Source: Demequina mangrovi
GTDB lineage: Bacteria > Actinomycetota > Actinomycetes > Actinomycetales > Demequinaceae
Direction: 5' to 3'
DNA length: 64,000 nucleotides
NCBI RefSeq assembly: GCF_000759715.1
Contig: NZ_BBLU01000004.1
Location: forward strand, 1 to 64,000
Every line of letters begins with the position of its first letter. Positions within the stretch are counted from its first letter, which is position 1. The notes under the pieces were generated by a model that saw only the letters and a list, made by a program, of their open reading frames with translations, had not been told where the DNA came from and made no database searches. This document shows, piece after piece, positions 1 to 64,000 of this stretch. The position numbers were made by a program, and so were the translations under genes.

Positions 1-333
1 GACCACATCGGGGGGTCTTTTGCATACCGCCAGGAAGATGTCCGACACCCGCCGCGGTGGTCGGCGAGCGGTCGCGCTCGCCAGGGGGCGCGTTCGTTGT
101 GCTCACGCCGGAGGGATTGCCGTTCGTCGATCCGTCGAGCTCGGCTGTGCGCAGCGGTGCCGGATTCCTGCAGCCGGTCGACTTGTCTCGAAGGTCGGGC
201 TTGACCCATATACGATCTGGCACGACGATGGTGACGGCGTCGGCGGCCATCGACTGAGGAGTCGTCGGCGGGCGGTGCGGTGTCCGTGCTGAGCGACAAC
301 GGGACGCCGGTTGATCGTTGTGTGGGGGGCGAC
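1..333. other. Window-edge leader region, no supported gene
   Basis: No gene can be supported here. A stop-free plus-strand frame from base 3 to 257 could be the tail of an upstream gene, but its product resembles nothing I recognise and its first part lacks the G/C-rich third positions typical here. TATACGAT at 209-216 is a fair -10-like element for the following gene, without a convincing -35. A G6 tract at 324-329 lies just before the preferred GTG start at 334 and probably acts as its ribosome-binding site. Confidence 0.4.
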
Positions 334-1212
334 GTGAGTCTGACGGTTTCGACCTTGCTTTGTCATCGTGATACGCGGATGGCGTTGGCGTGCCTTGGTT
401 CGCTCGTGCGCCATAGTGATGTGCCGGTCCAGATCCAGATCCATGACGACGGCAGCCTGACCCAGGCGGATGTCGAGGCGCTGACGCAGGCGCTGCCCGT
501 AGCGCGCGTGATCTCGCGCGCCGAGTCGGACGCGCGGATGGCTGAACTGCTCGCACCGTTCCCGCGCTGCCGCGAATTCCGGAAGGCCCAGGTCTACGGG
601 CTGAAGTTGTTCGACGCTGCGCTCATGGCTCCGGGCGGTGTCCTGCGCTTCGTGGATTCGGACATCTACTTCCTTCGCGCGTTCACGGGCCTGTTCAGCG
701 CGGACGCTGACGCGGCGTGCACGTTCATGGCGGATCGGCGGAATGCCTATGCCTTTCGTCCGTGGCACCTGATCGGGGGCAGGGTCGAGGTGCCCGTGCG
801 CTTGAACTGCGGGCTCTTCGAGATCAGTTCTGAGCACTACAGTCTTGAGGCCATCGAGGGGCTCATGGACCGGTACGAGGCACTGTTCTCGTCGCGATAT
901 CACTGGGCCGAGCAGACGAGCTGGGCGGTGCTGGCGATGCGGGCTCGCGGCAACCTGTGGAGCGAGGATCAGGTGCGGGTGATCTCGGCCGACGATCGCA
1001 GCTTCGACGGTCTTGTGGCGGCTCATGTGGTGACTCCTGCGCGGGCACGGCTTGCCGATCTGTACGGCTACGACCAGGCGCAGACGGAGCCGGTCGTCGT
1101 CGAGGCACATCCGTTGGAGAGGCTCACCAGCGTCTCGCTCCTGCGCGAGCAGGGCATGCGGCGTGCGACCCGCATGCGCGAGCGGTGGCAGCTCGCAGGC
1201 GCCCCGGTTTGA
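334..1212 (+). CDS. Putative glycosyltransferase (GT-A type, DxD motif)
   Basis: Predicted cytoplasmic sugar transferase of 292 residues with no signal peptide or membrane segment. A DSD motif at residues 108-110 (in FVDSDIYF) is the usual metal/sugar-nucleotide site of GT-A enzymes, followed by an NCGLFEIS stretch. I chose GTG 334 over GTG 280 because a G6 tract ends 4 bases upstream and because the similar-sized transferase ending at 27382 also starts with V-S directly before its first beta strand. It is followed by a GT4 gene on the same strand, so both probably belong to a polysaccharide cluster that continues left of the window. Acceptor and donor are unknown. Confidence 0.75.
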   Translation: MSLTVSTLLCHRDTRMALACLGSLVRHSDVPVQIQIHDDGSLTQADVEALTQALPVARVISRAESDARMAELLAPFPRCREFRKAQVYGLKLFDAALMAPGGVLRFVDSDIYFLRAFTGLFSADADAACTFMADRRNAYAFRPWHLIGGRVEVPVRLNCGLFEISSEHYSLEAIEGLMDRYEALFSSRYHWAEQTSWAVLAMRARGNLWSEDQVRVISADDRSFDGLVAAHVVTPARARLADLYGYDQAQTEPVVVEAHPLERLTSVSLLREQGMRRATRMRERWQLAGAPV

Positions 1213-1324
1213 GGGGCGCCATGCAGGTTCGACGCACTGACGCGGCGTGCTGTCCGGCGCTCGGGCGGGTCCGTCGAAGCTCGTCCGGGACGGGTTGCCT
1301 GGGCCGAGGGTGGTGAACCGTACG

Positions 1325-2509
1325 ATGCATGTCGCCGTGGTGTTTCCCGACACGAAGGTCGAGTTCGATGGCATCGGCGACCATTCGAAGAGACTTGCGC
1401 GCGAACTCGTGGCACTCGGTCACGCGGTGACCTTCGTCGGGCGGGGGGCTTCCGAGTCCCCAGTTGCCGGCGCGCGCTACGTCGACGGTTGGCCGAGCGG
1501 CGCCGTCCGCGATCTGGCGGGCGTTGTGCGGGCCATCGAGGAGATTCGGCCCGACATCGTCCTGCTGCAGTACCAGCCGTTCGCTTACGGACGGCGGGGA
1601 TTCAGCCCCGCTCTGCCCTGGCTCGGCCGTCGGATCGGACGCGTGTGTCCCGGTGCGAGCTTCGTCGTGTTCATGCACGAGACCTACGTAGGTCACACCA
1701 GCCCCGCCACGGCTGTCATGGCCGCGTACCAAGCAGTGCAGGTCAAGCTGCTGGCCCGTTCGGCGGATCTGGTCCTGGTCAACTGCGCGCTAGGAATGCG
1801 CCGACTGCGCCACCACAGCAGGAGAATTGAGTCCGTGCCCGTGCCGTCGAACATCGACCGCGTATCGGCGAGTCGCCGAACGGCACGGCTCGAGCTGGGT
1901 CTCGATGCGCGAGCGAGGATCATGGTGCTGTTCGGTCGTGTCGACGCGACGCGTGTGAGGCTGCTGCGTGCCACCCTCCTTCGGGCTTCGGGAATGGACG
2001 GCACCGAGCTCGTTTACATTGGCAAGGACCGCGCGAACGTGGCTGCGCTGGTGGATCCGCTGCCTCTGCCCGCGCACTTGTACATCGGTGCCGACGACCG
2101 CACCGTCTCCCTCGCGATGACGGCGGCAGATCTCGCGCTCGCGCCGTTCGCCGACGGCGCCACGGGGCGGCGCGGCAGTCTCGCGGCGCACCTCGAGCAT
2201 GGGGTCACGACTCTGTCGACCGTCGCGGCTGGTACCGACGACTTCCTCAAGGACATCGCGCTCAGCGGTGGGCTATGCCTCGTCGCCCCCGATGCCGACG
2301 AAGTGGCCGATGCGGCGGAGACTCTTCTCGGCGATCCTCAGCGCCGTGCACGCGGCGAGGAGTCGCTGGCGGCGCTGGCCGGAGAGCTCCCGAGCTGGCG
2401 GCGTACCGCCGAGGCGGTGCTGCATGCAAGGCCCGGTGGGACGGAGGAGGGGGCGCGCCCCCGGGCGTCGCGACGAGTCGCCGGAGTGCGCTCCAGCGGC
2501 GAGGGCTAG
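1325..2509 (+). CDS. Glycosyltransferase family 4-like protein
   Basis: GT-B-fold sugar transferase of 394 residues. The N-terminus (HVAVVFPDTKVEFDGIGDHS) has the beta-strand plus glycine-rich loop found in GT4 enzymes. The C-terminal half carries a donor-site-like stretch (LALAPFADGATGRRGS) resembling the usual E-G-x-x-x-x-x-E region but without the canonical glutamates. ATG 1325 is preferred because conserved sequence begins there; the open frame continues upstream to 1247 with no family resemblance. It lies 112 bases after the preceding transferase, probably in one transcript, and converges on the DUF389 gene. Donor sugar unknown. Confidence 0.75.
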   Translation: MHVAVVFPDTKVEFDGIGDHSKRLARELVALGHAVTFVGRGASESPVAGARYVDGWPSGAVRDLAGVVRAIEEIRPDIVLLQYQPFAYGRRGFSPALPWLGRRIGRVCPGASFVVFMHETYVGHTSPATAVMAAYQAVQVKLLARSADLVLVNCALGMRRLRHHSRRIESVPVPSNIDRVSASRRTARLELGLDARARIMVLFGRVDATRVRLLRATLLRASGMDGTELVYIGKDRANVAALVDPLPLPAHLYIGADDRTVSLAMTAADLALAPFADGATGRRGSLAAHLEHGVTTLSTVAAGTDDFLKDIALSGGLCLVAPDADEVADAAETLLGDPQRRARGEESLAALAGELPSWRRTAEAVLHARPGGTEEGARPRASRRVAGVRSSGEG

Positions 2510-2522
2510 GGGGAGATGCGAC

Positions 2523-4178
2523 TTACTCCGTGCTCGGCGCGGGGAGCTCGGTGACCGTCACCGGGATCACGACGAGCTGCAGCGCGGGAGCGCCGGCGAG
2601 GGGGAACACGGACGCGAGGTCCGACTGCAGCACGCTCAGGTCCGGCGGATCGCCCGCGCCCTCGATGGTGACGCGGACCCCATCGGTGTTCACGACGATG
2701 TCCTGGATCACGAAGCCGGAGTCCTCGCCGAGCCAGTCCTGGACCGCGCGCTCCGTGCTCCGTTCCTGCGCGGAGCGGCTCAGCTGGCCCTCGGACGCGA
2801 ACATGAGCGGCAGCAGGATGAGCCCCGCGAGGATGACGAACGGGGCGAGGGTGAGCAGCACCCGCCGCGGCTCCTTGGACAGCGCGGACGGCCGCGCGAA
2901 GCCGGTGAGCACGAAGACGGCGCAGGCCGCGAGCACGATCGCGACGAAGTTGGTGAGGAACAGCAGCAGGGCGCCGCCGGCGTCGCCGATGCGAGCCTCG
3001 CTCAGGCTGACGCCCGCGACCGCGAGCGGCGGCACCAGGGCCACCGCGATGGCGACGCCGGCGATGGACGAGGACACCCGGGTGTTGACGGTCGCGTACG
3101 CGCCGGCCGCGCCCGCGGCGAGCGCGATGAGCATGTCGACGGTGGTGGGCGTGACGCGCGACGTGATCTGCGAGTTCGTGCTGAACGTGATCGCGACCGG
3201 CGACCAGGCCGCGAGGCCGTACGCGAGGGCCACCGAGCCCACCACTCCCGCGCCGACGAGCCCCGCCGAGTGCAGCGCGCGACGCGCCCAACCGTTCACC
3301 AGGGCGCCGGCGAGCGCCACGATGGGGGTCATGAGCGGCGCGACCAGCATCGCGCCGATGACCACCGCGGTCGAGTCCGCGAGCACCGCGTACGTCGCGA
3401 TGGCGACCGAGAGCGCGAGCATCACCCACCAGGTGCCGAGCTTCTGATGCCGGCCGGGGTTCTCGAAGTAGAGCGCCTCCACCTGGGTGCCCCGGGCGTC
3501 GTCGCCGATGTCGGAGCCGCGGACCCAGTCCCACAGCACCTGGGGGATGGACGCCTGCGCCGGGTCGAGCTCGCTGCCGCGATCGGCGCGGCGCAGGCCC
3601 CAGGCGATCAGGATGAACCCGGTGATCATCGCGACGACGGCCGTCGAGACGAGCACCGCGCTGGCGATGGTCTCAGGGAAGCCTGCCGCCAGCACGCCGC
3701 CCACGAGCGCGACCCCGCCGCCCGCGAGGCGCGGGAGCGAGCCGGGTTGGCCGCGGCGCAGGAGCGCGCCGATGATCGCGATGAGGCCGCGCGCCGCCAC
3801 GTAGACGCCGAGGGCCGCGATGACGCCCGAGAGCGTCACCGGTCCGGCCTCGGGGAACAGCTGCTCGATCCCGATGAGCAGCGTCACGATGACGAGGCTG
3901 ACGAGGCCGCGGATGAAGGCGAGGACGCGGTTGCTCCGCCGCCCCAGCCAACGGCGCCCGGTGAGCGCGTAGAAGACGTCCATGAGACCCGCGGCGCCGA
4001 GCGCGACCACGGAGACGAACTGCGCGACCGACGTGGTCGCGTCGGGGAGCATGAGGACGACGCCTCCGAGGAGCACGAGCGCGAGGCCCCGGAGCGAGGC
4101 GCCGTTCGAGACCGACGCGACGAACTCCCAGGCCTGCTCGCGGAAAGGCGGTATCGCCTCGCGTGATGCGCCGTCCAT
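2523..4178 (-). CDS. DUF389 family membrane protein
   Basis: Polytopic membrane protein of 551 residues. Residues about 25-205 form pairs of hydrophobic helices resembling the HdeD/DUF308 type. The central part is a DUF389 domain, recognised by the stretch DSTAVVIGAMLVAPLMTPI and the later VALVPPLAVAGV helix. The last 90 residues form a soluble alpha/beta domain. The function of DUF389 proteins is not established. The gene stands alone, ends 13 bases from the convergent transferase gene and is divergent from the GH43 gene, so it is unlikely to belong to either neighbouring pathway. ATG at 4178 fits the start of the hydrophobic N-domain. Confidence 0.85.
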   Translation of the reverse strand: MDGASREAIPPFREQAWEFVASVSNGASLRGLALVLLGGVVLMLPDATTSVAQFVSVVALGAAGLMDVFYALTGRRWLGRRSNRVLAFIRGLVSLVIVTLLIGIEQLFPEAGPVTLSGVIAALGVYVAARGLIAIIGALLRRGQPGSLPRLAGGGVALVGGVLAAGFPETIASAVLVSTAVVAMITGFILIAWGLRRADRGSELDPAQASIPQVLWDWVRGSDIGDDARGTQVEALYFENPGRHQKLGTWWVMLALSVAIATYAVLADSTAVVIGAMLVAPLMTPIVALAGALVNGWARRALHSAGLVGAGVVGSVALAYGLAAWSPVAITFSTNSQITSRVTPTTVDMLIALAAGAAGAYATVNTRVSSSIAGVAIAVALVPPLAVAGVSLSEARIGDAGGALLLFLTNFVAIVLAACAVFVLTGFARPSALSKEPRRVLLTLAPFVILAGLILLPLMFASEGQLSRSAQERSTERAVQDWLGEDSGFVIQDIVVNTDGVRVTIEGAGDPPDLSVLQSDLASVFPLAGAPALQLVVIPVTVTELPAPSTE

Positions 4179-4246
4179 CCAACCCTCCCTCGGTCACAGC
4201 GTAGGGCGTGACGTGCCCCACACTCCGGCTGAACGGGACATTGGGG

Positions 4247-4277
4247 TTGCCGTGCGGCGCTCCGCGTGTCGTATCAT
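4247..4277 (+). promoter_or_regulatory. Candidate promoter of first GH43 gene
   Basis: TTGCCG at 4247-4252 and TATCAT at 4272-4277 match the -35 and -10 consensus at four and five of six bases; the 19-base spacer is long. A palindrome follows directly and the GH43 start codon lies 51 bases downstream of the -10. Confidence 0.5.
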
Positions 4278-4279
4278 TC

Positions 4280-4295
4280 TTTACAACGTTGGAAA
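4280..4295. promoter_or_regulatory. LacI-type operator-like palindrome
   Basis: CAACGTTG at 4284-4291 is a perfect 8-base palindrome inside the imperfect palindrome TTTACAACGTTGGAAA. LacI-family operators commonly have a central CG and this general shape. It sits immediately after the -10 box, where a bound repressor would block transcription of the GH43 gene. No LacI-family regulator is encoded in the window, so the binding protein is inferred. Confidence 0.55.
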
Positions 4296-4328
4296 CCGTC
4301 CACGACTCAACGACGAGGAGACCCACCC

Positions 4329-5360
4329 GTGTCCCAGGACCCCATCCCCAACCCGATCGTCCTCCAGCGCGCCGACCCGTGCGTGCTGCGCCACGACGGC
4401 CAGTACTACTTCACCGGCTCGTACCCGCTGTACGACCGCATCGTGCTGCGTCGCGCCGAGCGTCTCGAGGACCTCCAGGCCGCCGACGAGGTCACCATCT
4501 GGACCAAGCACTTCGAGGGTCCCCAGTCGAACCTCATCTGGGCCCCGGAGATCCACCGCGTCAACGGCGCCTGGTACATCTACTACGCCGCCGCCGAGAT
4601 CGGCCACCCGCACGCCGACGTGCCCGACACGGCCGAGACGTTCTGCCACCGGGTGTTCGTGCTCGAGTGCACCGACGAGGACCCGATGACGGGCGAGTGG
4701 GTCGAGCGCGGCAAGGTCGACACCGGCTGGGAGTCCTTCGCGCTCGACGCGACCTCCTTCGTCAAGGACGGCACCCAGTACCTCGTGTGGGCGCAGCAGG
4801 ACTTCGCGATCCGCGGTAACTCGAACCTCTACATCGCGCGCATGGAGAACCCCTGGACGCTCGCGACCGAGGCGGTCATGCTGACCAAGCCGGAGCTGGA
4901 CTGGGAGATCGAGCGCTTCTGGGTCAACGAGGGCCCCTCGGTGCTCCAGAAGAACGGCAAGCTCTACCTGTCCTACTCGGCGTCCGGCACCGGCCCCGAG
5001 TACGCGATGGGCGTGCTCATCGCCGACGCGGAGGCCGACCTGCTCGACCCCGCGAGCTGGACCAAGAGCCAGGAGCCGGTCTTCACCTCGGCGCCCGAGA
5101 ACGGCATCTACGGCCCCGGCCACAACTCGTTCACCGAGGACGAGGACGGCGAGACCGTGCTGGTCTACCACGCCCGCACCTACACCGAGATCCTCGGCGA
5201 CCCGCTGTACGAGCCCAACCGTCAGGCATGCGCCCAGGTGCTGCCCTTCGACGCGGAGGGCAACCCCGTCTGGGGCACGCCGCAGCCGATGTCGCGCCCC
5301 GTGCCGACGGCGCTCGACGTGCTTCCCCCCGAGGGCATGACCGAGGTCGCGCCCGCGTAG
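4329..5360 (+). CDS. GH43 family glycosidase, probable intracellular arabinofuranosidase (copy 1)
   Basis: Five-bladed beta-propeller glycosidase of 343 residues without signal peptide, hence acting in the cytoplasm on imported oligosaccharides. Likely catalytic residues are Asp16 (RADP), Asp140 (FALDATSF) and Glu201 (VNEGPS), the base, pKa-setting and acid positions of GH43. Related intracellular GH43 enzymes release arabinose or xylose; which one applies here is not decided. GTG 4329 is chosen because GAGGAG lies 8 bases upstream and family similarity starts there. By eye about four-fifths of residues match the copy starting at 5511. A LacI-type operator precedes it and a perfect hairpin follows it. 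Confidence 0.88.
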   Translation: MSQDPIPNPIVLQRADPCVLRHDGQYYFTGSYPLYDRIVLRRAERLEDLQAADEVTIWTKHFEGPQSNLIWAPEIHRVNGAWYIYYAAAEIGHPHADVPDTAETFCHRVFVLECTDEDPMTGEWVERGKVDTGWESFALDATSFVKDGTQYLVWAQQDFAIRGNSNLYIARMENPWTLATEAVMLTKPELDWEIERFWVNEGPSVLQKNGKLYLSYSASGTGPEYAMGVLIADAEADLLDPASWTKSQEPVFTSAPENGIYGPGHNSFTEDEDGETVLVYHARTYTEILGDPLYEPNRQACAQVLPFDAEGNPVWGTPQPMSRPVPTALDVLPPEGMTEVAPA

Positions 5361-5380
5361 TTTTCCTCCTCGAGACGCAC

Positions 5381-5424
5381 CGGCCCGGGTGCATCGTCCC
5401 TGCAAGGACGATGCACCCGGGCCG
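5381..5424 (+). terminator. Perfect 19-bp hairpin terminator
   Basis: The arms 5381-5399 and 5406-5424 are exact inverted complements of 19 bases with a 6-base loop (CTGCAA). It lies 20 bases after the first GH43 stop codon. There is only a weak T-run after it, as is common for actinobacterial hairpin terminators. It separates the two GH43 genes into different transcripts. Confidence 0.8.
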
Positions 5425-5464
5425 TTCTCGTCCCTCTCCAGTCGCGTCGCCCACGCCGCTCCCC

Positions 5465-5470
5465 TAGGGT
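5465..5470 (+). promoter_or_regulatory. Candidate -10 box of second GH43 gene
   Basis: TAGGGT fits the actinobacterial TANNNT -10 pattern and lies 41 bases before the GTG start of the second GH43 gene, after the terminator hairpin. The same hexamer precedes the genes at 9539 and 17541. No clear -35 is visible. Confidence 0.45.
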
Positions 5471-5510
5471 GCGAGGAGGCGTGCTCACACGCGACGACCG
5501 AGGAGCGACC

Positions 5511-6527
5511 GTGCCCGAGACCATCCCTAATCCGATCGTCCTCCAGCGCGCGGATCCGTGCGTGCTGCGCCACGACGGCTGGTACTACTTCACGGGTTCC
5601 TACCCGCTGTACGACCGCATCGTGCTGCGTCGCGCGGCGCGTCTCGAGGACCTCCAGGCGGCGCCCGAGGTGACCATCTGGACCAAGCCGGACGAGGGCC
5701 CGCAGAGCAGCCTCATCTGGGCCCCCGAGATCCACCGGGTGAACGGCGCCTGGTACGTCTACTACGCGGCCGCGCCGAACATGGACGTGACCTTCGACGT
5801 CCCCGACGCGGACGACACGTTCAACCACCGCGTCTACTGCCTCGAGTGCCTCGACGAGGACCCGCTCACGGGGACCTGGACCGAGAAGGGCCAGGTGGAC
5901 ACCGGCTGGGAGTCCTTCGCGCTCGACGCGACGAGCTTCGTCAAGGACGGCGAGCAGTACCTGGTGTGGGCGCAGCAGGACTTCGCGGTCAAGGGCCACT
6001 CGAACCTCTACATCGCGCGCATGGAGAACCCCTGGACGCTTGCGACGCCCGCGGTGATGCTGTGCAAGCCCGAGTTCGACTGGGAGATCGTCACGTTCTG
6101 GGTCGCCGAGGGGCCGAGCGTGCTGCAGAGGGACGGACGGCTGTACCTCACCTACTCCGCCTCGGCGACCGGTATCGAGTACGCGATGGGCGTGCTCACC
6201 GCGGACGCCGACAGCGACCTGCTCGACCCCGCGAGCTGGACCAAGAGCCCCGACCCGGTGTTCACCAGCGCGCCCGAGAACGGCATCTACGGCCCGGGCC
6301 ACAACTCGTTCACCGAGTCGCCGGAGGGGGAGACCGTGCTGGTCTACCACGCGCGCACGTACACCGAGCTCGAGGGCAACCCGCTGTGGGAGCCCAACCG
6401 TCAGGCCTGCGCACAGGTGCTGCCGTTCGATGAGGACGGCGACCCCGTCTGGGGCGCGCCCCTGCCGCTGTCGCGTCCCGTCCCCACCGGCGTAGAGGTG
6501 CTGCCGCCCGACGGGACGATGTCGTGA
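5511..6527 (+). CDS. GH43 family glycosidase, probable intracellular arabinofuranosidase (copy 2)
   Basis: Tandem paralogue of the preceding GH43 enzyme, 338 residues, again without a signal peptide. The same three catalytic motifs are intact (RADP near residue 15, FALDATSF, and AEGPS in place of NEGPS). Differences cluster in the loop after WYVYYAAAP, where GH43 enzymes often set specificity, so the copies may act on different linkages. GTG 5511 has AGGAG at 5501-5505. The gene ends 22 bases before the first sugar symporter, so GH43 copy 2 and the transporter probably form one operon coupling uptake with hydrolysis. Confidence 0.88.
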   Translation: MPETIPNPIVLQRADPCVLRHDGWYYFTGSYPLYDRIVLRRAARLEDLQAAPEVTIWTKPDEGPQSSLIWAPEIHRVNGAWYVYYAAAPNMDVTFDVPDADDTFNHRVYCLECLDEDPLTGTWTEKGQVDTGWESFALDATSFVKDGEQYLVWAQQDFAVKGHSNLYIARMENPWTLATPAVMLCKPEFDWEIVTFWVAEGPSVLQRDGRLYLTYSASATGIEYAMGVLTADADSDLLDPASWTKSPDPVFTSAPENGIYGPGHNSFTESPEGETVLVYHARTYTELEGNPLWEPNRQACAQVLPFDEDGDPVWGAPLPLSRPVPTGVEVLPPDGTMS

Positions 6528-6549
6528 GCCGCCCCGCAAGGACGATGCG

Positions 6550-7881
6550 GTGAGCGCGCCGGGCGGCGAACAGGCCGCCGGCGGCGCGAGCATCCTCGAC
6601 TCGGTGAGGCGCGTGGTCCTCTGGAACTACGGCGGCATCTACTTCTTCTACTTCGTCGTCTGGCAGTTCATCTTCACGTACATGGGCCTGTGGCTCGACG
6701 ACGCGGGGATGAACGGCGGCAGCATCGGCCTGGTGAGCACCGTGATGGCGCTCGTCGCGATGTGCCTGCAGCCGCTCTACGGACTGCTCCAGGATCGGCT
6801 CGGCTACCGCAAGCCGCTCTTCGCCTTCGTGGTGCTGTCCGCGGCGATGGTGGGGCCGTTCTTCCAGTTCGTGTTCAAGCCGCTGATCGACGTGGCGCAG
6901 ACGCTCGCGGCGGTGGTCGGCGGCGTCTTCCTCAGCCTCGTGACCTACGCGGGCGTGTCCGTGGTCGAGGCGTTCAACGAGCGCGCGAGCCGCGCCAACG
7001 GCTTCGAGTACGGTCACGCGCGGCTGTTCGGCTCCCTCGGCGGGTCCTTCGCCTCGGCGGTGGGCGGCGTCATCTGGGCCGCGAACCCCGACAACATCTG
7101 GTGGGCCGCGACGTTCTCCGCGATCGTGCTGGGCGTGCTGCTGTTCGTGGCGCGCGTGCCGCATCAGGCGCAGGAGGAGCACCATGCCGTGGGCGAGGCG
7201 CACGCCCCGAAGGTGAGCAAGGACGCGATCGTCGGGCTCATCATGGACCGCAACTTCCTGGGCTTCGTGGTGCTCATGATGGGCACGGCCGCGCTGTACG
7301 ACGTCTTCGATCAGCAGTTCTCCATCTACTTCACCGATCACGTCCAGCACGGCGACCCGGAGGGCCTCTTCGGCACGGTGGTGTCGATCCAGATCCTGCT
7401 CGAGGCGGTCGTGATGATCTTCACGCCGGCGATCGTCAACCGGATCGGCGCGAAGCGCGGGCTGCAGATCTTCGCCGCGATCCTCGTGGTCCGCGTGCTC
7501 GGCTCGGCGCTCGTCACCACCACGGAGGCGCTCATCGCCTGGCGCCTGCTCGCCGCGATCGAGATGCCGTTCATGCTGGTCTCGGTGATGAAGTACATCA
7601 CTCGTATGTTCGACGTGAAGATCTCCGCGACGGCGTACATGCTCGGCTTCGGGGTCGCGAAGTCCCTCGGCGTCGCGCTGTTCTCGGCGGCCTTCGGTCG
7701 CTCGTACGACAACGTCGGCTTCGCGCAGTCCTACCTGGTGATGTCGGTGGTGATCGCGGTCGTGACCGTGCTCGCGAGCCTGCTCATGGGCGACGACCGC
7801 GGGCGCGAGGCGCCCACCGGAGAGCTCGCGGACGGCGCCGACGACGGCGTCGACGACGCGGAGCCGACCCCCGCGCGCTGA
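6550..7881 (+). CDS. Oligosaccharide:H+ symporter, LacY-like MFS transporter (copy 1)
   Basis: Twelve-helix MFS permease of 443 residues related to the oligosaccharide:proton symporter (LacY) family. Family marks are the N-terminal WNYGGIYFFYF helix, the loop QPLYGLLQDRLGYRKPL, and SRANGFEYGHARLFGS, which parallels the LacY segment around SNFEFGRARMFG. It probably imports arabino- or xylo-oligosaccharides for the adjacent GH43 enzymes; the substrate is inference from position. GTG 6550 follows AAGGAC at 6538-6543. The C-terminus is an acidic cytoplasmic tail. A close paralogue follows after a 218-base regulatory leader. Confidence 0.88.
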   Translation: MSAPGGEQAAGGASILDSVRRVVLWNYGGIYFFYFVVWQFIFTYMGLWLDDAGMNGGSIGLVSTVMALVAMCLQPLYGLLQDRLGYRKPLFAFVVLSAAMVGPFFQFVFKPLIDVAQTLAAVVGGVFLSLVTYAGVSVVEAFNERASRANGFEYGHARLFGSLGGSFASAVGGVIWAANPDNIWWAATFSAIVLGVLLFVARVPHQAQEEHHAVGEAHAPKVSKDAIVGLIMDRNFLGFVVLMMGTAALYDVFDQQFSIYFTDHVQHGDPEGLFGTVVSIQILLEAVVMIFTPAIVNRIGAKRGLQIFAAILVVRVLGSALVTTTEALIAWRLLAAIEMPFMLVSVMKYITRMFDVKISATAYMLGFGVAKSLGVALFSAAFGRSYDNVGFAQSYLVMSVVIAVVTVLASLLMGDDRGREAPTGELADGADDGVDDAEPTPAR

Positions 7882-7932
7882 CAGGCCGCTCGGCTGAGCA
7901 GCCCGGTAGAACCGGGTTATGGGCGGAACGTC

Positions 7933-7964
7933 CCAATATTGTTGTATGCAGCCAACTAATATGG
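7933..7964. promoter_or_regulatory. AT-rich inverted repeat, operator-like
   Basis: Arms at 7933-7944 (CCAATATTGTTG) and 7953-7964 (CAACTAATATGG) match as an inverted repeat at 8 of 12 positions around an 8-base centre; the inner GTTG/CAAC is exact. This is a sharp AT-rich island in GC-rich DNA, upstream of the second symporter. Spacing and half-site resemble operators of ROK- or LacI-type sugar regulators, but the regulator is unknown. Confidence 0.45.
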
Positions 7965-8017
7965 TTCGGACACAGGGTGACAACAGGGTCTCCTGCGGGT
8001 CGGTCACGGTGTGATCG

Positions 8018-8068
8018 CGCGGGCCAAGGCGGCCCGCGAGCACCGTTCCGGCCGGGCCATGGCGGCCC
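8018..8068 (+). repeat. Two near-identical hairpins in the leader of symporter copy 2
   Basis: CGGGCCAAGGCGGCCC (8020-8035) recurs as CGGGCCATGGCGGCCC (8053-8068), differing at one base and offset by 33. Each can fold on itself; the first extends to an exact 8-bp stem, 8018-8025 with 8031-8038. They lie 32-82 bases before the ATG. A role in attenuation or mRNA stability is possible but not shown. Confidence 0.5.
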
Positions 8069-8099
8069 ACCTCTCCGAGAATCCCCGAAGGGACGTGCG

Positions 8100-9419
8100 A
8101 TGAGCGCACCCACCACCACCACGCCCGCCACCGGCGGCGGGTCCATCCTCGCGTCCCTCAAGCGCGGCGTGCTGTGGAACTACGGCGGCCTCTACTTCTT
8201 CTACTTCGCCGTGTGGCAGATCTTCTTCTCCTTCCACGGCCTGTGGTTCGACGAGAAGGGGATGGACGGCGGGGACATCGGCCTCATCAACACGGTGATG
8301 GCCATCACGGCGCTCTGCCTGCAGCCGCTGTACGGCTATCTCCAGGACCGGCTCGGCCTCAAGAAGCACCTCTTCGCCTTCGTGGTGCTGTGCGGGGCGA
8401 TGGTCGGACCGTTCTTCGCCTTCGCCTTCCCGCCGCTGATGGCCTGGAGCATGACCGGCGCCGCGGTCGTGGGCGGCATGTTCATGGCGCTCGTGCTGCT
8501 CGCCGGCGTCAGCGTCGTCGAGGCGTACAACGAGCGAGCGTCCCGCGCCAACGACTTCGAGTACGGCCACGCGCGCCTGTTCGGCTCGATCGCCGGTGGA
8601 ACCATCACCCTGGTCGCCGGCTGGATGTGGGCCAACCTCAACCCCGACAGCATCTGGTGGGCGGCCTCGTTCTGCGCGCTGGTGCTGGGCGTCCTGCTGT
8701 TCGTCGCGAAGGTTCCGGACGGCGCCAAGGATGCGCAGACGGCCGCCGGCGGCTCCTCCGGGACCGCGATCACCAAGGCCACCCTGCTCCGCCTCGTCAC
8801 CGACCGCAGCTTCATCGGCTTCGTGATCCTGATGTTCGGCACCGCGGCGCTGTACGACGTGTTCGACCAGCAGTTCTCGATCTACTTCGCGCAGCACGTC
8901 GCCCACGGCAACCCCGAGCAGTTCTTCTCGTACGTCGTGACCGTCCAGATCTTCGCCGAGGCCGCCGTCATGGTCGTCGCGCCGTGGTTCGTCAACAAGA
9001 TCGGTGCCAAGCGAGGCCTCCAGCTCTTCGCCGCGATCCTCGTGTTCCGCGTGCTCGGCTCCGCGCTGGTCACCACCACCGAGGCGCTCGTCGCCTGGAG
9101 GCTGCTCGCGGCGATCGAGATGCCGCTCATGCTCGTCTCGGTGATGAAGTACATCACCCGGTCCTTCGACGTGAAGATCTCCGCCACCGCGTACATGCTC
9201 GGCTTCGGCGTCGCGAAGTCGCTCGGCGTCGCAGTGTTCTCGCTGCCCTTCGGCGCGGCCTACGACACGATCGGCTTCGCCAACGCGTACCTCGTGATGA
9301 CCGTCGTCATCATCGCGGTCACGATCCTGGCCAGCTTCCTCATGCGCGATGACCGGGCTCTTGATGCGGCGGACGCACCCGAGCCGGAGGAGCGCGAACG
9401 CGTGCTCGTCGAGGCCTGA
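8100..9419 (+). CDS. Oligosaccharide:H+ symporter, LacY-like MFS transporter (copy 2)
   Basis: Paralogue of the transporter ending at 7881, 439 residues, twelve predicted helices, with the same family marks (WNYGGLYFFYF, QPLYGYLQDRLGLKKHL, SRANDFEYGHARLFGS). ATG 8100 follows GAAGGGACG and opens the protein at the same point as copy 1 (MSAPTTTT versus MSAPGGEQ). Two transporters for two GH43 enzymes suggest that the whole uptake-and-cleavage set was duplicated and may have split its substrates. It has its own AT-rich operator-like region and hairpin leader, so it can be controlled separately. A strong terminator follows. Confidence 0.88.
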   Translation: MSAPTTTTPATGGGSILASLKRGVLWNYGGLYFFYFAVWQIFFSFHGLWFDEKGMDGGDIGLINTVMAITALCLQPLYGYLQDRLGLKKHLFAFVVLCGAMVGPFFAFAFPPLMAWSMTGAAVVGGMFMALVLLAGVSVVEAYNERASRANDFEYGHARLFGSIAGGTITLVAGWMWANLNPDSIWWAASFCALVLGVLLFVAKVPDGAKDAQTAAGGSSGTAITKATLLRLVTDRSFIGFVILMFGTAALYDVFDQQFSIYFAQHVAHGNPEQFFSYVVTVQIFAEAAVMVVAPWFVNKIGAKRGLQLFAAILVFRVLGSALVTTTEALVAWRLLAAIEMPLMLVSVMKYITRSFDVKISATAYMLGFGVAKSLGVAVFSLPFGAAYDTIGFANAYLVMTVVIIAVTILASFLMRDDRALDAADAPEPEERERVLVEA

Positions 9420-9432
9420 TCCGACGAATGAC

Positions 9433-9471
9433 CCGAGGGGCCGTCCCGCGCCGCGCGGGGCGGCCCCTCGG
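9433..9471 (+). terminator. 18-bp hairpin terminator after symporter copy 2
   Basis: Arms 9433-9450 and 9454-9471 pair over 18 bases with one G-U type mismatch and a 3-base loop, starting 14 bases after the symporter stop codon. Confidence 0.75.
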
Positions 9472-9538
9472 CGTCTCCCTACCCAGGGAGGACGCCGGGC
9501 CGTAGGGTGGGGGCGCTGAGGGATCTGAGGGAGGTTCG

Positions 9539-10345
9539 ATGCGCCGCATCGCCGTGCTGTCCGCTGTCACGGGTGCCGTGACGCTCGCGCTGGCGGGGTG
9601 CACCCCCGCGGACGACGGCGGGTCGCCTCCCGACGCATCGTCCAGCGTCAAGCCGCTGCCGGCCGTCACGGCCGGCGCCGCCGGCGCCGAGGTGCCCGAC
9701 CCGGGGACCTCCGTGGTCGCGGCCGAGCCCGCCACCTCCTACATCGCGCGCGCGAAGTCGACCACGGTCGACGTGCTCACCGAGCCGGGCGGGGAGAGCC
9801 AGGTCACCGTCAGCGCCGACGACGTGCTCACGGTCCCCGACCTGACCCCGCTCGTGTTCCTGGTCGACCGCATCGAGGGCTCCTGGGTCGAGGTCTACCT
9901 GCCCGTGCGCCCGAACGGGTCCACAGGCTGGGTCGCCGCGGACGACGTGGTGCTGAGCGCCACCGACTTCAGCGTCGACATCTCGCTCAGCGACTTCACC
10001 CTCACCGTCTGGGACGGCGACACCGCGGTCCTGGAGGCGGAGATCGGGCTCGGCACCGAGGAGCTCCCCACGCCCGGGGGCACCTATTACGTGCGCGAGC
10101 TGCTCCAGCCGCCGGATCCCGGCGGCGCCTACGGCCCCTACGCCTACGGGCTCTCGGGCTACTCGCCCGTGCTCGACGAGTTCGCGGGCGGCGAGGCGAT
10201 CATCGGCATCCACGGCACGAACGACCCGACGTCCTTCGGGCGGGCCGTCTCCCACGGCTGCATCCGGCTGCCCAACGACGTCATCACGGAGCTGGTCGAG
10301 GAGATCGGGATCCCTCTCGGGACGCCCGTGCGCATCGAGGAGTAG
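9539..10345 (+). CDS. L,D-transpeptidase (YkuD domain) lipoprotein
   Basis: Envelope enzyme of 268 residues. A lipoprotein signal ends in LALAG-C21. A linker and SH3-like region (about 65-140) precede a YkuD catalytic domain in which His225, His239, Cys241 and Arg243 form the HxG...SHGCxR active site. Such enzymes make 3-3 crosslinks in peptidoglycan or attach proteins to it; the small SH3-YkuD layout also fits a general YkuD hydrolase. A TAGGGT -10 lies at 9503-9508 and GGGAGG directly precedes the ATG. It is monocistronic and converges on the large secreted protein gene. Confidence 0.88.
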   Translation: MRRIAVLSAVTGAVTLALAGCTPADDGGSPPDASSSVKPLPAVTAGAAGAEVPDPGTSVVAAEPATSYIARAKSTTVDVLTEPGGESQVTVSADDVLTVPDLTPLVFLVDRIEGSWVEVYLPVRPNGSTGWVAADDVVLSATDFSVDISLSDFTLTVWDGDTAVLEAEIGLGTEELPTPGGTYYVRELLQPPDPGGAYGPYAYGLSGYSPVLDEFAGGEAIIGIHGTNDPTSFGRAVSHGCIRLPNDVITELVEEIGIPLGTPVRIEE

Positions 10346-10380
10346 CGGCGGCCGCATCGTTCACCCGGACATGACGGTGC

Positions 10381-10421
10381 CCGGGGGACGCGGCCCGCTG
10401 AGGAAGGTCGCGTCCGCCCGG
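10381..10421. terminator. Possible bidirectional hairpin between convergent genes
   Basis: 10381-10392 and 10409-10421 can form a 12-bp GC-rich stem with one unpaired base. It lies between the stop codons of two convergent genes and could serve both. Imperfect and without T-runs. Confidence 0.4.
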
Positions 10422-10436
10422 GCGGCACACCAGGGA

Positions 10437-12512
10437 TCAGCCGGTGTACGTCGCCACTCCCGTGACCGCGATCGCGGGCGGGGCGTCCAGGACGATCACG
10501 ATGTCCGTCGGCGGCTCCGAGTTGCACTCGGGCGTCGCCGGCGGGTAGCTCACCGTGAACGATGCCGTCGGGTTGGTCCCGATGATCACCTCGGTGTCGG
10601 GCTCCCGGGTCCAGCCGTAGTTGCCGTCTCCGATGGGGTCCCACTCCTCGGTCGAGGGGTTGTACTCCCAGCCGGGCCAGCCGTCCGCGACCCCGTCCGC
10701 GTCGACCGAGGCGCCGGGCCACAGGATCCGGCCCTCGCCGATGTCGACGGTGCGGGTCACGTTCTGGCTCGGGTCGGTCGGGTGGACGAACGTGATGGTG
10801 GCGGTGCCGTCATCGTCCGACTGGCCGTCCGGGTCATCCACGACGATCGAGTAGCCGAGGTACGGGGCGTCCGCGGTGCAGACCGCGCCGACGATGGTGC
10901 CGTCGAGCGTGGGCTCCTGCGGCTCGTCGACCTCGCAGCCCTCGGTGAGCTGCGCCTCGACGGTGTACTCGAGCGTGAGGGTGACCGCGCCGCCGGCGAA
11001 GGCGTGGCCCTCGTTCGCGGTGAACGTCACCGAGTGCTCGCCCGGCTCGGTCGCCGGGGCCTCGTCGACGGTGGCGTGCTCCATGGTGACCTCGTCGATC
11101 GCGCCGGGAGCGGCGCACGAGGCGGGCGTCACGGTGATCGCGGCGCTCGCGTCCTCGCATCGGAGGACCTCGTCGAGGTTGACCCGCTTGTGGATCTCGC
11201 GCGGGGTCACCTTGTCGACCACCCACGAGTAGCCGGCCTCGCTCTGCTCGAGCGTGTAGGTCGTGGCGGTCTCGATCGCGGAGAGCAGGTAGTAGTTGAT
11301 GCCGCAGACGGGCTCGCCGCTCCACTCGCCGACCTTGACGGTGGCCTCCTTGTAGCAGGTGCCGTCGTCGAGCATGAGGCCCTCGGGCACCTCGGTCTGG
11401 ACGCCGTCGATGTTGAGGCAGACGTCGACCGGAGGCTCGACGCAGTCGCCCGCATCGTCCTTGACCATGCCCTCGGGGACGGTCGCCTGGTCGCCCTTGA
11501 GGTTCGGGCAGACGTCCACCACCGGGGGCTCGCAGGGCTCGCAGGTGCCGTCGGGGTTGACCTTCCAGCCGGCGGGCGCCTCGTCCTGTTTCCCCGGGAC
11601 GTTCGAGCACACGTCGACCACCGGCGGCTCGTCGCACATCTCCGCCTTCTCGTCGGCGGTCATCGCACGCGAGCTGTTCTCGACGACCGTCTTCGGCGCG
11701 TCGCTCAGCACCCATGCGCCCTTCGAGGAGTCCCACACCCACTTCGTGGTGGTGACCTCGCGCATGATGTCGACGGTCTCCGACTCGCAGCTGTAGTCCG
11801 AGACCTCCCATGCGGTGGTCTCGACCTTGTCCTGGGGCTGCTCGGGCTTCTCGGGCTCGCCACAGGTGAGGCCCGTCTTCCAGTGGAAGTTGGTGCCGTT
11901 CACCTGGACCCAGTCGACCGAGTAGTAGCCGGTGGCCGCGAGCGTGACGGTGACCACCTGACCGACGGTCGCGCCGGTGTTCGGGTGGTAGTTCTGCGTC
12001 TTCTGCGAGCCGCCGGGCAGCGGGGTCCACTTGATGTTGACGTCGATCGAGTCGATGCCCTTGGGGTAGGTCACGGTGACGGCGTCGCAGCTGACCTCGT
12101 AGTCGACGGGCATGGAGCCCATGCAGACGATGTAGTGCGACACGTCCGCGGGCTGGCCACCGTGATTCTTCGGTGCGGCGTACGCGACGCCCGCCTTCGG
12201 GAAGAGCGTGACCTTGTTGCCCGCGCCGTCGGGTCCCTCGTTGCCGCCCTTGACGATGAGCGCGACGTAGCCGGTGCCCATCCAGTCCGGATCGTGGTCG
12301 GGGAGCGTCACGGACTTGCCGTCGTTGGTGACGGCGCCGTACGCGTCCTTGTAGCAGGTCACCGAGCCGCCGCCGATCTCGTTCGAGATCTCGGTCTCCC
12401 AGTAGTCGGTGCCGTTGGTCTTGTCGACGACGCCGGCCTGCGCGGCCGGCACGACGCCGATGATCGCCAGGGCCGCCACCGTGACGGCGACGACCGCATC
12501 CCTCAGTCTCAT
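10437..12512 (-). CDS. Large secreted Cys-containing repeat protein
   Basis: Secreted protein of 691 residues. A signal peptide (LRDAVVAVTVAALAIIGVVPAAQA) is followed by a beta-rich region and then, at about residues 290-400, three degenerate tandem units of the type PPVVDVCxNxxGxQ...PEG...DDGTC, a repeat style common in actinobacterial surface proteins. The C-terminal part contains Ig-like stretches. It ends in TGVATYTG with no LPXTG motif, membrane helix or basic tail, so it is probably released or held by partners rather than by sortase. Start ATG 12512 is fixed by GGGAGGA eight bases upstream. Function unknown; adhesion or matrix role is a guess. Confidence 0.8.
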   Translation of the reverse strand: MRLRDAVVAVTVAALAIIGVVPAAQAGVVDKTNGTDYWETEISNEIGGGSVTCYKDAYGAVTNDGKSVTLPDHDPDWMGTGYVALIVKGGNEGPDGAGNKVTLFPKAGVAYAAPKNHGGQPADVSHYIVCMGSMPVDYEVSCDAVTVTYPKGIDSIDVNIKWTPLPGGSQKTQNYHPNTGATVGQVVTVTLAATGYYSVDWVQVNGTNFHWKTGLTCGEPEKPEQPQDKVETTAWEVSDYSCESETVDIMREVTTTKWVWDSSKGAWVLSDAPKTVVENSSRAMTADEKAEMCDEPPVVDVCSNVPGKQDEAPAGWKVNPDGTCEPCEPPVVDVCPNLKGDQATVPEGMVKDDAGDCVEPPVDVCLNIDGVQTEVPEGLMLDDGTCYKEATVKVGEWSGEPVCGINYYLLSAIETATTYTLEQSEAGYSWVVDKVTPREIHKRVNLDEVLRCEDASAAITVTPASCAAPGAIDEVTMEHATVDEAPATEPGEHSVTFTANEGHAFAGGAVTLTLEYTVEAQLTEGCEVDEPQEPTLDGTIVGAVCTADAPYLGYSIVVDDPDGQSDDDGTATITFVHPTDPSQNVTRTVDIGEGRILWPGASVDADGVADGWPGWEYNPSTEEWDPIGDGNYGWTREPDTEVIIGTNPTASFTVSYPPATPECNSEPPTDIVIVLDAPPAIAVTGVATYTG

Positions 12513-12854
12513 GTTGTCCTCCCGCCTGGGAGGTCGATCCGGCACCCTCAGCGATACCGGTACTCCCCCCAGGACGCACCCATGCTGGAGTCGCGTGATG
12601 GCACCGTCAAAGGTGTGGCGAACTCCACATGCACGCCTGAGGCTCGGATATACGAGCGTGAAGGATGTGACAGAAGTGAGAGTGTTATCGGCTTAAGTCT
12701 TGCCGCCTTCGGCCCGAGCGGCGCGCACGTCGGCCCGGCGTGTCGAGCGCATCGCCCCAGGTGGGAGGGGGTCGAGGCGTCGATCGGCGCGGCGCCGGGC
12801 CCTCGCGGGGTGAGGGCGATGTCTCTCAAGCGAGGTTGAGATACATTGGCTCCC
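12513..12854. other. Divergent regulatory region, 342 bases
   Basis: No gene is supported here. Towards the minus-strand secreted protein, TTGACG followed after 17 bases by CAGCAT is a weak promoter candidate, and a G6 tract (C6 at 12565-12570 on the plus strand) lies in its leader. An AT-richer patch around 12650-12700 could hold further sites. Towards the plus strand it contains the ArsR-type operator described separately. I looked for riboswitch-like conserved cores and found none I could name. Confidence 0.5.
12824..12841. promoter_or_regulatory. ArsR-type operator
   Basis: TCTCAA-N6-TTGAGA is an exact 6-6 inverted repeat, close to the ATCAA-N6-TTGAT sites bound by many ArsR-family repressors. 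It abuts a TACATT -10 box at 12842-12847, which lies 7 bases before the ATG at 12855, so the mRNA is probably leaderless and bound ArsR would block polymerase. Autoregulation of the ArsR fusion gene is the natural reading. Confidence 0.7.
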
Positions 12855-13535
12855 ATGTCCGACCGCATCGCCGTCCTGGGGGCGCTCGCCGACCCCCATC
12901 GGCTCGCGCTGGTCGACGCGCTCGCGGACAGCGACCTGGCGCCCGGCGAGCTCGCCGAGCGCAGCGGGCTCGCCTCGAGCCTCCTCGCGCATCACGTCCG
13001 GGTGCTCGAGCGTGCCGGCGTGGTGGTGCGGCGCCGGTCCGACGCCGACCGCAGGCGCTCGTACCTCGCGCTCGTGTGGTCGCCGCTCGTCGCGGCGGCC
13101 GTCGGGGCGCGCGACGGGACCCCCGAGACGCCCGCCGCGCGCGTCGTGTTCTCGTGCACCGGCAACTCGGCGCGGTCGCAGATGGCGGCCGCGCTGCTCG
13201 CCGCCGAGCGCATCGTGCCCGTCGCGTCCGGCGGCACCGATCCCGCCGTCCGCATCCACCCGCTCGCCCTGGACGAGCTCGCGCGCCGCGGGCTCGCGCC
13301 CGTGTCCTTCGCCCCGGCGCGGCTCGACGAGGTGCGCCGCGACGGCGACCTCGTGGTGGCCGTGTGCGACCTCGCGTACGAGGAGTGCGGCGGCGACGTC
13401 CATTGGTCCGTCCCGGACCCCGCGGTCGAGGGCACCAGCCGTGCCTTCGCCGCCGCCTTCGACGCGCTCGCGCCCCGCGTGCGCCGTCTCGCCGCCGACC
13501 TGGCGGCCCCCGCCCGATCAAGGAGTACCGAATGA
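12855..13535 (+). CDS. ArsR-family repressor fused to a low-molecular-weight phosphatase/ArsC-like domain
   Basis: Two-domain protein of 226 residues. Residues 1-80 are a winged helix of the ArsR type (LADPHRLALVDAL, then the recognition helix SSLLAHHVRVLERAGVV). Residues about 95-225 are a low-molecular-weight phosphatase fold with P-loop Cys101 in CTGNSARSQ. Such fusions are known in actinobacteria next to arsenic genes. No obvious extra cysteine pair for arsenite sensing is visible in the winged helix, so the inducer is uncertain. The stop overlaps the next ATG by 4 bases (ATGA), giving translational coupling to ArsC. No arsenite efflux gene is nearby. Confidence 0.85.
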   Translation: MSDRIAVLGALADPHRLALVDALADSDLAPGELAERSGLASSLLAHHVRVLERAGVVVRRRSDADRRRSYLALVWSPLVAAAVGARDGTPETPAARVVFSCTGNSARSQMAAALLAAERIVPVASGGTDPAVRIHPLALDELARRGLAPVSFAPARLDEVRRDGDLVVAVCDLAYEECGGDVHWSVPDPAVEGTSRAFAAAFDALAPRVRRLAADLAAPARSRSTE

Positions 13536-13942
13536 CCGACAAGCCCGCCGTCCTGTTCCTGTGCGTGAAGAACGGGGGCAAGTCCCAGATGGCCCTCGGC
13601 CTGTTCGCCCACTACGCGGGCGAGCGCGCGACCTCGTGGTCCGGCGGGTCCCAGCCGGGCGAGGCGCTGAGCGCGGGCGCGGTCGCCGCGATGGCGGCGG
13701 TCGGCATCGACATCACCCACGAGCACCCCAAGCGGTGGACGGACTCGCAGCTCCAGGAGGCCGACGTCATCGTCACCATGGGCTGCGGCGACGCCTGCCC
13801 GTACATCCCCGGCAAGCGCTACGAGGACTGGGCGATCGAGCCGGGGCCGTCGGAGGACCAGCGCGACCAGATCGACGCGCGCGTCCGGGCGCTCATGGAC
13901 AGCCTGGGCCTCGAGCCGGGCCCCTCGGTGGTCCCCGCCTGA
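13532..13942 (+). CDS. arsC: Arsenate reductase of the low-molecular-weight phosphatase type (ArsC, mycothiol-type candidate)
   Basis: Cytoplasmic 136-residue protein with a P-loop beginning at Cys11 (CVKNGGKSQ); the usual Arg at position +6 is Lys17, as in a subset of actinobacterial homologues. Two more cysteines, Cys85 and Cys89, lie in GCGDACPYIPGKRYEDW, a hallmark of ArsC rather than tyrosine phosphatase. Related corynebacterial enzymes reduce arsenate using mycothiol and mycoredoxin; that chemistry is inferred by family. AAGGAG lies 7 bases before the ATG. It is coupled to the ArsR fusion and followed by a hairpin. An arsenite exporter would be needed for full resistance and is not in the window. 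Confidence 0.8.
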   Translation: MTDKPAVLFLCVKNGGKSQMALGLFAHYAGERATSWSGGSQPGEALSAGAVAAMAAVGIDITHEHPKRWTDSQLQEADVIVTMGCGDACPYIPGKRYEDWAIEPGPSEDQRDQIDARVRALMDSLGLEPGPSVVPA

Positions 13943-13950
13943 CCCGGTCC

Positions 13951-13989
13951 GTGCCGCGGGGCGTGATCCGGGACCGACGCCCCTGGCAC
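13951..13989 (+). terminator. Hairpin after arsC
   Basis: 13951-13964 and 13977-13989 pair as GTGCC/GGCAC plus GGGGCGT/ACGCCCC with a small internal loop and a 12-base terminal loop, 8 bases after the arsC stop. Confidence 0.55.
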
Positions 13990-14012
13990 GACCCCGACCC
14001 GCGGGTGGAAGA

Positions 14013-16880
14013 ATGGCGCGCGTGACGACCACCGCGCACCCGATCGCTCAGCCCGGCTCGACCGATCTGGTCGCCGCGCTCGCGCGGGCGATCGACGGCG
14101 AGGTCGACGCCGCCCCGCGTCGCCTCGCGGAGTACAGCACCGACGCCTCGAACTACCGGATCCCGCCGCAGGCCGTCGCCTTCCCGCGGGACGCCGACGA
14201 CGTGCTCGCCGCGCTCGCGGTCGCGCGCGAGGCGCGCGTCCCGGTGACGATGCGCGGCGGCGGCACCTCGGTCGCGGGCAACGCGATCGGTCCCGGGCTC
14301 GTCCTCGACGTCAGCCGGCACATGAACCGCATCCTCGACGTCGACCTCGAGGCCAGGACCGCGCGAGTCCAGCCCGGCGTGATCCTGTCCGACCTCCAGC
14401 AGCGGGTCGCGGGCGCCGGGCTGCGCTTCGGGCCCGACCCGTCGACGTCCACGCGCGCGACCCTCGGCGGCATGATCGGCAACAACGCGTGCGGCCCGCA
14501 CGCGGTCGCGTTCGGACGGACGGTCGACAACGTCCTCGCGCTCGACGCCGTCGACGGGCTGGGACGGCGCTTCGCCGCCGGGCCCCGCGCGGCGGGGGAG
14601 GTGCCGGGGCTCGAGGAGCTGGTGCAGGCCAACCTCGCGCTCATCCGCACCGAGTTCGGACGCTTCTCACGTCAGGTGAGCGGCTACTCGCTCGAGCATC
14701 TGCTGCCCGAGCTGGGCGCGGACCTCGCGAAGCTCCTCGTGGGAAGCGAGGGCACGCTCGCCACGGTCCTCGAGGCGACGGTGAGGCTCGTCGACGTGCC
14801 GGCCGTACGGCTCACCGCGGCCTTCGGGTACGCGGACATGCCCGCGGCGGCCGATGCGGTGGTGCCGATGCTCGCGCACGCGCCGCAGGCCGTCGAGGGG
14901 CTCGACGCCCGCCTGGTGGCGCGGGTCGCCGGCGCGACGGGACCCGTGCCCGACCTTCCGCACGGCGCCGGCTGGCTCTTCGTCGAGGTCGGCGGCGACA
15001 CCGAGGAGGAGGCGCGGGCGACGCTCGCGGCGCTCGCCGCGGACTCGGGCACGGATGCCTGGCGCGCCATCGAGGATCCGAAGGAGGCCGCCCGGCTGTG
15101 GGCGATCCGCGCCGACGGGGCCGGGCTGTCGGGGCGCACCCCGGACAACCAGGAGGCCTGGCCCGGCTGGGAGGACGCCGCCGTCCCTCCCGAGCGGCTG
15201 GGCGCCTACCTGCGCGACTTCGACGCGCTCATGGACCGCCACGGCGTGGTCGGCCAGCCCTTCGGGCACTTCGGCGACGGCTGCATCCACGTGCGCCTCG
15301 GGATCCCGATGCAGGAGGACGGGCGCCCGCTGCGTGCGTTCATGGAGGACGCCGCCGCGCTCGTCGCCTCGCACGGGGGTTCGCTCTCGGGGGAGCACGG
15401 CGACGGCCGCGCGCGCTCCGAGCTGCTGTCCGCGATGTACTCCGACGAGGCGGTCGCGCTGTTCCGCGGCGTCAAGCACCTCTTCGACCCGGAGAACCTG
15501 CTCAACCCCGGCGTCATCGTCGACCCCGACCCGCTCGACGCCCACCTGCGCCGCCCGGCCGCGCCCCGCACGCCTGCCCTCGGCCTCGCGCTCGAGCACG
15601 ACCACGGCGACCTGGCGGAGGCCGTCCACCGCTGCACGGGCGTGGGCAAGTGCCGCGCCGACGCGATCGGCTCCGGCTCCGGCTTCATGTGCCCCAGCTA
15701 CCAGGCGACCGGGGACGAGAAGGACGTGACCCGCGGACGCGCGCGCGTGCTCCAGGACGCGATCAACGGCACGCTCATCGGCGGGCTCACCGCGCCCGAG
15801 GTGCGCGAGAGCCTCGACCTGTGCCTCAGCTGCAAGGCGTGCTCCGCCGACTGCCCGAGCGGCGTCGACATGGCCGCGTACAAGTCCGAGGTGCTGCACC
15901 GCACCTACAAGGGCCGGCTCCGCCCGATGACGCACTACTCGATCGGATGGCTGCCGCGCTGGCTCAAGGTGGTCGGCCTCGCGCCGCGGCTCATCTCCGC
16001 GGTGCTGCGCCCCGACTGGATCCAGCGGCTCGTCGTCCCGATCGCGGGGATGGACAAGCGTCGCCGCCTGCCCGAGTTCGCGGTGCCGTTCCGCAGGTCC
16101 CAGACGGCCCGGACCCGGCGCGCCGACCCCGCCAAGGCCACCCGCCTCGACAACCTCGTGGTGCTGTGGGCGGACTCGTTCACCGACGGGCTCGACCCCC
16201 AGATCCCGACCGCGGTGGTCGAGGTGCTCGAGGACGCGGGGCTCGACGTGGTCGTGGTGGCCGGCGACGCCTGCTGCGGCGTCACGTGGATCTCGACCGG
16301 GCAGCTCGACGGCGCCAAGACGCACCTGTCGCACCTGCTCGGCGTGCTCGGCCCGTGGGCCGTCAACGGCGTGCCGATCGTGGGCGTCGAGCCCTCGTGC
16401 ATGGCCGTCCTCCGCGGCGACCTCACGGACCTGCTGCCGGACGACCCGCGCGCCCACGCCGTCGCATCGTCCACCTACACGCTGGCCGAGGTGCTCACCG
16501 GGAGGGCGCCCGCGAAGCCCCGCGAAGGCTGGCGCCTCCCGGACCTGGGCGACGTCACCGCCGTGGTGCAGCCGCACTGCCACCAGTACTCGGTGATGGG
16601 CTACGCCGCGGACCGCGAGCTGCTCGCGCGTGCCGGCGCGACCGTCACCGAGACGGCGGGCTGCTGCGGGCTGGCCGGCAACTGGGGCACCGAGAAGGGC
16701 CACTACGACACGAGCGTCAAGGTCGCGGAGAACTCGCTGCTGCCCGCGCTGCGCGAGGCGCCCGCCGGGTCGATCTACCTCGCCGACGGGGTCTCGTGCC
16801 GGACGCAGGCCGACGACCTCGCGGGGGTCGAGGGGCGCCACCTCGCCGAGCTGCTCGTCGAGCGCCTCCCGGCGCGGTGA
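14013..16880 (+). CDS. FAD-linked oxidase fused to Fe-S/CCG domains (D-lactate or glycolate dehydrogenase type)
   Basis: Fusion of 955 residues. Residues about 55-300 are a PP-loop FAD-binding domain (RGGGTSVAGNAIGPG, then GNNACGPHAV); residues 300-520 are the cap domain ending in GEHGDGRARSELL. Next come two ferredoxin-like 4Fe-4S cysteine clusters (CTGVGKC...CPSY and CLSCKACSADCP) and a GlcF-type C-terminal half with two CCG motifs (DACCGV and GCCGLAGNWG). Such GlcD-GlcF fusions oxidise D-2-hydroxyacids such as D-lactate and pass electrons to the quinone pool; the exact substrate is not readable. ATG 14013 is used; GTG 14022 is possible. The next gene overlaps by 4 bases. Confidence 0.88.
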   Translation: MARVTTTAHPIAQPGSTDLVAALARAIDGEVDAAPRRLAEYSTDASNYRIPPQAVAFPRDADDVLAALAVAREARVPVTMRGGGTSVAGNAIGPGLVLDVSRHMNRILDVDLEARTARVQPGVILSDLQQRVAGAGLRFGPDPSTSTRATLGGMIGNNACGPHAVAFGRTVDNVLALDAVDGLGRRFAAGPRAAGEVPGLEELVQANLALIRTEFGRFSRQVSGYSLEHLLPELGADLAKLLVGSEGTLATVLEATVRLVDVPAVRLTAAFGYADMPAAADAVVPMLAHAPQAVEGLDARLVARVAGATGPVPDLPHGAGWLFVEVGGDTEEEARATLAALAADSGTDAWRAIEDPKEAARLWAIRADGAGLSGRTPDNQEAWPGWEDAAVPPERLGAYLRDFDALMDRHGVVGQPFGHFGDGCIHVRLGIPMQEDGRPLRAFMEDAAALVASHGGSLSGEHGDGRARSELLSAMYSDEAVALFRGVKHLFDPENLLNPGVIVDPDPLDAHLRRPAAPRTPALGLALEHDHGDLAEAVHRCTGVGKCRADAIGSGSGFMCPSYQATGDEKDVTRGRARVLQDAINGTLIGGLTAPEVRESLDLCLSCKACSADCPSGVDMAAYKSEVLHRTYKGRLRPMTHYSIGWLPRWLKVVGLAPRLISAVLRPDWIQRLVVPIAGMDKRRRLPEFAVPFRRSQTARTRRADPAKATRLDNLVVLWADSFTDGLDPQIPTAVVEVLEDAGLDVVVVAGDACCGVTWISTGQLDGAKTHLSHLLGVLGPWAVNGVPIVGVEPSCMAVLRGDLTDLLPDDPRAHAVASSTYTLAEVLTGRAPAKPREGWRLPDLGDVTAVVQPHCHQYSVMGYAADRELLARAGATVTETAGCCGLAGNWGTEKGHYDTSVKVAENSLLPALREAPAGSIYLADGVSCRTQADDLAGVEGRHLAELLVERLPAR

Positions 16881-17518
16881 GCGGCGTGCGCGCCGCGCTC
16901 CTCGCGCTCGCGATGACGATGGCCGCGTGCTCCCCGGGCGGCGGCGGAGGGTCCCCGACCGCGGGAGCCGAGGTGCTCGAGGTGGTCGCGGTCGGCGACT
17001 CCCTGATGTTCGGCGACTCGACGTCGTTCACGGCGGAGGGCCTGGGGCAGGGCTCGTTCCTGTGGTGGGCGCTCGGGGACGAGGCGCGTCTCGCGGGCGG
17101 CACCGCGGTCCCCGGCGCGACCTCCGTCGAGCAGCGCGACCGGGTGCGTGCCGCAGAGCCGGTCCCGGATGCGGACGTGCTGGTGCTCGCGCTCGGCACC
17201 AACGACCTCGCGGTGGGCCTGCCGTTCGCGCGGACCTCGGAGGCGCTGATCGAGATCGCCGCGCTGGTGGACGCGCCGCGCACGCTCCTGCTCACGGTGC
17301 CGCCCATCGATCTCGGCGGTCCGGTCGCGACGGCGCCGCTCAACGCGAGGCTCGCCGCGCTCGCGGAGGCGCAGGGCTGGGAGCTGGTCGATGCTCCGGC
17401 CGCGGTGCGCGACGGCGACGGGTGGGCGGACGGGATGACCCCGGACGGCGTGCACTACACGTCGGACGGCGCCCGCGTGGTGGGCGAGGCGCTGGGCGCT
17501 GCGCTCTCTGCTGCCTGA
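16877..17518 (+). CDS. SGNH/GDSL-type hydrolase lipoprotein
   Basis: Extracytoplasmic lipoprotein of 213 residues: a short signal ending MAA-C18, a glycine/serine linker, then a GDSL-type domain with nucleophile Ser42 (VGDSLMFGDS), the block III motif GTND and the DGVHY motif near the C-terminus. SGNH enzymes remove acyl groups or cleave esters; here de-O-acetylation of an envelope polymer is plausible but not shown. GTG 16877 overlaps the dehydrogenase stop (GTGA), so translation is coupled although the functions look unrelated. A leaderless gene follows. Confidence 0.8.
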   Translation: MSGVRAALLALAMTMAACSPGGGGGSPTAGAEVLEVVAVGDSLMFGDSTSFTAEGLGQGSFLWWALGDEARLAGGTAVPGATSVEQRDRVRAAEPVPDADVLVLALGTNDLAVGLPFARTSEALIEIAALVDAPRTLLLTVPPIDLGGPVATAPLNARLAALAEAQGWELVDAPAAVRDGDGWADGMTPDGVHYTSDGARVVGEALGAALSAA

Positions 17519-17540
17519 GCCGACCCGCTAGGGTCTGCGT

Positions 17541-18089
17541 GTGGGCCGGGGGATGAGGATCGTGATCGCGCTGCTGGCGTTCGGCCTCGTCTTCGCGGTG
17601 GTCGGATGGCCGTTCTTCGTCGCGCCCGCGCACGACGAGCCGCGCGCCGTCGACGCGGTGTACGTGATCGGTCCGCCGACCGACGCGCGGATGGCGCTCG
17701 CGGAGACGATGGTGGCCGACGGGCTCGCCGACACGGTGGTGGTGTCGCTCTCGGACAGCGCCGAGGAGCGCGAGGTGCTGCCCGAGGCCTCCCGTGTATG
17801 CGACGAGCCGCAGGACTACGCGGTCCTGTGCTCGCAGCCCGAGCCGTTCACCACCCGCGGCGAGGCCCGATGGATGCGCGACCTCGTCGCCGCCGAGGGG
17901 TGGGAGTCGGTGGCCGTCATCACGGTCACCCCGCACCTCACGCGTACGCGCGTCATCATGGAGAGGTGCTGGAACGGGGACATCGTGTACATCGACTCGC
18001 AGGAGACGCTCATGCCATGGGAGTGGGCGCACCACTACCTCTATCAGTCCGCGGCCTTCGTCAAGGTCGCGTTGGAGGACGGATGCTGA
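17541..18089 (+). CDS. YdcF/DUF218-like protein, membrane-anchored
   Basis: 182 residues with one N-terminal hydrophobic helix (about 5-25) and an extracytoplasmic DUF218 (YdcF-like) domain; the stretches DAVYVIG, FTTRGEARWMRDL and WESVAVITVTPHLTRTRVIME follow the family pattern, the last being the typical V-T-x-x-x-H-x-x-R strand. Family members such as SanA/YdcF are linked to envelope functions, biochemistry unclear. TAGGGT at 17529-17534 lies 6 bases before GTG 17541, so the transcript may be leaderless; ATG 17553 is an alternative start. The end overlaps the next gene by 7 bases. Confidence 0.75.
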   Translation: MGRGMRIVIALLAFGLVFAVVGWPFFVAPAHDEPRAVDAVYVIGPPTDARMALAETMVADGLADTVVVSLSDSAEEREVLPEASRVCDEPQDYAVLCSQPEPFTTRGEARWMRDLVAAEGWESVAVITVTPHLTRTRVIMERCWNGDIVYIDSQETLMPWEWAHHYLYQSAAFVKVALEDGC

Positions 18090-18544
18090 GGCGGCTCGCC
18101 GGCCTGGTGGCGACGGCGGCCTTGCTCGCCGGGTGCTCGAGCACGCCCCCGCCTCCCGACGAGCTCGCGCAGGAGATGTTCGACCTCGCGAACGAGGAGC
18201 GCGTCGCCCAGGGCGTGGAGCCCGTCGAGTGGAGCGACTGCCTCGAGGAGAAGGCGGCTGATCGCGCCGAGCCCTTCATCGACGATCCGGACCTCGAGCA
18301 CGAGACGCTTATGTCGTCGTGCCACGAGGGCGCGAAGGCCGGCGAGAACCTCGCCCGCTCGAACCTCTCCGCAGCCGAGGTGGTCGAGGCGTGGATGAAC
18401 TCCGCCGGGCATCGCGCGAACCTGCTCGACGCGGACTTCACGATCGGCGCGGTCACGTGCGTGCTCGCGGACCCCGGGCCTGAGGGCGAGGACTCCGGCA
18501 TGCGCGCCTGCTCGTTCCTTTACGAGGGCGAGTCCCCCGAGTAA
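18083..18544 (+). CDS. CAP (SCP/PR-1) domain lipoprotein
   Basis: Secreted lipoprotein of 153 residues: signal LATAALLAG-C followed by a CAP domain. Recognisable CAP motifs are FDLANEERVAQGVEPVEWS (helix 1), HEGAKAGENLAR, and VVEAWMNSAGHRANLLDADF, the W-x-x-S-x-x-H-R-x-N-[IL] signature. CAP proteins bind lipids or carbohydrates, or act in cell-wall biology; the role here is open. GGAGGA precedes ATG 18083 inside the upstream gene. With the SGNH and DUF218 genes it forms a compact run of small envelope proteins. Confidence 0.82.
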   Translation: MLRRLAGLVATAALLAGCSSTPPPPDELAQEMFDLANEERVAQGVEPVEWSDCLEEKAADRAEPFIDDPDLEHETLMSSCHEGAKAGENLARSNLSAAEVVEAWMNSAGHRANLLDADFTIGAVTCVLADPGPEGEDSGMRACSFLYEGESPE

Positions 18545-18632
18545 TCTCGCCCGCCTCCGAGGCGTCGCGCTGCGCGCGGGCACGCTTCCACGCGGCTTTC
18601 CTGCATACCAGAATGGCGCGAACAAGAAAATA

Positions 18633-18661
18633 GCGACATTCCGCCCTCGCGGTGCTAGCGT
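18633..18661 (+). promoter_or_regulatory. Promoter of first EPS surface-protein gene
   Basis: GCGACA (18633-18638), a 17-base spacer, and TAGCGT (18656-18661) preceded by TGC, giving an extended -10. The leader then carries a G6 tract at 18684-18689 and a G5 tract at 18703-18707 before ATG 18718. Confidence 0.6.
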
Positions 18662-18717
18662 CGAAGGAGCAGCCGTGGGGTCAGGGGGGCCATGCGGGTG
18701 GAGGGGGTTGAGGGACC

Positions 18718-19419
18718 ATGTTCGGTCGTGCTTTCGTGGGTGCAGTCATCACGGGTGGCGTCCTGCTCGCACCTGCCGCAGCGTTCGCCGGCACCGACGG
18801 TCAGTCGGAGTATCCGGAGGGCGAGTACCCGTCGGCCACTCCGCGCATGCTCTGCACCCCGTTGTTCACCCCGCCGGGGCTGCCGTTCAACGTGCTGATC
18901 TCCGGGCCCGAGGGCGGCATCGCGACCGTGCAGGCCACCAATGCGGACGGCGATCCGACGTTCGTGGACGACGCGCCCGCGGTCGCCGGGACGGTGACAT
19001 CGGCACCCAAGGAGCTCACCGAGTTCCTTGAGACGGACGTGTTCGGTGCGCGGTTCCAGATCATCGTGCCCGAGAACACGGTCGGGTCGACCGTCGCGGT
19101 CGGCTTCGTCGACGGTGTCGAGGTGGGGACGTGTGAGATCGGTCTCATCGAGGTGTTTTCGACGCCTACGCCGACGCCGTCCGAGTCGGAGACCAGCACT
19201 CCCGAGCCGTCGGAGTCGGAGACCAGCACTCCCGAGCCGTCCGAGATCGTGGTGGTCGAGGACGCGCCGCCCGGCGAGGTCACGACCACCGGGGCCGTGC
19301 TGTCCGGCACGGGCTTCGACGGGCTCCCGATGGCGGCTGGTGCCGCGGCCGTGCTGCTCGGCGGAGCGGCCGCGGTGGTCATCGCGGGTCGTCGCACAGC
19401 CTCGGGGGCGGACGAGTAG
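18718..19419 (+). CDS. Secreted surface protein with noncanonical sorting-like tail (LSGTGF)
   Basis: 233 residues: signal peptide ending AAAFA, a compact beta-type domain, a Ser/Thr/Pro/Glu-rich linker (PSESETSTPEP repeats), then LSGTGF, a hydrophobic helix and a short R-R tail. The tail looks like a sortase signal but lacks LPXTG; class E sortases prefer LAxTG, so attachment or simple membrane anchoring are both possible. It resembles the protein at 47342 in size, signal and tail. It directly precedes the priming enzyme of EPS set 1, suggesting a link with polysaccharide export or attachment. No sortase is in the window. Confidence 0.75.
   Translation: MFGRAFVGAVITGGVLLAPAAAFAGTDGQSEYPEGEYPSATPRMLCTPLFTPPGLPFNVLISGPEGGIATVQATNADGDPTFVDDAPAVAGTVTSAPKELTEFLETDVFGARFQIIVPENTVGSTVAVGFVDGVEVGTCEIGLIEVFSTPTPTPSESETSTPEPSESETSTPEPSEIVVVEDAPPGEVTTTGAVLSGTGFDGLPMAAGAAAVLLGGAAAVVIAGRRTASGADE
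19177..19236 (+). repeat. 30-bp in-frame tandem repeat, two units
   Basis: 19177-19206 and 19207-19236 differ at one base and encode the linker unit PSESETSTPE twice. Copy number could vary between strains and alter linker length. Confidence 0.8.
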
Positions 19420-19479
19420 CAGTGGGCCCGGCGTGCGCCGCCGGCACAAGGTCTCGATGACGCTGATGGGGGGTCGGTG

Positions 19480-20943
19480 ATGTCGATCGCAGTCGTAGCG
19501 CCGGCACGCGTGAACGTCCGCAGGGCGGGCGCATCGCTGCAGCGGCGCATCGCGCTCACCGACGTGCTCGTGGTCGCCCTCGTCATGGTGATCTCCCACG
19601 GGCTGAGGTTCGGTTGGGATCCCTTCGTGGGGTGGCTCGGGCCCGCGGGTCCTGCGCCGTGGTGGGTGACCGTCGCGATCGCCGCGATGTGGATCCTCCA
19701 GCTCTCCTGGACGCGGTCGCGTGACATCCGCTTCCTCGGCCAAGGGCCGGAGGAGTACGCCCGCGTTGCGAGCGCGGGATGGCACACGTTCGCTGCGGTC
19801 GCGATCGTCGGGTTCTTCACTCAATGGACCATCAGCCGCGGCTATCTGCTCTTCGCGCTCCCGCTCGGCACGCTGGTGCTGTTCGGCTACCGGGCGGCCT
19901 GGCGCGCGTGGCTGCAGGAGCAGCGCTCCGTCGGGCGCATGCGCCAGCGGGTGGTGCTGGCGGGTCCGCAGCGCACGGTCGAGCAGATGATCCGCCGCTT
20001 GCGCCGGGACCAGAAGGACCACCCGTACGAGATCGCCGGTGTGTGCCTCTCGGGCGGGTCGAGCGGGCCGCTCGCGCCCGACATCGGTGCGGTGGCGGTG
20101 CTCGGTGCGATCGGCGACGCGCCGGATGCGGCCGGTGAAGTCGACGCCGAGTTCATCCTGCTCGCGGGGACCGAGGAGGTGTCGCTGCCCGAGGCCCGAC
20201 GGCTCGAGTTCGCGCTCGAGGACACGGGGGTCGGGCTCATCGTGGCGTCCTCGGTCGCGGACGTCGCGATCCCGCGCGTCGCGGTGAGCCAGGTCGCGGG
20301 GCTGCCGCTCATGCACGTCGACCCGCCGCGCTTCACCGGGCCGACGCTCATGCTCAAGTACGCGGCGGACAAGGTCGGGGCCCTCGTGGTGCTCGCGGTC
20401 GCGGGCATTCCGATGATCGCGATCGCGATCGCGGTGAAGGCCACCAGCCCCGGTCCGGTGCTGTTCCGGCAGCGTCGCGTGGGCATGGGCCACGAGCCGT
20501 TCGAGATGCTGAAGTTCCGGAGCATGTACGTCGACGCCGAGGCGCGCAAGGACGAGGTCATGGGCGCGGGCGACGACGGCAACGGCGTCCTGACCAAGCG
20601 GCATGACGACCCGCGGGTCACCAGGATCGGTCGCGTGCTCCGCCGCTACTCGCTCGACGAGCTGCCGCAGCTGTTCAACGTGCTCCTCGGCGATATGTCG
20701 CTCGTGGGTCCGCGGCCGCCGCTGCCCGCCGAGACCGAGATGTGGGATGAGGACGTGTCGCGCCGCCAGCTGGTCCGGCCGGGCATGACGGGGCTGTGGC
20801 AGGTGAGCGGACGCTCCAACCTGTCGTGGGAGGAGAGCGTGCGGCTCGACCTTCACTACACGCAGAACTGGACGCTCGCGCTCGATGCGGTGATCGTGCT
20901 CCGCACGGTGCGCGCCGTGCTCGCGGGACGGGGTGCGTACTGA
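19480..20943 (+). CDS. Polyprenyl-phosphate sugar-1-phosphate transferase (EPS priming enzyme, set 1)
   Basis: Membrane enzyme of 487 residues that would load the first sugar phosphate onto undecaprenyl phosphate. Four N-terminal helices (about 25-150) and a nucleotide-binding-like middle domain (about 155-275) are followed by one helix near 300 and the catalytic bacterial-transferase domain with FKFRSMYVDAE-like (LKFRSMYVDAE), VGPRPPLP and RPGMTGLWQVSGRSN. The layout is of the WcaJ/WbaP type; the sugar is not readable. ATG 19480 has a G6 tract at 19468-19473 as likely ribosome site; GTG 19477 is adjacent. A paralogue lies at 52652. Confidence 0.92.
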   Translation: MSIAVVAPARVNVRRAGASLQRRIALTDVLVVALVMVISHGLRFGWDPFVGWLGPAGPAPWWVTVAIAAMWILQLSWTRSRDIRFLGQGPEEYARVASAGWHTFAAVAIVGFFTQWTISRGYLLFALPLGTLVLFGYRAAWRAWLQEQRSVGRMRQRVVLAGPQRTVEQMIRRLRRDQKDHPYEIAGVCLSGGSSGPLAPDIGAVAVLGAIGDAPDAAGEVDAEFILLAGTEEVSLPEARRLEFALEDTGVGLIVASSVADVAIPRVAVSQVAGLPLMHVDPPRFTGPTLMLKYAADKVGALVVLAVAGIPMIAIAIAVKATSPGPVLFRQRRVGMGHEPFEMLKFRSMYVDAEARKDEVMGAGDDGNGVLTKRHDDPRVTRIGRVLRRYSLDELPQLFNVLLGDMSLVGPRPPLPAETEMWDEDVSRRQLVRPGMTGLWQVSGRSNLSWEESVRLDLHYTQNWTLALDAVIVLRTVRAVLAGRGAY

Positions 20944-20991
20944 TGGCGACGGGGCGTAGGGCGGTTGACGCTGCTGTCTGGTTTGAGTCGA

Positions 20992-21021
20992 TTGAGCAGT
21001 CGGGGCGGTTTGTGCTTTGAT
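20992..21021 (+). promoter_or_regulatory. Candidate promoter of the uxs operon
   Basis: TTGAGC (20992-20997), 18-base spacer, TTTGAT (21016-21021), each matching four of six consensus bases. The predicted start point falls in the palindrome at 21025-21044. Confidence 0.5.
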
Positions 21022-21024
21022 AAC

Positions 21025-21044
21025 GACGTCATGTCAATGACGTC
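21025..21044. promoter_or_regulatory. Perfect inverted repeat at the uxs promoter
   Basis: GACGTCAT-GTCA-ATGACGTC has exact 8-base arms and a 4-base centre. Its position at the likely transcription start, before the G6 ribosome site at 21053-21058, suits a repressor operator for the UDP-xylose and glycosyltransferase operon. No cognate regulator is identifiable in the window. Confidence 0.65.
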
Positions 21045-21064
21045 CGACGGTAGGGGGGCCACGG

Positions 21065-22033
21065 ATGGACATCGAACGCGTACTCGTGACGGGAGGGGCG
21101 GGCTTTCTCGGCTCGCACCTGGTGGATCGGCTGATCGCCGAGGGCCACGAGGTCCTGTGCGTCGACAACTTCTTCACCGGCTCGCGCCGCAACGTCGAGC
21201 ATCTGCTCGGCCACCCGCGCTTCGAGCTGCTGCGGCACGACGTGACCTTCCCGCTCTACGTCGAGGTCGACCGGATCTACAACCTGGCCTGCCCTGCGTC
21301 GCCCATCCACTACCAGCGCGACCCCGTGCAGACCACCAAGACAAGCGTGCTCGGGGCCATCAACATGCTCGGTCTGGCCAAGCGGCTGCACGTGCCGATC
21401 CTCCAGGCGTCCACCTCGGAGGTCTACGGCGACCCCGAGGTGCATCCGCAGGACGAGTCCTACTGGGGCCGGGTGAACCCGGTCGGCACGCGAGCCTGCT
21501 ACGACGAGGGCAAGCGGGCCGCCGAGACCCTGTTCTTCGACTATCGGCGTCAGCACGGTCTGGACATCAAGGTGATCCGCATCTTCAACACCTACGGCCC
21601 GCGCATGGCGGAGAGCGACGGTCGTGTGGTGTCGAACTTCATCGTCCAGGCGCTGAAGGGCGAGCCGATCACCATCTACGGTGACGGCTCTCAGACCCGG
21701 TCCTTCTGCTACGTCGACGACCTCATCGACGGCATGGTGCGTCTCATGGGGACCAAGTCGGGCTTCACGGGTCCGGTCAACGTCGGCAACCCGGTCGAGT
21801 TCACGATCGCCGAGCTCGCCGAGGCGGCCGTCCGGCTCACGGGAAGCACATCCACGATCGAGTATCGGCCGCTGCCGGCCGACGACCCGCGCCAGCGGCG
21901 TCCCGACATCGGCATCGCCCGCGACGGGCTCGGCTGGACCCCGCGGGTGCCGCTCGAGGAGGGCCTCGCGAGCACCGTGGAGTACTTCAAGGGCGTCCTC
22001 GACGCGCAGCGGTCCCTCGAGGAGGCCGCGTGA
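21065..22033 (+). CDS. uxs: UDP-glucuronate decarboxylase (UDP-xylose synthase)
   Basis: Short-chain dehydrogenase/epimerase-fold enzyme of 322 residues converting UDP-glucuronate to UDP-xylose with bound NAD. Visible marks are [11 protein letters not shown] at residues 9-19, the family-specific [10 protein letters not shown] and [14 protein letters not shown] stretches, STSEVYGDP, the YDEGK catalytic Tyr-x-x-x-Lys, and [10 protein letters not shown]. These separate it well from UDP-glucose 4-epimerases. No UDP-glucose dehydrogenase is in the window, so UDP-glucuronate must come from elsewhere. The next gene overlaps by 4 bases, tying UDP-xylose supply to the glycosyltransferases downstream. 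Confidence 0.9.
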
Positions 22034-22974
22034 ACGCGTCCGGCTCCGGAGCATCCACCTCGACGACCACCACCGCAGCTGAAGGGACGGACGACATGTC
22101 GCTCTCGCCGGCGGCCGACACCCAGGCCGCCATGACCGCTCTGCCGATCTCGATCATCCTCTTCGCGAAGAACGAGGCCGAGACGATCGGGAACACCCTG
22201 TCCCACCTCGGCGCGTTCGAGGACGTCGTCGTGATCGACTCGTTGAGCGAGGACGGGACGGCCGACATCGCCCGCGCGGCAGGGGCGCGCGTGGTCGACT
22301 TCGACTGGAACGGCGAGTACCCGAAGAAGAAGCAGTGGAGCATGATGCACGCGGGCTCGAAGCACCGCTGGGCGCTGCTGCTCGATGCGGACGAGTACCC
22401 GAGTGCCGAGATGGTCGATGAGCTCCGCGATCTGCTCCCCGAGCTCGAGAGCGGCCGGTACGGCGCCTACGAGATGCACCTGCGCTACCGCTGGGAGGGC
22501 GAGTTCCTCAAGCACGGCCACCGCGTGACCAAGCGGTCGCTGGTGGACCTGGAGCGCAGCTTCTTCCCCGAGGTCGACGACCTCTACGCTCCCGGCATCC
22601 GCGAGATCGAGCTGCACTTCCAGCCGCAGACGGAGGCGCCCATCGGGATGATGAGGACCCGCCTCGTGCACGACGACCGCGATCCCGTCACCTCGTGGTT
22701 CGCACGTCACAACCATTACTCCGACTGGGAGGCGCACCTCCACATGCATCCGGAGGCACGCCGCGACCTCGCCACCAAGCGCACGTCGAAGGGCGAGTTC
22801 TGGGATCGCGTGCCCATGAAGCCCCTCGTGTTCTTCGTGTACTCGTACATCGCGCGGCTGGGCTTTCTCGACGGCCGCCGCGGCTTCGACTACGCCTTCG
22901 GGCTCGCCGCGTACTACTGGCAGATCGGGGTGAAGGTGCGCGAGCTCGAGCGCCGCGAGACCGCCGCCGCATGA
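22030..22974 (+). CDS. Glycosyltransferase family 2, WaaE/KdtX-like
   Basis: GT-A transferase of 314 residues. The domain starts at [15 protein letters not shown], with [15 protein letters not shown] and the [10 protein letters not shown] metal site, the pattern of WaaE/KdtX-type glucosyltransferases that build core oligosaccharides. The C-terminal 100 residues contain the typical W-F-x-R-H-N-H-Y-S-x-W segment and a hydrophobic patch suggesting membrane association. GTG 22030 overlaps the uxs stop and has GAGGAGG five bases upstream; ATG 22096 and 22132 are alternatives. Sugar donor unknown; UDP-xylose is possible by context only. Confidence 0.85.
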
Positions 22975-24131
22975 CCCCGACCGAGCCCGCGAGCCTCCGG
23001 GTGCTGCAGGTGGTGAACACGCTCGCGGTCTCGGACGGTGGTCCCGCGCTCCATTCCCTCGACGTCAACGCGGCGCTCAACGCGCGGAGCGATACGAGCG
23101 CCCATCTCGCGTGGGTGACGGGGCGCCCAGACGAGTCGCACCTCGCGGACGGCGTCCCCGCAGGCGTGTCGACGTCGCTTGGGCGCAGCGGGTTGCGCGA
23201 GTTGTGGCGGCAGGTGCGCGGCGCCGATGCGGTCATCGTGCACGGCTTCTACCTGCCCTGGGTGCCGTGGGTCGCGCTCGCGTGCCGAGCCCACGGCGTG
23301 CCGTTCGTGGTCATGCCGCATGGGGTGTTCACCCGCTATCAGCGGCAGCGCTCGCGCGTAAGGAAGGCGGCGTTCGACGCGCTCGGCGGGCGCGCGACGC
23401 GGCGCGCGGCGGCGTCCTTCGTCGTCGCGACCGTGGGCGAGCAGGAGGAGCTCGCGGAGGCGTACCCGGGCATCGTGAGCACAGCCGTCGGGGTGGGTAC
23501 CGCGATGCCGTCCGCGCCGGCCACGGGCGAACGCCATGAGCCCATCCGGCTCGTCACCCTGTCGCGGATCGCGCCGAAGAAGCGGATCGACGTCGCGATC
23601 GACGCCGTCGCGCTGCTGCGCGACCGGGGTGTCGACGCGCGGTTGACGATCGCGGGGACGGGACAGGACGAGCTGCTGGACGGGCTGCGCGCCCAGGTGA
23701 GGAGGCTGCGCCTCGAGGACCGCGTCGTGTTCGCGGGAGAGGTGCGCGGAGGAGCGAAGACCGCTCACCTCGTGCGCGGGGACGTGCTCGTCGCGCCGAG
23801 CGAGGACGAGAACTTCGGGATCTCGATAGCGGAGGGGCTCGCGCACGGCCTGCCGGTGGTCGCCACGCGCTTCGTGGGTGCGGCGCTCCCGGCCGATCGC
23901 GTCGCGGGACGCGTGATCGACGAGGTCTCGGCGGCGAGCCTCGCCGATGCGGTCGAGGCCCTGCGCGCCGTCGCGGACTTCCCGCAGCTGCGCGAGCGCG
24001 CGCGGGGCGTCGCAGTCGAGCGCTACGGCTGGGCCTCGGTCGCCGGCCGGTGGCGCGACGCGCTGGCGCGCGCGACGGAGGAGCGGGACGGCGAGCTGTC
24101 GCCCGCCGCGGGTGGTGGAGGGCGCGCATGA
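22971..24131 (+). CDS. Glycosyltransferase family 4
   Basis: Retaining GT-B transferase of 386 residues. The N-terminal acceptor domain starts with LRVLQVVNTLAVSDGGPALH; the C-terminal donor domain has VTLSRIAPKKRID and the signature EDENFGISIAEGLAHGLPVVAT, containing the two glutamates of the GT4 E-x7-E motif. ATG 22971 overlaps the preceding stop codon (ATGA), so the start is secure. Third gene of the uxs operon; it probably adds an internal residue of the repeat unit. Donor unknown. Confidence 0.88.
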   Translation: MTPTEPASLRVLQVVNTLAVSDGGPALHSLDVNAALNARSDTSAHLAWVTGRPDESHLADGVPAGVSTSLGRSGLRELWRQVRGADAVIVHGFYLPWVPWVALACRAHGVPFVVMPHGVFTRYQRQRSRVRKAAFDALGGRATRRAAASFVVATVGEQEELAEAYPGIVSTAVGVGTAMPSAPATGERHEPIRLVTLSRIAPKKRIDVAIDAVALLRDRGVDARLTIAGTGQDELLDGLRAQVRRLRLEDRVVFAGEVRGGAKTAHLVRGDVLVAPSEDENFGISIAEGLAHGLPVVATRFVGAALPADRVAGRVIDEVSAASLADAVEALRAVADFPQLRERARGVAVERYGWASVAGRWRDALARATEERDGELSPAAGGGGRA

Positions 24132-24994
24132 GCGCGTTCGCGCTCGCGGCACGGCTCGTACGGGCCGTGCGGGTGCGGCTCGAGGACCTGGCCGCGACGC
24201 TCGCGGTCGACGCCCACGCGCTCGTCGCGCGGCGGCCGCTCGTCGCCGAGGACGGCTACGGCATCGTCACCTACACGTCGCACGGCGAGCGCGCCTCGAA
24301 GGCCTGGCGCGCGGCGGTGTCCATCGGCCGCGGCGCGCAGCGGCCCTCCCGGCTGATCCTCTGGCTCGAGCCTCGGGACCTCGCGGCGGCGACCGGCCGG
24401 CGCTGGGACCGGCTGCGCGGGCTCGGGCTCGAGGTGCGCGAGGCGCGTCCGGGGCTGGGGCCGCACACCAAGTACTTCGGCGCGCTTGAGCTGTCGGTCG
24501 CGAGCGGCGAGCCGATCGTCACCGCCGATGACGACGTCATCTACCCGCGCCGCTGGCTCGCGGCCCTGCGTGGGGCCCAGGAGGCGGAGCCGGGGCGTCT
24601 CGTCGTCTCCTGCTTCCGGGCGCGCGTGATGCCCGCGGACGGCGGCCGTGCGGCGCGATACGACGCGTGGCCGCTCGCGACGCGCGCCACGCTCGCCGAG
24701 GACCTGTTCCTCACCGGCGTCTCCGGCGCGGTCTACCCGAGCGCCTTCGCGGCGCTCGCGCTCTCGCGCGGCACCGAGTTCCTCGACCTCTGTGCCCGTG
24801 CCGACGATGTCTGGCTCAACCGGCTCGCGCGCGACGGCGGCTTCGCCATCCGGCTCGTCGACGGCGTCAGCGTCGACTTCGCCGCCGTCATCGGCACCCG
24901 CAACACAGGTCTGAGCCGCCGCAACGTGGTGGGTGACGAGAACACCGCGCAGATCGAGCGGACGTTCAGTGGGATGGCAGGGTGGCCGCGCTAG
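24128..24994 (+). CDS. Putative GT-A glycosyltransferase
   Basis: 288 residues, cytoplasmic. ADDDVIYPRRWL in the middle gives a DDD metal site, and a later ADDVWLNRLARDGG segment matches the second conserved region of a group of capsule glycosyltransferases. The N-terminus (YGIVTYTSHGERASKAW) is unlike standard GT2 proteins, so I place it only at fold level. Start ATG 24128 overlaps the previous stop by 4 bases. Fourth gene of the uxs operon. Confidence 0.7.
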   Translation: MSAFALAARLVRAVRVRLEDLAATLAVDAHALVARRPLVAEDGYGIVTYTSHGERASKAWRAAVSIGRGAQRPSRLILWLEPRDLAAATGRRWDRLRGLGLEVREARPGLGPHTKYFGALELSVASGEPIVTADDDVIYPRRWLAALRGAQEAEPGRLVVSCFRARVMPADGGRAARYDAWPLATRATLAEDLFLTGVSGAVYPSAFAALALSRGTEFLDLCARADDVWLNRLARDGGFAIRLVDGVSVDFAAVIGTRNTGLSRRNVVGDENTAQIERTFSGMAGWPR

Positions 24995-25025
24995 CGGATC
25001 GTTCAGGTGTGAGGAGGTGGCCGGC

Positions 25026-25949
25026 ATGGCCGTTGACCTTGTTGATGTGATCGTCCCGACCTACAAGCGGCCCGATCTGCTCGAGGAGGCGCTGGCGAGC
25101 ATCGCCGACGCGTCGCCTGCCGGGTGCATCCGCGCCATCCTCGTGGGTGATGACACGCCTGACGACCGTGTGGCCGCCAAGAACCGTGAGGTGATCGCCG
25201 CCAGCACGTTCGCAACCCGCACGCAGTATTTCCGGAACCGGCCGTCGCTGGGCAACTATCCGAATCAATGGGCGCTCGCGTCGCAGGTCGAGGCTCCATA
25301 TATGTTGATCCTCCACGACGACGATCATCTCGCTCCCGGGTCGATCGACACTCTCGTGGAGATGGCGGGCGCGGACAGTGACGACTCGGTGGTCTTGTGG
25401 TTCGGGCGACACGATCTCATGGGCCCTGACGGTGACGTCGAGGCGGAGGCATCCATCGCGAACAACGCCCACTTCAAGCGCGGCGGCGATCCGTTCACAC
25501 TGCCTCTGTGGCGGCTCGCACTTGACCAGACGGTCCCGCCGAACAGCTTCCTCATCCGTTCGGGGGCCTATCGCGAGTTCATGGGTGGCGCCCGCGAAGG
25601 CAACGTGGGTGACATCACGCTGATCATCAGGCTCGCGAACGCCGGGTTCTCAGGCAGCTACGCGCCCTTCCACAACTTCACGTACCGTCGCCACCCGGAC
25701 TCGAACACCGGCAGAGGCGGTGAGGACGTGCACTACAAGTTTGAGGCATTCGAGTCGCTGGTGGTGCCGCACGACTTCGAGGCCCAGAAAGCCACGGTGC
25801 TGCGCTACTACGCGCCGGTCGCCGCACGCTGCTACGCACGCCGCGGCGAACGCGGTCGCGCTTGGGCGGTGCTCAACTCGAAGGTGTTCCCAGGCAGGCT
25901 GACCAAGGAGGGTGCCAAGACAATCGTGACGATGGTCCTGCCCGTCTAG
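25026..25949 (+). CDS. Glycosyltransferase family 2
   Basis: GT-A transferase of 307 residues beginning with VDVIVPTYKRPDLLEEALAS and carrying LHDDDHLAPGS as metal site. The middle (PPNSFLIRSGAYREF, then VGDITLIIRLA) follows inverting GT2 enzymes. ATG 25026 is preferred over upstream starts because GAGGAGG lies 8 bases before it. Last gene of the uxs operon, 31 bases after the preceding one, and convergent with the flippase gene. A short GC-rich stem between the two stops may end transcription. Donor unknown. Confidence 0.87.
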   Translation: MAVDLVDVIVPTYKRPDLLEEALASIADASPAGCIRAILVGDDTPDDRVAAKNREVIAASTFATRTQYFRNRPSLGNYPNQWALASQVEAPYMLILHDDDHLAPGSIDTLVEMAGADSDDSVVLWFGRHDLMGPDGDVEAEASIANNAHFKRGGDPFTLPLWRLALDQTVPPNSFLIRSGAYREFMGGAREGNVGDITLIIRLANAGFSGSYAPFHNFTYRRHPDSNTGRGGEDVHYKFEAFESLVVPHDFEAQKATVLRYYAPVAARCYARRGERGRAWAVLNSKVFPGRLTKEGAKTIVTMVLPV

Positions 25950-26016
25950 CCTCGGCGCTCGGGCGAGAGGCACGTCGGCGCGACCGGTGGACCGCGCCGG
26001 CGGCGCGGCGTTCGCC

Positions 26017-27342
26017 CTAGTCCGCGGGCGTGTCGTGGACGGGTTCCCGCTCGATGGGCTCGACCCCTTCTTTGCGGCGGATGCCGGACCCCGCTTGGAA
26101 GGCTGCGGTGATCAGCCCGGGGAGCGCGCCTGTCGCCATGAAGATCGCCGCTCCGGTCTCGGTCGAGAGATCGAGCAGCAGATATCCGGCCGTGAACCAC
26201 ACGATCGTGGCCGGAGCCATGATCCACGAGCCGCCCGTCCAACCGCGGGACAAGTTCATCGTGCCGGCGCCGGCGGCAAGCGCTCCCAGGACGGAGCCGG
26301 CGTTGACGATGAGGAACTCCGCGGTCAGGTGCGAGTACTGAGGGCCCAGCAAGGAAAGGAGGGGTACGCGCGCGAGCGCCGCGACAAGATAGATCGCGCT
26401 CGCTCCGGCGAAGACTCCGAGCAGCACCATCGCGTAGCGGCGTCCGATCTCTGCGGTGGAGCCCTTGGAGCGCGCGAATGCTGGGCTTAGCACCTGTCCG
26501 ACGATCGTCGATAGCAGTCCGAATATCAGGCCGTAGCGTGAGACTGCGGTGACGCCTGCGAGCGCGGTGGTCGCGCCGAGGGCGCCGAGCAGAAAGCTCG
26601 CGCCTTGCGACTGGGCCACCACCACGAGGTTCAGCGGAAGCAGTCGCCTCACCGCGCGCTTCATCTCGGCGGTGTCGCCGGGGCTGATCGTCCTGTCGCC
26701 CAGGTCGAGCATGCGGCGCGTCCGGAATCTCAACCAGATGGTCTGCACGCCCGTGGCGACGCCGTTCCCGACGGTGGGTGCGAACACGCTGAGCGCGGCG
26801 AAAGGGATGAGCGCGACCACGCCGATGAGTCTGATGACGGCTGACGCGAGGCCGGACCGTTGCATCACTCCGAACTCGTACATCAACTGCAGCAGCGCGC
26901 GATACAGCGATCCGTTGAGTGTGATGAACACGGTGCCGATGGTGATCGTGGTCAGGGCCAGCGACGTCGCAATCCCCGCGCCGTTCTGCAGCAGCAGCCA
27001 AGCGAGCAGGGGGCCTACGGCGACGGAGAGGGCACCCGCGATCACATTGCGATAGAGACGGGCGGTGTGCAGCAGACCGCCCAGCCTCGATGCGTCGGGC
27101 ATGTGCCTGCCTCCGATGGCCACCACTTGGCTGCCGATGCCCGAGTCGCCGACCACGGTGATCGCGGTCGCGGTAGCGACCAGGAGCGCGTACTGCGCGT
27201 ACCCCTCGACGGAGAGGAGCCGCGCTGCCAGAAGTCCCGCGACCATCCCGATGGCTTGGATCCCGCCTTGAGCGAGGCCGAACGCAGCCAGCCGGCCGCC
27301 CCACCTTCGGAGCCGCGCGCGATCCAGTGCAAAACGCGTCAT
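26017..27342 (-). CDS. Wzx-type polysaccharide flippase (set 1)
   Basis: Membrane protein of 441 residues with about twelve helices and short basic loops, of the polysaccharide-transport/MATE-like superfamily. The N-terminus has the family layout (GGRLAAFGLAQGGIQAIGMVAGLLAARLL, starting near residue 15). It would move lipid-linked repeat units across the membrane for the polymerase encoded further along on the same strand. It is the last gene of the minus-strand run 31104 to 26017 (polymerase, GT4, GT, flippase). A second flippase is encoded at 48077, so each EPS set has its own. Confidence 0.82.
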   Translation of the reverse strand: MTRFALDRARLRRWGGRLAAFGLAQGGIQAIGMVAGLLAARLLSVEGYAQYALLVATATAITVVGDSGIGSQVVAIGGRHMPDASRLGGLLHTARLYRNVIAGALSVAVGPLLAWLLLQNGAGIATSLALTTITIGTVFITLNGSLYRALLQLMYEFGVMQRSGLASAVIRLIGVVALIPFAALSVFAPTVGNGVATGVQTIWLRFRTRRMLDLGDRTISPGDTAEMKRAVRRLLPLNLVVVAQSQGASFLLGALGATTALAGVTAVSRYGLIFGLLSTIVGQVLSPAFARSKGSTAEIGRRYAMVLLGVFAGASAIYLVAALARVPLLSLLGPQYSHLTAEFLIVNAGSVLGALAAGAGTMNLSRGWTGGSWIMAPATIVWFTAGYLLLDLSTETGAAIFMATGALPGLITAAFQAGSGIRRKEGVEPIEREPVHDTPAD

Positions 27343-27381
27343 GAGGTGGCGTCCGATCCGGCGAGGCAGGTCATCGGCTGG

Positions 27382-28314
27382 TCACGCGCGACGGTAGAAG
27401 CGTCCGATGAGCGACGCTGTCTGCTGCGAGGCCTTCATGCGGGAGAGCTCGCGCCGGCTATGGCTGCGTACGGGGCCGTCCGCGTAGTGCAGGTAGAACT
27501 TCGCTGCCTTCGAGGGCGGGGTGCCTCCAAGGGCGTTGCGGATGAAGCGCCCGCGCCATGGCTTGCGTGCGCCGATTGCGTGCGATAGATACTCGCCGCC
27601 GGCGGCGAAGTCCATCGAGGCGGGGTCCGCGAGGCCGACGGTCACGTCGGTCACCATCAACGCCATGTTCAACGCGTCCTGGTCTGGAGTGGAGAACAGG
27701 CTGGTGCCATGGCCTACATGGAGGCCTGCATCCTCTCCCATGATCTCTCGTGCGTCCGCGCACAGGCGCTGCCACGTAGTCAGGAACAGGGATGCGTCGC
27801 GCGAGGCGCTGACGAAGCCGCCGTTGACGTACGAGTCGATCGCGCGGACTTCGATGAGAGCCTTGGCCGCGAAATGCTGGCGCCACAGGGTACGCAGCGG
27901 AGCGGTGTTCGGAAGGCGTCCGTTGACGTCCTCGATCGCGCACACATCGGCGCTGATGAGCCAGGGGGCGAGGTTGTGCCACGGGCATTTCACGACGATG
28001 TCGGGATCGATGTAGGCGACGACATCGGCGTCGCGTGCGTGCTCGTTCAGCACCTCCAGCATGAAGGTCGGCTTGAAGAGGGTGAGGTGCATCGTCGTGT
28101 CGAGCGGTACGAACCGGAGCGTGAGGGCGGGCGTAGCGGAGAGTGTGACCGGCCCGCTGTCACCGGCCGCACCGGCGCCGGCCCACGCTGGTGGCCGACC
28201 CCGGACGCCCACGACGAGCTCGCCCGCGAAGCCGCTTGACGCGAGCGAGTTCGCCAACGCGGCTACGCCATGGTGATAGTCACCCTCGTACAAGGTGCAC
28301 AGAACTATGCTCAC
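27382..28314 (-). CDS. Putative GT-A glycosyltransferase
   Basis: 310 residues. The N-terminus SIVLCTLYEGDYHHGVAALANSL and the DPDI motif in VVAYIDPDIVVKCPW mark a GT-A sugar transferase; VNGGFVSASRDASLF corresponds to the later conserved loop. It resembles in length and layout the protein at 334-1212. GTG 28314 is chosen because a G6-containing GAGGGGGG site lies 8 bases upstream (C6 at 28322-28327); the frame stays open further but without similarity. Separated from the flippase by only 39 bases. Confidence 0.75.
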   Translation of the reverse strand: MSIVLCTLYEGDYHHGVAALANSLASSGFAGELVVGVRGRPPAWAGAGAAGDSGPVTLSATPALTLRFVPLDTTMHLTLFKPTFMLEVLNEHARDADVVAYIDPDIVVKCPWHNLAPWLISADVCAIEDVNGRLPNTAPLRTLWRQHFAAKALIEVRAIDSYVNGGFVSASRDASLFLTTWQRLCADAREIMGEDAGLHVGHGTSLFSTPDQDALNMALMVTDVTVGLADPASMDFAAGGEYLSHAIGARKPWRGRFIRNALGGTPPSKAAKFYLHYADGPVRSHSRRELSRMKASQQTASLIGRFYRRA

Positions 28315-28444
28315 GCGCGATCCCCCCTCAACTGGTGCGAAGCGCGATCGAGCCTCGCGGAGCGCGACCGTGTCTTGATCATGCCGTGTCCGAGACGCGG
28401 TGTGAAGGGTGTTCTGCGCGATATGTCCTACGTTCCGTGGGTGT

Positions 28445-29683
28445 TCATGCGGCGCTGAACACCTCGGTGACCGTAGCGCCCAGGGCGGCACGATGTGCGT
28501 GCCACGGCAGCTGGGCCGCGCGCGAGAGCGCCGCTTCGCGAGATGCCTCGCGGGCGTCCGCATCATCCGCGAGCAGGGCCAGGCGGGCGGCGATGGCGTG
28601 GGAGTCGCGGATCGGGACGATCCACCCCGGAGCCGCCTCGCCGGTGAGGCCGCCGATCAGCTCGGGCCCGGCCGTGTGGTCGGTCGCGATGAACGGCGTC
28701 CCCTGCGACATCGCCTCCGCCAGCACGAGGCCGAACCCCTCGAACAGGGACGGCAGTACCAGCACGTCGTGGTCGCGCATGAGCGCGAGCACCTGGGTCA
28801 GCGGCAGCGAGTCGATGTGCTTGACTTGCATGAGAGCCCGGCGCAGCACATCGTTCTCCGGGTCGCTCGGGCGTCCGACGACGGTGACGTCGACAGCGCC
28901 CTCGAGCGCGCGCACGGCCTCGAAGAAGTACGAGAGCCCCTTGCGCTGCGAAAGGCCCCCGACGTAGAGGACGCGCAGCCGCCCCGTCGACGGGGCGCGT
29001 GGAGCGCGGTTCGGCTCCGGCACGCCGTACGGCACCACCGTGATGTCGAGCGATTCCCCGCCGGGTGCGCTCGCGAGCGTGCGGCGGGTGAAGCTGCTCG
29101 CGCAGATGATCCGTGAGGCGAGCGCGATCTCACGATCCTTGCGCTCCAGCTTCTCCGGCGCTTCCCTCAGCGCGGAGATGGTCGACGCCCACGCGGGCGC
29201 GAGCTCTGCCTCCTCGCTGAGGATGCGCCTCGACTCTCGCCAGTAGCCGATCGGGAGGTCATAGATACGCGCCAGACCAAGCGCGTGCGCCGCGGCGAAC
29301 GATGTCGCGGCGCCGTCCTCGTACAGGTAGACGCCCGCGAAGCCACCGGTGCGGAGTCGGCGCTCCACCGCCGCATCGACGGCCTCGGCGCGCCGCCGGA
29401 TCGAGAAGTAGCCGTTGCGCATGTCCGTGCGGATGACGCGCTGCCGCTCGAGCGCCAGCCGCATCGCCTCGGGGATCGGGTGCGTGCGGATCGCTCGCGC
29501 GAGACGTGGATCGAAGGCGCGGCGTTCGAGCTCGCTGCGCAGGCTCCGCGGTACGCGCCGCGCGAGCGCGGTGGTGTCGAGACCCACGTGGAACTCGGCG
29601 AGCAGCCCCGCCTCCTCGAGCGCGAGCGCGGCCTCGCGCACGTTCGTGTTGGCGTTGGGGTGCCCGAGGATCAGTCCGTTCAT
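28445..29683 (-). CDS. Glycosyltransferase family 4
   Basis: GT-B transferase of 412 residues. The donor half shows VLYVGGLSQRKGLSYFFEA and SLFEGFGLVLAEAMSQGTPFIAT, the latter holding the E-x7-E pair. The acceptor half starts directly (NGLILGHPNANTNVREAALAL) and includes a Y-D-L-P-I-G-Y segment. ATG 29683 overlaps the polymerase stop codon by 4 bases, so the two are co-translated. Donor unknown. Confidence 0.87.
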   Translation of the reverse strand: MNGLILGHPNANTNVREAALALEEAGLLAEFHVGLDTTALARRVPRSLRSELERRAFDPRLARAIRTHPIPEAMRLALERQRVIRTDMRNGYFSIRRRAEAVDAAVERRLRTGGFAGVYLYEDGAATSFAAAHALGLARIYDLPIGYWRESRRILSEEAELAPAWASTISALREAPEKLERKDREIALASRIICASSFTRRTLASAPGGESLDITVVPYGVPEPNRAPRAPSTGRLRVLYVGGLSQRKGLSYFFEAVRALEGAVDVTVVGRPSDPENDVLRRALMQVKHIDSLPLTQVLALMRDHDVLVLPSLFEGFGLVLAEAMSQGTPFIATDHTAGPELIGGLTGEAAPGWIVPIRDSHAIAARLALLADDADAREASREAALSRAAQLPWHAHRAALGATVTEVFSAA

Positions 29684-31104
29684 GTGATCGCCTCATGGGC
29701 CCGGGCGAACGCGTGCCGCGTCGTGACGGGGCGCTTCGACGCCTTCGCGGCGGGCGTGCCTCCATGGTCGGGTGGGGAGAGCGTGCCGCTGGTCAGCGCG
29801 ATGATGGCAATCGTGACCGCGAATCCGCCTTGGATGCTGGGCTGCTGGGTCACGCCGCCGAGTGACAGAGCCGCGGCCAGCACCGCGAGGGCCATGAGTC
29901 GCGTTGGCGGGGCCGAGCCGGCACGGATGACGATGTGCACTAGCGCCCAGAGAGCGCCCACCAGCGACAGGATCGCAAGCCCGTAGCCGACGACCCCGAG
30001 CTCGGCCATGTACTTGAGCTTGTCGTTCTCCGCCCAAGCGGTTCCGAGCCTCTGCACGCCCACCGAGGAGTGCGCGCCGGCACCTGACCCGAGCAGTTGT
30101 ACCGGCTCGGTGATGAACCCGACGATGCCGGAGAAGATGCGTGCACCGGTGTCCTCGGACCTCGACGCCGTATCGACGCGCGTGGAGAAGGCCTCGAGCA
30201 CGTCCGCGAACACGCGGTTCGCGATGACGAGCCCGAGCGTGATGGCGCCGAGCATCCCCAGCACCGACACTAGGGAGCGGATCGTGAACCGTCGGGCGGC
30301 GATGTACAGCAGCACCACTACCAGCATCACCCCGACGATCGCGATGGCGCGCGAACCGCTGACCGCAGACATCAACGTCAGGGCACCGAGCGCGCAGCCG
30401 TGCAGCAGACGGCGGTGCGTGCCGAACGTGACGCGCGCGACAGACATTGCCAACCCGAGCCCGATGAATGGTGCGAAGCCGGCGGGCGCCGTGAACGTCG
30501 CGGACGGCCGCACGGCCGTCCCCGCGTTCACGAAGCTCGCGTCCTCGCCTGCCGTCTGCCGGTTGATCCATGCGGACGGTTCGGAGAGGACCTGAAGGAT
30601 CACGATGGGCAGCAGGATGAGCGCAAGGACGGCGATGGTGTCGGTGACGGCGTCGAGCGCGGTCGCGTCGGCGTACGTCATGGTGAACACCAGCAGCAGC
30701 AGCCCGGAGACATACCCGCGCAGGCCCAGGACGAGCACCTGGGTGTCGACGGTGCCCATGAGCATCGCGACGGTCCCGTGGATCGCGAGGAAGAAGGTCG
30801 CGGCCCAGAGAACGGGCCACCAGAGGTGGCGCCGACGCGGCAGGCCCTGAATGTAGAAGGCGGCCATCGCGCCCACGAGGGCCGCGTCGCGCGCAACGTA
30901 GAAGGGCTGATCGAGCGCTCCGGGTCCCCATTTGCGGATGGCTCCTTCGAGCACCCACAGCGCCACGTACCCGGCGAGCACGCGGCGCGCCGCCATGCGC
31001 GTGGCGATCTCCTGTGTCTCGCGTGACACCGCCCGCGTGATCAGCCTCGCGCGGGGCATCGCGACGGGCACCTGCCTCTGCGGCGTCGCTACGGGTACGC
31101 GCAT
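29680..31104 (-). CDS. Wzy-like O-antigen/EPS polymerase (set 1)
   Basis: Membrane protein of 474 residues with ten or more predicted helices and one large extracytoplasmic loop (about residues 290-350) that contains an ELGVVGYG-like segment typical for Wzy/O-antigen-ligase-family proteins. Such proteins join lipid-linked repeat units on the outer face of the membrane. Sequence conservation in this family is low, so polymerase rather than ligase is inferred from context (flippase and chain-length protein nearby). ATG 31104 is set by GAGGGGGG 7 bases upstream. First gene of the minus-strand run; it diverges from the chain-length/kinase gene. Confidence 0.75.
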   Translation of the reverse strand: MRVPVATPQRQVPVAMPRARLITRAVSRETQEIATRMAARRVLAGYVALWVLEGAIRKWGPGALDQPFYVARDAALVGAMAAFYIQGLPRRRHLWWPVLWAATFFLAIHGTVAMLMGTVDTQVLVLGLRGYVSGLLLLVFTMTYADATALDAVTDTIAVLALILLPIVILQVLSEPSAWINRQTAGEDASFVNAGTAVRPSATFTAPAGFAPFIGLGLAMSVARVTFGTHRRLLHGCALGALTLMSAVSGSRAIAIVGVMLVVVLLYIAARRFTIRSLVSVLGMLGAITLGLVIANRVFADVLEAFSTRVDTASRSEDTGARIFSGIVGFITEPVQLLGSGAGAHSSVGVQRLGTAWAENDKLKYMAELGVVGYGLAILSLVGALWALVHIVIRAGSAPPTRLMALAVLAAALSLGGVTQQPSIQGGFAVTIAIIALTSGTLSPPDHGGTPAAKASKRPVTTRHAFARAHEAIT

Positions 31105-31332
31105 CCGGCGACCCCCCTCGTCAATGCACGGGGCCCGAACGCCGGCCATCCTCAACGGCCGACGGGCCCTCGCACCGATCGTAACGGTGTGATGCGGCGC
31201 ATGCCTAGGGCGGAACCGGCGTCCCCCGAGAGCGCGCTCGCCCGTGATTCGAAACCGGGCGACCAGGATCTCTGGGAGGAATGGGTCCATACCCCTATGC
31301 TGGAACGTAAGTGGGCGGGAGGGGGACCCGGC
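31105..31332. promoter_or_regulatory. Divergent region between polymerase and BY-kinase genes
   Basis: 228 bases without a supported gene. Towards the kinase, TATGCT at 31296-31301 is a fair -10 with no clear -35, followed by a G5 site at 31321-31325. Towards the polymerase, a G6 site (C6 at 31112-31117) lies before its ATG. CACCG-N7-CGGTG near 31175-31191 is a small inverted repeat of unknown meaning. The stretch stays open in one frame upstream of the kinase but shows no family resemblance. Confidence 0.45.
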
Positions 31333-33015
31333 ATGGAGTTTCGCGACTACCTCGACGTGCTGAGATCGCGGTGGCTCTCGATAGCGGTGTGCACACTTGT
31401 GGTGGGCGCCGTAGCGTACCTGTGGTCGGATATGCAGCCGCGCGTCTACAGCACCTCGGCAGAGGCCCTGGTCACGCCTGCGGGGAGCCTGGACGAGGTG
31501 GGTGATGCCGCGACGGTCGAGTCGCGTATGGCGGTCTACACCCGGCTGGCGACGTCGGACCAGGTAGCGGCGGTGGTCGCCGAGTCGATCGGAGGCGACG
31601 CCGACGCGTTGCGCTCGCGGATCTCCGTATCGGGCTCGACGGAGACCGCGATCATGCTCTTCACCGGCACGGGTTCTGCGCCCGAGTCCGCGCAGGAGCT
31701 CGTGAACGCCTGGATGGACGCGACCTTCCTCGTGGTGAGCGATGTCGAGCGCACCTCGCGGGGTATCAGCAATCCGGAGCGGACCGTCATCAACGTGATG
31801 GTGCTGCAGCAGGCTCGGCTGCCGTCGGTTCCCGCATCGCCCGCGATCAAGCAGAACACCGCGGTCGGGTTGATGCTGGGGCTGGCGCTCGGCGTCGCCT
31901 ACGCGTTCGTGCGTGCCACGCTCGATCGCCGGCTGCGGTCCCGCAACGATGTGGAGATCCAGTTCGGTGTGCCGGTGGTCGGCACGGTCCCGTGGGATGG
32001 CGCGATCGCGAAGAAGGGGCCGCTGGGCGCCGTACCCGGCTTCGCCTTCACCGAGGCCATGAGGCAGCTTCGTACGAACCTCCAGTTCATGAATGTCGAC
32101 CATCCGCCGCGCGTCCTCGTCGTGACCTCGCCGGTGCCCGGCGACGGCAAGTCGACCATGGCGGTCATGCTGGCGGCGGCGATCGCGGAGTCCGGACGCG
32201 ACGTCGTGCTGGTGGACGCCGACCTCAGGCGACCGACGCTCGCCAAGGCGCTCGGAGTCTCGCCCGAGGCGGGGCTGACGTCGGTGCTCGCGAGCCAGGC
32301 TTCCATCGAGGAGGTCACCCAGCAGGTCGGGGACTCAGGTCGCTTCTCGGTCGTCACGGCAGGCGTGATCCCGCCCAACCCGTCGGAGCTGGTCGGGTCG
32401 GACACGATGCGCTCCCTGCTGTACTCCTTCCCTGAGGACACCATGGTCATCGTCGACAGCCCGCCGCTCGTTCCCGTCTCCGACGCGGCGGTGCTTGCGG
32501 CGCGCACCGACGGCGCGCTCGTGGTCGCGCGTGCGGGCGCCACATCGGCCGACATGCTCGAGGAGGCGCTGCGGATCCTCGACAGGGTCCAGGGGCGTGC
32601 GCTGGGCGTGATCCTCGACGGAGTCGCTCCTGTCGGTCCCCGCGTCAAGCACTACGGCTATGGCAACACGTCGCCGGGCCTGTCGAGCCTTGGCGGTGCG
32701 CCGGCCCAGCATGACGAGGACGACTCGTGGGAGCACGACGAAGCGCTGCGCAAGGTCTTCCCTGAGGACGTGCTGCACCGGGCGGACGACGTGCCGGTCC
32801 TGGCCGAACGCGACGACGAGCTCGTCTTCGGCCAGGCGCCCGAGGGTGCCGAGAAAGGTCCGGGTGGGCACGAGTCCATCGACGAGACGCATTCCGAGGA
32901 GCGCCCGCCTGGCGAGATCTCGTTCGGGCACTCCGTCGACGCGGTCGAGGTCGCGGTGAGCGGTCGCAGCGCGGTGCGCGACACGATGCACCTGAGGCGC
33001 CTGTTCCGCACCTGA
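31333..33015 (+). CDS. Polysaccharide co-polymerase with BY-kinase domain (Wzc/CpsCD type, set 1)
   Basis: 560 residues fusing a Wzz-type chain-length domain (helices about 15-31 and 177-194 flanking an outer loop) to a bacterial tyrosine kinase domain. Walker A is at 266-275 (SPVPGDGKST), Walker A' at 292-299 (VLVDADLR) and Walker B at 371-377 (VIVDSPP). After about residue 470 a tail of 90 residues rich in Asp, Glu and His replaces the usual tyrosine cluster; only the HYGYGN stretch offers tyrosines. The protein would control chain length and export, reversibly phosphorylated with the phosphatase encoded convergently 10 bases away. ATG 31333 follows GGGAGGGGG. Confidence 0.9.
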   Translation: MEFRDYLDVLRSRWLSIAVCTLVVGAVAYLWSDMQPRVYSTSAEALVTPAGSLDEVGDAATVESRMAVYTRLATSDQVAAVVAESIGGDADALRSRISVSGSTETAIMLFTGTGSAPESAQELVNAWMDATFLVVSDVERTSRGISNPERTVINVMVLQQARLPSVPASPAIKQNTAVGLMLGLALGVAYAFVRATLDRRLRSRNDVEIQFGVPVVGTVPWDGAIAKKGPLGAVPGFAFTEAMRQLRTNLQFMNVDHPPRVLVVTSPVPGDGKSTMAVMLAAAIAESGRDVVLVDADLRRPTLAKALGVSPEAGLTSVLASQASIEEVTQQVGDSGRFSVVTAGVIPPNPSELVGSDTMRSLLYSFPEDTMVIVDSPPLVPVSDAAVLAARTDGALVVARAGATSADMLEEALRILDRVQGRALGVILDGVAPVGPRVKHYGYGNTSPGLSSLGGAPAQHDEDDSWEHDEALRKVFPEDVLHRADDVPVLAERDDELVFGQAPEGAEKGPGGHESIDETHSEERPPGEISFGHSVDAVEVAVSGRSAVRDTMHLRRLFRT

Positions 33016-33025
33016 AGAGCCAGGT

Positions 33026-33571
33026 TCAGTCGGTACCGAGCACCCAGTCGGAGATCTCTGCGACGGCGCCGCGGATGAGCCCGTAGGACTCGCGGTAGGC
33101 GGTCGCGTCCTTGCGGTACGGGTCCGGGACGTCGTCGAGCTCGCAACCCGCGAGCACCGCGCGGTGAGCCGCGACCGCGCGCGGGAGGTCGCGTAGGCGC
33201 TCTTCCGAGGTCTCTCCTTCGAGGACGGCGCCGGTTCCGGCAGCCGCAGCGAGCTCCGACAACGTGAAGGTGCGCTTGAGGGCGAACGGGCCCGTGGACA
33301 CCGCGAGGCGCCGGTGCTCGGCCGTCATCGCGATCACCAGATCCGCCTCGTGCATGACCCGCTCGGTGAGCAGGCGTGCGCGGTGAGCGGCGCCGTCGAT
33401 CCCATCCTGCGCGAGCTCTGCGAGCATGTGCTCGGGGATGCCGTGGTCGACGAGCGCATGGGTGCCGGCGCTCGCCACGGTGGCGTGCCCCTCGAGGGCG
33501 CGAGCCAGCAGGAGCTCGGCGGCCGGCGAGCGGCAGATGTTGCCGGTGCACACCGTGAGAATCGTCGTCAT
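33026..33571 (-). CDS. Low-molecular-weight protein tyrosine phosphatase (Wzb-like)
   Basis: Cytoplasmic phosphatase of 181 residues. The P-loop CTGNICRSP gives Cys8 and Arg14; the general acid lies in DVPDPYRKD near residue 150. These are standard for true LMW-PTPs, unlike the ArsC protein in this window. Its gene lies tail-to-tail with the BY-kinase, so it is the natural partner that dephosphorylates it, as Wzb does for Wzc. ATG 33571 has AGGAG upstream; conserved sequence starts at once. It has its own promoter on the minus strand, not obvious by eye. Confidence 0.9.
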   Translation of the reverse strand: MTTILTVCTGNICRSPAAELLLARALEGHATVASAGTHALVDHGIPEHMLAELAQDGIDGAAHRARLLTERVMHEADLVIAMTAEHRRLAVSTGPFALKRTFTLSELAAAAGTGAVLEGETSEERLRDLPRAVAAHRAVLAGCELDDVPDPYRKDATAYRESYGLIRGAVAEISDWVLGTD

Positions 33572-33661
33572 GTCGCTCCTGGTGTCTCGGGGGACGGGGC
33601 TCGACCCCCGACGGCAGACACTACCGGAAGGGGTGCGCGCGAAGCAGACAGGAGTCTGGTG

Positions 33662-33690
33662 GTGACCGACTCGCCCCTGCTGCGTATTCT
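33662..33690 (+). promoter_or_regulatory. Promoter of first DUF4012 gene
   Basis: GTGACC (33662-33667), 17-base spacer, TATTCT (33685-33690). In the 65-base leader, CCCC at 33736-33739 can pair with the G5 ribosome site at 33742-33746, so the start could be partly masked. Confidence 0.6.
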
Positions 33691-33755
33691 CGGAGAAGAG
33701 GGTCGGTGCCGAGGCTGGGGGTCGCGGGGCCGGGCCCCACTGGGGGAGGCGCGGC

Positions 33756-35501
33756 ATGGAGTCTGGTCGGCGGCGGGTGCCGTGGAGATGGGTCGCCACG
33801 GGCATGGTCGTCTCGGTGCTCGTATGCGGTGGCCTCATGGTGTGGGACGCGTGGCATGCCTACCGCGCCTCGGAGGACCTCTCGGCGCACGCGGTGCAGG
33901 CGCGCGATGCGCTCCTGGCGCGTGACGCGGACGGTCTCCGCGCTGAGGTCGGTGCGCTCCAGGATGCCGCGCATCGGCTCGACGGTGCGACAGACGGACC
34001 CCTGTGGGGTGCCTCGGCGGTGCTGCCGTGGATCGGGGACCAGGTCCAGCCGGTCCAGGCGATCGCGCGGGCGTCCGTGGCGGTCGCCGACGATGCGTTG
34101 GGCCCGCTCGCAGAGCTGGCGGACCTCGATGCGCTCGCCGGCCCGAGCATCGTCGACGGGCGGTTCGACCCTTACCTGCTCGAGCCTGCGCGTGAGCCGC
34201 TCGGGCGGGCCGCCGCAACCCTGCTCGAGCAGTCCGAGGTGCTCGGCGCGGTGCCCCTCGCGGGGGCCGTGGAGATCCTCGCGGAGGAGTACCGGGAGGC
34301 CGCTGACCAGGTGACCGAGATGGCGGCGCTGGTCGATGGTGCGCATCGCGCCGCGACGCTGATGCCGACCATGCTCGGCGGCCAGGAGAAGCGCACCTAC
34401 CTGGTCATGGTGCAGAACAATGCGGAACCGCGCGCGACGGGCGGGATCACCGGCGTCGTTCTGGAGCTCACCGTGGATGACGGGCGGTTGGCGAGCGGTC
34501 GCTTCGTGCCCGCACGCGCCCTCGTCGCCGCGCGCGACGCGTCCGCGGTGGACAGCATCACCGATGAGGAGGAGCAGGCGTTCACCGCGAGGATGGCGGT
34601 CTTCCCGCAGGACGCCAACTTCACCCCCGAGTTCCCTCGTGCGGCGCAGCTGATCTCCACATTCTGGACCCGTGTGCATCCCGGCGACGTCGACGGAGTT
34701 CTTGCCGTCGACCCGGTCGCGCTCGGCTACCTGCTGTCGGGTGTCGCTCCGATCGAGGTCGATGGTGTCATGCTCGACTCGCAGAGCCTTGCGGCCACGA
34801 TGCTCAACTCGGCGTACTCGCTGTTCGAGGACGCCGAAGAGCAGGACGAGTTCTTCGCGGAGGCCGCCTCGGCGATATTCGACGCGATCATCGCCGGCGC
34901 GCCAGGCATCTCCACAGGAATCGAGCGCGGGATCGACGAGCGGCGGGTCCTCCTCTGGTCCGCGCACGACGCTGAGCAGAAGGTGCTCGCGGGCTCTGCG
35001 ATCGCGGGCACCTTCTTCGAGGATGACGCGTTCGGCGTCTTCCTCAACGACGGCTCGGGCTCGAAGATCGGCTACTACGTCGACACGGCCGTGGACGTCG
35101 CCGACCGCGTATGCAAGGACGGTGCCGTCGTGAGCCAGGAGGTCACAGTCACGCTGACACACGCATTCGACGGTGATGTTGCGGAGCTTCCGGATTACGT
35201 GGCCGGCGGCACCTTCGTCGATGCGGGGGAGTTTCACGCGAACCTCATGGTGGTGCCGTCGCCCGGCATGCGGGTGCTGTCGGCGCGTGAGGGGGGCGAG
35301 GCTGCCTGGGTGGCGACCTCGTCGCTCGAGGGGCGCAGCGTAGTGTCGACCCGCGTCGTGCTGCTCCCGGGGGAGGAGGCGACGTACACCTTCGAGACCG
35401 ACGCGATCGAGGGGGCTGTCCCGGCAGGCGATGTCGTGGTCACGCCTGGCGCCCGCACCGCGGTTGTGGAGCGCACCGAGCGCGAAGCGGTGGGGTGCTG
35501 A
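33756..35501 (+). CDS. DUF4012 protein, membrane-anchored (copy 1)
   Basis: 581 residues: a basic N-terminus, one helix (about 12-32), then a large extracytoplasmic DUF4012 region. The strongest blocks are KRTYLVMVQNNAEPRATGGI, FPQDANFTPEFPRAAQL and LNDGSGSKIGYY, shared almost unchanged with the copy at 45523. The function of DUF4012 is not established; in actinobacteria such genes sit in EPS loci, which suggests a late step such as attachment or release of polymer. It does not show the arginine pattern of LytR-CpsA-Psr enzymes that I can see. ATG 33756; the gene is monocistronic with its own promoter. Confidence 0.85.
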   Translation: MESGRRRVPWRWVATGMVVSVLVCGGLMVWDAWHAYRASEDLSAHAVQARDALLARDADGLRAEVGALQDAAHRLDGATDGPLWGASAVLPWIGDQVQPVQAIARASVAVADDALGPLAELADLDALAGPSIVDGRFDPYLLEPAREPLGRAAATLLEQSEVLGAVPLAGAVEILAEEYREAADQVTEMAALVDGAHRAATLMPTMLGGQEKRTYLVMVQNNAEPRATGGITGVVLELTVDDGRLASGRFVPARALVAARDASAVDSITDEEEQAFTARMAVFPQDANFTPEFPRAAQLISTFWTRVHPGDVDGVLAVDPVALGYLLSGVAPIEVDGVMLDSQSLAATMLNSAYSLFEDAEEQDEFFAEAASAIFDAIIAGAPGISTGIERGIDERRVLLWSAHDAEQKVLAGSAIAGTFFEDDAFGVFLNDGSGSKIGYYVDTAVDVADRVCKDGAVVSQEVTVTLTHAFDGDVAELPDYVAGGTFVDAGEFHANLMVVPSPGMRVLSAREGGEAAWVATSSLEGRSVVSTRVVLLPGEEATYTFETDAIEGAVPAGDVVVTPGARTAVVERTEREAVGC

Positions 35502-35561
35502 CCGCCGCCGCACGATTCGTGCCCGCATCGGGCAGCCGGGTCGCAAAAGTCCCATTTCCCC

Positions 35562-35590
35562 TTTTCACGCCGATCTATCCGTTCTAGTCT
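35562..35590 (+). promoter_or_regulatory. Promoter of the WcaI-like gene, with CCCATTT upstream
   Basis: TTTTCA (35562-35567), 17-base spacer, TAGTCT (35585-35590). The heptamer CCCATTT at 35551-35557 lies just upstream of the -35 and also forms half of the palindrome at the gmd promoter. In the leader GAGCCG (35602-35607) and CGGCTC (35615-35620) form a hairpin whose loop is TGGGGGG. Confidence 0.6.
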
Positions 35591-35635
35591 CGGGGGAGGT
35601 GGAGCCGTGGGGGGCGGCTCGCCGAAGGGGGAGAC

Positions 35636-36958
35636 GTGACAGTCGAGGCTGGGGGACGTGGCATCGCCATCGTCGGGATCAACTACCCGCCGGAGCGCAC
35701 CGGGATCGCACCTTACACGGGGGCGCTCGCGCGCGGTCTCGCGGCGCGGGGCTGCGATGTCACGGTGGCGACCGCGCAGCCGCACTACCCGGAGTGGCAC
35801 ATCCACGAGGGCTACCACCGCTGGCGCGGTGACGAGGTCGACAGCGGCGTCGAGGTGCACCGTCGCCTCCACCTGGTGCCCGAGCACCCGCAGGGAGTGG
35901 CGCGGCTGGTGTCGGAGCTGTCGTTCGGCGGGCGGGTCTCGCTCGACGGCGGGCTGGGCCACCCGGACGTGATGCTGCTCGTCTCGCCGGCGCTCTTCGC
36001 GACCGCGCTGCTCGAGATGCGGACGCGGCTGATGAGCCGCCGCACCAAGGTGGTCGTGTGGGTCCAGGACCTCTACGGCAAGGGCGTCGCCGAGACCGCC
36101 GGCGGCGGCGTCGTCGAGCGGACGATGCGCGCCGTCGAGGGCCGCGTCCTGCGCGCCGCGGACCGGGTGGTGGTGATACACGATCAGTTCCGCGAGACCA
36201 TCTGCGACGAGTACGGCGTCGACCCCGCGAAGGTGGCCGTGGTGCGCAACTGGACGCACCTGAGCGCGCACGCGCCGATCGACCGCGCGGTCGCGCGCGC
36301 CGCGCTCGGCTGGGGCGACGAGACCGTGCTGCTCCACGCGGGCAACATGGGCGTGAAGCAGGGGCTCGACCACGTGGTGAAGGCAGCGAAGGTCGCTTCC
36401 GAGCGCGGCGAGAGGCTGCGCTTCGTCATGGTCGGCGACGGTGGGGAGCGTGCGAGGCTCGAGGCGCTCGCGGCCGGCGTGGCATCCATCGAGTTCATCG
36501 ACCCGCTCGACGACGAGCCCTTCCGTCAGGCGCTCGCGGCCGCCGACGCGCTGCTGGTGCACGAGGCGCCCGGCGTGTCCGAGATGGCGGTGCCGAGCAA
36601 GCTCACGTCGTACTTCGACGCCGGACGCCCGGTGGTCGCGGCGACCGACCCGTTCGGGATCACGGCGCAGGAGGTCCGCGCGGCCGACGCCGGGATCGTG
36701 GTCCAGTCGGGCGACTTGGACGCACTCATCGGGGCGGCCCTGCGCCTCGGTGCGGACGCGGTCCGGGCCGATGCGCTCGGCCTGAACGGGCGCGCCTACC
36801 GCGAGCGGGTGCTGTCCGAAGCTGCAGCGATCGATGCCTTCGCTGCGTTGCTGGGGATCCGCGACCGGCGTCGGGCCTCGGTCGACGCGTCGACCTTGCC
36901 GTTCCCCGATCGCCGTGCGCCGCGCACGGCTCCGGTGCAGGCGCCCAATGTGGCGTAG
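35636..36958 (+). CDS. Glycosyltransferase family 4, WcaI-like
   Basis: GT-B transferase of 440 residues with the distinctive WcaI-type N-terminus (GINYPPERTGIAPYTGALARGL, then QPHYPEWHIHEGY). The donor half has LLHAGNMGVKQGLDHVVKAA and the PSKLTSYFDAGRPVVAAT region. WcaI is the colanic acid fucosyltransferase candidate in enterobacteria, so use of GDP-fucose made by the neighbouring fcl-gmd pair is attractive, but family membership does not prove it. GTG 35636 follows AAGGGGGAG. It converges with the broken acyltransferase gene, 7 bases apart. Confidence 0.87.
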   Translation: MTVEAGGRGIAIVGINYPPERTGIAPYTGALARGLAARGCDVTVATAQPHYPEWHIHEGYHRWRGDEVDSGVEVHRRLHLVPEHPQGVARLVSELSFGGRVSLDGGLGHPDVMLLVSPALFATALLEMRTRLMSRRTKVVVWVQDLYGKGVAETAGGGVVERTMRAVEGRVLRAADRVVVIHDQFRETICDEYGVDPAKVAVVRNWTHLSAHAPIDRAVARAALGWGDETVLLHAGNMGVKQGLDHVVKAAKVASERGERLRFVMVGDGGERARLEALAAGVASIEFIDPLDDEPFRQALAAADALLVHEAPGVSEMAVPSKLTSYFDAGRPVVAATDPFGITAQEVRAADAGIVVQSGDLDALIGAALRLGADAVRADALGLNGRAYRERVLSEAAAIDAFAALLGIRDRRRASVDASTLPFPDRRAPRTAPVQAPNVA

Positions 36959-36965
36959 GGGATCT

Positions 36966-38164
36966 CTACCGCTGGAGGTCGAGGTCAGCGTCGGGCTCGG
37001 GGTCCTGCGCGCACTGCGTCTCCCGGGCCGCCTGGTCCTCCTGCGCGGCGGCGGCATCGGCCCCTGCGTCGAGCTGCACCCGCGTGAGGCGGCTCTTGAG
37101 GCGCAGGAACGGCCGCTCCGCCAGGTGGTGGCTCGCGACGGCGCTGCCCGCGATCGCGGGCAGCGCGACCCACCACGAGTCCGTGAGGGTGCTCTCGCCC
37201 ACGAAGAGCTGCTGCCACAGATAGATGCTGTACGACAGCACACCGACGGTGACGTTCGGCCGCGTGAGAGCACGCTGCCAGGCGCCGTGACGAGGAATGC
37301 GATGAGCACCGCCGCGCACGCCTGCTCGAGCGTCCACCTGATCGAGTGCTGGTAGCGCGCCGCGAAGTGCTCGGTGAGGAACGGCGAGGTCCCGAAGAGC
37401 AGCACCAGCGCCGGCGCCACGAGCCGCGCGGACCAGCGCGCCACCTGCTCGCGGTGGCGGAGCAGCAGGATCGCGACGAGCGCGCCCCACAGCAGGGCGT
37501 CGTAGCGGCTGTGGAACATGATGCCGATGTAGCCGCGCTCCGAGGGCACGAGCAGGCTCTCGACCACGCGGATCACGGGCGCGGCGGCGATCGCAGCGAC
37601 CAGCACGCGGGTCCGATGCCGGGACCGCCACAGCATCAGCGCGAGGATCGCGGGCCACACCACGTAGAACTGCTCCTCGACCGCGAGGCTCCAGGTGTGG
37701 CGCAGGTACCAGGCGCCCGCGACATCGTGCGCGTAGTTCCACACGAACAGCCCCGAGACCGCGAACTGCTCCCAGCCGATGTGCTCGATGACGCCAGAGA
37801 ACGACAGCGCGGCCGTGGCGCCGAGGAAGACCGCGAAGGCCGGCAGGATCCGCAGCGCGCGGCGGGCGTAGAACGCGACCAGGTCGAGCCGCCCGGTGGT
37901 GCGCAGCTCCTTCGCGATGAGCGCGGTGATGAGGTATCCGCTCAGCGCGAAGAACAGCGTGACGCTGCGCCCGCCCTGGGCGAGCACCGTCAGCGGCGCG
38001 GGCGCGTCGCCGTGGAGCAGGTGCCCGGTGATGACCAGGGTGACCGCGACGGCGCGGAGGCCGTGGAGGGGCCGGATGCGAGTCGAGACCGCAGAGCCAC
38101 CATGTCCCACCCCCGCAGCCGGCGTGCTGCGGTCGTCGCGCGGCTCCCGTTTCGCATCGTCCAT
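36966..38164 (-). pseudogene. Acyltransferase family 3 gene with a frameshift
   Basis: Would encode about 398 residues of a polytopic O-acyltransferase. The start region has IRPLHGLRAVAVTLVITGHL with the His of the acyltransferase-3 active site, then LFFALSGYLIT and HTWSLAVEEQFYVVWP. Reading continues in this frame to about 37281 and resumes in another frame with LTRPNVTVGVLSYSIYLWQQLF to the stop at 36966. One missing base near 37280-37281 (GGCGCC/TGGCAG) explains it; inserting one restores a smooth protein. It may be a true mutation or a sequence error. ATG 38164 has a GAGGGGGG site. Such enzymes add acetyl groups to EPS sugars. Confidence 0.8.
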
Positions 38165-38196
38165 CCCCGGGTCCCCCCTCCCGTCGGGCGCCTCGC

Positions 38197-39258
38197 CTAT
38201 CCGCGCAGGCTGGCCGCGTTCTCGAGGTACCACTCGTAGGTGCGTCGCAGGCCCTCCTCGAGCGGGATCTGCGCGGTCCACCCCAGCGAGGCGAGGTACG
38301 AGACGTCCAGCAGCTTCTGCGGGGTGCCGTCGGGCTTGCTCGTGTCCCACTCGGTGGCGCCCTGGTAGCCCACCACGGAGCCGATGGTCGCCGCGATCTC
38401 CCGGATGGTGACGTCGGTGCCGGTGCCCACATTGACCTGCGACGGACCGTCGTAGTGCTCGAGCAGGTGCAGGCATGCATCGGCCATGTCGTCGCTGTGG
38501 AGGAACTCACGCCTCGGTGTACCGGTGCCCCAGTTGGTCACGGACGACGCGCCGGAACGCGCAGCCTCGTCGTACCGGCGGATGAGCGCCGGGAGGACGT
38601 GCGAGCCCTGCGGCGAGAAGTTGTCGCGCGGCCCGTAGAGGTTGGTCGGCATCGCCGAGATCCATGCCTTGCCGTGCTGGCGGCGGGCGGCCTGGATGTG
38701 GAGGATGCCGGCGATCTTCGCGATTGCATACGCATCGTTCGTCGGCTCCAGGTGACCGGTGAGGAGGCTGTCCTCGCGGATCGGTTGCGGAGCGAACTTG
38801 GGGTAGATGCAGCTCGAGCCCAGGAACAGCAGCCGCTCGACGTCGTGGGCGAGCGCCGCATCGATGACGTTGGTCTGGATGCGGATGTTGTCGCTGAGAA
38901 AGTCCACCGGGTAGGTGCTGTTCGCGAGGATGCCGCCCACCTTCGCGGCCGCGAGCACCACGAAGCGCGGCTTGGTCCCGGCGAAGTACGCGAAGGTCGC
39001 GTCGCGGTCCTTCAGGTCGAGCTCGGCGGACGTCCGGCCCACCACGTTCTCGAAGCCCGCGGCCTCGAGGCGTCGCACGATCGCGCTGCCGACCAGGCCG
39101 CGGTGTCCCGCGACGTAGAAGGTCGCGGTGCGATCGAGCGGTGCGGGAGTGTACTCGACTCCGTCGATCGCGGTGGTCGGCACGGCGTCAGCCGGGGGAG
39201 AGGGCTCCACGACGGCGCCGGCCGAGGCGTCGGGCACCGGGCTCAGGCCGCTCGCCAC
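38197..39258 (-). CDS. fcl: GDP-L-fucose synthase
   Basis: Epimerase/reductase converting GDP-4-keto-6-deoxymannose to GDP-L-fucose. Marks: [15 protein letters not shown] Rossmann motif, [26 protein letters not shown], the YAIAK catalytic Tyr-Lys pair, and [11 protein letters not shown]. The first 45 residues or so are a Pro/Ala-rich extension not seen in the core family, so the true start is uncertain: GTG 39258 is used (overlapping gmd by 16 bases), with GTG 39237 as alternative. Forms an operon with gmd, giving a complete GDP-mannose to GDP-fucose route. Confidence 0.9.
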
Positions 39259-40274
39259 GACTGGAGGTTCACGACGTCGTGCCACGGCTTGGCCTCGTAG
39301 CCGATCGCGTCGAGGTCGGCGTCCACCATGAGCCGGGCGAGCGCGCGGCCGTCCACGGTGGCCTTCCAGCCGAGCTTCTCCTCCGCCTTCGAGGCGTCGC
39401 CGATGAGCGCGTCCACCTCGGTGGGTCGCAGGTAGCGTTCGTCGAACTTCACGTAGTCGTGCCAGTCGAGGCCGGCGTGCGCGAAGGACTCCTCGAGGAA
39501 GTCGCGGACCGTGATGCCCGTCCCCGTCGCGAGCACGTAGTCATCGGGCTCGTCGGCCTGGAGCATGCGCCACATGCCCTCGACGTACTCGGCGGCGTAG
39601 CCCCAGTCGCGGACGGCGTCGAGGTTGCCCAGCCAGAGGTCGTCCTGGAGACCGGCCTTGATGTGGGCGACCGCCCGGGTGATCTTGCGCGTCACGAAGG
39701 TCTCGCCGCGCCGGGGCGACTCGTGATTGAACAGGATTCCGTTGACCGCGAACATGCCGTAGGCCTCGCGGTAGTTCTTGGTGACCCAGTACGAGTACAC
39801 CTTCGCGGCGCCGTAGGGGCTGCGCGGGTAGAACGGGGTCGCCTCGCTCTGCGGCGGCGGCGAGGCGCCGAACATCTCTGAGGACGATGCCTGGTAAAAG
39901 CGGGTGTCGATGCCTGCCATTCGCACGGCCTCGAGCAGTCGGACCGAGCCGACGCCGGTGACGTCTCCGGTGTGCTCGGGTTCGTCGAAGCTCACGCGCA
40001 CATGCGACTGCGCGGCGAGGTTGTAGACCTCGTCGGGGTTGATCGAGGCGAGCAGCGAGACCAGGCGGGCGCCGTCCGAGAGGTCGCCGTAGTGCAGGAA
40101 CAGCCTCGCGTCCGGATCGTGCGGATCGACGTACAGGTGATCGATGCGCCCGGTGTTGAAGGTCGACGCCCTGCGGATGAGCCCGTGGACCTCGTAGCCC
40201 TTGTTCAGCAGGAGCTCCGCGAGGTACGAGCCGTCCTGGCCGGTGATGCCTGAGATGAAGGCCTTCTTCGTCAT
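39243..40274 (-). CDS. gmd: GDP-mannose 4,6-dehydratase
   Basis: 343 residues. [19 protein letters not shown] at the N-terminus, [39 protein letters not shown] (catalytic Tyr-x-x-x-Lys) and the C-terminal [13 protein letters not shown] are textbook GMD motifs. It makes GDP-4-keto-6-deoxymannose for the coupled fcl product. ATG 40274 begins the conserved domain and is preceded by a G6 tract (C6 at 40279-40284). The promoter has TATAGT inside a 12-base palindrome and a CCCATTT-ACG-AAATGGG inverted repeat near -35, so expression is probably regulated. Confidence 0.93.
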
Positions 40275-40318
40275 GGTTCCCCCCAGTGACCAGGGAGCGA
40301 AGAAGTGCCCCCTTGCGG

Positions 40319-40353
40319 GGACTATAGTCCTTTTATCCCATTTACGAAATGGG
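40319..40353 (-). promoter_or_regulatory. gmd promoter with two palindromes
   Basis: On the minus strand TATAGT lies within the perfect 12-base palindrome GGACTATAGTCC (40319-40330). Upstream, CCCATTT (40337-40343) and AAATGGG (40347-40353) are exact arms around a 3-base centre, overlapping the -35 position, which itself matches the consensus poorly. That pattern suits a regulator site, possibly an activator. The CCCATTT half-site recurs at 35551. Confidence 0.6.
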
Positions 40354-40410
40354 GGGTGGTCGGTTCGAGAAGGCACGGCCCCTCAGAGCACAAGGACGGC
40401 CGCCGACCGC

Positions 40411-41547
40411 CTAGATGACGTAGTGGTCAGCGGTGCCGAGCAGCATCGTGGCGACGCGCTCGGCGGCCACGTCCGGCGTCTCGCCGGCGAGGCCGACCAC
40501 GATGTCCGCATCCTTGGGGGTCTCGTACGGGTCGGAGATGCCGGTGAACTCCTTGATCTCGCCGGCGCGCGCCTTGGCGTAGAGCCCCTTGCGGTCGCGT
40601 GCCTCGCAGACCTCGAGCGGAGTGGCGACGTGCACCAGCACGAACCGGCCCACGCGCTCGGCCATCTGGCGCACTTCCGCCCGCATCGAGGCATAGGGGG
40701 CGATGGGAGCGGCCACCGCGATGCCGCCATAGCTCGAGACGAGGGTGCCTGCCCATCCGATGCGGCGCACGTTGAGCTCGCGGTCGGCGCGCGAGAAGCC
40801 GAGCCCGGACGAGAGCATGGCGCGCACCTCGTCCCCGTCCAGAAGGGTGACCTTCTGGGTGCCGTGCGTGCGCAGGTAGCGCGTCACCAACCGCGCGATG
40901 GTCGACTTGCCGGACCCCGAGAGTCCGGTGAACAGGACGACGGTGCCCACGCCCGGCTGATCGGTGCCGTGCAGCACGGCCGGCCCATACCCGAGCAGGT
41001 CTGTGGCGAGGGCGTGCAGGAGCGTCTCCCGCGCCTCCTCGTCGAGGTGGTCGGCCGCGGGCCCGGGCAGGACGCTGACGTCCGCACCGATCGCTCGGGC
41101 CTTCTTGACCGACGCGGACAGCAGCTCAGGGTCGCCCTCGTCGACCAGCAGCAGCGGGCGATCATGGGGAGCGTCCGCTCGCACGCGGCCGATGATGAGG
41201 GTCGCCGGGACCGCGCTGGTCGCGCTACCGGACCGGAGCCGGAGGTCCGCGTGCGGCGCGGCGGCCGGTTCGCGCACCACGGTCACCGCTCCCGCGATCC
41301 ACGTCGCGTCGCCTGCGACCTCGCGCCCGGTGATCCGGACCTCCGCGATCGGCGTGGCCTCGGTGTCGAGCAGCTCGATGCGCTCGGCGTCGATGAGGCC
41401 CTGGACGCGGAGCGTGGCGACGCGGGCGTCCTCACGCGGCAGGGCGTAGGCCAGGTCGCTGCCGTAGACGCCGTGCCTCATGAGCTCGAGCTCGTTCAGC
41501 TGGAGGCGCGTCAGGCGGACCTGCGTGTCAGTGAGTTGGCTCTGCAT
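40411..41547 (-). CDS. cysC: Adenylyl-sulfate (APS) kinase with N-terminal ATP-sulfurylase-like region
   Basis: 378 residues. Residues 200-378 are a full APS kinase: Walker A at 208-216 (GLSGSGKST), GFSRADRELNVRRIG for APS binding, and CEARDRKGLYAKARAGEIKEF. The product is PAPS, the sulfate donor of sulfotransferases. Residues about 10-95 resemble the PUA-like N-domain of ATP sulfurylase (ELELMRHGVYGSDLAY), but no ATP-sulfurylase catalytic HNP or HxxH motifs follow, so that part is probably structural. ATG 41547 overlaps the tauE gene by 20 bases. Last gene of the sulfate-activation operon. Confidence 0.9.
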   Translation of the reverse strand: MQSQLTDTQVRLTRLQLNELELMRHGVYGSDLAYALPREDARVATLRVQGLIDAERIELLDTEATPIAEVRITGREVAGDATWIAGAVTVVREPAAAPHADLRLRSGSATSAVPATLIIGRVRADAPHDRPLLLVDEGDPELLSASVKKARAIGADVSVLPGPAADHLDEEARETLLHALATDLLGYGPAVLHGTDQPGVGTVVLFTGLSGSGKSTIARLVTRYLRTHGTQKVTLLDGDEVRAMLSSGLGFSRADRELNVRRIGWAGTLVSSYGGIAVAAPIAPYASMRAEVRQMAERVGRFVLVHVATPLEVCEARDRKGLYAKARAGEIKEFTGISDPYETPKDADIVVGLAGETPDVAAERVATMLLGTADHYVI

Positions 41548-42472
41548 GACCTGCGTGGGCCCTTCTTTCCTGCCAGGTGAAGAAGCTGAATCCGAGCGAG
41601 CGGCGGAGGACCGCCCAGGTGAGCGTGCCGCCGACGATCGCGCCGGCGAGCGCGACCAGGGTCCACGTGTTGGAGACTCCGAGCAGCTTGAGGCCGGCGA
41701 TCATGAGCACGATCGCGAGCGAGCGGCGCACGAGCCCCCCGCCGATGCGTGAGGACAGCTGCGCACCCAGGTAGGTGCCCGGGATGGAGCCGACGATGAT
41801 CGGCAGGGTCACCGACCAGTCGACCTCCCCGAAGAGCAGATGGGCGAGCGCAGCCGCGAACACCAGGGGCACGGCCTGCGCGAGATCGGTGCCCACCAGC
41901 TGCGAGGCCTTCAGCGTCGGGTACAGCGCCATCAGCGCGATGATGATGAGCGAACCGGAACCGACCGACGTGAGCCCCACCATGAAGCCGCCGATCACGC
42001 CGACCACGATGGTGGGAACCACGCGCGGGGTCACATCGGGCCGTTCGAGCGGGAGGGGCGCCGCCGAGCCGTCGCGGTTGCGGGCACGCTCGCGCAGGCG
42101 CAGGTACGCCCGCGTGAACAGCCCGAGCGACGCGATGACGAGCACGACGCCGAGCGCCTTCTTGGTGAAGGCTTCGACCTCGGGCCCGGGACCGATCCAG
42201 TGCTGGAGGAGCACGCCGCCGAAGGCGGCCGGCACGGAGCCGTAGACCAGCAGCCTCACGAGCTTCCAGTTGACGGTCCCGTTGCGCATGTGGACCCATG
42301 AGCCGAACGGCTTCATCGCGGCGGACGCGACGACGTCCGAGGACACCGCCGTCACCGGGGGGATGTTGAAGAACAGCACGAGCGCGGGCGTCATGAGGGC
42401 GCCCCCGCCCATGCCGGTCAGGCCCACGACCACGCCGATGGCGGCGGCGATCGCGAGCAGGCCGAGGTCCAT
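41528..42472 (-). CDS. TauE/SafE family anion permease
   Basis: 314 residues with eight or so hydrophobic helices and the two-fold repeat of TauE/SafE proteins; GLTGMGGGALMTPAL in the first half and GLTSVGSGSLIIIAL in the second are the paired signature. Members move sulfite, sulfonates or sulfate. Placed between cysN and cysC it most likely supplies sulfate to PAPS synthesis, though export of a sulfur anion cannot be ruled out. ATG 42472 shares one base with the cysN stop (TGATG), so the genes are tightly coupled. Confidence 0.87.
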   Translation of the reverse strand: MDLGLLAIAAAIGVVVGLTGMGGGALMTPALVLFFNIPPVTAVSSDVVASAAMKPFGSWVHMRNGTVNWKLVRLLVYGSVPAAFGGVLLQHWIGPGPEVEAFTKKALGVVLVIASLGLFTRAYLRLRERARNRDGSAAPLPLERPDVTPRVVPTIVVGVIGGFMVGLTSVGSGSLIIIALMALYPTLKASQLVGTDLAQAVPLVFAAALAHLLFGEVDWSVTLPIIVGSIPGTYLGAQLSSRIGGGLVRRSLAIVLMIAGLKLLGVSNTWTLVALAGAIVGGTLTWAVLRRSLGFSFFTWQERRAHAGHAEPTH

Positions 42473-43719
42473 CAGTGCTCGCGCACCACTCCTGCGCCCA
42501 CCGTGCGGTTGGTCGCCTCGTCGATCAGGATGAACGCACCGGTGGACCGGTTGTCCGCGTAGTCGTCGATCAGGAGCGGGGTGGTGACCCGGAGCTTCAC
42601 GCGACCGATCGAGTTCAGCCCGAGCTCGGTGGCCTCCGGGTTCCGGTGCAGCGTGTTGACGTCGAGCTCGTACGCGATGTCCTTGACGAGCGCGCGCGCC
42701 ATGCGCGTGGTGTGCAGGAGCCCGAGCTTGCGCCCCGGGGTCAGCGCGTCGGAGTCCATCCAGCAGAGGGTGGCGTCGAGGTCCTGGGTCGGCTCGGGGT
42801 GGTTCCCCGCCCGGCACAGGATGTCGCCGCGGGAGATGTCGATCTCGTCCTCGAGGCGGATGGTCACCGACATCGGCGGCAGCGCGCTCTCGAGCGGTCC
42901 GCTGGGGCCGTCGATCGCCGCGATGGTCGACGTCATGCCGCTCGGAAGCGCCATCACCTCGTCGCCGACCTTGAGGATGCCCGAGGACACCTGCCCGGCG
43001 AAGCCGCGGTAGTCGCGCGCCTCGGAGTGCTGGGGCCGGATCACGTACTGGACCGGGAAGCGCACGTCCTGCAGATTGCGGTCGGAGGCGATGTGGACGT
43101 GCTCGAGATGATGCATGAGCGACGTGCCGCCGTACCAGGGCGTGTTGATCGAACGATCGACCACGTTGTCGCCCAGGAGCGCGGACATCGGGATCGCGGT
43201 GAGGTCCGGGATGTCGAGCTTCGCGGCGAACTCGGTGAACTCCTTGTAGATCGCGTTGTACACGTCCTCGGACCATCCGACCAGGTCCATCTTGTTGACG
43301 GCGAGCACCACGTGCGGCACCCGCAGCAGCGAGGCGATGGTCGCGTGGCGGCGCGACTGCTCGGACAGGCCCTTGCGGGCGTCCACCAGGATGATCGCAA
43401 GGTCCGCGGTCGAGGCGCCGGTCACCATGTTGCGCGTGTACTGCTGATGGCCCGGCGTGTCCGCGATGATGAACTTGCGCTTGGGCGTCGCGAAGTAGCG
43501 GTAGGCCACGTCGATCGTGATGCCCTGCTCACGCTCGGCGCGCAGACCGTCGGTCAGCAGCGCGAGGTCGGTGTACTCGGTGCCGCGGGCCTGCGAAGCG
43601 GCCTCGACGGACTCGAGCTGGTCCTCGAAGATCGACTTGCTGTCGTAGAGCAGGCGCCCGATGAGGGTGGACTTGCCGTCGTCGACCGATCCTGCGGTCG
43701 CGAAACGGAGAAGATCCAT
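42472..43719 (-). CDS. cysN: Sulfate adenylyltransferase subunit 1 (GTPase, CysN)
   Basis: 415 residues. An EF-Tu-like GTPase: P-loop GSVDDGKST at about 10-18, DTPGHQQYTRNMVTG switch II and NKMDLVGW, followed by two beta-barrel domains ending LIDEATNRTVGAGVV. With CysD it makes APS from ATP and sulfate, GTP hydrolysis driving the reaction. No fused CysC domain, in line with a separate cysC gene in the same operon. ATG 43719 shares one base with the cysD stop codon. Confidence 0.93.
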   Translation of the reverse strand: MDLLRFATAGSVDDGKSTLIGRLLYDSKSIFEDQLESVEAASQARGTEYTDLALLTDGLRAEREQGITIDVAYRYFATPKRKFIIADTPGHQQYTRNMVTGASTADLAIILVDARKGLSEQSRRHATIASLLRVPHVVLAVNKMDLVGWSEDVYNAIYKEFTEFAAKLDIPDLTAIPMSALLGDNVVDRSINTPWYGGTSLMHHLEHVHIASDRNLQDVRFPVQYVIRPQHSEARDYRGFAGQVSSGILKVGDEVMALPSGMTSTIAAIDGPSGPLESALPPMSVTIRLEDEIDISRGDILCRAGNHPEPTQDLDATLCWMDSDALTPGRKLGLLHTTRMARALVKDIAYELDVNTLHRNPEATELGLNSIGRVKLRVTTPLLIDDYADNRSTGAFILIDEATNRTVGAGVVREH

Positions 43720-44621
43720 CAGAAGTACCCTTCCTTCTTGCGGTCCTCCATCGCGGCCTCGGACACTCGGTCGTCGCCGCGGGTGGCACCGCGCTCGGTC
43801 AGCCGCGTCGACGCGGTCTCGTCGATGATCTTCTCCACGGTGTCCGCCTCGGACAGCACTGCGGCTGTGAGGGTCGCGTCGCCGACCGTGCGGTACCGGA
43901 CCGTGCGGCGCTCGATCATCTCGTCCTCGCGCGGGGTGCAGAACTCGTTCGCGGCCATCCACATGCCGTTGCGGTGGAAGACGTCGCGCTCGTGGGCCAT
44001 GTAGATGGACGGCACGGCGATCTCGCGGGAACGGATGTAGTCCCAGATGTCCAGCTCGGTCCAGTTGGACAGCGGGAACACGCGGATCGACTCGCCCTGG
44101 TGGACCCGGCCGTTGTAGAGCGACCACAGCTCGGGACGCTGGTTGCGCGGGTCCCACTGGCCGAACTCGTCGCGGAAGGAGAACACGCGCTCCTTCGCGC
44201 GGGCCTTCTCCTCGTCGCGGCGGGCGCCGCCCATGCACGCGTCGAAACGGTTCTTCTCGATCGTGTCGAGCAGCACCGGCGTCTGGATGCGGTTACGCGA
44301 ACCGTTGGGCTCCTCCCGCACGAAGCCGCGCTCGATCGCCTCCTGGACCGACCCCACCACCAGGTTGAGGCCGTGCTCCTCGACGACGCGGTCGCGGTAC
44401 TCGATGACCTCGGGGAAGTTGTGGCCCGTGTCGACGTGGACCAGCGGCATCGGCACCTTCGCGGGCGCGAAGGCCTTGAGCGCGATGTGCAGCAGCACGA
44501 TCGAGTCCTTGCCGCCCGAGAACAGCAGCGCGGGGCGCTCCATCTGCGCGACCACCTCGCGCACGATGTGGATCGCCTCAGCCTCCAGCGCGTCGAGCTG
44601 GCTGAACGAGGGTGCGGTCAT
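43719..44621 (-). CDS. cysD: Sulfate adenylyltransferase subunit 2 (CysD)
   Basis: 300 residues of the PP-loop ATP pyrophosphatase superfamily. SGGKDSIVLLH (near 36-46) is the PP-loop; HVDTGHNFPEVIEYRD, CMGGARRDEEKARAKERVFSFRDEFGQWDP and FPLSNWTELDIWDYI are standard CysD blocks. It forms ATP sulfurylase with CysN. ATG 44621 is used (GTG 44624 directly before it); it overlaps the cysQ stop by one base. No cysH or sulfite reductase gene accompanies it. Confidence 0.93.
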   Translation of the reverse strand: MTAPSFSQLDALEAEAIHIVREVVAQMERPALLFSGGKDSIVLLHIALKAFAPAKVPMPLVHVDTGHNFPEVIEYRDRVVEEHGLNLVVGSVQEAIERGFVREEPNGSRNRIQTPVLLDTIEKNRFDACMGGARRDEEKARAKERVFSFRDEFGQWDPRNQRPELWSLYNGRVHQGESIRVFPLSNWTELDIWDYIRSREIAVPSIYMAHERDVFHRNGMWMAANEFCTPREDEMIERRTVRYRTVGDATLTAAVLSEADTVEKIIDETASTRLTERGATRGDDRVSEAAMEDRKKEGYF

Positions 44622-45376
44622 CACGAGTCTCCGTCGGTGTTCTCAGCGATCGCCGCAAGGATCCGCGGCGCCAGGTCCGGACGGCACACCACCAGGTCGG
44701 GCAGGTACGGGTCCGCGTCATTGTAGAGGAGCGGCGAACCATCGATGCGGGAGGTGTGCAGCCCTGCTGCGCGTGCCACGGCGATGGGCGCCGCGGAGTC
44801 CCATTCGTACTGGCCGCCCGCGTGGACGTAGGCGTCGACCTGGCCGCGCGCGACGGCGGAGATCTTCACGCCTGCGGATCCCATGGGCACCAGCTCGGCA
44901 TCGAGTGCGGCGCGCACCGGCTCGGTGATGGCGGGCGGGCGCGAGCGCGACACGGCAAGGCGCAACGGCGCACCGTCGGTGCGCTCGGGAGCGGGAGCCA
45001 CCTCGGCGGAGTTGAGGACCAGTTCCTCGTCCGGGATCGCGACCGCGCCGAGCGTCAGATCGCCGGACTCCCACAGCGCGACGTGCACCGCCCAATCCGC
45101 GCGCCCCTCGGAGAACTCCCGCGTGCCATCGAGCGGGTCGATGATCCACACGCGCGAGGCGATGAGCCGCGCGGGGGAGTCCTTCGCCTCCTCGCTCAGC
45201 ACCGCATCGTCCGGACGATGCTCGGCCAGGAGCGCGGCGAGGACGGACTGCGCCGCGGCGTCGCCCGCCTTGCCCAGCTCCTTGCCCTCGAGCCCCGACT
45301 CCCACCGCACCCGCAGCAGTTCCTCGCCGGCGGCCCGAGCCAGCATGGTGCCCAGCTCTGCATCGCTCAATGTCAC
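44621..45376 (-). CDS. cysQ: 3'(2'),5'-bisphosphate nucleotidase (PAP phosphatase, CysQ)
   Basis: 251 residues of the inositol-monophosphatase superfamily. SEEAKD, WIIDPLDGTREFSEGR and YEWDSAAPIAVARAAG are the metal-binding motifs, in the CysQ arrangement. It hydrolyses PAP to AMP; PAP is the by-product of every PAPS-dependent sulfotransfer and inhibits sulfotransferases. As first gene of the operon it fits a sulfation, rather than only an assimilation, role. GTG 45376 follows GAAGGGACG. It diverges from the DUF4012 gene over a 146-base gap. Confidence 0.92.
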   Translation of the reverse strand: MTLSDAELGTMLARAAGEELLRVRWESGLEGKELGKAGDAAAQSVLAALLAEHRPDDAVLSEEAKDSPARLIASRVWIIDPLDGTREFSEGRADWAVHVALWESGDLTLGAVAIPDEELVLNSAEVAPAPERTDGAPLRLAVSRSRPPAITEPVRAALDAELVPMGSAGVKISAVARGQVDAYVHAGGQYEWDSAAPIAVARAAGLHTSRIDGSPLLYNDADPYLPDLVVCRPDLAPRILAAIAENTDGDS

Positions 45377-45522
45377 TCGTACGTCCCTTCGGAGTTGTCG
45401 CGCACCCTACCAAGGCGATGTGACAGGAAAACAACGGGGAGTCGATTGTGCCGCGAAGGCGCAGTTTGTCACCGCCGCTATTGTCATGAGCCATGCTCAT
45501 CGTCATCTCCGAGGCTCGATAA
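45377..45522. promoter_or_regulatory. Divergent region between cysQ and second DUF4012 gene
   Basis: 146 bases. TATTGT at 45479-45484 is a plausible -10 for the DUF4012 gene. ATGAGC-CAT-GCTCAT (45486-45500) is an exact 6-base inverted repeat just downstream, a possible operator. I could not fix a promoter for the cysQ operon. One site here could couple PAPS supply with EPS set 2. Confidence 0.45.
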
Positions 45523-47283
45523 ATGGCACGTCACAGCGGTTCCCGGCCCGAGCGGCGACACATCCTGCGCTGGGTCGCTGTTGCTCTGGCCGCCGCCTTT
45601 GTCTGCGTCGGCGTGCTCCTGGCTGTCGACGCGCTGACGCTGCTCTCTGCGAAGAACTCACTGACCGAGCACGCAGCGGGCGCACGTGAGGCCCTGGACG
45701 AACGCGATGTCAGCGCGCTTGCGGTCGAGGTCGCGGCGCTCGACGAGTCGGCGCAGAAGTTCGCCGCTGCCACGGACGGCCCCGTGTGGTGGATCGCCGC
45801 ACACACTCCGTGGCTGAGCAACCAGGCGCGTCCCCTGATGGCTGCCGGGTCCGCCGTCGAGACGATCGCGTCGGATGCACTCGCCCCCCTGGTCCAGATG
45901 GGCGAGCTCGACGCGCTCGCCGTGCCCGGCTTCGAGGACGGCCGGATCGATCCGTACGTCCTCGAGCCCTATCGCGAGCCGGTGTCCCAGGCGGCCGCGA
46001 CGCTCGCGACCCAGACGGCCGCGATTGCGGCGATCGATCTCGCGGGGACAGTCGATTGGATCAGCGAACCGATCATGGACCTGGAGCAGCAGCTCGGTGA
46101 GGTGCGCGACCTCGCTCAGGGGGGCTACGTGGCGACGGAGCTGCTGCCCGCGATGCTCGGCGGCGAAGGTCAGCGCACCTACCTGGTGATGGTGCAGAAC
46201 AACGCGGAGCCGCGCGCGACGGGGGGCATCCCCGGTGCCGTGATCAAGATGACCGTCGACGAGGGCCGCATCGCGATGGTCACCTACGTGCCAGGCGGAA
46301 GCATGACCGACCGCGACGGGGTGGGAGGACTCACCGAGGAGGAGGAGCGAATCTTCACCCGGCGCATGGAGGTCTTTCCGCAGGACGTGAACTTCACGCC
46401 CGAGTACCCGAGAGCCGCGGAGATGATGACGCGCTTCTGGGCGAACGAGTTCGGCGAGGACGTCGACGGCGTGATCTCTGTCGATCCCGTTGCCCTGGGC
46501 TGGATGCTCCAAGGGGCGCCGGCGGTCGAGATCGGTCCGTTCACCATCACGAGCAAGAACCTTGCGAGGGTGATGCTGAAGGAATCGTACCTGGAGTTCC
46601 CGGAGCCGAAGGATCAGGACGCGTTCTTCGCCGAGGCCGCTGCCGAGCTCTTTGGCCGCATCGCCAGTGGTGAGGGCACCGCACTCGAGGGGGTGGAGCG
46701 TGCGATCAAGAAGGGACGCTTCATGGTGTGGTCGCGCGATGACGCCGAGCAGGACCTGCTCGCCACCACCCAGATCGCCGGGGCGTTCCTTGAGCGCGAG
46801 GATGCGCTGGGCATCTTCATCAACGACGGCTCCGGTTCCAAGATCGGCTGGTACATCGACAGCGAGACCACCGTCACCAACCGCCTGTGCACCGACGGAA
46901 CGCTCGACGGCCAGACGGTCGAGATCACGTACACGCATGCCTTCGACGGTGATGTGGCGGATCTCCCGTGGTACGTCAGCGGTGGCGACGTCTATGTTCC
47001 GGCCGGCGAGTTCCACGCGAATGTCATGGTTTTCCCTCCCGTGGGCGCCGGTGTGGCGCAATTCTCACGTGACGGTGAGCCCGGCGAGATTGGCGCCGAA
47101 ATGTACGAGCGACGCGGGGTGGCGACGGCGCGCATATCGCTTACGCCGGGGCAGAGCACCACTCTACGATTCGAGATTGCGGCGAGCGAGGAGGGCTTGA
47201 CCCCGCCGTCGGTGATCGAGACCCCTGGCCCGAAACCTGATGTTTACATCAAGGGGGCGGACGAATTCTCCGACGACTGTTAG
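45523..47283 (+). CDS. DUF4012 protein, membrane-anchored (copy 2)
   Basis: 586 residues, same plan as copy 1: basic start, one helix (about 14-36), extracytoplasmic DUF4012 region. Blocks QRTYLVMVQNNAEPRATGGI, FPQDVNFTPEYPRAAEM and INDGSGSKIGWY are nearly identical to copy 1, while the rest has drifted, so the blocks probably form the active or binding site. Each EPS set thus carries one copy. It is followed after 58 bases by a small surface protein gene, possibly co-transcribed. ATG 45523 starts the basic N-terminus. Function not established. Confidence 0.85.
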   Translation: MARHSGSRPERRHILRWVAVALAAAFVCVGVLLAVDALTLLSAKNSLTEHAAGAREALDERDVSALAVEVAALDESAQKFAAATDGPVWWIAAHTPWLSNQARPLMAAGSAVETIASDALAPLVQMGELDALAVPGFEDGRIDPYVLEPYREPVSQAAATLATQTAAIAAIDLAGTVDWISEPIMDLEQQLGEVRDLAQGGYVATELLPAMLGGEGQRTYLVMVQNNAEPRATGGIPGAVIKMTVDEGRIAMVTYVPGGSMTDRDGVGGLTEEEERIFTRRMEVFPQDVNFTPEYPRAAEMMTRFWANEFGEDVDGVISVDPVALGWMLQGAPAVEIGPFTITSKNLARVMLKESYLEFPEPKDQDAFFAEAAAELFGRIASGEGTALEGVERAIKKGRFMVWSRDDAEQDLLATTQIAGAFLEREDALGIFINDGSGSKIGWYIDSETTVTNRLCTDGTLDGQTVEITYTHAFDGDVADLPWYVSGGDVYVPAGEFHANVMVFPPVGAGVAQFSRDGEPGEIGAEMYERRGVATARISLTPGQSTTLRFEIAASEEGLTPPSVIETPGPKPDVYIKGADEFSDDC

Positions 47284-47341
47284 CATGATCGAGATTGTTC
47301 ACCGGCGCCGCGTCTGGGGGGCCGAACCTGGGAGGATAGAA

Positions 47342-47848
47342 ATGATCGCTCGATCCATCGCGACCGTGGCGCTCGCTGGCGCTGCTGTGCTCGCACCGAC
47401 TGCTGCGTTCGCAGAGACCTACCCGGCGCCTGAGGGCGCCCTCACCTGCTCGGTGACCGAGGTTCCCGTCTCGACCGCCTTCACCTGCACCGGCACCTCC
47501 ACCGATGGCGAGGAGGCCGTGCTTCAGGCCACCACGTCCGGCGAGGATGCTGTGATCGCCGGCACCGTCTCGTCCGCGGTCGAGGACATCACCAGCGGCT
47601 CGGTGACCTGGGATGTGACCGCTCCGTCGGAGGTCGGCACCATCGGCTTCACCTTGGTGATCGACGGTACCGCCGTTGACACCGCGACCGTGAACGTGGT
47701 CGCGACCTCCACGTCGGGTGGCTCTGGCAGCCTCTCGACGACCGGTTTTGAGAATGCGGGCCTCGCCATCGGTGCGGGCGCGCTGCTTGTCGCAGGCGCC
47801 GCGACCGTCTACATTGCGGCTCGTCGTCGCTCGGCACAGAGCGTCTGA
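47342..47848 (+). CDS. Small secreted surface protein with noncanonical sorting-like tail (LSTTGF)
   Basis: 168 residues: signal peptide ending TAAFA, one beta-rich domain of about 90 residues with a Cys pair, a short Ser/Gly linker, then LSTTGF, a hydrophobic helix and R-R-R. It is the counterpart of the protein at 18718 (LSGTGF tail). Both are small, both accompany EPS genes, and neither has LPXTG. They may be anchors or receptors for the polysaccharide, which is inference. ATG 47342 has GGGAGGA upstream; a G6 tract lies further up at 47316-47321. A perfect terminator follows. Confidence 0.8.
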   Translation: MIARSIATVALAGAAVLAPTAAFAETYPAPEGALTCSVTEVPVSTAFTCTGTSTDGEEAVLQATTSGEDAVIAGTVSSAVEDITSGSVTWDVTAPSEVGTIGFTLVIDGTAVDTATVNVVATSTSGGSGSLSTTGFENAGLAIGAGALLVAGAATVYIAARRRSAQSV

Positions 47849-47864
47849 CCTCACTGCTCGTATT

Positions 47865-47903
47865 GATCGGAGGGGATGCGGCATTGCCGCATCCCCTCCG
47901 ATC
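47865..47903 (+). terminator. Perfect 18-bp hairpin terminator
   Basis: Arms 47865-47882 and 47886-47903 are exact complements with the 3-base loop ATT, starting 17 bases after the surface-protein stop codon. It closes the DUF4012/surface-protein unit. Confidence 0.82.
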
Positions 47904-48076
47904 GCGTTCGGGGGTCGTTCGAGCGCCACCTATGTTCGGGGCCAACGCGGTCCAGGTGGGCACGGCGTTCCGCCCACAAAGTAAGACCGTCGACTACGGT
48001 CAGTACACCGATGACGGGTCGGCTCATGTGCTCCCGGCGAGCCTGCGGCCAAGCCTCCGCCGCGGGATATCACTCG

Positions 48077-49456
48077 ATGCGTTTGACCGGTTGCTCTTAT
48101 CCCGCAAGACATGAGGAGTGCGCTACGTTCCACAACCTACTGCTGAAGGCGCGCCAGCTTCGCAATTCGCCTCACCTCAAGCACACCGGTGTCACCGCCG
48201 CCGTGACATACGTAGGAGTGGCGACAAGCCTGCTTTCGGCGCCGTTGGTCGCGCGCACGCTCGGCGCCGACGGCCGGGGAATGGTGGCGTCCGCCACGGC
48301 CGTGATCACCACGCTCGCCGTGGCTGCGTTCCTTGGGCTTCCGCGGGGCATGGGACTTCGCTTCGCACAGCAGGACGAGCGGTCGAACAGTGGCCTTGTT
48401 GTCATCGGCGGACTTGGGGTCATTGCAGCTGTCGCGGCGGTGCTCGCTGCGCCGCACCTGAGCAACGACAACCCGCAGACGACCGCGCTTATCCGCATCG
48501 CCTCGCTCGTACTGGTGTTTGCAGGCTACGGTCGACTGGGTGACGAGATCGCCATGATCCAGGGGCGATATGTCCTGCACAACGTCATCCGATCGGCCAC
48601 CTTGGTACTTCCGTCAACCGTACAGATCTTGTTGTTCGCGACGGGGCACCTCACGGTGGCATCGGCCTTCGCCGCCATGCTTGCCGGTCAGGTGCTCGCG
48701 ATCGGTATGGGGGCTGTCACGGCGGTGATGGACTTGCGTAGCGCGTCGACAGCGCCGACGCCTTGGGCGTTCAGCATCCGCCATTGGTCTAATACGGTGA
48801 TTGAAGCGCTCACCGGGAACCTCGATGTTGTCCTGCTGGCTGCGTGGAGCCACCCTGCCGAGGTCGGTGTCTACGCAGTCTCCGTCACTGTCGCAAATGC
48901 CACGGGTGGACTGACTCAGGCGCTCAACCAGACGCACTATGCGCGCTTTGCGGCGGCGGTGCGACGTGGTGAGCGAGTCTCGCTCAAGCGGGCGAGCAGG
49001 ACGGGATTGGCGTTGTCGGTGACAGTGGGGACTGTCGCTGCCATTGGCCTCTGGTTCGCGGCTGAACCCGTGTTTGGGCCCGACTTCGCGGCCCTCCCCG
49101 CAATCGGCGCGCTGATGATCGTGGCGCGAGCGATACAGGATCAGTGGCGCCTACGTGTCTTTCACGCCTCCGCGACACAGAAGAACGGTATGGTTGCGCC
49201 TGCGTCGGTGGCGGGTCTCGTCGTGCTTGTGAGTGCCTCAGCGCTCTTGCACGCGGAAGGAATGCTCGATGCTCGCATGATGGCGGCCACGATGATTGCG
49301 ATGGGCGCTTTCCGTGTTGGCCTCTATGGACTTCTCTCGAGGCGCAAGAGCGCGAAGATCCGTGCTCGCGTGGGAAGGGCTCAACGCGATCCGGCGGTTG
49401 AGAATGAACATCCCGCTACCGCCGCGAAGAGCCAGACTGAGCCTGGGGCACGTTGA
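48077..49456 (+). CDS. Wzx-type polysaccharide flippase (set 2)
   Basis: About 459 residues, twelve or more helices; THGxTAAVTYVGVA-like first helix (HTGVTAAVTYVGVATSLLSAPLVARTLGADGRG region, from about residue 40) and the family-typical R-T-L-G-A-D-G-R-G loop place it with oligosaccharide flippases. The start is a problem: ATG 48077 is in frame but lacks a ribosome site, whereas GAGGAG at 48113-48118 points to a start near 48127-48130 where no standard start codon is in frame. The long C-terminal tail is polar. Base composition is lower in G+C than genes before 47 kb. Confidence 0.78.
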   Translation: MRLTGCSYPARHEECATFHNLLLKARQLRNSPHLKHTGVTAAVTYVGVATSLLSAPLVARTLGADGRGMVASATAVITTLAVAAFLGLPRGMGLRFAQQDERSNSGLVVIGGLGVIAAVAAVLAAPHLSNDNPQTTALIRIASLVLVFAGYGRLGDEIAMIQGRYVLHNVIRSATLVLPSTVQILLFATGHLTVASAFAAMLAGQVLAIGMGAVTAVMDLRSASTAPTPWAFSIRHWSNTVIEALTGNLDVVLLAAWSHPAEVGVYAVSVTVANATGGLTQALNQTHYARFAAAVRRGERVSLKRASRTGLALSVTVGTVAAIGLWFAAEPVFGPDFAALPAIGALMIVARAIQDQWRLRVFHASATQKNGMVAPASVAGLVVLVSASALLHAEGMLDARMMAATMIAMGAFRVGLYGLLSRRKSAKIRARVGRAQRDPAVENEHPATAAKSQTEPGAR

Positions 49457-49519
49457 CACGTGTCGACCTCAAGCGCAGGGTAGTGGAGCGCTGCCGCCTT
49501 GTGTCGCTATGCTCCGCAT

Positions 49520-50215
49520 ATGTTGAGGGGTTATACGCGCGTCCGACAGGCTGCGTGCAGGGTGCGCCACGCGCTCTCCGCCAAGCCTGCAGTCCACTTT
49601 CTTCATCTGCCGAAGACAGGTGGTACAGCGGTGCGCGAAGCACTCAAGGGACAGGAGTTCGCCGGCGACTACAGGCTCCGCCTTCACGGGCACCGAACGA
49701 CGCTCATGGACATCCCGGTGGGCGAGCGCGTCATCTTCGCGATGCGGGATCCGGTTTCGCGATTCGAGTCTGCGTTCCGCAGCCGGCAGCGCCAGGGACG
49801 CCCACGCTACAACGTCCCGTGGACCACTGTCGAAGCTGAGGTGTTTGGCACGTTTGCCGATGCGAACGCGTTGGCGGTTGCTCTCGGTGAACCGGGAACC
49901 GTAGCGGGTGAGTTGGCGCGCCGCGCTATGTCGGAAGTCGGCCACTTCAGGCCCGTCACGAACTGGCTGGGCAGCGAGCACGATCTTGCGCGACGTGGCG
50001 ACGATATCTTCTTTGTGTTGAAGCAGTGGACGTTGGATGCCGACTTCGCCGAGCTCACGGCGTCTCTCGGGTTGGACACGAAGCTTCCGCAAGGCGACAC
50101 GGATGCGCATCGCTCCCCCGAGAGTGGTGGGACGACGATTGGCCCAATCGGGCTCGCCCACCTCCGAGAGTGGTACAGCGAGGACTACCGGATTCTCCAT
50201 GCACTCACGGAGTAG
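49520..50215 (+). CDS. Sulfotransferase (Sulfotransfer_2-like)
   Basis: Predicted PAPS-dependent carbohydrate sulfotransferase of 231 residues, no signal or membrane helix. FLHLPKTGGTAVRE places the 5'-phosphosulfate loop at residues 31-36; AMRDPVSRFESAFRSR supplies the 3'-phosphate site with Arg76 and Ser80. The spacing is that of the group including 2-O and chondroitin-type sulfotransferases. It likely sulfates an EPS precursor inside the cell. ATG 49520 is chosen over TTG 49499. It converges on the next sulfotransferase, stop codons 10 bases apart. Confidence 0.82.
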   Translation: MLRGYTRVRQAACRVRHALSAKPAVHFLHLPKTGGTAVREALKGQEFAGDYRLRLHGHRTTLMDIPVGERVIFAMRDPVSRFESAFRSRQRQGRPRYNVPWTTVEAEVFGTFADANALAVALGEPGTVAGELARRAMSEVGHFRPVTNWLGSEHDLARRGDDIFFVLKQWTLDADFAELTASLGLDTKLPQGDTDAHRSPESGGTTIGPIGLAHLREWYSEDYRILHALTE

Positions 50216-50224
50216 CAGTGCGTG

Positions 50225-51052
50225 CTAGTCCGCCCAGGGCAATGGACGGCCGAGCATAGTCCGCAACTCCACCGAGTCTTCGGCATACAGTGCCCGCAGT
50301 TCCGCGGCCACAGTCTCGTCGATGCCGTCGTACACCCGCGTGTTGCGCGGCGCGAAGTCAACGGATTCAGTCGCGCGCATTGGCCGGCCAATATGGGAAG
50401 CGGCGGCACTGACGAAACTGCGGGGGTCAGCGAACAGGTCCGAGGAGAAGCCGACAAGGATCTGTTCGGCGGGAAACTCGGCGTACCACCGCTTCAGTTG
50501 GCGGGCGTAGAAGCCGCGCTCCGCGTAGCTGAAATGCTCGGCTGCGGGAGCACGCAAGGCTCCGTTGCGAAGTGACCGCCATGCACCCGCGGTGCGTTCT
50601 TGCTCGAGTCTGAGGGCGGTTGCGAAGTCCTCCAACGGCTCGGTTCCGCGCGCACGTGAATGCTGGAAGTGCGAATACGCACGTTCGACTGGATCGCGAA
50701 GCACCGCGATGATGCGTGCCCGCGGAATCAGCGACGCGGCGCGATGAGGCACCTCAGGGTGTGCGAGGTAGAAGGGTGTGGCATCTCCGACGGCCCAGGA
50801 GTCGGAGCCCGGGCGGTCGTCCCGCGGGAAGTGGGCGCGATACCACGAGGCGCTGCGTTCATGGTTGTGGTCGAAGTAGTGAACTTCCTTGCGGAACGCT
50901 GGGCGGTAGTCTGAAAGTTGGTCGAGATACGCGCTCAGCGAGGTCGTTCCCGATTTCTGCGCGCCGATGATCAGGTAGTCAGGCAACGCCCGCCGACGCG
51001 CATCGGCCCTGCGTAGCGAGAACTTGAAACGGTTGCGTTGGCGCTCCATCAT
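50225..51052 (-). CDS. Sulfotransferase (Sulfotransfer_1, heparan-sulfate-type)
   Basis: 275 residues. DYLIIGAQKSGTTSLSAYL gives the 5'-PSB loop at 29-37, KEVHYFD matches the N-sulfotransferase/3-O type signature K-E-x-x-Y-F, and VLRDPVERAYSHFQ the 3'-phosphate site (Arg119, Ser127). It is therefore a different family branch from the convergent neighbour. No signal peptide, so it would act on cytoplasmic, lipid-linked intermediates. Donor PAPS can come from the cys operon 5 kb away. Minus-strand orientation with the BY-kinase gene upstream-divergent context suggests its own promoter within the 101-base gap after 51052. Confidence 0.88.
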   Translation of the reverse strand: MMERQRNRFKFSLRRADARRRALPDYLIIGAQKSGTTSLSAYLDQLSDYRPAFRKEVHYFDHNHERSASWYRAHFPRDDRPGSDSWAVGDATPFYLAHPEVPHRAASLIPRARIIAVLRDPVERAYSHFQHSRARGTEPLEDFATALRLEQERTAGAWRSLRNGALRAPAAEHFSYAERGFYARQLKRWYAEFPAEQILVGFSSDLFADPRSFVSAAASHIGRPMRATESVDFAPRNTRVYDGIDETVAAELRALYAEDSVELRTMLGRPLPWAD

Positions 51053-51153
51053 GTGGTGAGTCTATTGGTCCGCGAGACGTATTCGATCAGCGGTTCGAGG
51101 TGATCGTGATGGTGGTCCTCGGGCCGAGGGATATCAGGGAGCGCCCTGTGAGA

Positions 51154-52536
51154 CTACTTTGTTGCGCTCTCTGCGTAGCTGTAGCCGTAGCGTCCATATC
51201 CGTACGCATCGGGTCCCTTGGTCGGGAGCATCGTGAGCACCACCCCGGAAAGCGGGGCGCCGACCGTCTCCAGGCTCGCGATGGCGTTTTCGACCTGAGG
51301 GGCGTGAGCTTTTCCGGCCGCGACCACCAGGACGGTGCCGCCGACCAGGCGAGCGAGGACTGCAGCATCGGTCACCGGCAAGAGGGGCGGCGCGTCGTAG
51401 AGCACCACGTCGAATTCGCCGTCGAGCTTGTGGATCAGCGACTCCATCAACGAGCTTCCCAGAAGCTCGGAAGGATTCGGGGGAATGGATCCGGCAGGGA
51501 GCAGGTGAAGGTCGCTGCGGCCCCATCGCTGGATTGCATCTGCGAGCTCAAGTCTGCCGATCAGAACGTCGGTGAGACCCACGCCAGCTTCGACACTCAT
51601 GTACTGCGCCATCTTGGGCTTGCGGAGGTCAGCTCCGACGAGCAGTACGCGGGCTCCGGCATCCGCGAGCGTGATCGCGAGGTTGGCAGCGGTGGTCGAC
51701 TTGCCCTCGGACGGCACAGATGAGGTGATGACGAAGCTCCGTTCGCTTCGATCTGCGTCGAGGAACTGCAGGTTGGTACGCAGGGTTCGGAAGGACTCCG
51801 CACGGGGACTCATGGCGTCTTCGTGAACAATCAAAGGCCGAGTCTTGGCTTTCGGGTCAAAGACAATGCCACCGAGGACAGGTGCGTCGGTGATCCTCTC
51901 CAGGTCTCGCTCGTTCCGAACACGGGTGTCGAGCGTGGTACGCAGCACTGCGAGGCCGACGCCCAGCGCGAGGCCCAGGAGAAACCCGAGTGCAACGTTG
52001 AGCGTCTTCTTCGGAGCAGTTGGCACGGAGGGCACCTCTGCCTCCTGGACAACCGTAAGGCGCACGGGTGAGCCCGCCGCGGAGTCGGTCGTCTCGATCG
52101 ACTCGACTGTGTCAATTAGTTGTTGCGCGACAGCGGTTGCCAGTGAAGCTGAGAAGACGGGATCGGAGTCTGTGACCGTCACATCGATGACGGTCGTGCT
52201 TTGCGGTGCGGTTGCGGAGACCTTCCCTCGCACTGAGGCGACAGATCTGTTGAGCCCCAGGTCGTCGATCACCGGCTGAAGCACCGCAGAAGTCTTGACG
52301 AGGTCGGCATACGTCTTGACGCGCTGCTGCGTGAAGGAGTTGCCCTGTGCCAGCTCGGAGACATCGCTGGAGTTCGACGTGGAAACGAAGACCTTCGCCG
52401 ACGCTGTGTAGGTCGGCTCGGCGACGACGGAGTACGCAAGACCCGCGCCGCCACCGAGGACGGTGAGGACGACGATTGCAATCCAGTTCTTGCGAAGAAT
52501 GCGAAGGTAGTCCTGAAGTTCCACGGTATTCCTCAC
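51154..52536 (-). CDS. Polysaccharide co-polymerase with BY-kinase domain (set 2)
   Basis: 460 residues: Wzz domain with helices about 18-37 and 180-198, then a kinase domain with Walker A at 273-281 (SVPSEGKST), Walker A' at 298-305 and Walker B at 377-382. In Walker A' the first Asp is Gly301 (LLVGADLR), unlike set 1. The C-terminus keeps the usual tyrosine cluster (AYGYGRYGYSYA), the autophosphorylation tail that set 1 lacks. It would govern chain length of the second polymer. GTG 52536 is used; GTG 52524 is possible. Divergent from the priming-enzyme gene. Confidence 0.9.
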   Translation of the reverse strand: MRNTVELQDYLRILRKNWIAIVVLTVLGGGAGLAYSVVAEPTYTASAKVFVSTSNSSDVSELAQGNSFTQQRVKTYADLVKTSAVLQPVIDDLGLNRSVASVRGKVSATAPQSTTVIDVTVTDSDPVFSASLATAVAQQLIDTVESIETTDSAAGSPVRLTVVQEAEVPSVPTAPKKTLNVALGFLLGLALGVGLAVLRTTLDTRVRNERDLERITDAPVLGGIVFDPKAKTRPLIVHEDAMSPRAESFRTLRTNLQFLDADRSERSFVITSSVPSEGKSTTAANLAITLADAGARVLLVGADLRKPKMAQYMSVEAGVGLTDVLIGRLELADAIQRWGRSDLHLLPAGSIPPNPSELLGSSLMESLIHKLDGEFDVVLYDAPPLLPVTDAAVLARLVGGTVLVVAAGKAHAPQVENAIASLETVGAPLSGVVLTMLPTKGPDAYGYGRYGYSYAESATK

Positions 52537-52638
52537 TGCGGGGCCTCGGGTAGGCCGCGCGCTCGCAATTGTTCCATGCGCGCGGGCCAGTTAAGTGAAC
52601 TTCGTTGCGGCACTGCAAGTGCGCTCGGTCACACCCGG

Positions 52639-52644
52639 TACCCT
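52639..52644 (+). promoter_or_regulatory. -10 box of a leaderless priming-enzyme gene
   Basis: TACCCT ends 7 bases before GTG 52652, the spacing expected when transcription starts at the start codon. No clear -35. Confidence 0.5.
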
Positions 52645-52651
52645 GATGCGC

Positions 52652-54127
52652 GTGACCGAGGGGGAAGAAATCGCGCACGTGGGCTCGTCGCACGCAATGT
52701 ACGGACGTGGCGGCTGGGCACGTCGTATCGAACGGCGGCTGGCATGGAGCGACTCCTTCGTGATCGTCGTGGTGATGGTCGGCGCGCATGCGGCGCGCTT
52801 CGGGTGGGACCCCCTTGCAGCCGTTGCGGGCCCATCGGCCACGCCCTACTGGCAGGTATCTGTTTCGGTGGCGGTGCTCTGGGCGCTGCAACTTGGGTGG
52901 GCGCGGTCTCGCGAGCCTCGTGTGCTGGGGCACGGGCCCAAGGAATTCCAGCGTGTGCTGATCGCCAGCTGGCGGACATTTGCCATCGTCGCGATCGTTG
53001 GGTTTCTTACCCAGTGGCAGATCAGCCGCGGCTATCTCCTATTCGCGCTACCGCTCGGCGCCGTTGTGCTGGTCGTGTATCGCGCGGCATGGCGAAAGCT
53101 CATACACGCGCAACGGGACAGGGGCGACCTGCTGGCCCAAGTCTTGGTCGCGGGTCCGGCGCGCACGAGCGAGCAGATGATCCGGCGGCTGCAGCGCAAT
53201 CGGCGGGCCGGGTACAACGTAATCGGCGCGTGCGTGCCCGGCGGATCTCGTGCGCGGAAGACTCCGCTGTTGGAAGGCGTGCGCGTAGCGGGATCGCTCG
53301 AAGACACGGCTGAGGTCGCGATGAGCCTGGGCGCGGAATACGTCCTGTTGTCGGGCAGCGACGCGATGTCGTTGCGCGAGGCACGGCAACTGGGATGGGA
53401 GCTCGAAGGCACGGGCATCGGGCTGATCGTCGCCCCAGCCCTGGTTGACGTGGCCGGGCCAAGAGTGTCGATGACCCCTGTCGAAGGCCTCCCGCTGATC
53501 CACGTCGAGGCCCCACAGTTCACGGGATCTCAGCGTGTCGCGAAGGAGATATTCGACCGCGCGAGCGCGCTGGCGTTCCTGTTCGTGGGGGGAATACCCA
53601 TGCTGGTCATTGCAGCCGCCATTCGGCTCTCCAGTCCGGGCCCTGCGCTGTTCCGTCAGGTGAGGGTGGGAAGAGATCACCAGTTGTTCACCATGTACAA
53701 GTTCCGGTCCATGTACGTCGATGCAGAAGAGCGACTGGCTCTGCTCGCAGGTCAGAGCGATGGGAATGGCGTGCTCTTCAAGATGCATGACGACCCCCGA
53801 GTCACAAGGATTGGCCGCGTCCTGAGGCGGTTTTCGCTCGACGAGCTCCCTCAGCTGTTGAACGTCCTCAAAGGCGACATGTCCATGGTTGGCCCGCGTC
53901 CGCCGCTGCCACGAGAGGTGGAGCAGTGGGATGAACGTGTGTCTCGGCGCCAACTAGTCAAGCCTGGCGTGACAGGCCTGTGGCAAGTTAGCGGAAGGTC
54001 GGACCTGAGCTGGGACGAGGCTGTGCGGCTCGATCTGTATTACACCGAGAATTGGAGCCTAGCGTCGGACGCCGTGATCGTGCTCCGCACCCTCGGCGCG
54101 ATCTTCTTCGGCCGCGGCGCTTACTAG
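52652..54127 (+). CDS. Polyprenyl-phosphate sugar-1-phosphate transferase (EPS priming enzyme, set 2)
   Basis: 491 residues, paralogue of the enzyme at 19480 with the same order: four helices, a nucleotide-binding-like middle domain (VLVAGPARTSEQMIRRL), one helix, and a catalytic domain with YKFRSMYVDAEE, VGPRPPLP and KPGVTGLWQVSGRSD; both proteins end in GRGAY. It would start the second repeat unit. GTG 52652 is taken because a TACCCT -10 lies 7 bases before it, suggesting a leaderless mRNA; ATG 52646 and GTG 52595 are in frame upstream. First gene of a long operon with GT4 genes. Confidence 0.92.
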   Translation: MTEGEEIAHVGSSHAMYGRGGWARRIERRLAWSDSFVIVVVMVGAHAARFGWDPLAAVAGPSATPYWQVSVSVAVLWALQLGWARSREPRVLGHGPKEFQRVLIASWRTFAIVAIVGFLTQWQISRGYLLFALPLGAVVLVVYRAAWRKLIHAQRDRGDLLAQVLVAGPARTSEQMIRRLQRNRRAGYNVIGACVPGGSRARKTPLLEGVRVAGSLEDTAEVAMSLGAEYVLLSGSDAMSLREARQLGWELEGTGIGLIVAPALVDVAGPRVSMTPVEGLPLIHVEAPQFTGSQRVAKEIFDRASALAFLFVGGIPMLVIAAAIRLSSPGPALFRQVRVGRDHQLFTMYKFRSMYVDAEERLALLAGQSDGNGVLFKMHDDPRVTRIGRVLRRFSLDELPQLLNVLKGDMSMVGPRPPLPREVEQWDERVSRRQLVKPGVTGLWQVSGRSDLSWDEAVRLDLYYTENWSLASDAVIVLRTLGAIFFGRGAY

Positions 54128-54137
54128 GAGACTGAGG

Positions 54138-55241
54138 ATGGCTGGACTCATCGTTCAGGAGTGGATCGAGAACCGCGGTGGCGCCGAGAAGGTCGTAGCC
54201 CAGATGGTCGAGGCCCTTCCTGGCGCTGCGGTGGTCGCGCTCTGGGATGACACGGACGGTGCGGCGCTCGATGTACCCGTAGCCGAGACGGTCCTCGCGC
54301 GTACACCCTTGCGCAGATCGAAGGCTGCAGCGCTTCCCCTGATGCCTATCGTCTGGCGGAGGCTCGATCTCAACCCGACCCCGGACTGGCTACTGTCGAG
54401 CTCCCACGCTTTCGCGCATCACGCTCGACTTCGCGGGGCCCCGGAGGTGCCGCGGTATGCGTATGTTCACTCGCCCGCTCGGTACCTCTGGAGCCCCGAG
54501 CACGATGGTCGGGGTGCGCACCCCGCGATCCAAGCGCTGGGCGCGCCGTTGCGCGCTATTGACCGCGTGCGCGCGCAGGAACCGGGGCAAGTCTTCGCGG
54601 CGAATAGCGCGTTCGTGCGGGAGAGGATCGAAGCCGCCTGGGGTGTGCCGGCCGAGGTGATCTACCCGCCCGTCGACATAGATCGGTTTGCGCGGGCCGA
54701 GCCCGTGTTGGAGCACGGCGAGGAGTTGATCCTCGAACGTCTCCCTGGTGAGTTCATCCTGGGTGCGTCTCGTTGGGTCCCGTACAAGGGGATGGACAAG
54801 ATCATTCGGATGGGACACGCGTTGGGCATCCCGACGGTCATTGCCGGCGGCGGCCCGGAGGATGAACGGCTAGTCGCGCTTGCCGCGGATCTCGGTGCGC
54901 CTACGGTATTTGTCCGCCACCCATCCGACGGGCTCCTGGAGGAGTTCTATAGGCGGGCCATCGCGTTCGTGTTCCCTCCGGTGGAGGACTTCGGAATCAT
55001 GCCGGTTGAAGCCATGGCGGCAGGTTGCCGTGTCATCGTGAACGCAGCTGGCGGGACAGCGGAGTCGGTTGTCGACGGGACGACCGGTGTCCACGTGGAG
55101 GATTTCGACGATGTCTCGGCCCTGCGAGCTGCCGTCGACCGACTTGAGAGGATTGACCGGGCGGCTCTGCCCGGATACGCGACGCGTTTCAGCCCCGAAC
55201 GTTTCCGCGAGGGACTCCGTCGTTGGATGGGCTTGGCGTGA
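54138..55241 (+). CDS. Glycosyltransferase family 4 (operon of set 2, first)
   Basis: 367 residues. The N-terminus lacks the usual long acceptor domain motif but has IVQEWIENRGGAEKVVAQMV, seen in a branch of GT4 proteins, and RYAYVHSPARYLWSPEHD. The donor half has FILGASRWVPYKGMDKII and PVEDFGIMPVEAMAAGCRVIV, with the E-D-F-G...E motif. ATG 54138 has AGGAG upstream, 10 bases after the priming enzyme, so it probably transfers the second sugar of the repeat. The stop overlaps the next GTG. Confidence 0.88.
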   Translation: MAGLIVQEWIENRGGAEKVVAQMVEALPGAAVVALWDDTDGAALDVPVAETVLARTPLRRSKAAALPLMPIVWRRLDLNPTPDWLLSSSHAFAHHARLRGAPEVPRYAYVHSPARYLWSPEHDGRGAHPAIQALGAPLRAIDRVRAQEPGQVFAANSAFVRERIEAAWGVPAEVIYPPVDIDRFARAEPVLEHGEELILERLPGEFILGASRWVPYKGMDKIIRMGHALGIPTVIAGGGPEDERLVALAADLGAPTVFVRHPSDGLLEEFYRRAIAFVFPPVEDFGIMPVEAMAAGCRVIVNAAGGTAESVVDGTTGVHVEDFDDVSALRAAVDRLERIDRAALPGYATRFSPERFREGLRRWMGLA

Positions 55242-56377
55242 CGCGCGATCGGGGCGCGGGCGGTGGAGATTCTCCCGCGACCATTCCGCGCGTGCTCTTC
55301 GTCGACCACACCGCGGTGCCGGGCGGGGCGGAGCTTGCCCTCGCGCGGCTCATGGGGCTCACGACCCTCGACTGTAGCGTCGCCTTCCTTGCTGACGGCC
55401 CGATCGCACAGGCGATCGAACGATCGCGTCCTGGTTCGACTCAGGTGTTTGCGGGCGGCTCGAGGTTCGCGCAGGTGCGTTGGCTCCGCAGCGTCTCGCG
55501 CGACCGCATCATCGTCTCGAACTCCCTGAGAGCCACGCTCCTGTGCGCTATCGCGGGTGTGCCGCGCCGTAGGCATGTGATGTTGCTCCGAGACGGGGTT
55601 GATGCGGTCTCGCTCGCCCCGGAGAAGCGTGCGATGACGATGTTGGCTCTCACCCGCGTCGGGGGCATCCTTGCGAACAGCGGATGGAGTCGGTCGACTT
55701 TGCCCGCATTCGCGCGCAAGCGTGCCGCCGTGGTCTTCACGCAATCAGGAGTCACTAGCGCCTCGGTTGCTGTGAGTACCGAGCGCTCGCGGGAACCGGA
55801 TCCGACGATACGGATCGTCTTCCTTGGCCGGCTTGCGCCGTGGAAGGGCGCGCACGTGCTGCTTGACGCCGTCGAGATACTTGGTCGGCGCGGTGTAACC
55901 GGCTTCGATGTGGTGATTGTCGGCGGTTCCCTCTTCGCGGACGAAAGCTACGCCGCGTCGCTTCGTACCCGAGTGGCGCAAGCCGATCTTCCTATCGTGT
56001 TTGCCGGCCATGTGGAGGACGTCGGCAGTTTCTTGGAGACGGCACACATCCTGGTCCATGCTTCGACTCGGCCCGAGCCGTTCGGCCAGGTGCTGGTTCA
56101 GGGGCTCGGCCACGGATGCGCGGTAATCGCGACTGCCGGAGGCGGCCCTTCCGAGTTGCTTGAGGAGCTCGCGACGGATGGCTTGGTGCCGATGGGTGAC
56201 CCCGATGCACTCGCAGACGCGCTCGCCCGGCTTGTCCGAGAGCCGGGACTCCGGGCCGCGCTTGCGCGCACCGGGCTTGTGATCGCCGAGCGATACACGG
56301 ACGAGGCGACCGTCGAGCTCTTTGACGCAGAATTGCGCAGGTATGTTGCAGGTGGCGGACGGATGGGGTCGGAGTGA
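55238..56377 (+). CDS. Glycosyltransferase family 4 (operon of set 2, second)
   Basis: 379 residues. Acceptor half starts RVLFVDHTAVPGGAELALARLM; donor half shows IVFLGRLAPWKGAHVLLDAVEIL and STRPEPFGQVLVQGLGHGCAVIAT, with E-P-F-G-x-V replacing the usual E-G-F-G. GTG 55238 overlaps the previous stop by 4 bases (GTGA). Translational coupling argues that it acts next in line on the same oligosaccharide. Donor unknown. Confidence 0.87.
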   Translation: MTRDRGAGGGDSPATIPRVLFVDHTAVPGGAELALARLMGLTTLDCSVAFLADGPIAQAIERSRPGSTQVFAGGSRFAQVRWLRSVSRDRIIVSNSLRATLLCAIAGVPRRRHVMLLRDGVDAVSLAPEKRAMTMLALTRVGGILANSGWSRSTLPAFARKRAAVVFTQSGVTSASVAVSTERSREPDPTIRIVFLGRLAPWKGAHVLLDAVEILGRRGVTGFDVVIVGGSLFADESYAASLRTRVAQADLPIVFAGHVEDVGSFLETAHILVHASTRPEPFGQVLVQGLGHGCAVIATAGGGPSELLEELATDGLVPMGDPDALADALARLVREPGLRAALARTGLVIAERYTDEATVELFDAELRRYVAGGGRMGSE

Positions 56378-57444
56378 GAGTCAGCATGATCGGGTCGGAG
56401 TGGTTCGAGGCCCGGCCCGGAGGCCTAAACCGGTATTTCGACGGGCTCGCGCGGGCGATGGCGGACGAAGCTGATGTGGACCTTAGCGCGTGGGCGTTCG
56501 GCGCCGCACCGTCGTATGGGCGGTCGGTGGGCCCGCTCGGGATGTCGTTGGTCGAACGGGTGCGACGCACAGCGAAGCTCGCTGGCGCATCTGACGCCGA
56601 CATCATCGATTGCCATTTCGCCCTGTATGGTCAGTCGACGATAGTGCGCCAGCCTCCCCGAGTCGTGCATTTTCACGGCCCGTGGGCCGAGGAGAGCGCG
56701 GTGTCCAGCGAGCGTCGACAGGTCGTCGCGCTCAAGCGGCTCGTCGAGCGTCGCGCCTACCGCGGCGCCGATGCATTCGTCACGCTGTCCGAGGCATTCA
56801 AGGCTGTTGTCATTGAGAAGTTCCAGGTGGATCCAGCACGCGTCTCCGTGATCCCACCCGGCGTGGACATCGACCGATTCCAGCCTTCCTTTGCGGCGCC
56901 GACGGCTCCACGCGCGCTCTGTGTGCGCCGCCTCGAGCGACGCATGGGCATCGACGTGCTGCTAAGGGCGTGGAGAGAAGTCGTCACGAACGTGCCTGAT
57001 GCGCAGCTGCATGTGGTGGGCAGTGGGACCTTTGAGCAGGCGTTGCGATCGCTCGCGTCGGAGCTCGGCCTGGATCACTCCGTGTTCTTCCTCGGACGGA
57101 TCTCCGACGAGGAGCTCGCCTCGGCGTATGCGTGCGCGACGTTCTCTGTGGTGCCGACGGTCGCACTTGAGGGCTTCGGATTGATCTCACTCGAGTCGAT
57201 GGCGAGCGGCTGTCCGGCGATCGTCACCGATTGCGGGGGCCTGCCCGACGCGGTGCGCCCGCTCGACGAGTCGCTCGTCGTCGAGGCGGGAAGCGAAGAG
57301 GCGCTCGCTGTGCGCATGCTGCAGGCCTTCGCCGGACAGCTTCCAAGCCGACGTGCATGTCGGGCGCACGCGGAGTCCTACTCGTGGCGGAGCGTCGCAA
57401 CACGCCATGTGGACCTCTACAGGGAGCTGGAGGCCATGCGATGA
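56374..57444 (+). CDS. Glycosyltransferase family 4 (operon of set 2, third)
   Basis: 356 residues: VSMIGSEWFEARPGGLNRYF at the N-terminus with the G-G-L-x-R-Y loop, VHFHGPWAEES in the middle, and a donor half with VRRLERRMGIDVLLRAW and TVALEGFGLISLESMASGCPAIVT (both glutamates present). GTG 56374 overlaps the previous stop (GTGA). Third of four coupled GT4 genes. Confidence 0.88.
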   Translation: MRVSMIGSEWFEARPGGLNRYFDGLARAMADEADVDLSAWAFGAAPSYGRSVGPLGMSLVERVRRTAKLAGASDADIIDCHFALYGQSTIVRQPPRVVHFHGPWAEESAVSSERRQVVALKRLVERRAYRGADAFVTLSEAFKAVVIEKFQVDPARVSVIPPGVDIDRFQPSFAAPTAPRALCVRRLERRMGIDVLLRAWREVVTNVPDAQLHVVGSGTFEQALRSLASELGLDHSVFFLGRISDEELASAYACATFSVVPTVALEGFGLISLESMASGCPAIVTDCGGLPDAVRPLDESLVVEAGSEEALAVRMLQAFAGQLPSRRACRAHAESYSWRSVATRHVDLYRELEAMR

Positions 57445-58505
57445 CGAGCCGTTTCAAGGTTCTGATGGTGAGCCCCGAGTGGCCCAGCGCCAGTGGTGAG
57501 CATTTGGGCGGCGTCGGCCGGTACGCGTTCCGTCTTGCGGAAAGCCTGAGCGCTTTCGTTGATCTTGACGTGGCGACGCTTGACAATCCGATGCCGCTCG
57601 ACGGCGTGCGATTCATCGAGCTCGGCGCGCCACGCACGCGCCTTCAGCGGTACTACGGCCTGCCATGGCGTGCGCGACGGGCGTTGCAGTGCCGCCAGTA
57701 TGACATCGTGCACTCGCATGGCGACGACTGGGCGCTACGGCTGAGGGGCACGCCCCTTGTCCGCACGTTCCACGGAAGCAGCTGGCGCGAAGCAGTGAGC
57801 TCCCGTGGCGCCCGTCGCATGAATCACGTGGTGCTCGCTGCCCTGGAGCATTTCTCGGCACGGCGCGCACGGGTTCGGATCGCGGTCGGCCTCGATTCGC
57901 AGGAGGAGTTCCACTGTGACATGGTGATGCCGCCCATTCAGAGGGTGTCACGTGCCGGGCTGAGCAAGCACGAGCGCCCGTCCTTCGTGTTCATCGGCTC
58001 ATTCCACGGGAGGAAGCGTGGAGCGGTTGTGCTTGAAGCAGTCGAGCACGCGCGGCAGTTCGAGCCTAACCTGTCACTTGATGTGGTGGGGCCACCAGGC
58101 GATGCATCGAACTGGCCGAGTTGGGTGCGCCATCACAGCGGCATCGCCGACGCCCAAGTGTATGAGCTCATCGAACGCAGTTGGGCGCTCCTCGCGCCGT
58201 CGAGCTACGAGGGGTTCGGCATTCCGGTGTTCGAAGCCGCTGCGCTCGGTACTGTGGCGGTCGCCAGTCCCAACCCAGGCAGCAAGTTCATCGCTGGGCG
58301 ATTTGGGGCCTCCCTAGTGATCCGGCTGCGTGATGACAGCGGCTTCGTCGAGGAGGTCTTGTCGATCGCGCAGGCTGTCGCGGCGCCGTCAAGTGTCGAC
58401 CCGGAAGGAGACCGCCGTGCCGTCGAGGGAATGCTCGCAGACGCGAGTGCGCGGACACTCATCGAAAAGGTCTATGCGCGGCTGCTTGGTGGACGCCGCC
58501 CCTAG
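57441..58505 (+). CDS. Glycosyltransferase family 4 (operon of set 2, fourth)
   Basis: 354 residues. Acceptor half: VLMVSPEWPSASGEHLGGVGRYAF, VHSHGDDWALRL; donor half: FVFIGSFHGRKRGAVVLEAV and PSSYEGFGIPVFEAAALGTVAVAS. ATG 57441 overlaps the previous stop (ATGA). Last gene of the coupled run that begins with the priming enzyme, so the lipid-linked unit may receive at least four further sugars here; order by gene position is an assumption. Confidence 0.88.
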   Translation: MTSRFKVLMVSPEWPSASGEHLGGVGRYAFRLAESLSAFVDLDVATLDNPMPLDGVRFIELGAPRTRLQRYYGLPWRARRALQCRQYDIVHSHGDDWALRLRGTPLVRTFHGSSWREAVSSRGARRMNHVVLAALEHFSARRARVRIAVGLDSQEEFHCDMVMPPIQRVSRAGLSKHERPSFVFIGSFHGRKRGAVVLEAVEHARQFEPNLSLDVVGPPGDASNWPSWVRHHSGIADAQVYELIERSWALLAPSSYEGFGIPVFEAAALGTVAVASPNPGSKFIAGRFGASLVIRLRDDSGFVEEVLSIAQAVAAPSSVDPEGDRRAVEGMLADASARTLIEKVYARLLGGRRP

Positions 58506-58779
58506 GCCGATGGTGGCAGCCACATACGCCGCAGCGGTGCGAGGAGCCTGACCGGCTCTCATGGCCACGGGTGATGTGTTGTTCATTCCGCGCTGGCGGC
58601 ACGAGTGTGAACGGCTGTCGTACTCGACGGGGGCTGAGGTCGCCGAGCGAGTTATGCCGGCGGCGGGCAGGCGATGTAGCAGCCCGCGGCGTGGCCAAGC
58701 ATTGCGGAAGCGTGCCAGGCTCACCCCCTGGTGATCGCCGGGCAAGAACGGGCGACAGCGTCACTGCGCGGAAGCAGAG
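58506..58779. other. Intergenic region, 274 bases, nothing recognised
   Basis: Lies between the stop codons of the last GT4 gene and the convergent acyltransferase. Short open frames exist on both strands but resemble no family. No clear terminator; it may hold decayed coding sequence. Confidence 0.4.
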
Positions 58780-59820
58780 TCAGCGGGCAACGACGCGAGA
58801 AGTCAGCGCTTCCGGGGCCCGGAATAGCCACGCAACACGCAAGCGATCCGCGATGGAATAGAGCAGGAGGGGCCCTACGACCCCGACGCTCACGCTCACC
58901 ACCACTAGTACCGGCAATGAGTGGACCTCCAGCGCCAGCAGCGCTGCACGCGCACCCACGGCGAACACGATATGCCCGAGGAAGACCGCCATGGAACGTG
59001 CTCCGATGTAGGCGAGTGCAACCCCTCGCCGGCCGGAGGCGAGCAACCGCGCTGCCGCGAGCACCGCTACGAGGCCGAGCGTAGACGCCAGGACTCCGAG
59101 AACTATCGATTCGACATCGCGCGTTGCGCCGCCGGTGGTGGGCGGCGTCGCCGGTTGCAGCACGGCGATCGCCGCCATCGCGGTGAAGCTCGCGACTGCC
59201 GTTGCGGACAGCATTGCCGTCGAGAAGCGAGCTTGGAAACGCACGAACCTTTCCCCACGCCAAACCACGCCCACCATGTAGTACCCAGTGAGTGCGGCGC
59301 CCTGCGTTCCCAGATAGGGCCCGTTCAGGCCCCAGGTGGCTACCGAGACGGCGGCCGCAACAGCAAGGACGACCCACCCTCCCGAACGGTTGAGCCATGG
59401 GTTCAGTGCTGCGGCGACAAGCGTGACAATCGCAATCCATCCGAGGAACCACAGTTGCCCATCGGGATTCCACAGTTGCAGCAGAGTCGTCGGCGATGCC
59501 TCGCCGTTGGTGGCGGTATCGCCCAGAATCTTGGCGGCCCCTTGAACGATTGACCACACCATGTAGAGCCAAAGGAAGGTCACATCGCGCCGCACTGCAT
59601 ACGCCCATCGACCTTCGCGGTCGAGGCCCTGTCGGACAAAGAGCCCTGCAACGAAAGCGAATACGGTGAGGTGCCACATGTACAGCGACGCGTCGACTGC
59701 TTCGAACAGCGCCTTGGAGTTCACTACGCCTGCCGCGTTCAGTCCGCGCCACACGTGGCCGGCAACAATGGCGATGATCGCGATGCCCTTGGCGATGTCG
59801 AGCGAGCGGTCTCTGGACAT
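58780..59820 (-). CDS. Acyltransferase family 3 (intact, set 2)
   Basis: 346 residues with about ten helices. The first helix RSLDIAKGIAIIAIVAGHVW contains the D-x-x-K-G...G-H pattern of fucose-4-O-acetylase/acyltransferase-3 enzymes, with the active-site His in GHV. It would O-acetylate sugars of the polymer. TAAGAT at 59827-59832 (plus coordinates) lies 6 bases before ATG 59820 and TTGCCA 15 bases further, so the mRNA seems leaderless. It is the only one of three acyltransferase-3 genes here that is intact. Confidence 0.83.
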   Translation of the reverse strand: MSRDRSLDIAKGIAIIAIVAGHVWRGLNAAGVVNSKALFEAVDASLYMWHLTVFAFVAGLFVRQGLDREGRWAYAVRRDVTFLWLYMVWSIVQGAAKILGDTATNGEASPTTLLQLWNPDGQLWFLGWIAIVTLVAAALNPWLNRSGGWVVLAVAAAVSVATWGLNGPYLGTQGAALTGYYMVGVVWRGERFVRFQARFSTAMLSATAVASFTAMAAIAVLQPATPPTTGGATRDVESIVLGVLASTLGLVAVLAAARLLASGRRGVALAYIGARSMAVFLGHIVFAVGARAALLALEVHSLPVLVVVSVSVGVVGPLLLYSIADRLRVAWLFRAPEALTSRVVAR

Positions 59821-60121
59821 GACCGAATCTTAGTGGGCCTGGTGAGTTGGCAACGGAGACGGGCAGGAGCACCCGCGTGAGCCTCCCTGAAACGCTTTCG
59901 CTCGCAGCCAAACTCTGGGTCGGCCAGATGGCCCGCCACGCTCGCGGGAGTCTCCGAAATCCGCCTGGGCGATGTCACAGCGGGAGGGTGGGGCAGAGGG
60001 AGCCGCGCGGCGGAGCCAAGCGCGAAGGCGCGGATCAAGGTCGACGCCGCCTACACGACTCGGAGAAGTGGAGACAGGCAGGCTGCAGCTGGGATGCTTG
60101 CCCTTTTCGGGCACAAGTTGC
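59821..60121. other. Intergenic region, 301 bases, between two acyltransferase genes
   Basis: Apart from the TTGCCA/TAAGAT promoter of the downstream acyltransferase (59827-59853, minus strand), nothing is recognised. A small stem around 60100-60120 (TGCCC-TTTTC-GGGCA) follows the stop of the frameshifted gene in the opposite sense and is too weak to call. Confidence 0.4.
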
Positions 60122-61185
60122 CTATTTGCGCGCGAGTCGACGGCCCCACGCGTTGAACGGTTGTTCCACGGTGGCATAAAGGAGGCGCGCCGCCACCAAC
60201 GCGACCACCAGGTTGACCGCCGTGAGCCACGCCATGGGAAGCGCGATCAGATGATCGAGCGTGACCCGCACCGGTGTCGCCAGGAGATAGAAGGAGTAAC
60301 TCACGGTGCCGAGCCACACGAGTGCCGGGACGTGCGCGACGTTGCGGCATGCGAACGCGAACGCGAAGAGCGCCAGGCCACCAAAGTAGGAGAGCGGGTA
60401 GTTGAGGGAGTTCCACAGCGGATCATCAAGGCCGACCCACGCGCCGAGAGCGACGCCGACTACAATCGCAGATCCTAGCCGGACCAGTTGAGCGCGCACG
60501 AGGATTCCCTGGTGAGTTTGATATGCGGCGTGCCCGAGCGCGCTCGTCGCAAGTAGGAGCGGCATGGTGGCAGGCAGCTCATGGCCGAGGACGCGTTCTG
60601 CGACGTTCATTGTGACGTAGACGGCAAGCCACGCGTAGCCGAGCTTCCATGAGTGAGCGAGGCGCCCGCGTCGCTTCGCGATGACTTGCTGTGCGTAGTA
60701 CACCCATTCGATGCTCAGGGTCCACGCTGGGCCGAGGAGCGAGCCCAAGCCGACTAGTTGCTGCAACATCGTGTAGTTGATCGCGACCTCCGCGAGCCAC
60801 GCGGGCGACGTCCATGGCTCCGAGCCGTATGCAACGACAAGCATGACCGTGAGTGCAACGAAGTACGCGGGGTAGAGTCGGAACACTCGCTTGATCAGGA
60901 ACTCGCGTTCGCCCGTCCGGTCGAGGCTTACTGAGATGATGAATCCGCTGACGAGGAAGAACGCGACGACACCGACGCGGCCTATGTCGAAGTACGTCTC
61001 GCTGAACTCGCGGAACCAAGGGACGCGGTGAAGCATGTGTGCGAGAAGAAGACGAGGAGAGCTGCGAGACCGCGCGTCCACTCAAGAAAAACGAACAACC
61101 GCGCGTCTTTGGCTTTGTCTCTCGCGCGCCATCGGAGTGGCGATGCGGCACGAATCTTCTGCGCGCCGTTGTGCGATCCAGCCAT
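60122..61185 (-). pseudogene. Acyltransferase family 3 gene with a frameshift near its start
   Basis: The gene begins at ATG 61185 (GGGGGAG ribosome site) and reads DARLFVFLEWTRGLAALLVFFSHT, the expected first helix with the active-site His. The rest (MLHRVPWFREFSETYFDIGRVGVVAFFLVSGFIIS, then to the stop at 60122) lies in a different frame. A single lost base around 61034-61041, at an ACACA run, would restore one protein of about 354 residues. From ATG 61036 the downstream frame alone could give a product lacking the first helix and His, probably inactive. Real loss, phase variation or sequence error remain open. Confidence 0.8.
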
Positions 61186-61432
61186 GTTTGCTCCCCCGGG
61201 TAAGCATGGTGAGAGCCGTCAAGCCTGGGGACGAGCTCTCGATTCCACGTCTCGCGCAGCAATATACATCCGGGCACTTCGATGCTTCGGTGTCGGCTCG
61301 CAACAGCCCAGGACCCGATCCGCGCGATGGCGCGTCGCGAACGCGACCGAGCCCGACTGCGAATGAGCATCGCAGCCACCCGCGGAACAGGCGTGCCATG
61401 ATGTCTCCCAGTAGCGGCCGGGAGGGGCGGAC
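61186..61432. other. Divergent intergenic region, 247 bases
   Basis: Between the acyltransferase start (minus) and the third sulfotransferase (plus). On the minus strand TATATT (plus 61261-61266) is a good -10 without a clear -35. On the plus strand GGGAGGGG at 61420-61427 is the ribosome site of the sulfotransferase. Nothing else recognised. Confidence 0.4.
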
Positions 61433-62365
61433 TTGCCGAAGCAGAACGTGATCTACGTGGCGAGCATTGGGCGCAGCGGTTCGACGCTGCTCGAGTCCAT
61501 GCTTGGGGCACATAGCGCCATCGAGACCGTGGGCGAGGCGCACATCTGGCCGCATGAAGAGCGTTCTGACATTCGACCGTGCTCGTGCGGTGAGCTCATG
61601 TCGTCGTGCCCGTTCTGGCGCGCGGTGGCCGACGAGGTCCCGTTGGCCGAGATGATGGGGCCTGGCATCGACTTCTTTCGAGAGCATCACAACGCGGGGC
61701 GAACGCTCCGCCCTCGGCTGCTCCGTCAGATGTCTCCCGCGTGGCGGGCGTCTGCCGATGCGCACGCAGAGATCAACGCATACGCTGCCAACAATGCACG
61801 CCTGTTCGAGGCGTTCTCGCATCAGATGCGCGAGCAGTGCGGTCGTGCGCCTGAGTGGATCGTCGATGCGTCGAAGGATCCGTATCGACTGCTGTGGTTC
61901 GCGCGGTCGGGCATGTTCAACCTCAAAGTCGTCCATGTGACCAAGGATCCCGTCGCGTTCTCGTACTCGGTTACCAGGACTGAGATCGAGGCGGGTCAGA
62001 GGGCGAAGAGCATCTATCTCGGAGCCCGCCAGACTGGCGCTTGGGTAGCGCAGAATGCTCTCGTCTCGAGGATTGCGACGAATGTCCTGCAGCCCGCCGA
62101 CTACATGCATCTTCGCTATGAGGACTTCGCGACCGATCCCCACGCGGCGTTCGAACAGGTGTGCAGCTTCGTTGGTGTCGCGTACGAGAGCGATGCAGTG
62201 CGCAACTTTCGGAGCGGTAATATGCATACAGTCGCGGGCAACCCCATGCGCTACGAGTCGCGACCGATCGAGTTGGACGAGCGCTGGCGCGACAGATTGC
62301 CGGCTGCGAACAAGTGGGTTGCAGCAGCGTTGTCGGTTCCCGTCAAGCGCCGCATGGGCTACTAG
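61433..62365 (+). CDS. Sulfotransferase family protein (third type)
   Basis: 310 residues. VASIGRSGSTLLESMLGAH gives the PAPS 5'-loop at residues 13-18, followed by VGEAHIWP; VVHVTKDPVAFSYSV is the 3'-phosphate region, with Lys in place of the usual Arg. A CSCGELMSSCPFW segment with three cysteines follows the loop and is common in this branch of sulfotransferases. No signal peptide. The start is TTG 61433 with GGGAGGGG upstream; GTG 61448 is possible. The next gene shares one base. It would be a third, independent sulfation activity. Confidence 0.83.
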   Translation: MPKQNVIYVASIGRSGSTLLESMLGAHSAIETVGEAHIWPHEERSDIRPCSCGELMSSCPFWRAVADEVPLAEMMGPGIDFFREHHNAGRTLRPRLLRQMSPAWRASADAHAEINAYAANNARLFEAFSHQMREQCGRAPEWIVDASKDPYRLLWFARSGMFNLKVVHVTKDPVAFSYSVTRTEIEAGQRAKSIYLGARQTGAWVAQNALVSRIATNVLQPADYMHLRYEDFATDPHAAFEQVCSFVGVAYESDAVRNFRSGNMHTVAGNPMRYESRPIELDERWRDRLPAANKWVAAALSVPVKRRMGY

Positions 62366-63840
62366 TGACTCGCGTCGCATCGCGTTACAGGACTTCGACG
62401 GCGCGTGCTGCCGCGCGGATGGCGTCGCCCCCGACTTCATGGTGGCTGGGGCCCGGCTGGTATCTGATTACGGCTCTCGTGGTGACTGGGGCGGCCTTCT
62501 TCATCGCGACAGCCAGTTCACGAGTAGCGGTCGCCGTGGTACTCACGGCGATCGGTCTCAGCCTCGGCTCACGGACCCGCATTCTCGTTTACGCCGCGAT
62601 GCTAGCGCCGTTCTTGGGCCTGATGAGGCGAGTATTGAGTGGTGATACGGGGCGCGTGGACTTCGATCCTTTGGTGGTCGTCCCGCTCGTACTCACGGTA
62701 GTGGTGCTGGCGTTTCCGACGCGAGGCGTCGCCCGTCCGCGCCGCCGGGTACTTCCGCTCGCACTGGTATTCGCTTCGATAGCGCTCGCGCTTGTGGTCG
62801 TTCACGGGGCGTTCGCGTTCGATGTGCTCTATGGCGTGACAACCCTGGTGCTGCCGGTACTGCTGGTAGCAAGCATCGCAGACGGTCGCACTCCGGACGC
62901 ATGGCCGGCCGTCATGCGAGTCCTCCCCGTGGTCGGAGTGCTCGCGGGCGCGTATGGAGTGCTCCAGTTCTACGTTCTCCCCGACTGGGACAGGGCATGG
63001 ATGGCGGCTTCGGAACTCACGAGTATTGGCAGCCCTGAACCGCTTCAGGTCCGCGTCTTTGGCGGGTCCGAAGCTCCGGGTGCTTTCGCGTTCTTCTTGG
63101 GGATTGTCGTCGTGGTCGCTCTCGCACGCGCACTCGAGGCACGAGGGGCGGCACGGGTTCCGTGGTTCGTGTTGGCGGCGGCGCTGACGTTCCCCATCGT
63201 GCTCTCGGGAGTGCGCGCGACGCTCGCGGGCATTGCAGTCTGCATTGTCGTGCTATCGCTGCTCTATGGGCGAGGTCTCGGACGGCTGCTCCCGCTCGTG
63301 CTGTTGGCAGTTCTTACCTTGGTGATGCAGCGCACCGTGGGACTGTTCGGAGAAACCTCGAAGTTGCTCACTGCCGAGCGCCTCACCAACCTCGACGTGG
63401 CCAATGATGGCTCGGTGCAGGCGCGGCTCAAACTCTATGCGGCCCTGTTGAGGCCTTGGGAGCTGCTTGCGGGGGATCCCGCTGCAAGGCGCTCCGACGG
63501 TATGGTGCCGGATGTCGCGATTCGTTTCGGTATCTTCGCAGGCGTGATCATGGGGTGCCTCTTGGTGTGGATGACGGTGCAGGCCGTGCGGAATCTGCGG
63601 AACTCCGCTGCCGTGGCGGCCTCGCTCGTGACCGTGTTCTTCGTCGTCCACTCCTTCGCGGGCAACACTTTCTCCTCTGCTGCGGGCGTTGTGGCGGCAA
63701 TGGCGCTCGGCTCGTCACTCGCGGCGCGAACTGCCGAGCCGGCCCTCGAAGGGGAGCTCGACCAAGTGGTGTCAGGCCGTTCCGTGCGCAAACCTGACAG
63801 CGGGGATCGCCGAACTGGTCGCAGCACGAGGAGGGGGTGA
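62365..63840 (+). CDS. Wzy-like O-antigen polymerase/ligase family protein (set 2)
   Basis: 491 residues, ten or more helices with a large outer loop around residues 180-240 and 330-390 (VFGGSEAPGAFAFFLG; LAGDPAARRSDG... VAIRFGIFAGVI). The layout matches polymerase/ligase family proteins such as that at 29680. As the set 2 operon otherwise lacks a polymerase, that role is likely. GTG 62365 shares one base with the sulfotransferase stop (TAGTG), so sulfotransferase and polymerase are made together, which suggests sulfation of the repeat unit before or at polymerisation. Confidence 0.78.
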   Translation: MTRVASRYRTSTARAAARMASPPTSWWLGPGWYLITALVVTGAAFFIATASSRVAVAVVLTAIGLSLGSRTRILVYAAMLAPFLGLMRRVLSGDTGRVDFDPLVVVPLVLTVVVLAFPTRGVARPRRRVLPLALVFASIALALVVVHGAFAFDVLYGVTTLVLPVLLVASIADGRTPDAWPAVMRVLPVVGVLAGAYGVLQFYVLPDWDRAWMAASELTSIGSPEPLQVRVFGGSEAPGAFAFFLGIVVVVALARALEARGAARVPWFVLAAALTFPIVLSGVRATLAGIAVCIVVLSLLYGRGLGRLLPLVLLAVLTLVMQRTVGLFGETSKLLTAERLTNLDVANDGSVQARLKLYAALLRPWELLAGDPAARRSDGMVPDVAIRFGIFAGVIMGCLLVWMTVQAVRNLRNSAAVAASLVTVFFVVHSFAGNTFSSAAGVVAAMALGSSLAARTAEPALEGELDQVVSGRSVRKPDSGDRRTGRSTRRG

Positions 63841-63847
63841 AACGGCT

Positions 63848-64000
63848 TTGCAGAGCCTCTCGGTCACCGTGGTGGTTCCAAGCTACAGGCGTCCCGACGA
63901 CCTGCATGCGTGCCTCGAAGCGCTGGATCGGCAGCATTTCGCGCCGGACGTGATCGCCGTCGTCGCGAGGCCTGAAGACGCATCGACGCGCGCGGTCGCG
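63848..64000 (+). CDS. Glycosyltransferase family 2, partial (runs off window)
   Basis: The first 51 residues are visible: LSVTVVVPSYRRPDDLHACLEAL is the classic opening of GT2 enzymes. The start is probably TTG 63848, with GAGGAGGGGG 10 to 19 bases upstream. It follows the polymerase gene by 7 bases, so EPS set 2 continues beyond the window. Confidence 0.75.
   Translation, partial: MQSLSVTVVVPSYRRPDDLHACLEALDRQHFAPDVIAVVARPEDASTRAVA

Follow-up and report, generated by a model that had tools for sequence, protein, structure and literature searches.

Two distantly related sulfotransferase genes placed tail to tail in a probable sulfated-exopolysaccharide locus of Demequina mangrovi

Two sulfotransferase-like genes of different type stand tail to tail in the genome of Demequina mangrovi, which raises the question of what each encodes, how the two are related and what they might sulfate. 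We analyzed them within a 64,000-nucleotide stretch of DNA, referred to here as the window. The first-pass annotation had described the genes as convergent neighbors, and both open reading frames were recovered in that arrangement.

49520-50215, plus strand: ST+, putative HS2ST-like (Sulfotransfer_2-related) sulfotransferase; P-loop KTGGT, invariant His (HGH), RDPxxRFxS
50216-50224: gap of 9 bp between the ST+ and ST- stop codons, tail to tail
50225-51052, minus strand: ST-, putative heparan-type (NST/3-OST-like) sulfotransferase; GAQKSGTT loop, KE(56)xHYF, RDPxxRxxS

The ST+ frame extends over 49499-50215 from a possible TTG, with an ATG start at 49520 and a TAG stop at 50215. For both genes, the third-position G+C is 0.74 versus 0.50-0.52 at the second position, which fits coding sequence. 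A scan for promoters and terminators around the pair gave one promoter-like and one terminator-like site where shuffled sequences are expected to give 0.3 and 0.9, i.e. a signal at about the shuffle level.

The identity of ST+ was not evident from family models, as the protein matched no Pfam family at E ≤ 10, and thus fell below the PF03567 (Sulfotransfer_2) cut-off, and no NCBIfam model at E ≤ 0.1. In PHROGs, the single match was a family named galactose-3-O-sulfotransferase (4.4e-5). A tblastn search of plasmids retrieved 12 records, two of them annotated as sulfotransferase family 2; the best homolog, from Burkholderia arboris, is 41% identical over 92% (E 4e-37), and a Phaeobacter plasmid gene carrying the family 2 annotation (E 7e-12) has capsule-type genes around it and another gene of its kind at a distance of 8 kb. 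When the ST+ family was aligned, 28 of its 33 members, a count that excludes the ST+ of the window itself, matched PF03567 at E ≤ 0.1 (best 6.4e-11). Residues H23, K26, G28, G29, H52, R70, P72, R75 and S78 (numbered from position 49538), among others, are invariant in 32 sequences of the family; we take K26 to be the P-loop lysine and R70 and S78 to be the 3'-phosphate Arg and Ser, and we assume that this motif pattern is common to ST+ and HS2ST.

Comparison of ST+ profiles with PDB sequences was marginal, yielding HS6ST3 at 4.4e-4 and a designed alphaRep fusion at 8.4e-4. The alphaRep matches were dismissed as repeat artefacts, designed proteins scoring nearly as strongly as HS6ST3. An AlphaFold2 model built from 32 rows had a mean pLDDT of 93.3 and placed H52 after the second strand (residues 45-49). 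Foldseek returned nothing at E ≤ 0.001 for this model, its best match being HS2ST at 7.3e-3. VIA-align, used as a second look at the Foldseek list, ranked HS2ST first (4ndz, Z 13.2, rmsd 3.7, 202 aligned, 14% identity; 3f5f, Z 12.9), followed by 3-OST-3 and 6-OST near Z 10.8, and the best 50 rows were sulfotransferases, including two Teg12 rows whose titles do not name the activity and which we presume to possess it. From its family and predicted fold, we rejected the possibility that ST+ is a non-sulfotransferase P-loop protein. Judged in this way, ST+ is a divergent relative of Sulfotransfer_2 with an HS2ST-like predicted fold, rather than a Pfam member.

ST- was more readily placed, since it exceeds the Pfam cut-offs of both Sulfotransfer_1 (52.1 vs 22 bits) and Sulfotransfer_3 (46.7 vs 27). 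The single sequence matched NDST1 (1nst) at 7.5e-21, and a 14-row profile matched 3rnl at 5.3e-51, 3-OST-3 (1t8t) at 5.4e-34 and NDST1 at 7.9e-28. K55 is invariant in the 14-row alignment. E56 aligns with a Glu of NDST1, which we take to be the catalytic base of that enzyme; at the E56 position, 9 of the 14 rows have Glu, 3 have Ser and 2 have Gly. Structure prediction from the single ST- sequence gave a pLDDT of 36. By sequence family, ST- is thus classed as a sulfotransferase of the heparan NST/3-OST type. Its relatives at 54-55% identity in two genus mates (G011 and G020) adjoin other sulfotransferase genes there.

Most of the earlier description of the pair withstood this comparison. The P-loops it had reported are present (HFLHLPKTGGT in ST+; GAQKSGTT, together with RKEVHYFD, in ST-), and its assignment of the plus-strand gene to a Sulfotransfer_2-like branch and of the minus-strand gene to a heparan-type branch agrees with the matches above. 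It had also argued that the two represent different branches rather than a duplication, and recent duplication of one gene could be ruled out, the best BLASTP match between them covering 27 residues around the RDPxxR motif at E 0.006. The word "unrelated" proved too strong, because hhalign aligned the two profiles over 136 columns (92.3%, E 5.5e-7) and VIA-align found 3-OST and NDST1, too, to be similar to the ST+ model, at Z 10-11. Profile alignment and model therefore place ST+ and ST-, at the level of family and predicted fold, as distant members of one P-loop superfamily with no duplication between them.

In order to ask what the two enzymes might serve, we considered the surrounding genes, among which the first-pass annotation had overlooked a third sulfotransferase (at 61433) and a PAPS cassette (40.4-45.4 kb). 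Polysaccharide genes flank ST+ and ST- on both sides.

39243-40376, minus strand: gmd, GDP-mannose 4,6-dehydratase (TIGR01472 over cut-off)
47876-49456, plus strand: Wzx-type flippase (PF13440)
51154-52536, minus strand: Wzz/chain-length and tyrosine-kinase-like protein (PF02706)
52595-54127, plus strand: initiating sugar transferase (PF02397, 1.3e-64)
54138-58505, plus strand: four GT4-type glycosyltransferases
58780-61081, minus strand: two membrane acyltransferases, 58780-59820 and 60122-61081 (PF01757)
61433-62365, plus strand: ST3, Sulfotransfer_3 protein (Pfam 8.9e-15; CurM sulfotransferase 7.6e-10)
62314-63840, plus strand: Wzy-like polymerase/ligase, a weak assignment (PF04932, 4.7e-4, below cut-off)

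Genome-wide, two Sulfotransfer_3 and two Sulfotransfer_1 matches were obtained at E ≤ 0.001, and these correspond to ST- and ST3. Two further genes lie past the end of the window, on contig C30 at 64801-65622 (plus strand) and 65562-66431 (minus strand; the pair is 801-2431 in locus L011). They are convergent with overlapping 3' ends and 41% mutual identity and look like an inverted duplication, unlike ST+ and ST-. Both contain a P-loop and the RxPxxRxxS pattern and score below the Pfam Sulfotransfer_1 cut-off (0.05 and 0.095); they had no plasmid match, and one protein (P0004) gave no meaningful PDB match. We class them, weakly and on sequence features, as sulfotransferase-like.

Two side observations concern neighboring reading frames. 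Adjoining the island are five consecutive ORFs (L011, 7196-10884) with twin-arginine-like starts of the form RRRxxxGxAWxxPAxxxA. The adjacent ORFs 4266-5360 and 5469-6527 both carry IPNPIVLQRADPCVLRHDG near the start and are probably a tandem duplication.

The G+C content of the island (47.2-67.8 kb) is 64.4%, compared with 70.3% at 1-46 kb and 70.2% at 69-84 kb, and this lower value suggests that the island was acquired from elsewhere. ST+ itself is rare among related genomes: we found no match in 43 genus mates and, among 98 relatives searched, two weak matches, neither of them in the genus; a survey of 396 genomes of the phylum found the family at E ≤ 1e-10 in three, one of them its own. 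Such scarcity, in an island of lower G+C, would fit one of the two genes, most likely the more divergent ST+, being an inactive relic in a horizontally acquired island. We regard this as very unlikely, as the ST+ frame is open, all family-invariant residues are retained and the model is confident. A viral origin was also considered and rejected. ST+ has viral relatives at no fewer than 69 loci, the best of which by E-value is 31% identical among the matches listed, below the best cellular relatives (up to 47% among the matches listed); for ST-, no viral relatives were found.

Near the island, a cassette for sulfate activation leads into gmd, all genes being on the minus strand in the order cysQ-like, cysD, cysN, TauE-family, APS kinase, gmd.

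44621-45376, minus strand: cysQ-like PAP phosphatase of the inositol-phosphatase family (bisphos_cysQ 1.4e-30, below its cut-off)
43719-44624, minus strand: cysD, ATP sulfurylase small subunit (TIGR02039 over cut-off)
about 42472-43719 (start approximate), minus strand: cysN, ATP sulfurylase GTPase subunit (TIGR02034 over cut-off)
41528-42475 (start approximate), minus strand: TauE/SafE-family membrane transporter (PF01925, 2.5e-44)
40411-41547, minus strand: cysC-type APS kinase carrying an additional N-terminal region (PF01583, 1.2e-55, residues 201-351; TIGR00455 over cut-off)

Because a second cassette with the same gene order is present on contig C27 (L009, 6330-11313; 84% DNA identity over 4.1 kb), one of the two is an extra copy. 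Protein identity between the cassettes is 94% for CysD, 89% for CysN, 86% for CysQ, 79% for TauE and 58% for CysC; the spread from CysD to CysC resembles the outcome of uneven conversion or of a mixed origin. A third match to the PAPS-reductase family, probably CysH, lies on contig C31.

We surveyed 44 genomes of the genus, with the APS kinase alone representing the cassette. A full-length kinase was found in 24 (25 had been reported, and G019, a partial match at E 2.7e-4, was dropped), Sulfotransfer_1 at E ≤ 0.001 in 12, with 11 over the cut-off, and Sulfotransfer_3 in 15. The union of the two sulfotransferase families comprises 15 genomes, all 15 of which carry the kinase, whereas none of the 20 genomes lacking it has a Sulfotransfer_1 or Sulfotransfer_3 match (Fisher 5.7e-6, uncorrected for kinship). 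In only five of these 15 genomes (G000, G034, G010, G017 and G024) are the kinase and a sulfotransferase no more than 25 kb apart on the same contig, many of the assemblies being fragmented. Two full-length kinase matches occur in G000 only; G030 has one plus a fragment at a contig start. Since 9 of the 24 kinase-bearing genomes have no match to either sulfotransferase family, the cassette is not for sulfation only.

Sulfotransferase and PAPS genes thus stand in or beside a polysaccharide cluster, and we consider it likely that this is a sulfated-exopolysaccharide locus in which ST+ and ST- act as PAPS-dependent carbohydrate sulfotransferases serving a Wzx/Wzy-type polymer. As regards catalysis, acceptor identity, division of labor and sulfation of the polymer, we infer the following scheme. 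CysD-CysN and CysC would make PAPS from sulfate and ATP and so supply ST+, ST- and ST3, whose cytoplasmic substrate would be the lipid-linked repeat unit (or nascent sugars), modified before export by Wzx; the cysQ-like enzyme would clear the product PAP. The hydroxyls or amino groups that receive sulfate may differ between the sulfotransferases; that ST+ and ST- use different acceptor positions, as proposed from the outset, is a sensible expectation from their family membership. Heparan NST/3-OST enzymes use a glutamate as base, and E56 is probably the base in ST-. In ST+ this role probably falls to the invariant H52, as in HS2ST, where His142 is the putative catalytic base and its alanine mutant is reported to bind PAPS but to retain less than 1% activity (PMC6094399); by analogy, this suggests a candidate role for H52.

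The family match itself leaves the acceptor unfixed, so that a glycolipid, a small molecule or a cell-wall polymer might be sulfated instead; bacterial sulfotransferases are described as acting on rhizobial Nod factors and mycobacterial lipids (PMC8205485), and the nearest solved structure to ST3, by sequence, is the polyketide sulfotransferase CurM. We find such an acceptor unlikely, given that the remaining scanned gene calls between 47.9 and 63.8 kb are for polysaccharide assembly or acyl modification and that ST- and ST+ resemble glycan sulfotransferases.

Whether the two enzymes travel together can be judged from relatives elsewhere. Scanning genome contigs with ST+ retrieved at least 58 loci from several phyla, and the 58 listed loci, whose flanks differ in length, were scanned with profiles of both families and then sorted into three groups, the 25 of the close family, the next 21 and the 12 weakest. 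Among the loci listed, a heparan-type gene lies near the ST+ relative in 8 of the 25 in the close family, which come from other phyla, in 0 of the next 21 and in 1 of the 12 weakest (Fisher 0.004 for 25 vs 21 and 0.0035 for 25 vs 33, the split having been made after seeing the data). The two genes are tail to tail in Cyanobium (L018, 86 bases between matched stretches) and in a Chthoniobacterales MAG whose frames are broken (L060, 176 bases), and in tandem on a short Thermoplasmata-binned contig (L017, 43 bases) and in a Flavobacteriales MAG (L020, 203 bases); in L021, L022, L030 and L038 they are 1.5-5.4 kb apart. All seven partners scanned (those of every locus but L022) pass the Pfam cut-off of Sulfotransfer_1 or Sulfotransfer_3. 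The tally omits a weak heparan-profile match in L016 (3e-7, 0.4 kb before ST+) and those in L050 and L052, which are the ST+ gene itself.

Such recurrence could mean that the pairing is an inherited two-enzyme module. We built a tree of 19 heparan-type proteins, including six of the eight close partners and that of L066 (L022 and L060, with broken frames, were left out). The six partners are not united, with bootstrap support unsettled and several branches long, and the ST- of the window clusters, at 98/99, with the proteins of two genus mates in which ST+ is missing. An inherited module is accordingly highly improbable in our estimation; because the tree does not unite the partners, the pairs seem, from these sequences, to have come together several times and not to descend from one ancestral pair.

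Other features of the ST+ family were less regular. The Burkholderia arboris protein (L012, 11935-14418; also L031) combines an ST+-like domain with another that resembles a sulfotransferase (Sulfotransfer_3 at 2.4e-4, short of the cut-off) and a long tail. In L037, cysD, cysN and cysC are 6-10 kb from the ST+ relative. Among the 49 listed ST+-family loci of at least 10 kb, two have cys genes and only nine have polysaccharide genes of the window type by tblastn, an insensitive search.

The locus is of a kind already known from synechan, Vibrio and Cobetia. The xss cluster for synechan in Synechocystis sp. PCC 6803 is also a Wzx/Wzy exopolysaccharide cluster, and its two sulfotransferases, XssA and XssE, "belong to distinct subfamilies" (PMC8205485), like ST+ and ST-. 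It is, however, cyanobacterial, the available portion of that paper does not mention a PAPS cassette within it (PMC8205485), and its two sulfotransferases compare with three in our window and two sulfotransferase-like genes beside it. The sulfated-capsule cluster of Cobetia marina KMM 1449, whose sulfated polymer was determined chemically, contains, as here, cysD, cysQ, cysN/cysC and a sulfate permease along with sulfotransferase genes, but it is described as an ABC-transporter capsule with fused cysN-cysC, which are separate here (PMC11766843). That of Vibrio sp. KMM 8419 likewise has second copies of cysC, cysN and cysD and three sulfotransferase genes, a combination of PAPS genes and sulfotransferases that its authors call a hallmark; it differs in being an ABC-transporter capsule and in having one sulfotransferase, among its three, that is attributed to an O-antigen (PMC11641403). 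At the protein level, HS2ST (4ndz, 3f5f) is the best fold match of the ST+ model, yet at 14% identity, and ST- falls in the sequence family of heparan NST/3-OST (1nst, 1t8t) and 3rnl but is bacterial.

Among the open-licence papers listed by our searches, we found no described case in actinobacteria or of this cluster kind. A 2021 paper presented sulfated bacterial polysaccharides as exclusive to cyanobacteria (PMC8205485), and sulfated capsules of marine bacteria have been described since (PMC11641403, PMC11766843); such polymers are wanted as heparin-like materials (PMC13125312). A Wzx/Wzy-type locus that combines several sulfotransferases from different families with a PAPS supply of its own, in a GC-rich actinobacterial genome, would widen the range of known producers, and would be a source of bacterial HS2ST-like enzymes, which current family models may overlook. 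More speculatively, and with odds that we put as rather low, HS2ST-like and heparan-type enzymes may have been paired repeatedly across unrelated bacterial lineages (as well as on a single archaeon-binned contig) to write a GAG-like two-position sulfate code, which would make this locus a factory for a multi-sulfated exopolysaccharide. If true, such a factory would comprise a PAPS cassette of its own and as many as five sulfotransferase-like genes, in an actinobacterial lineage for which the literature we found describes no earlier case.
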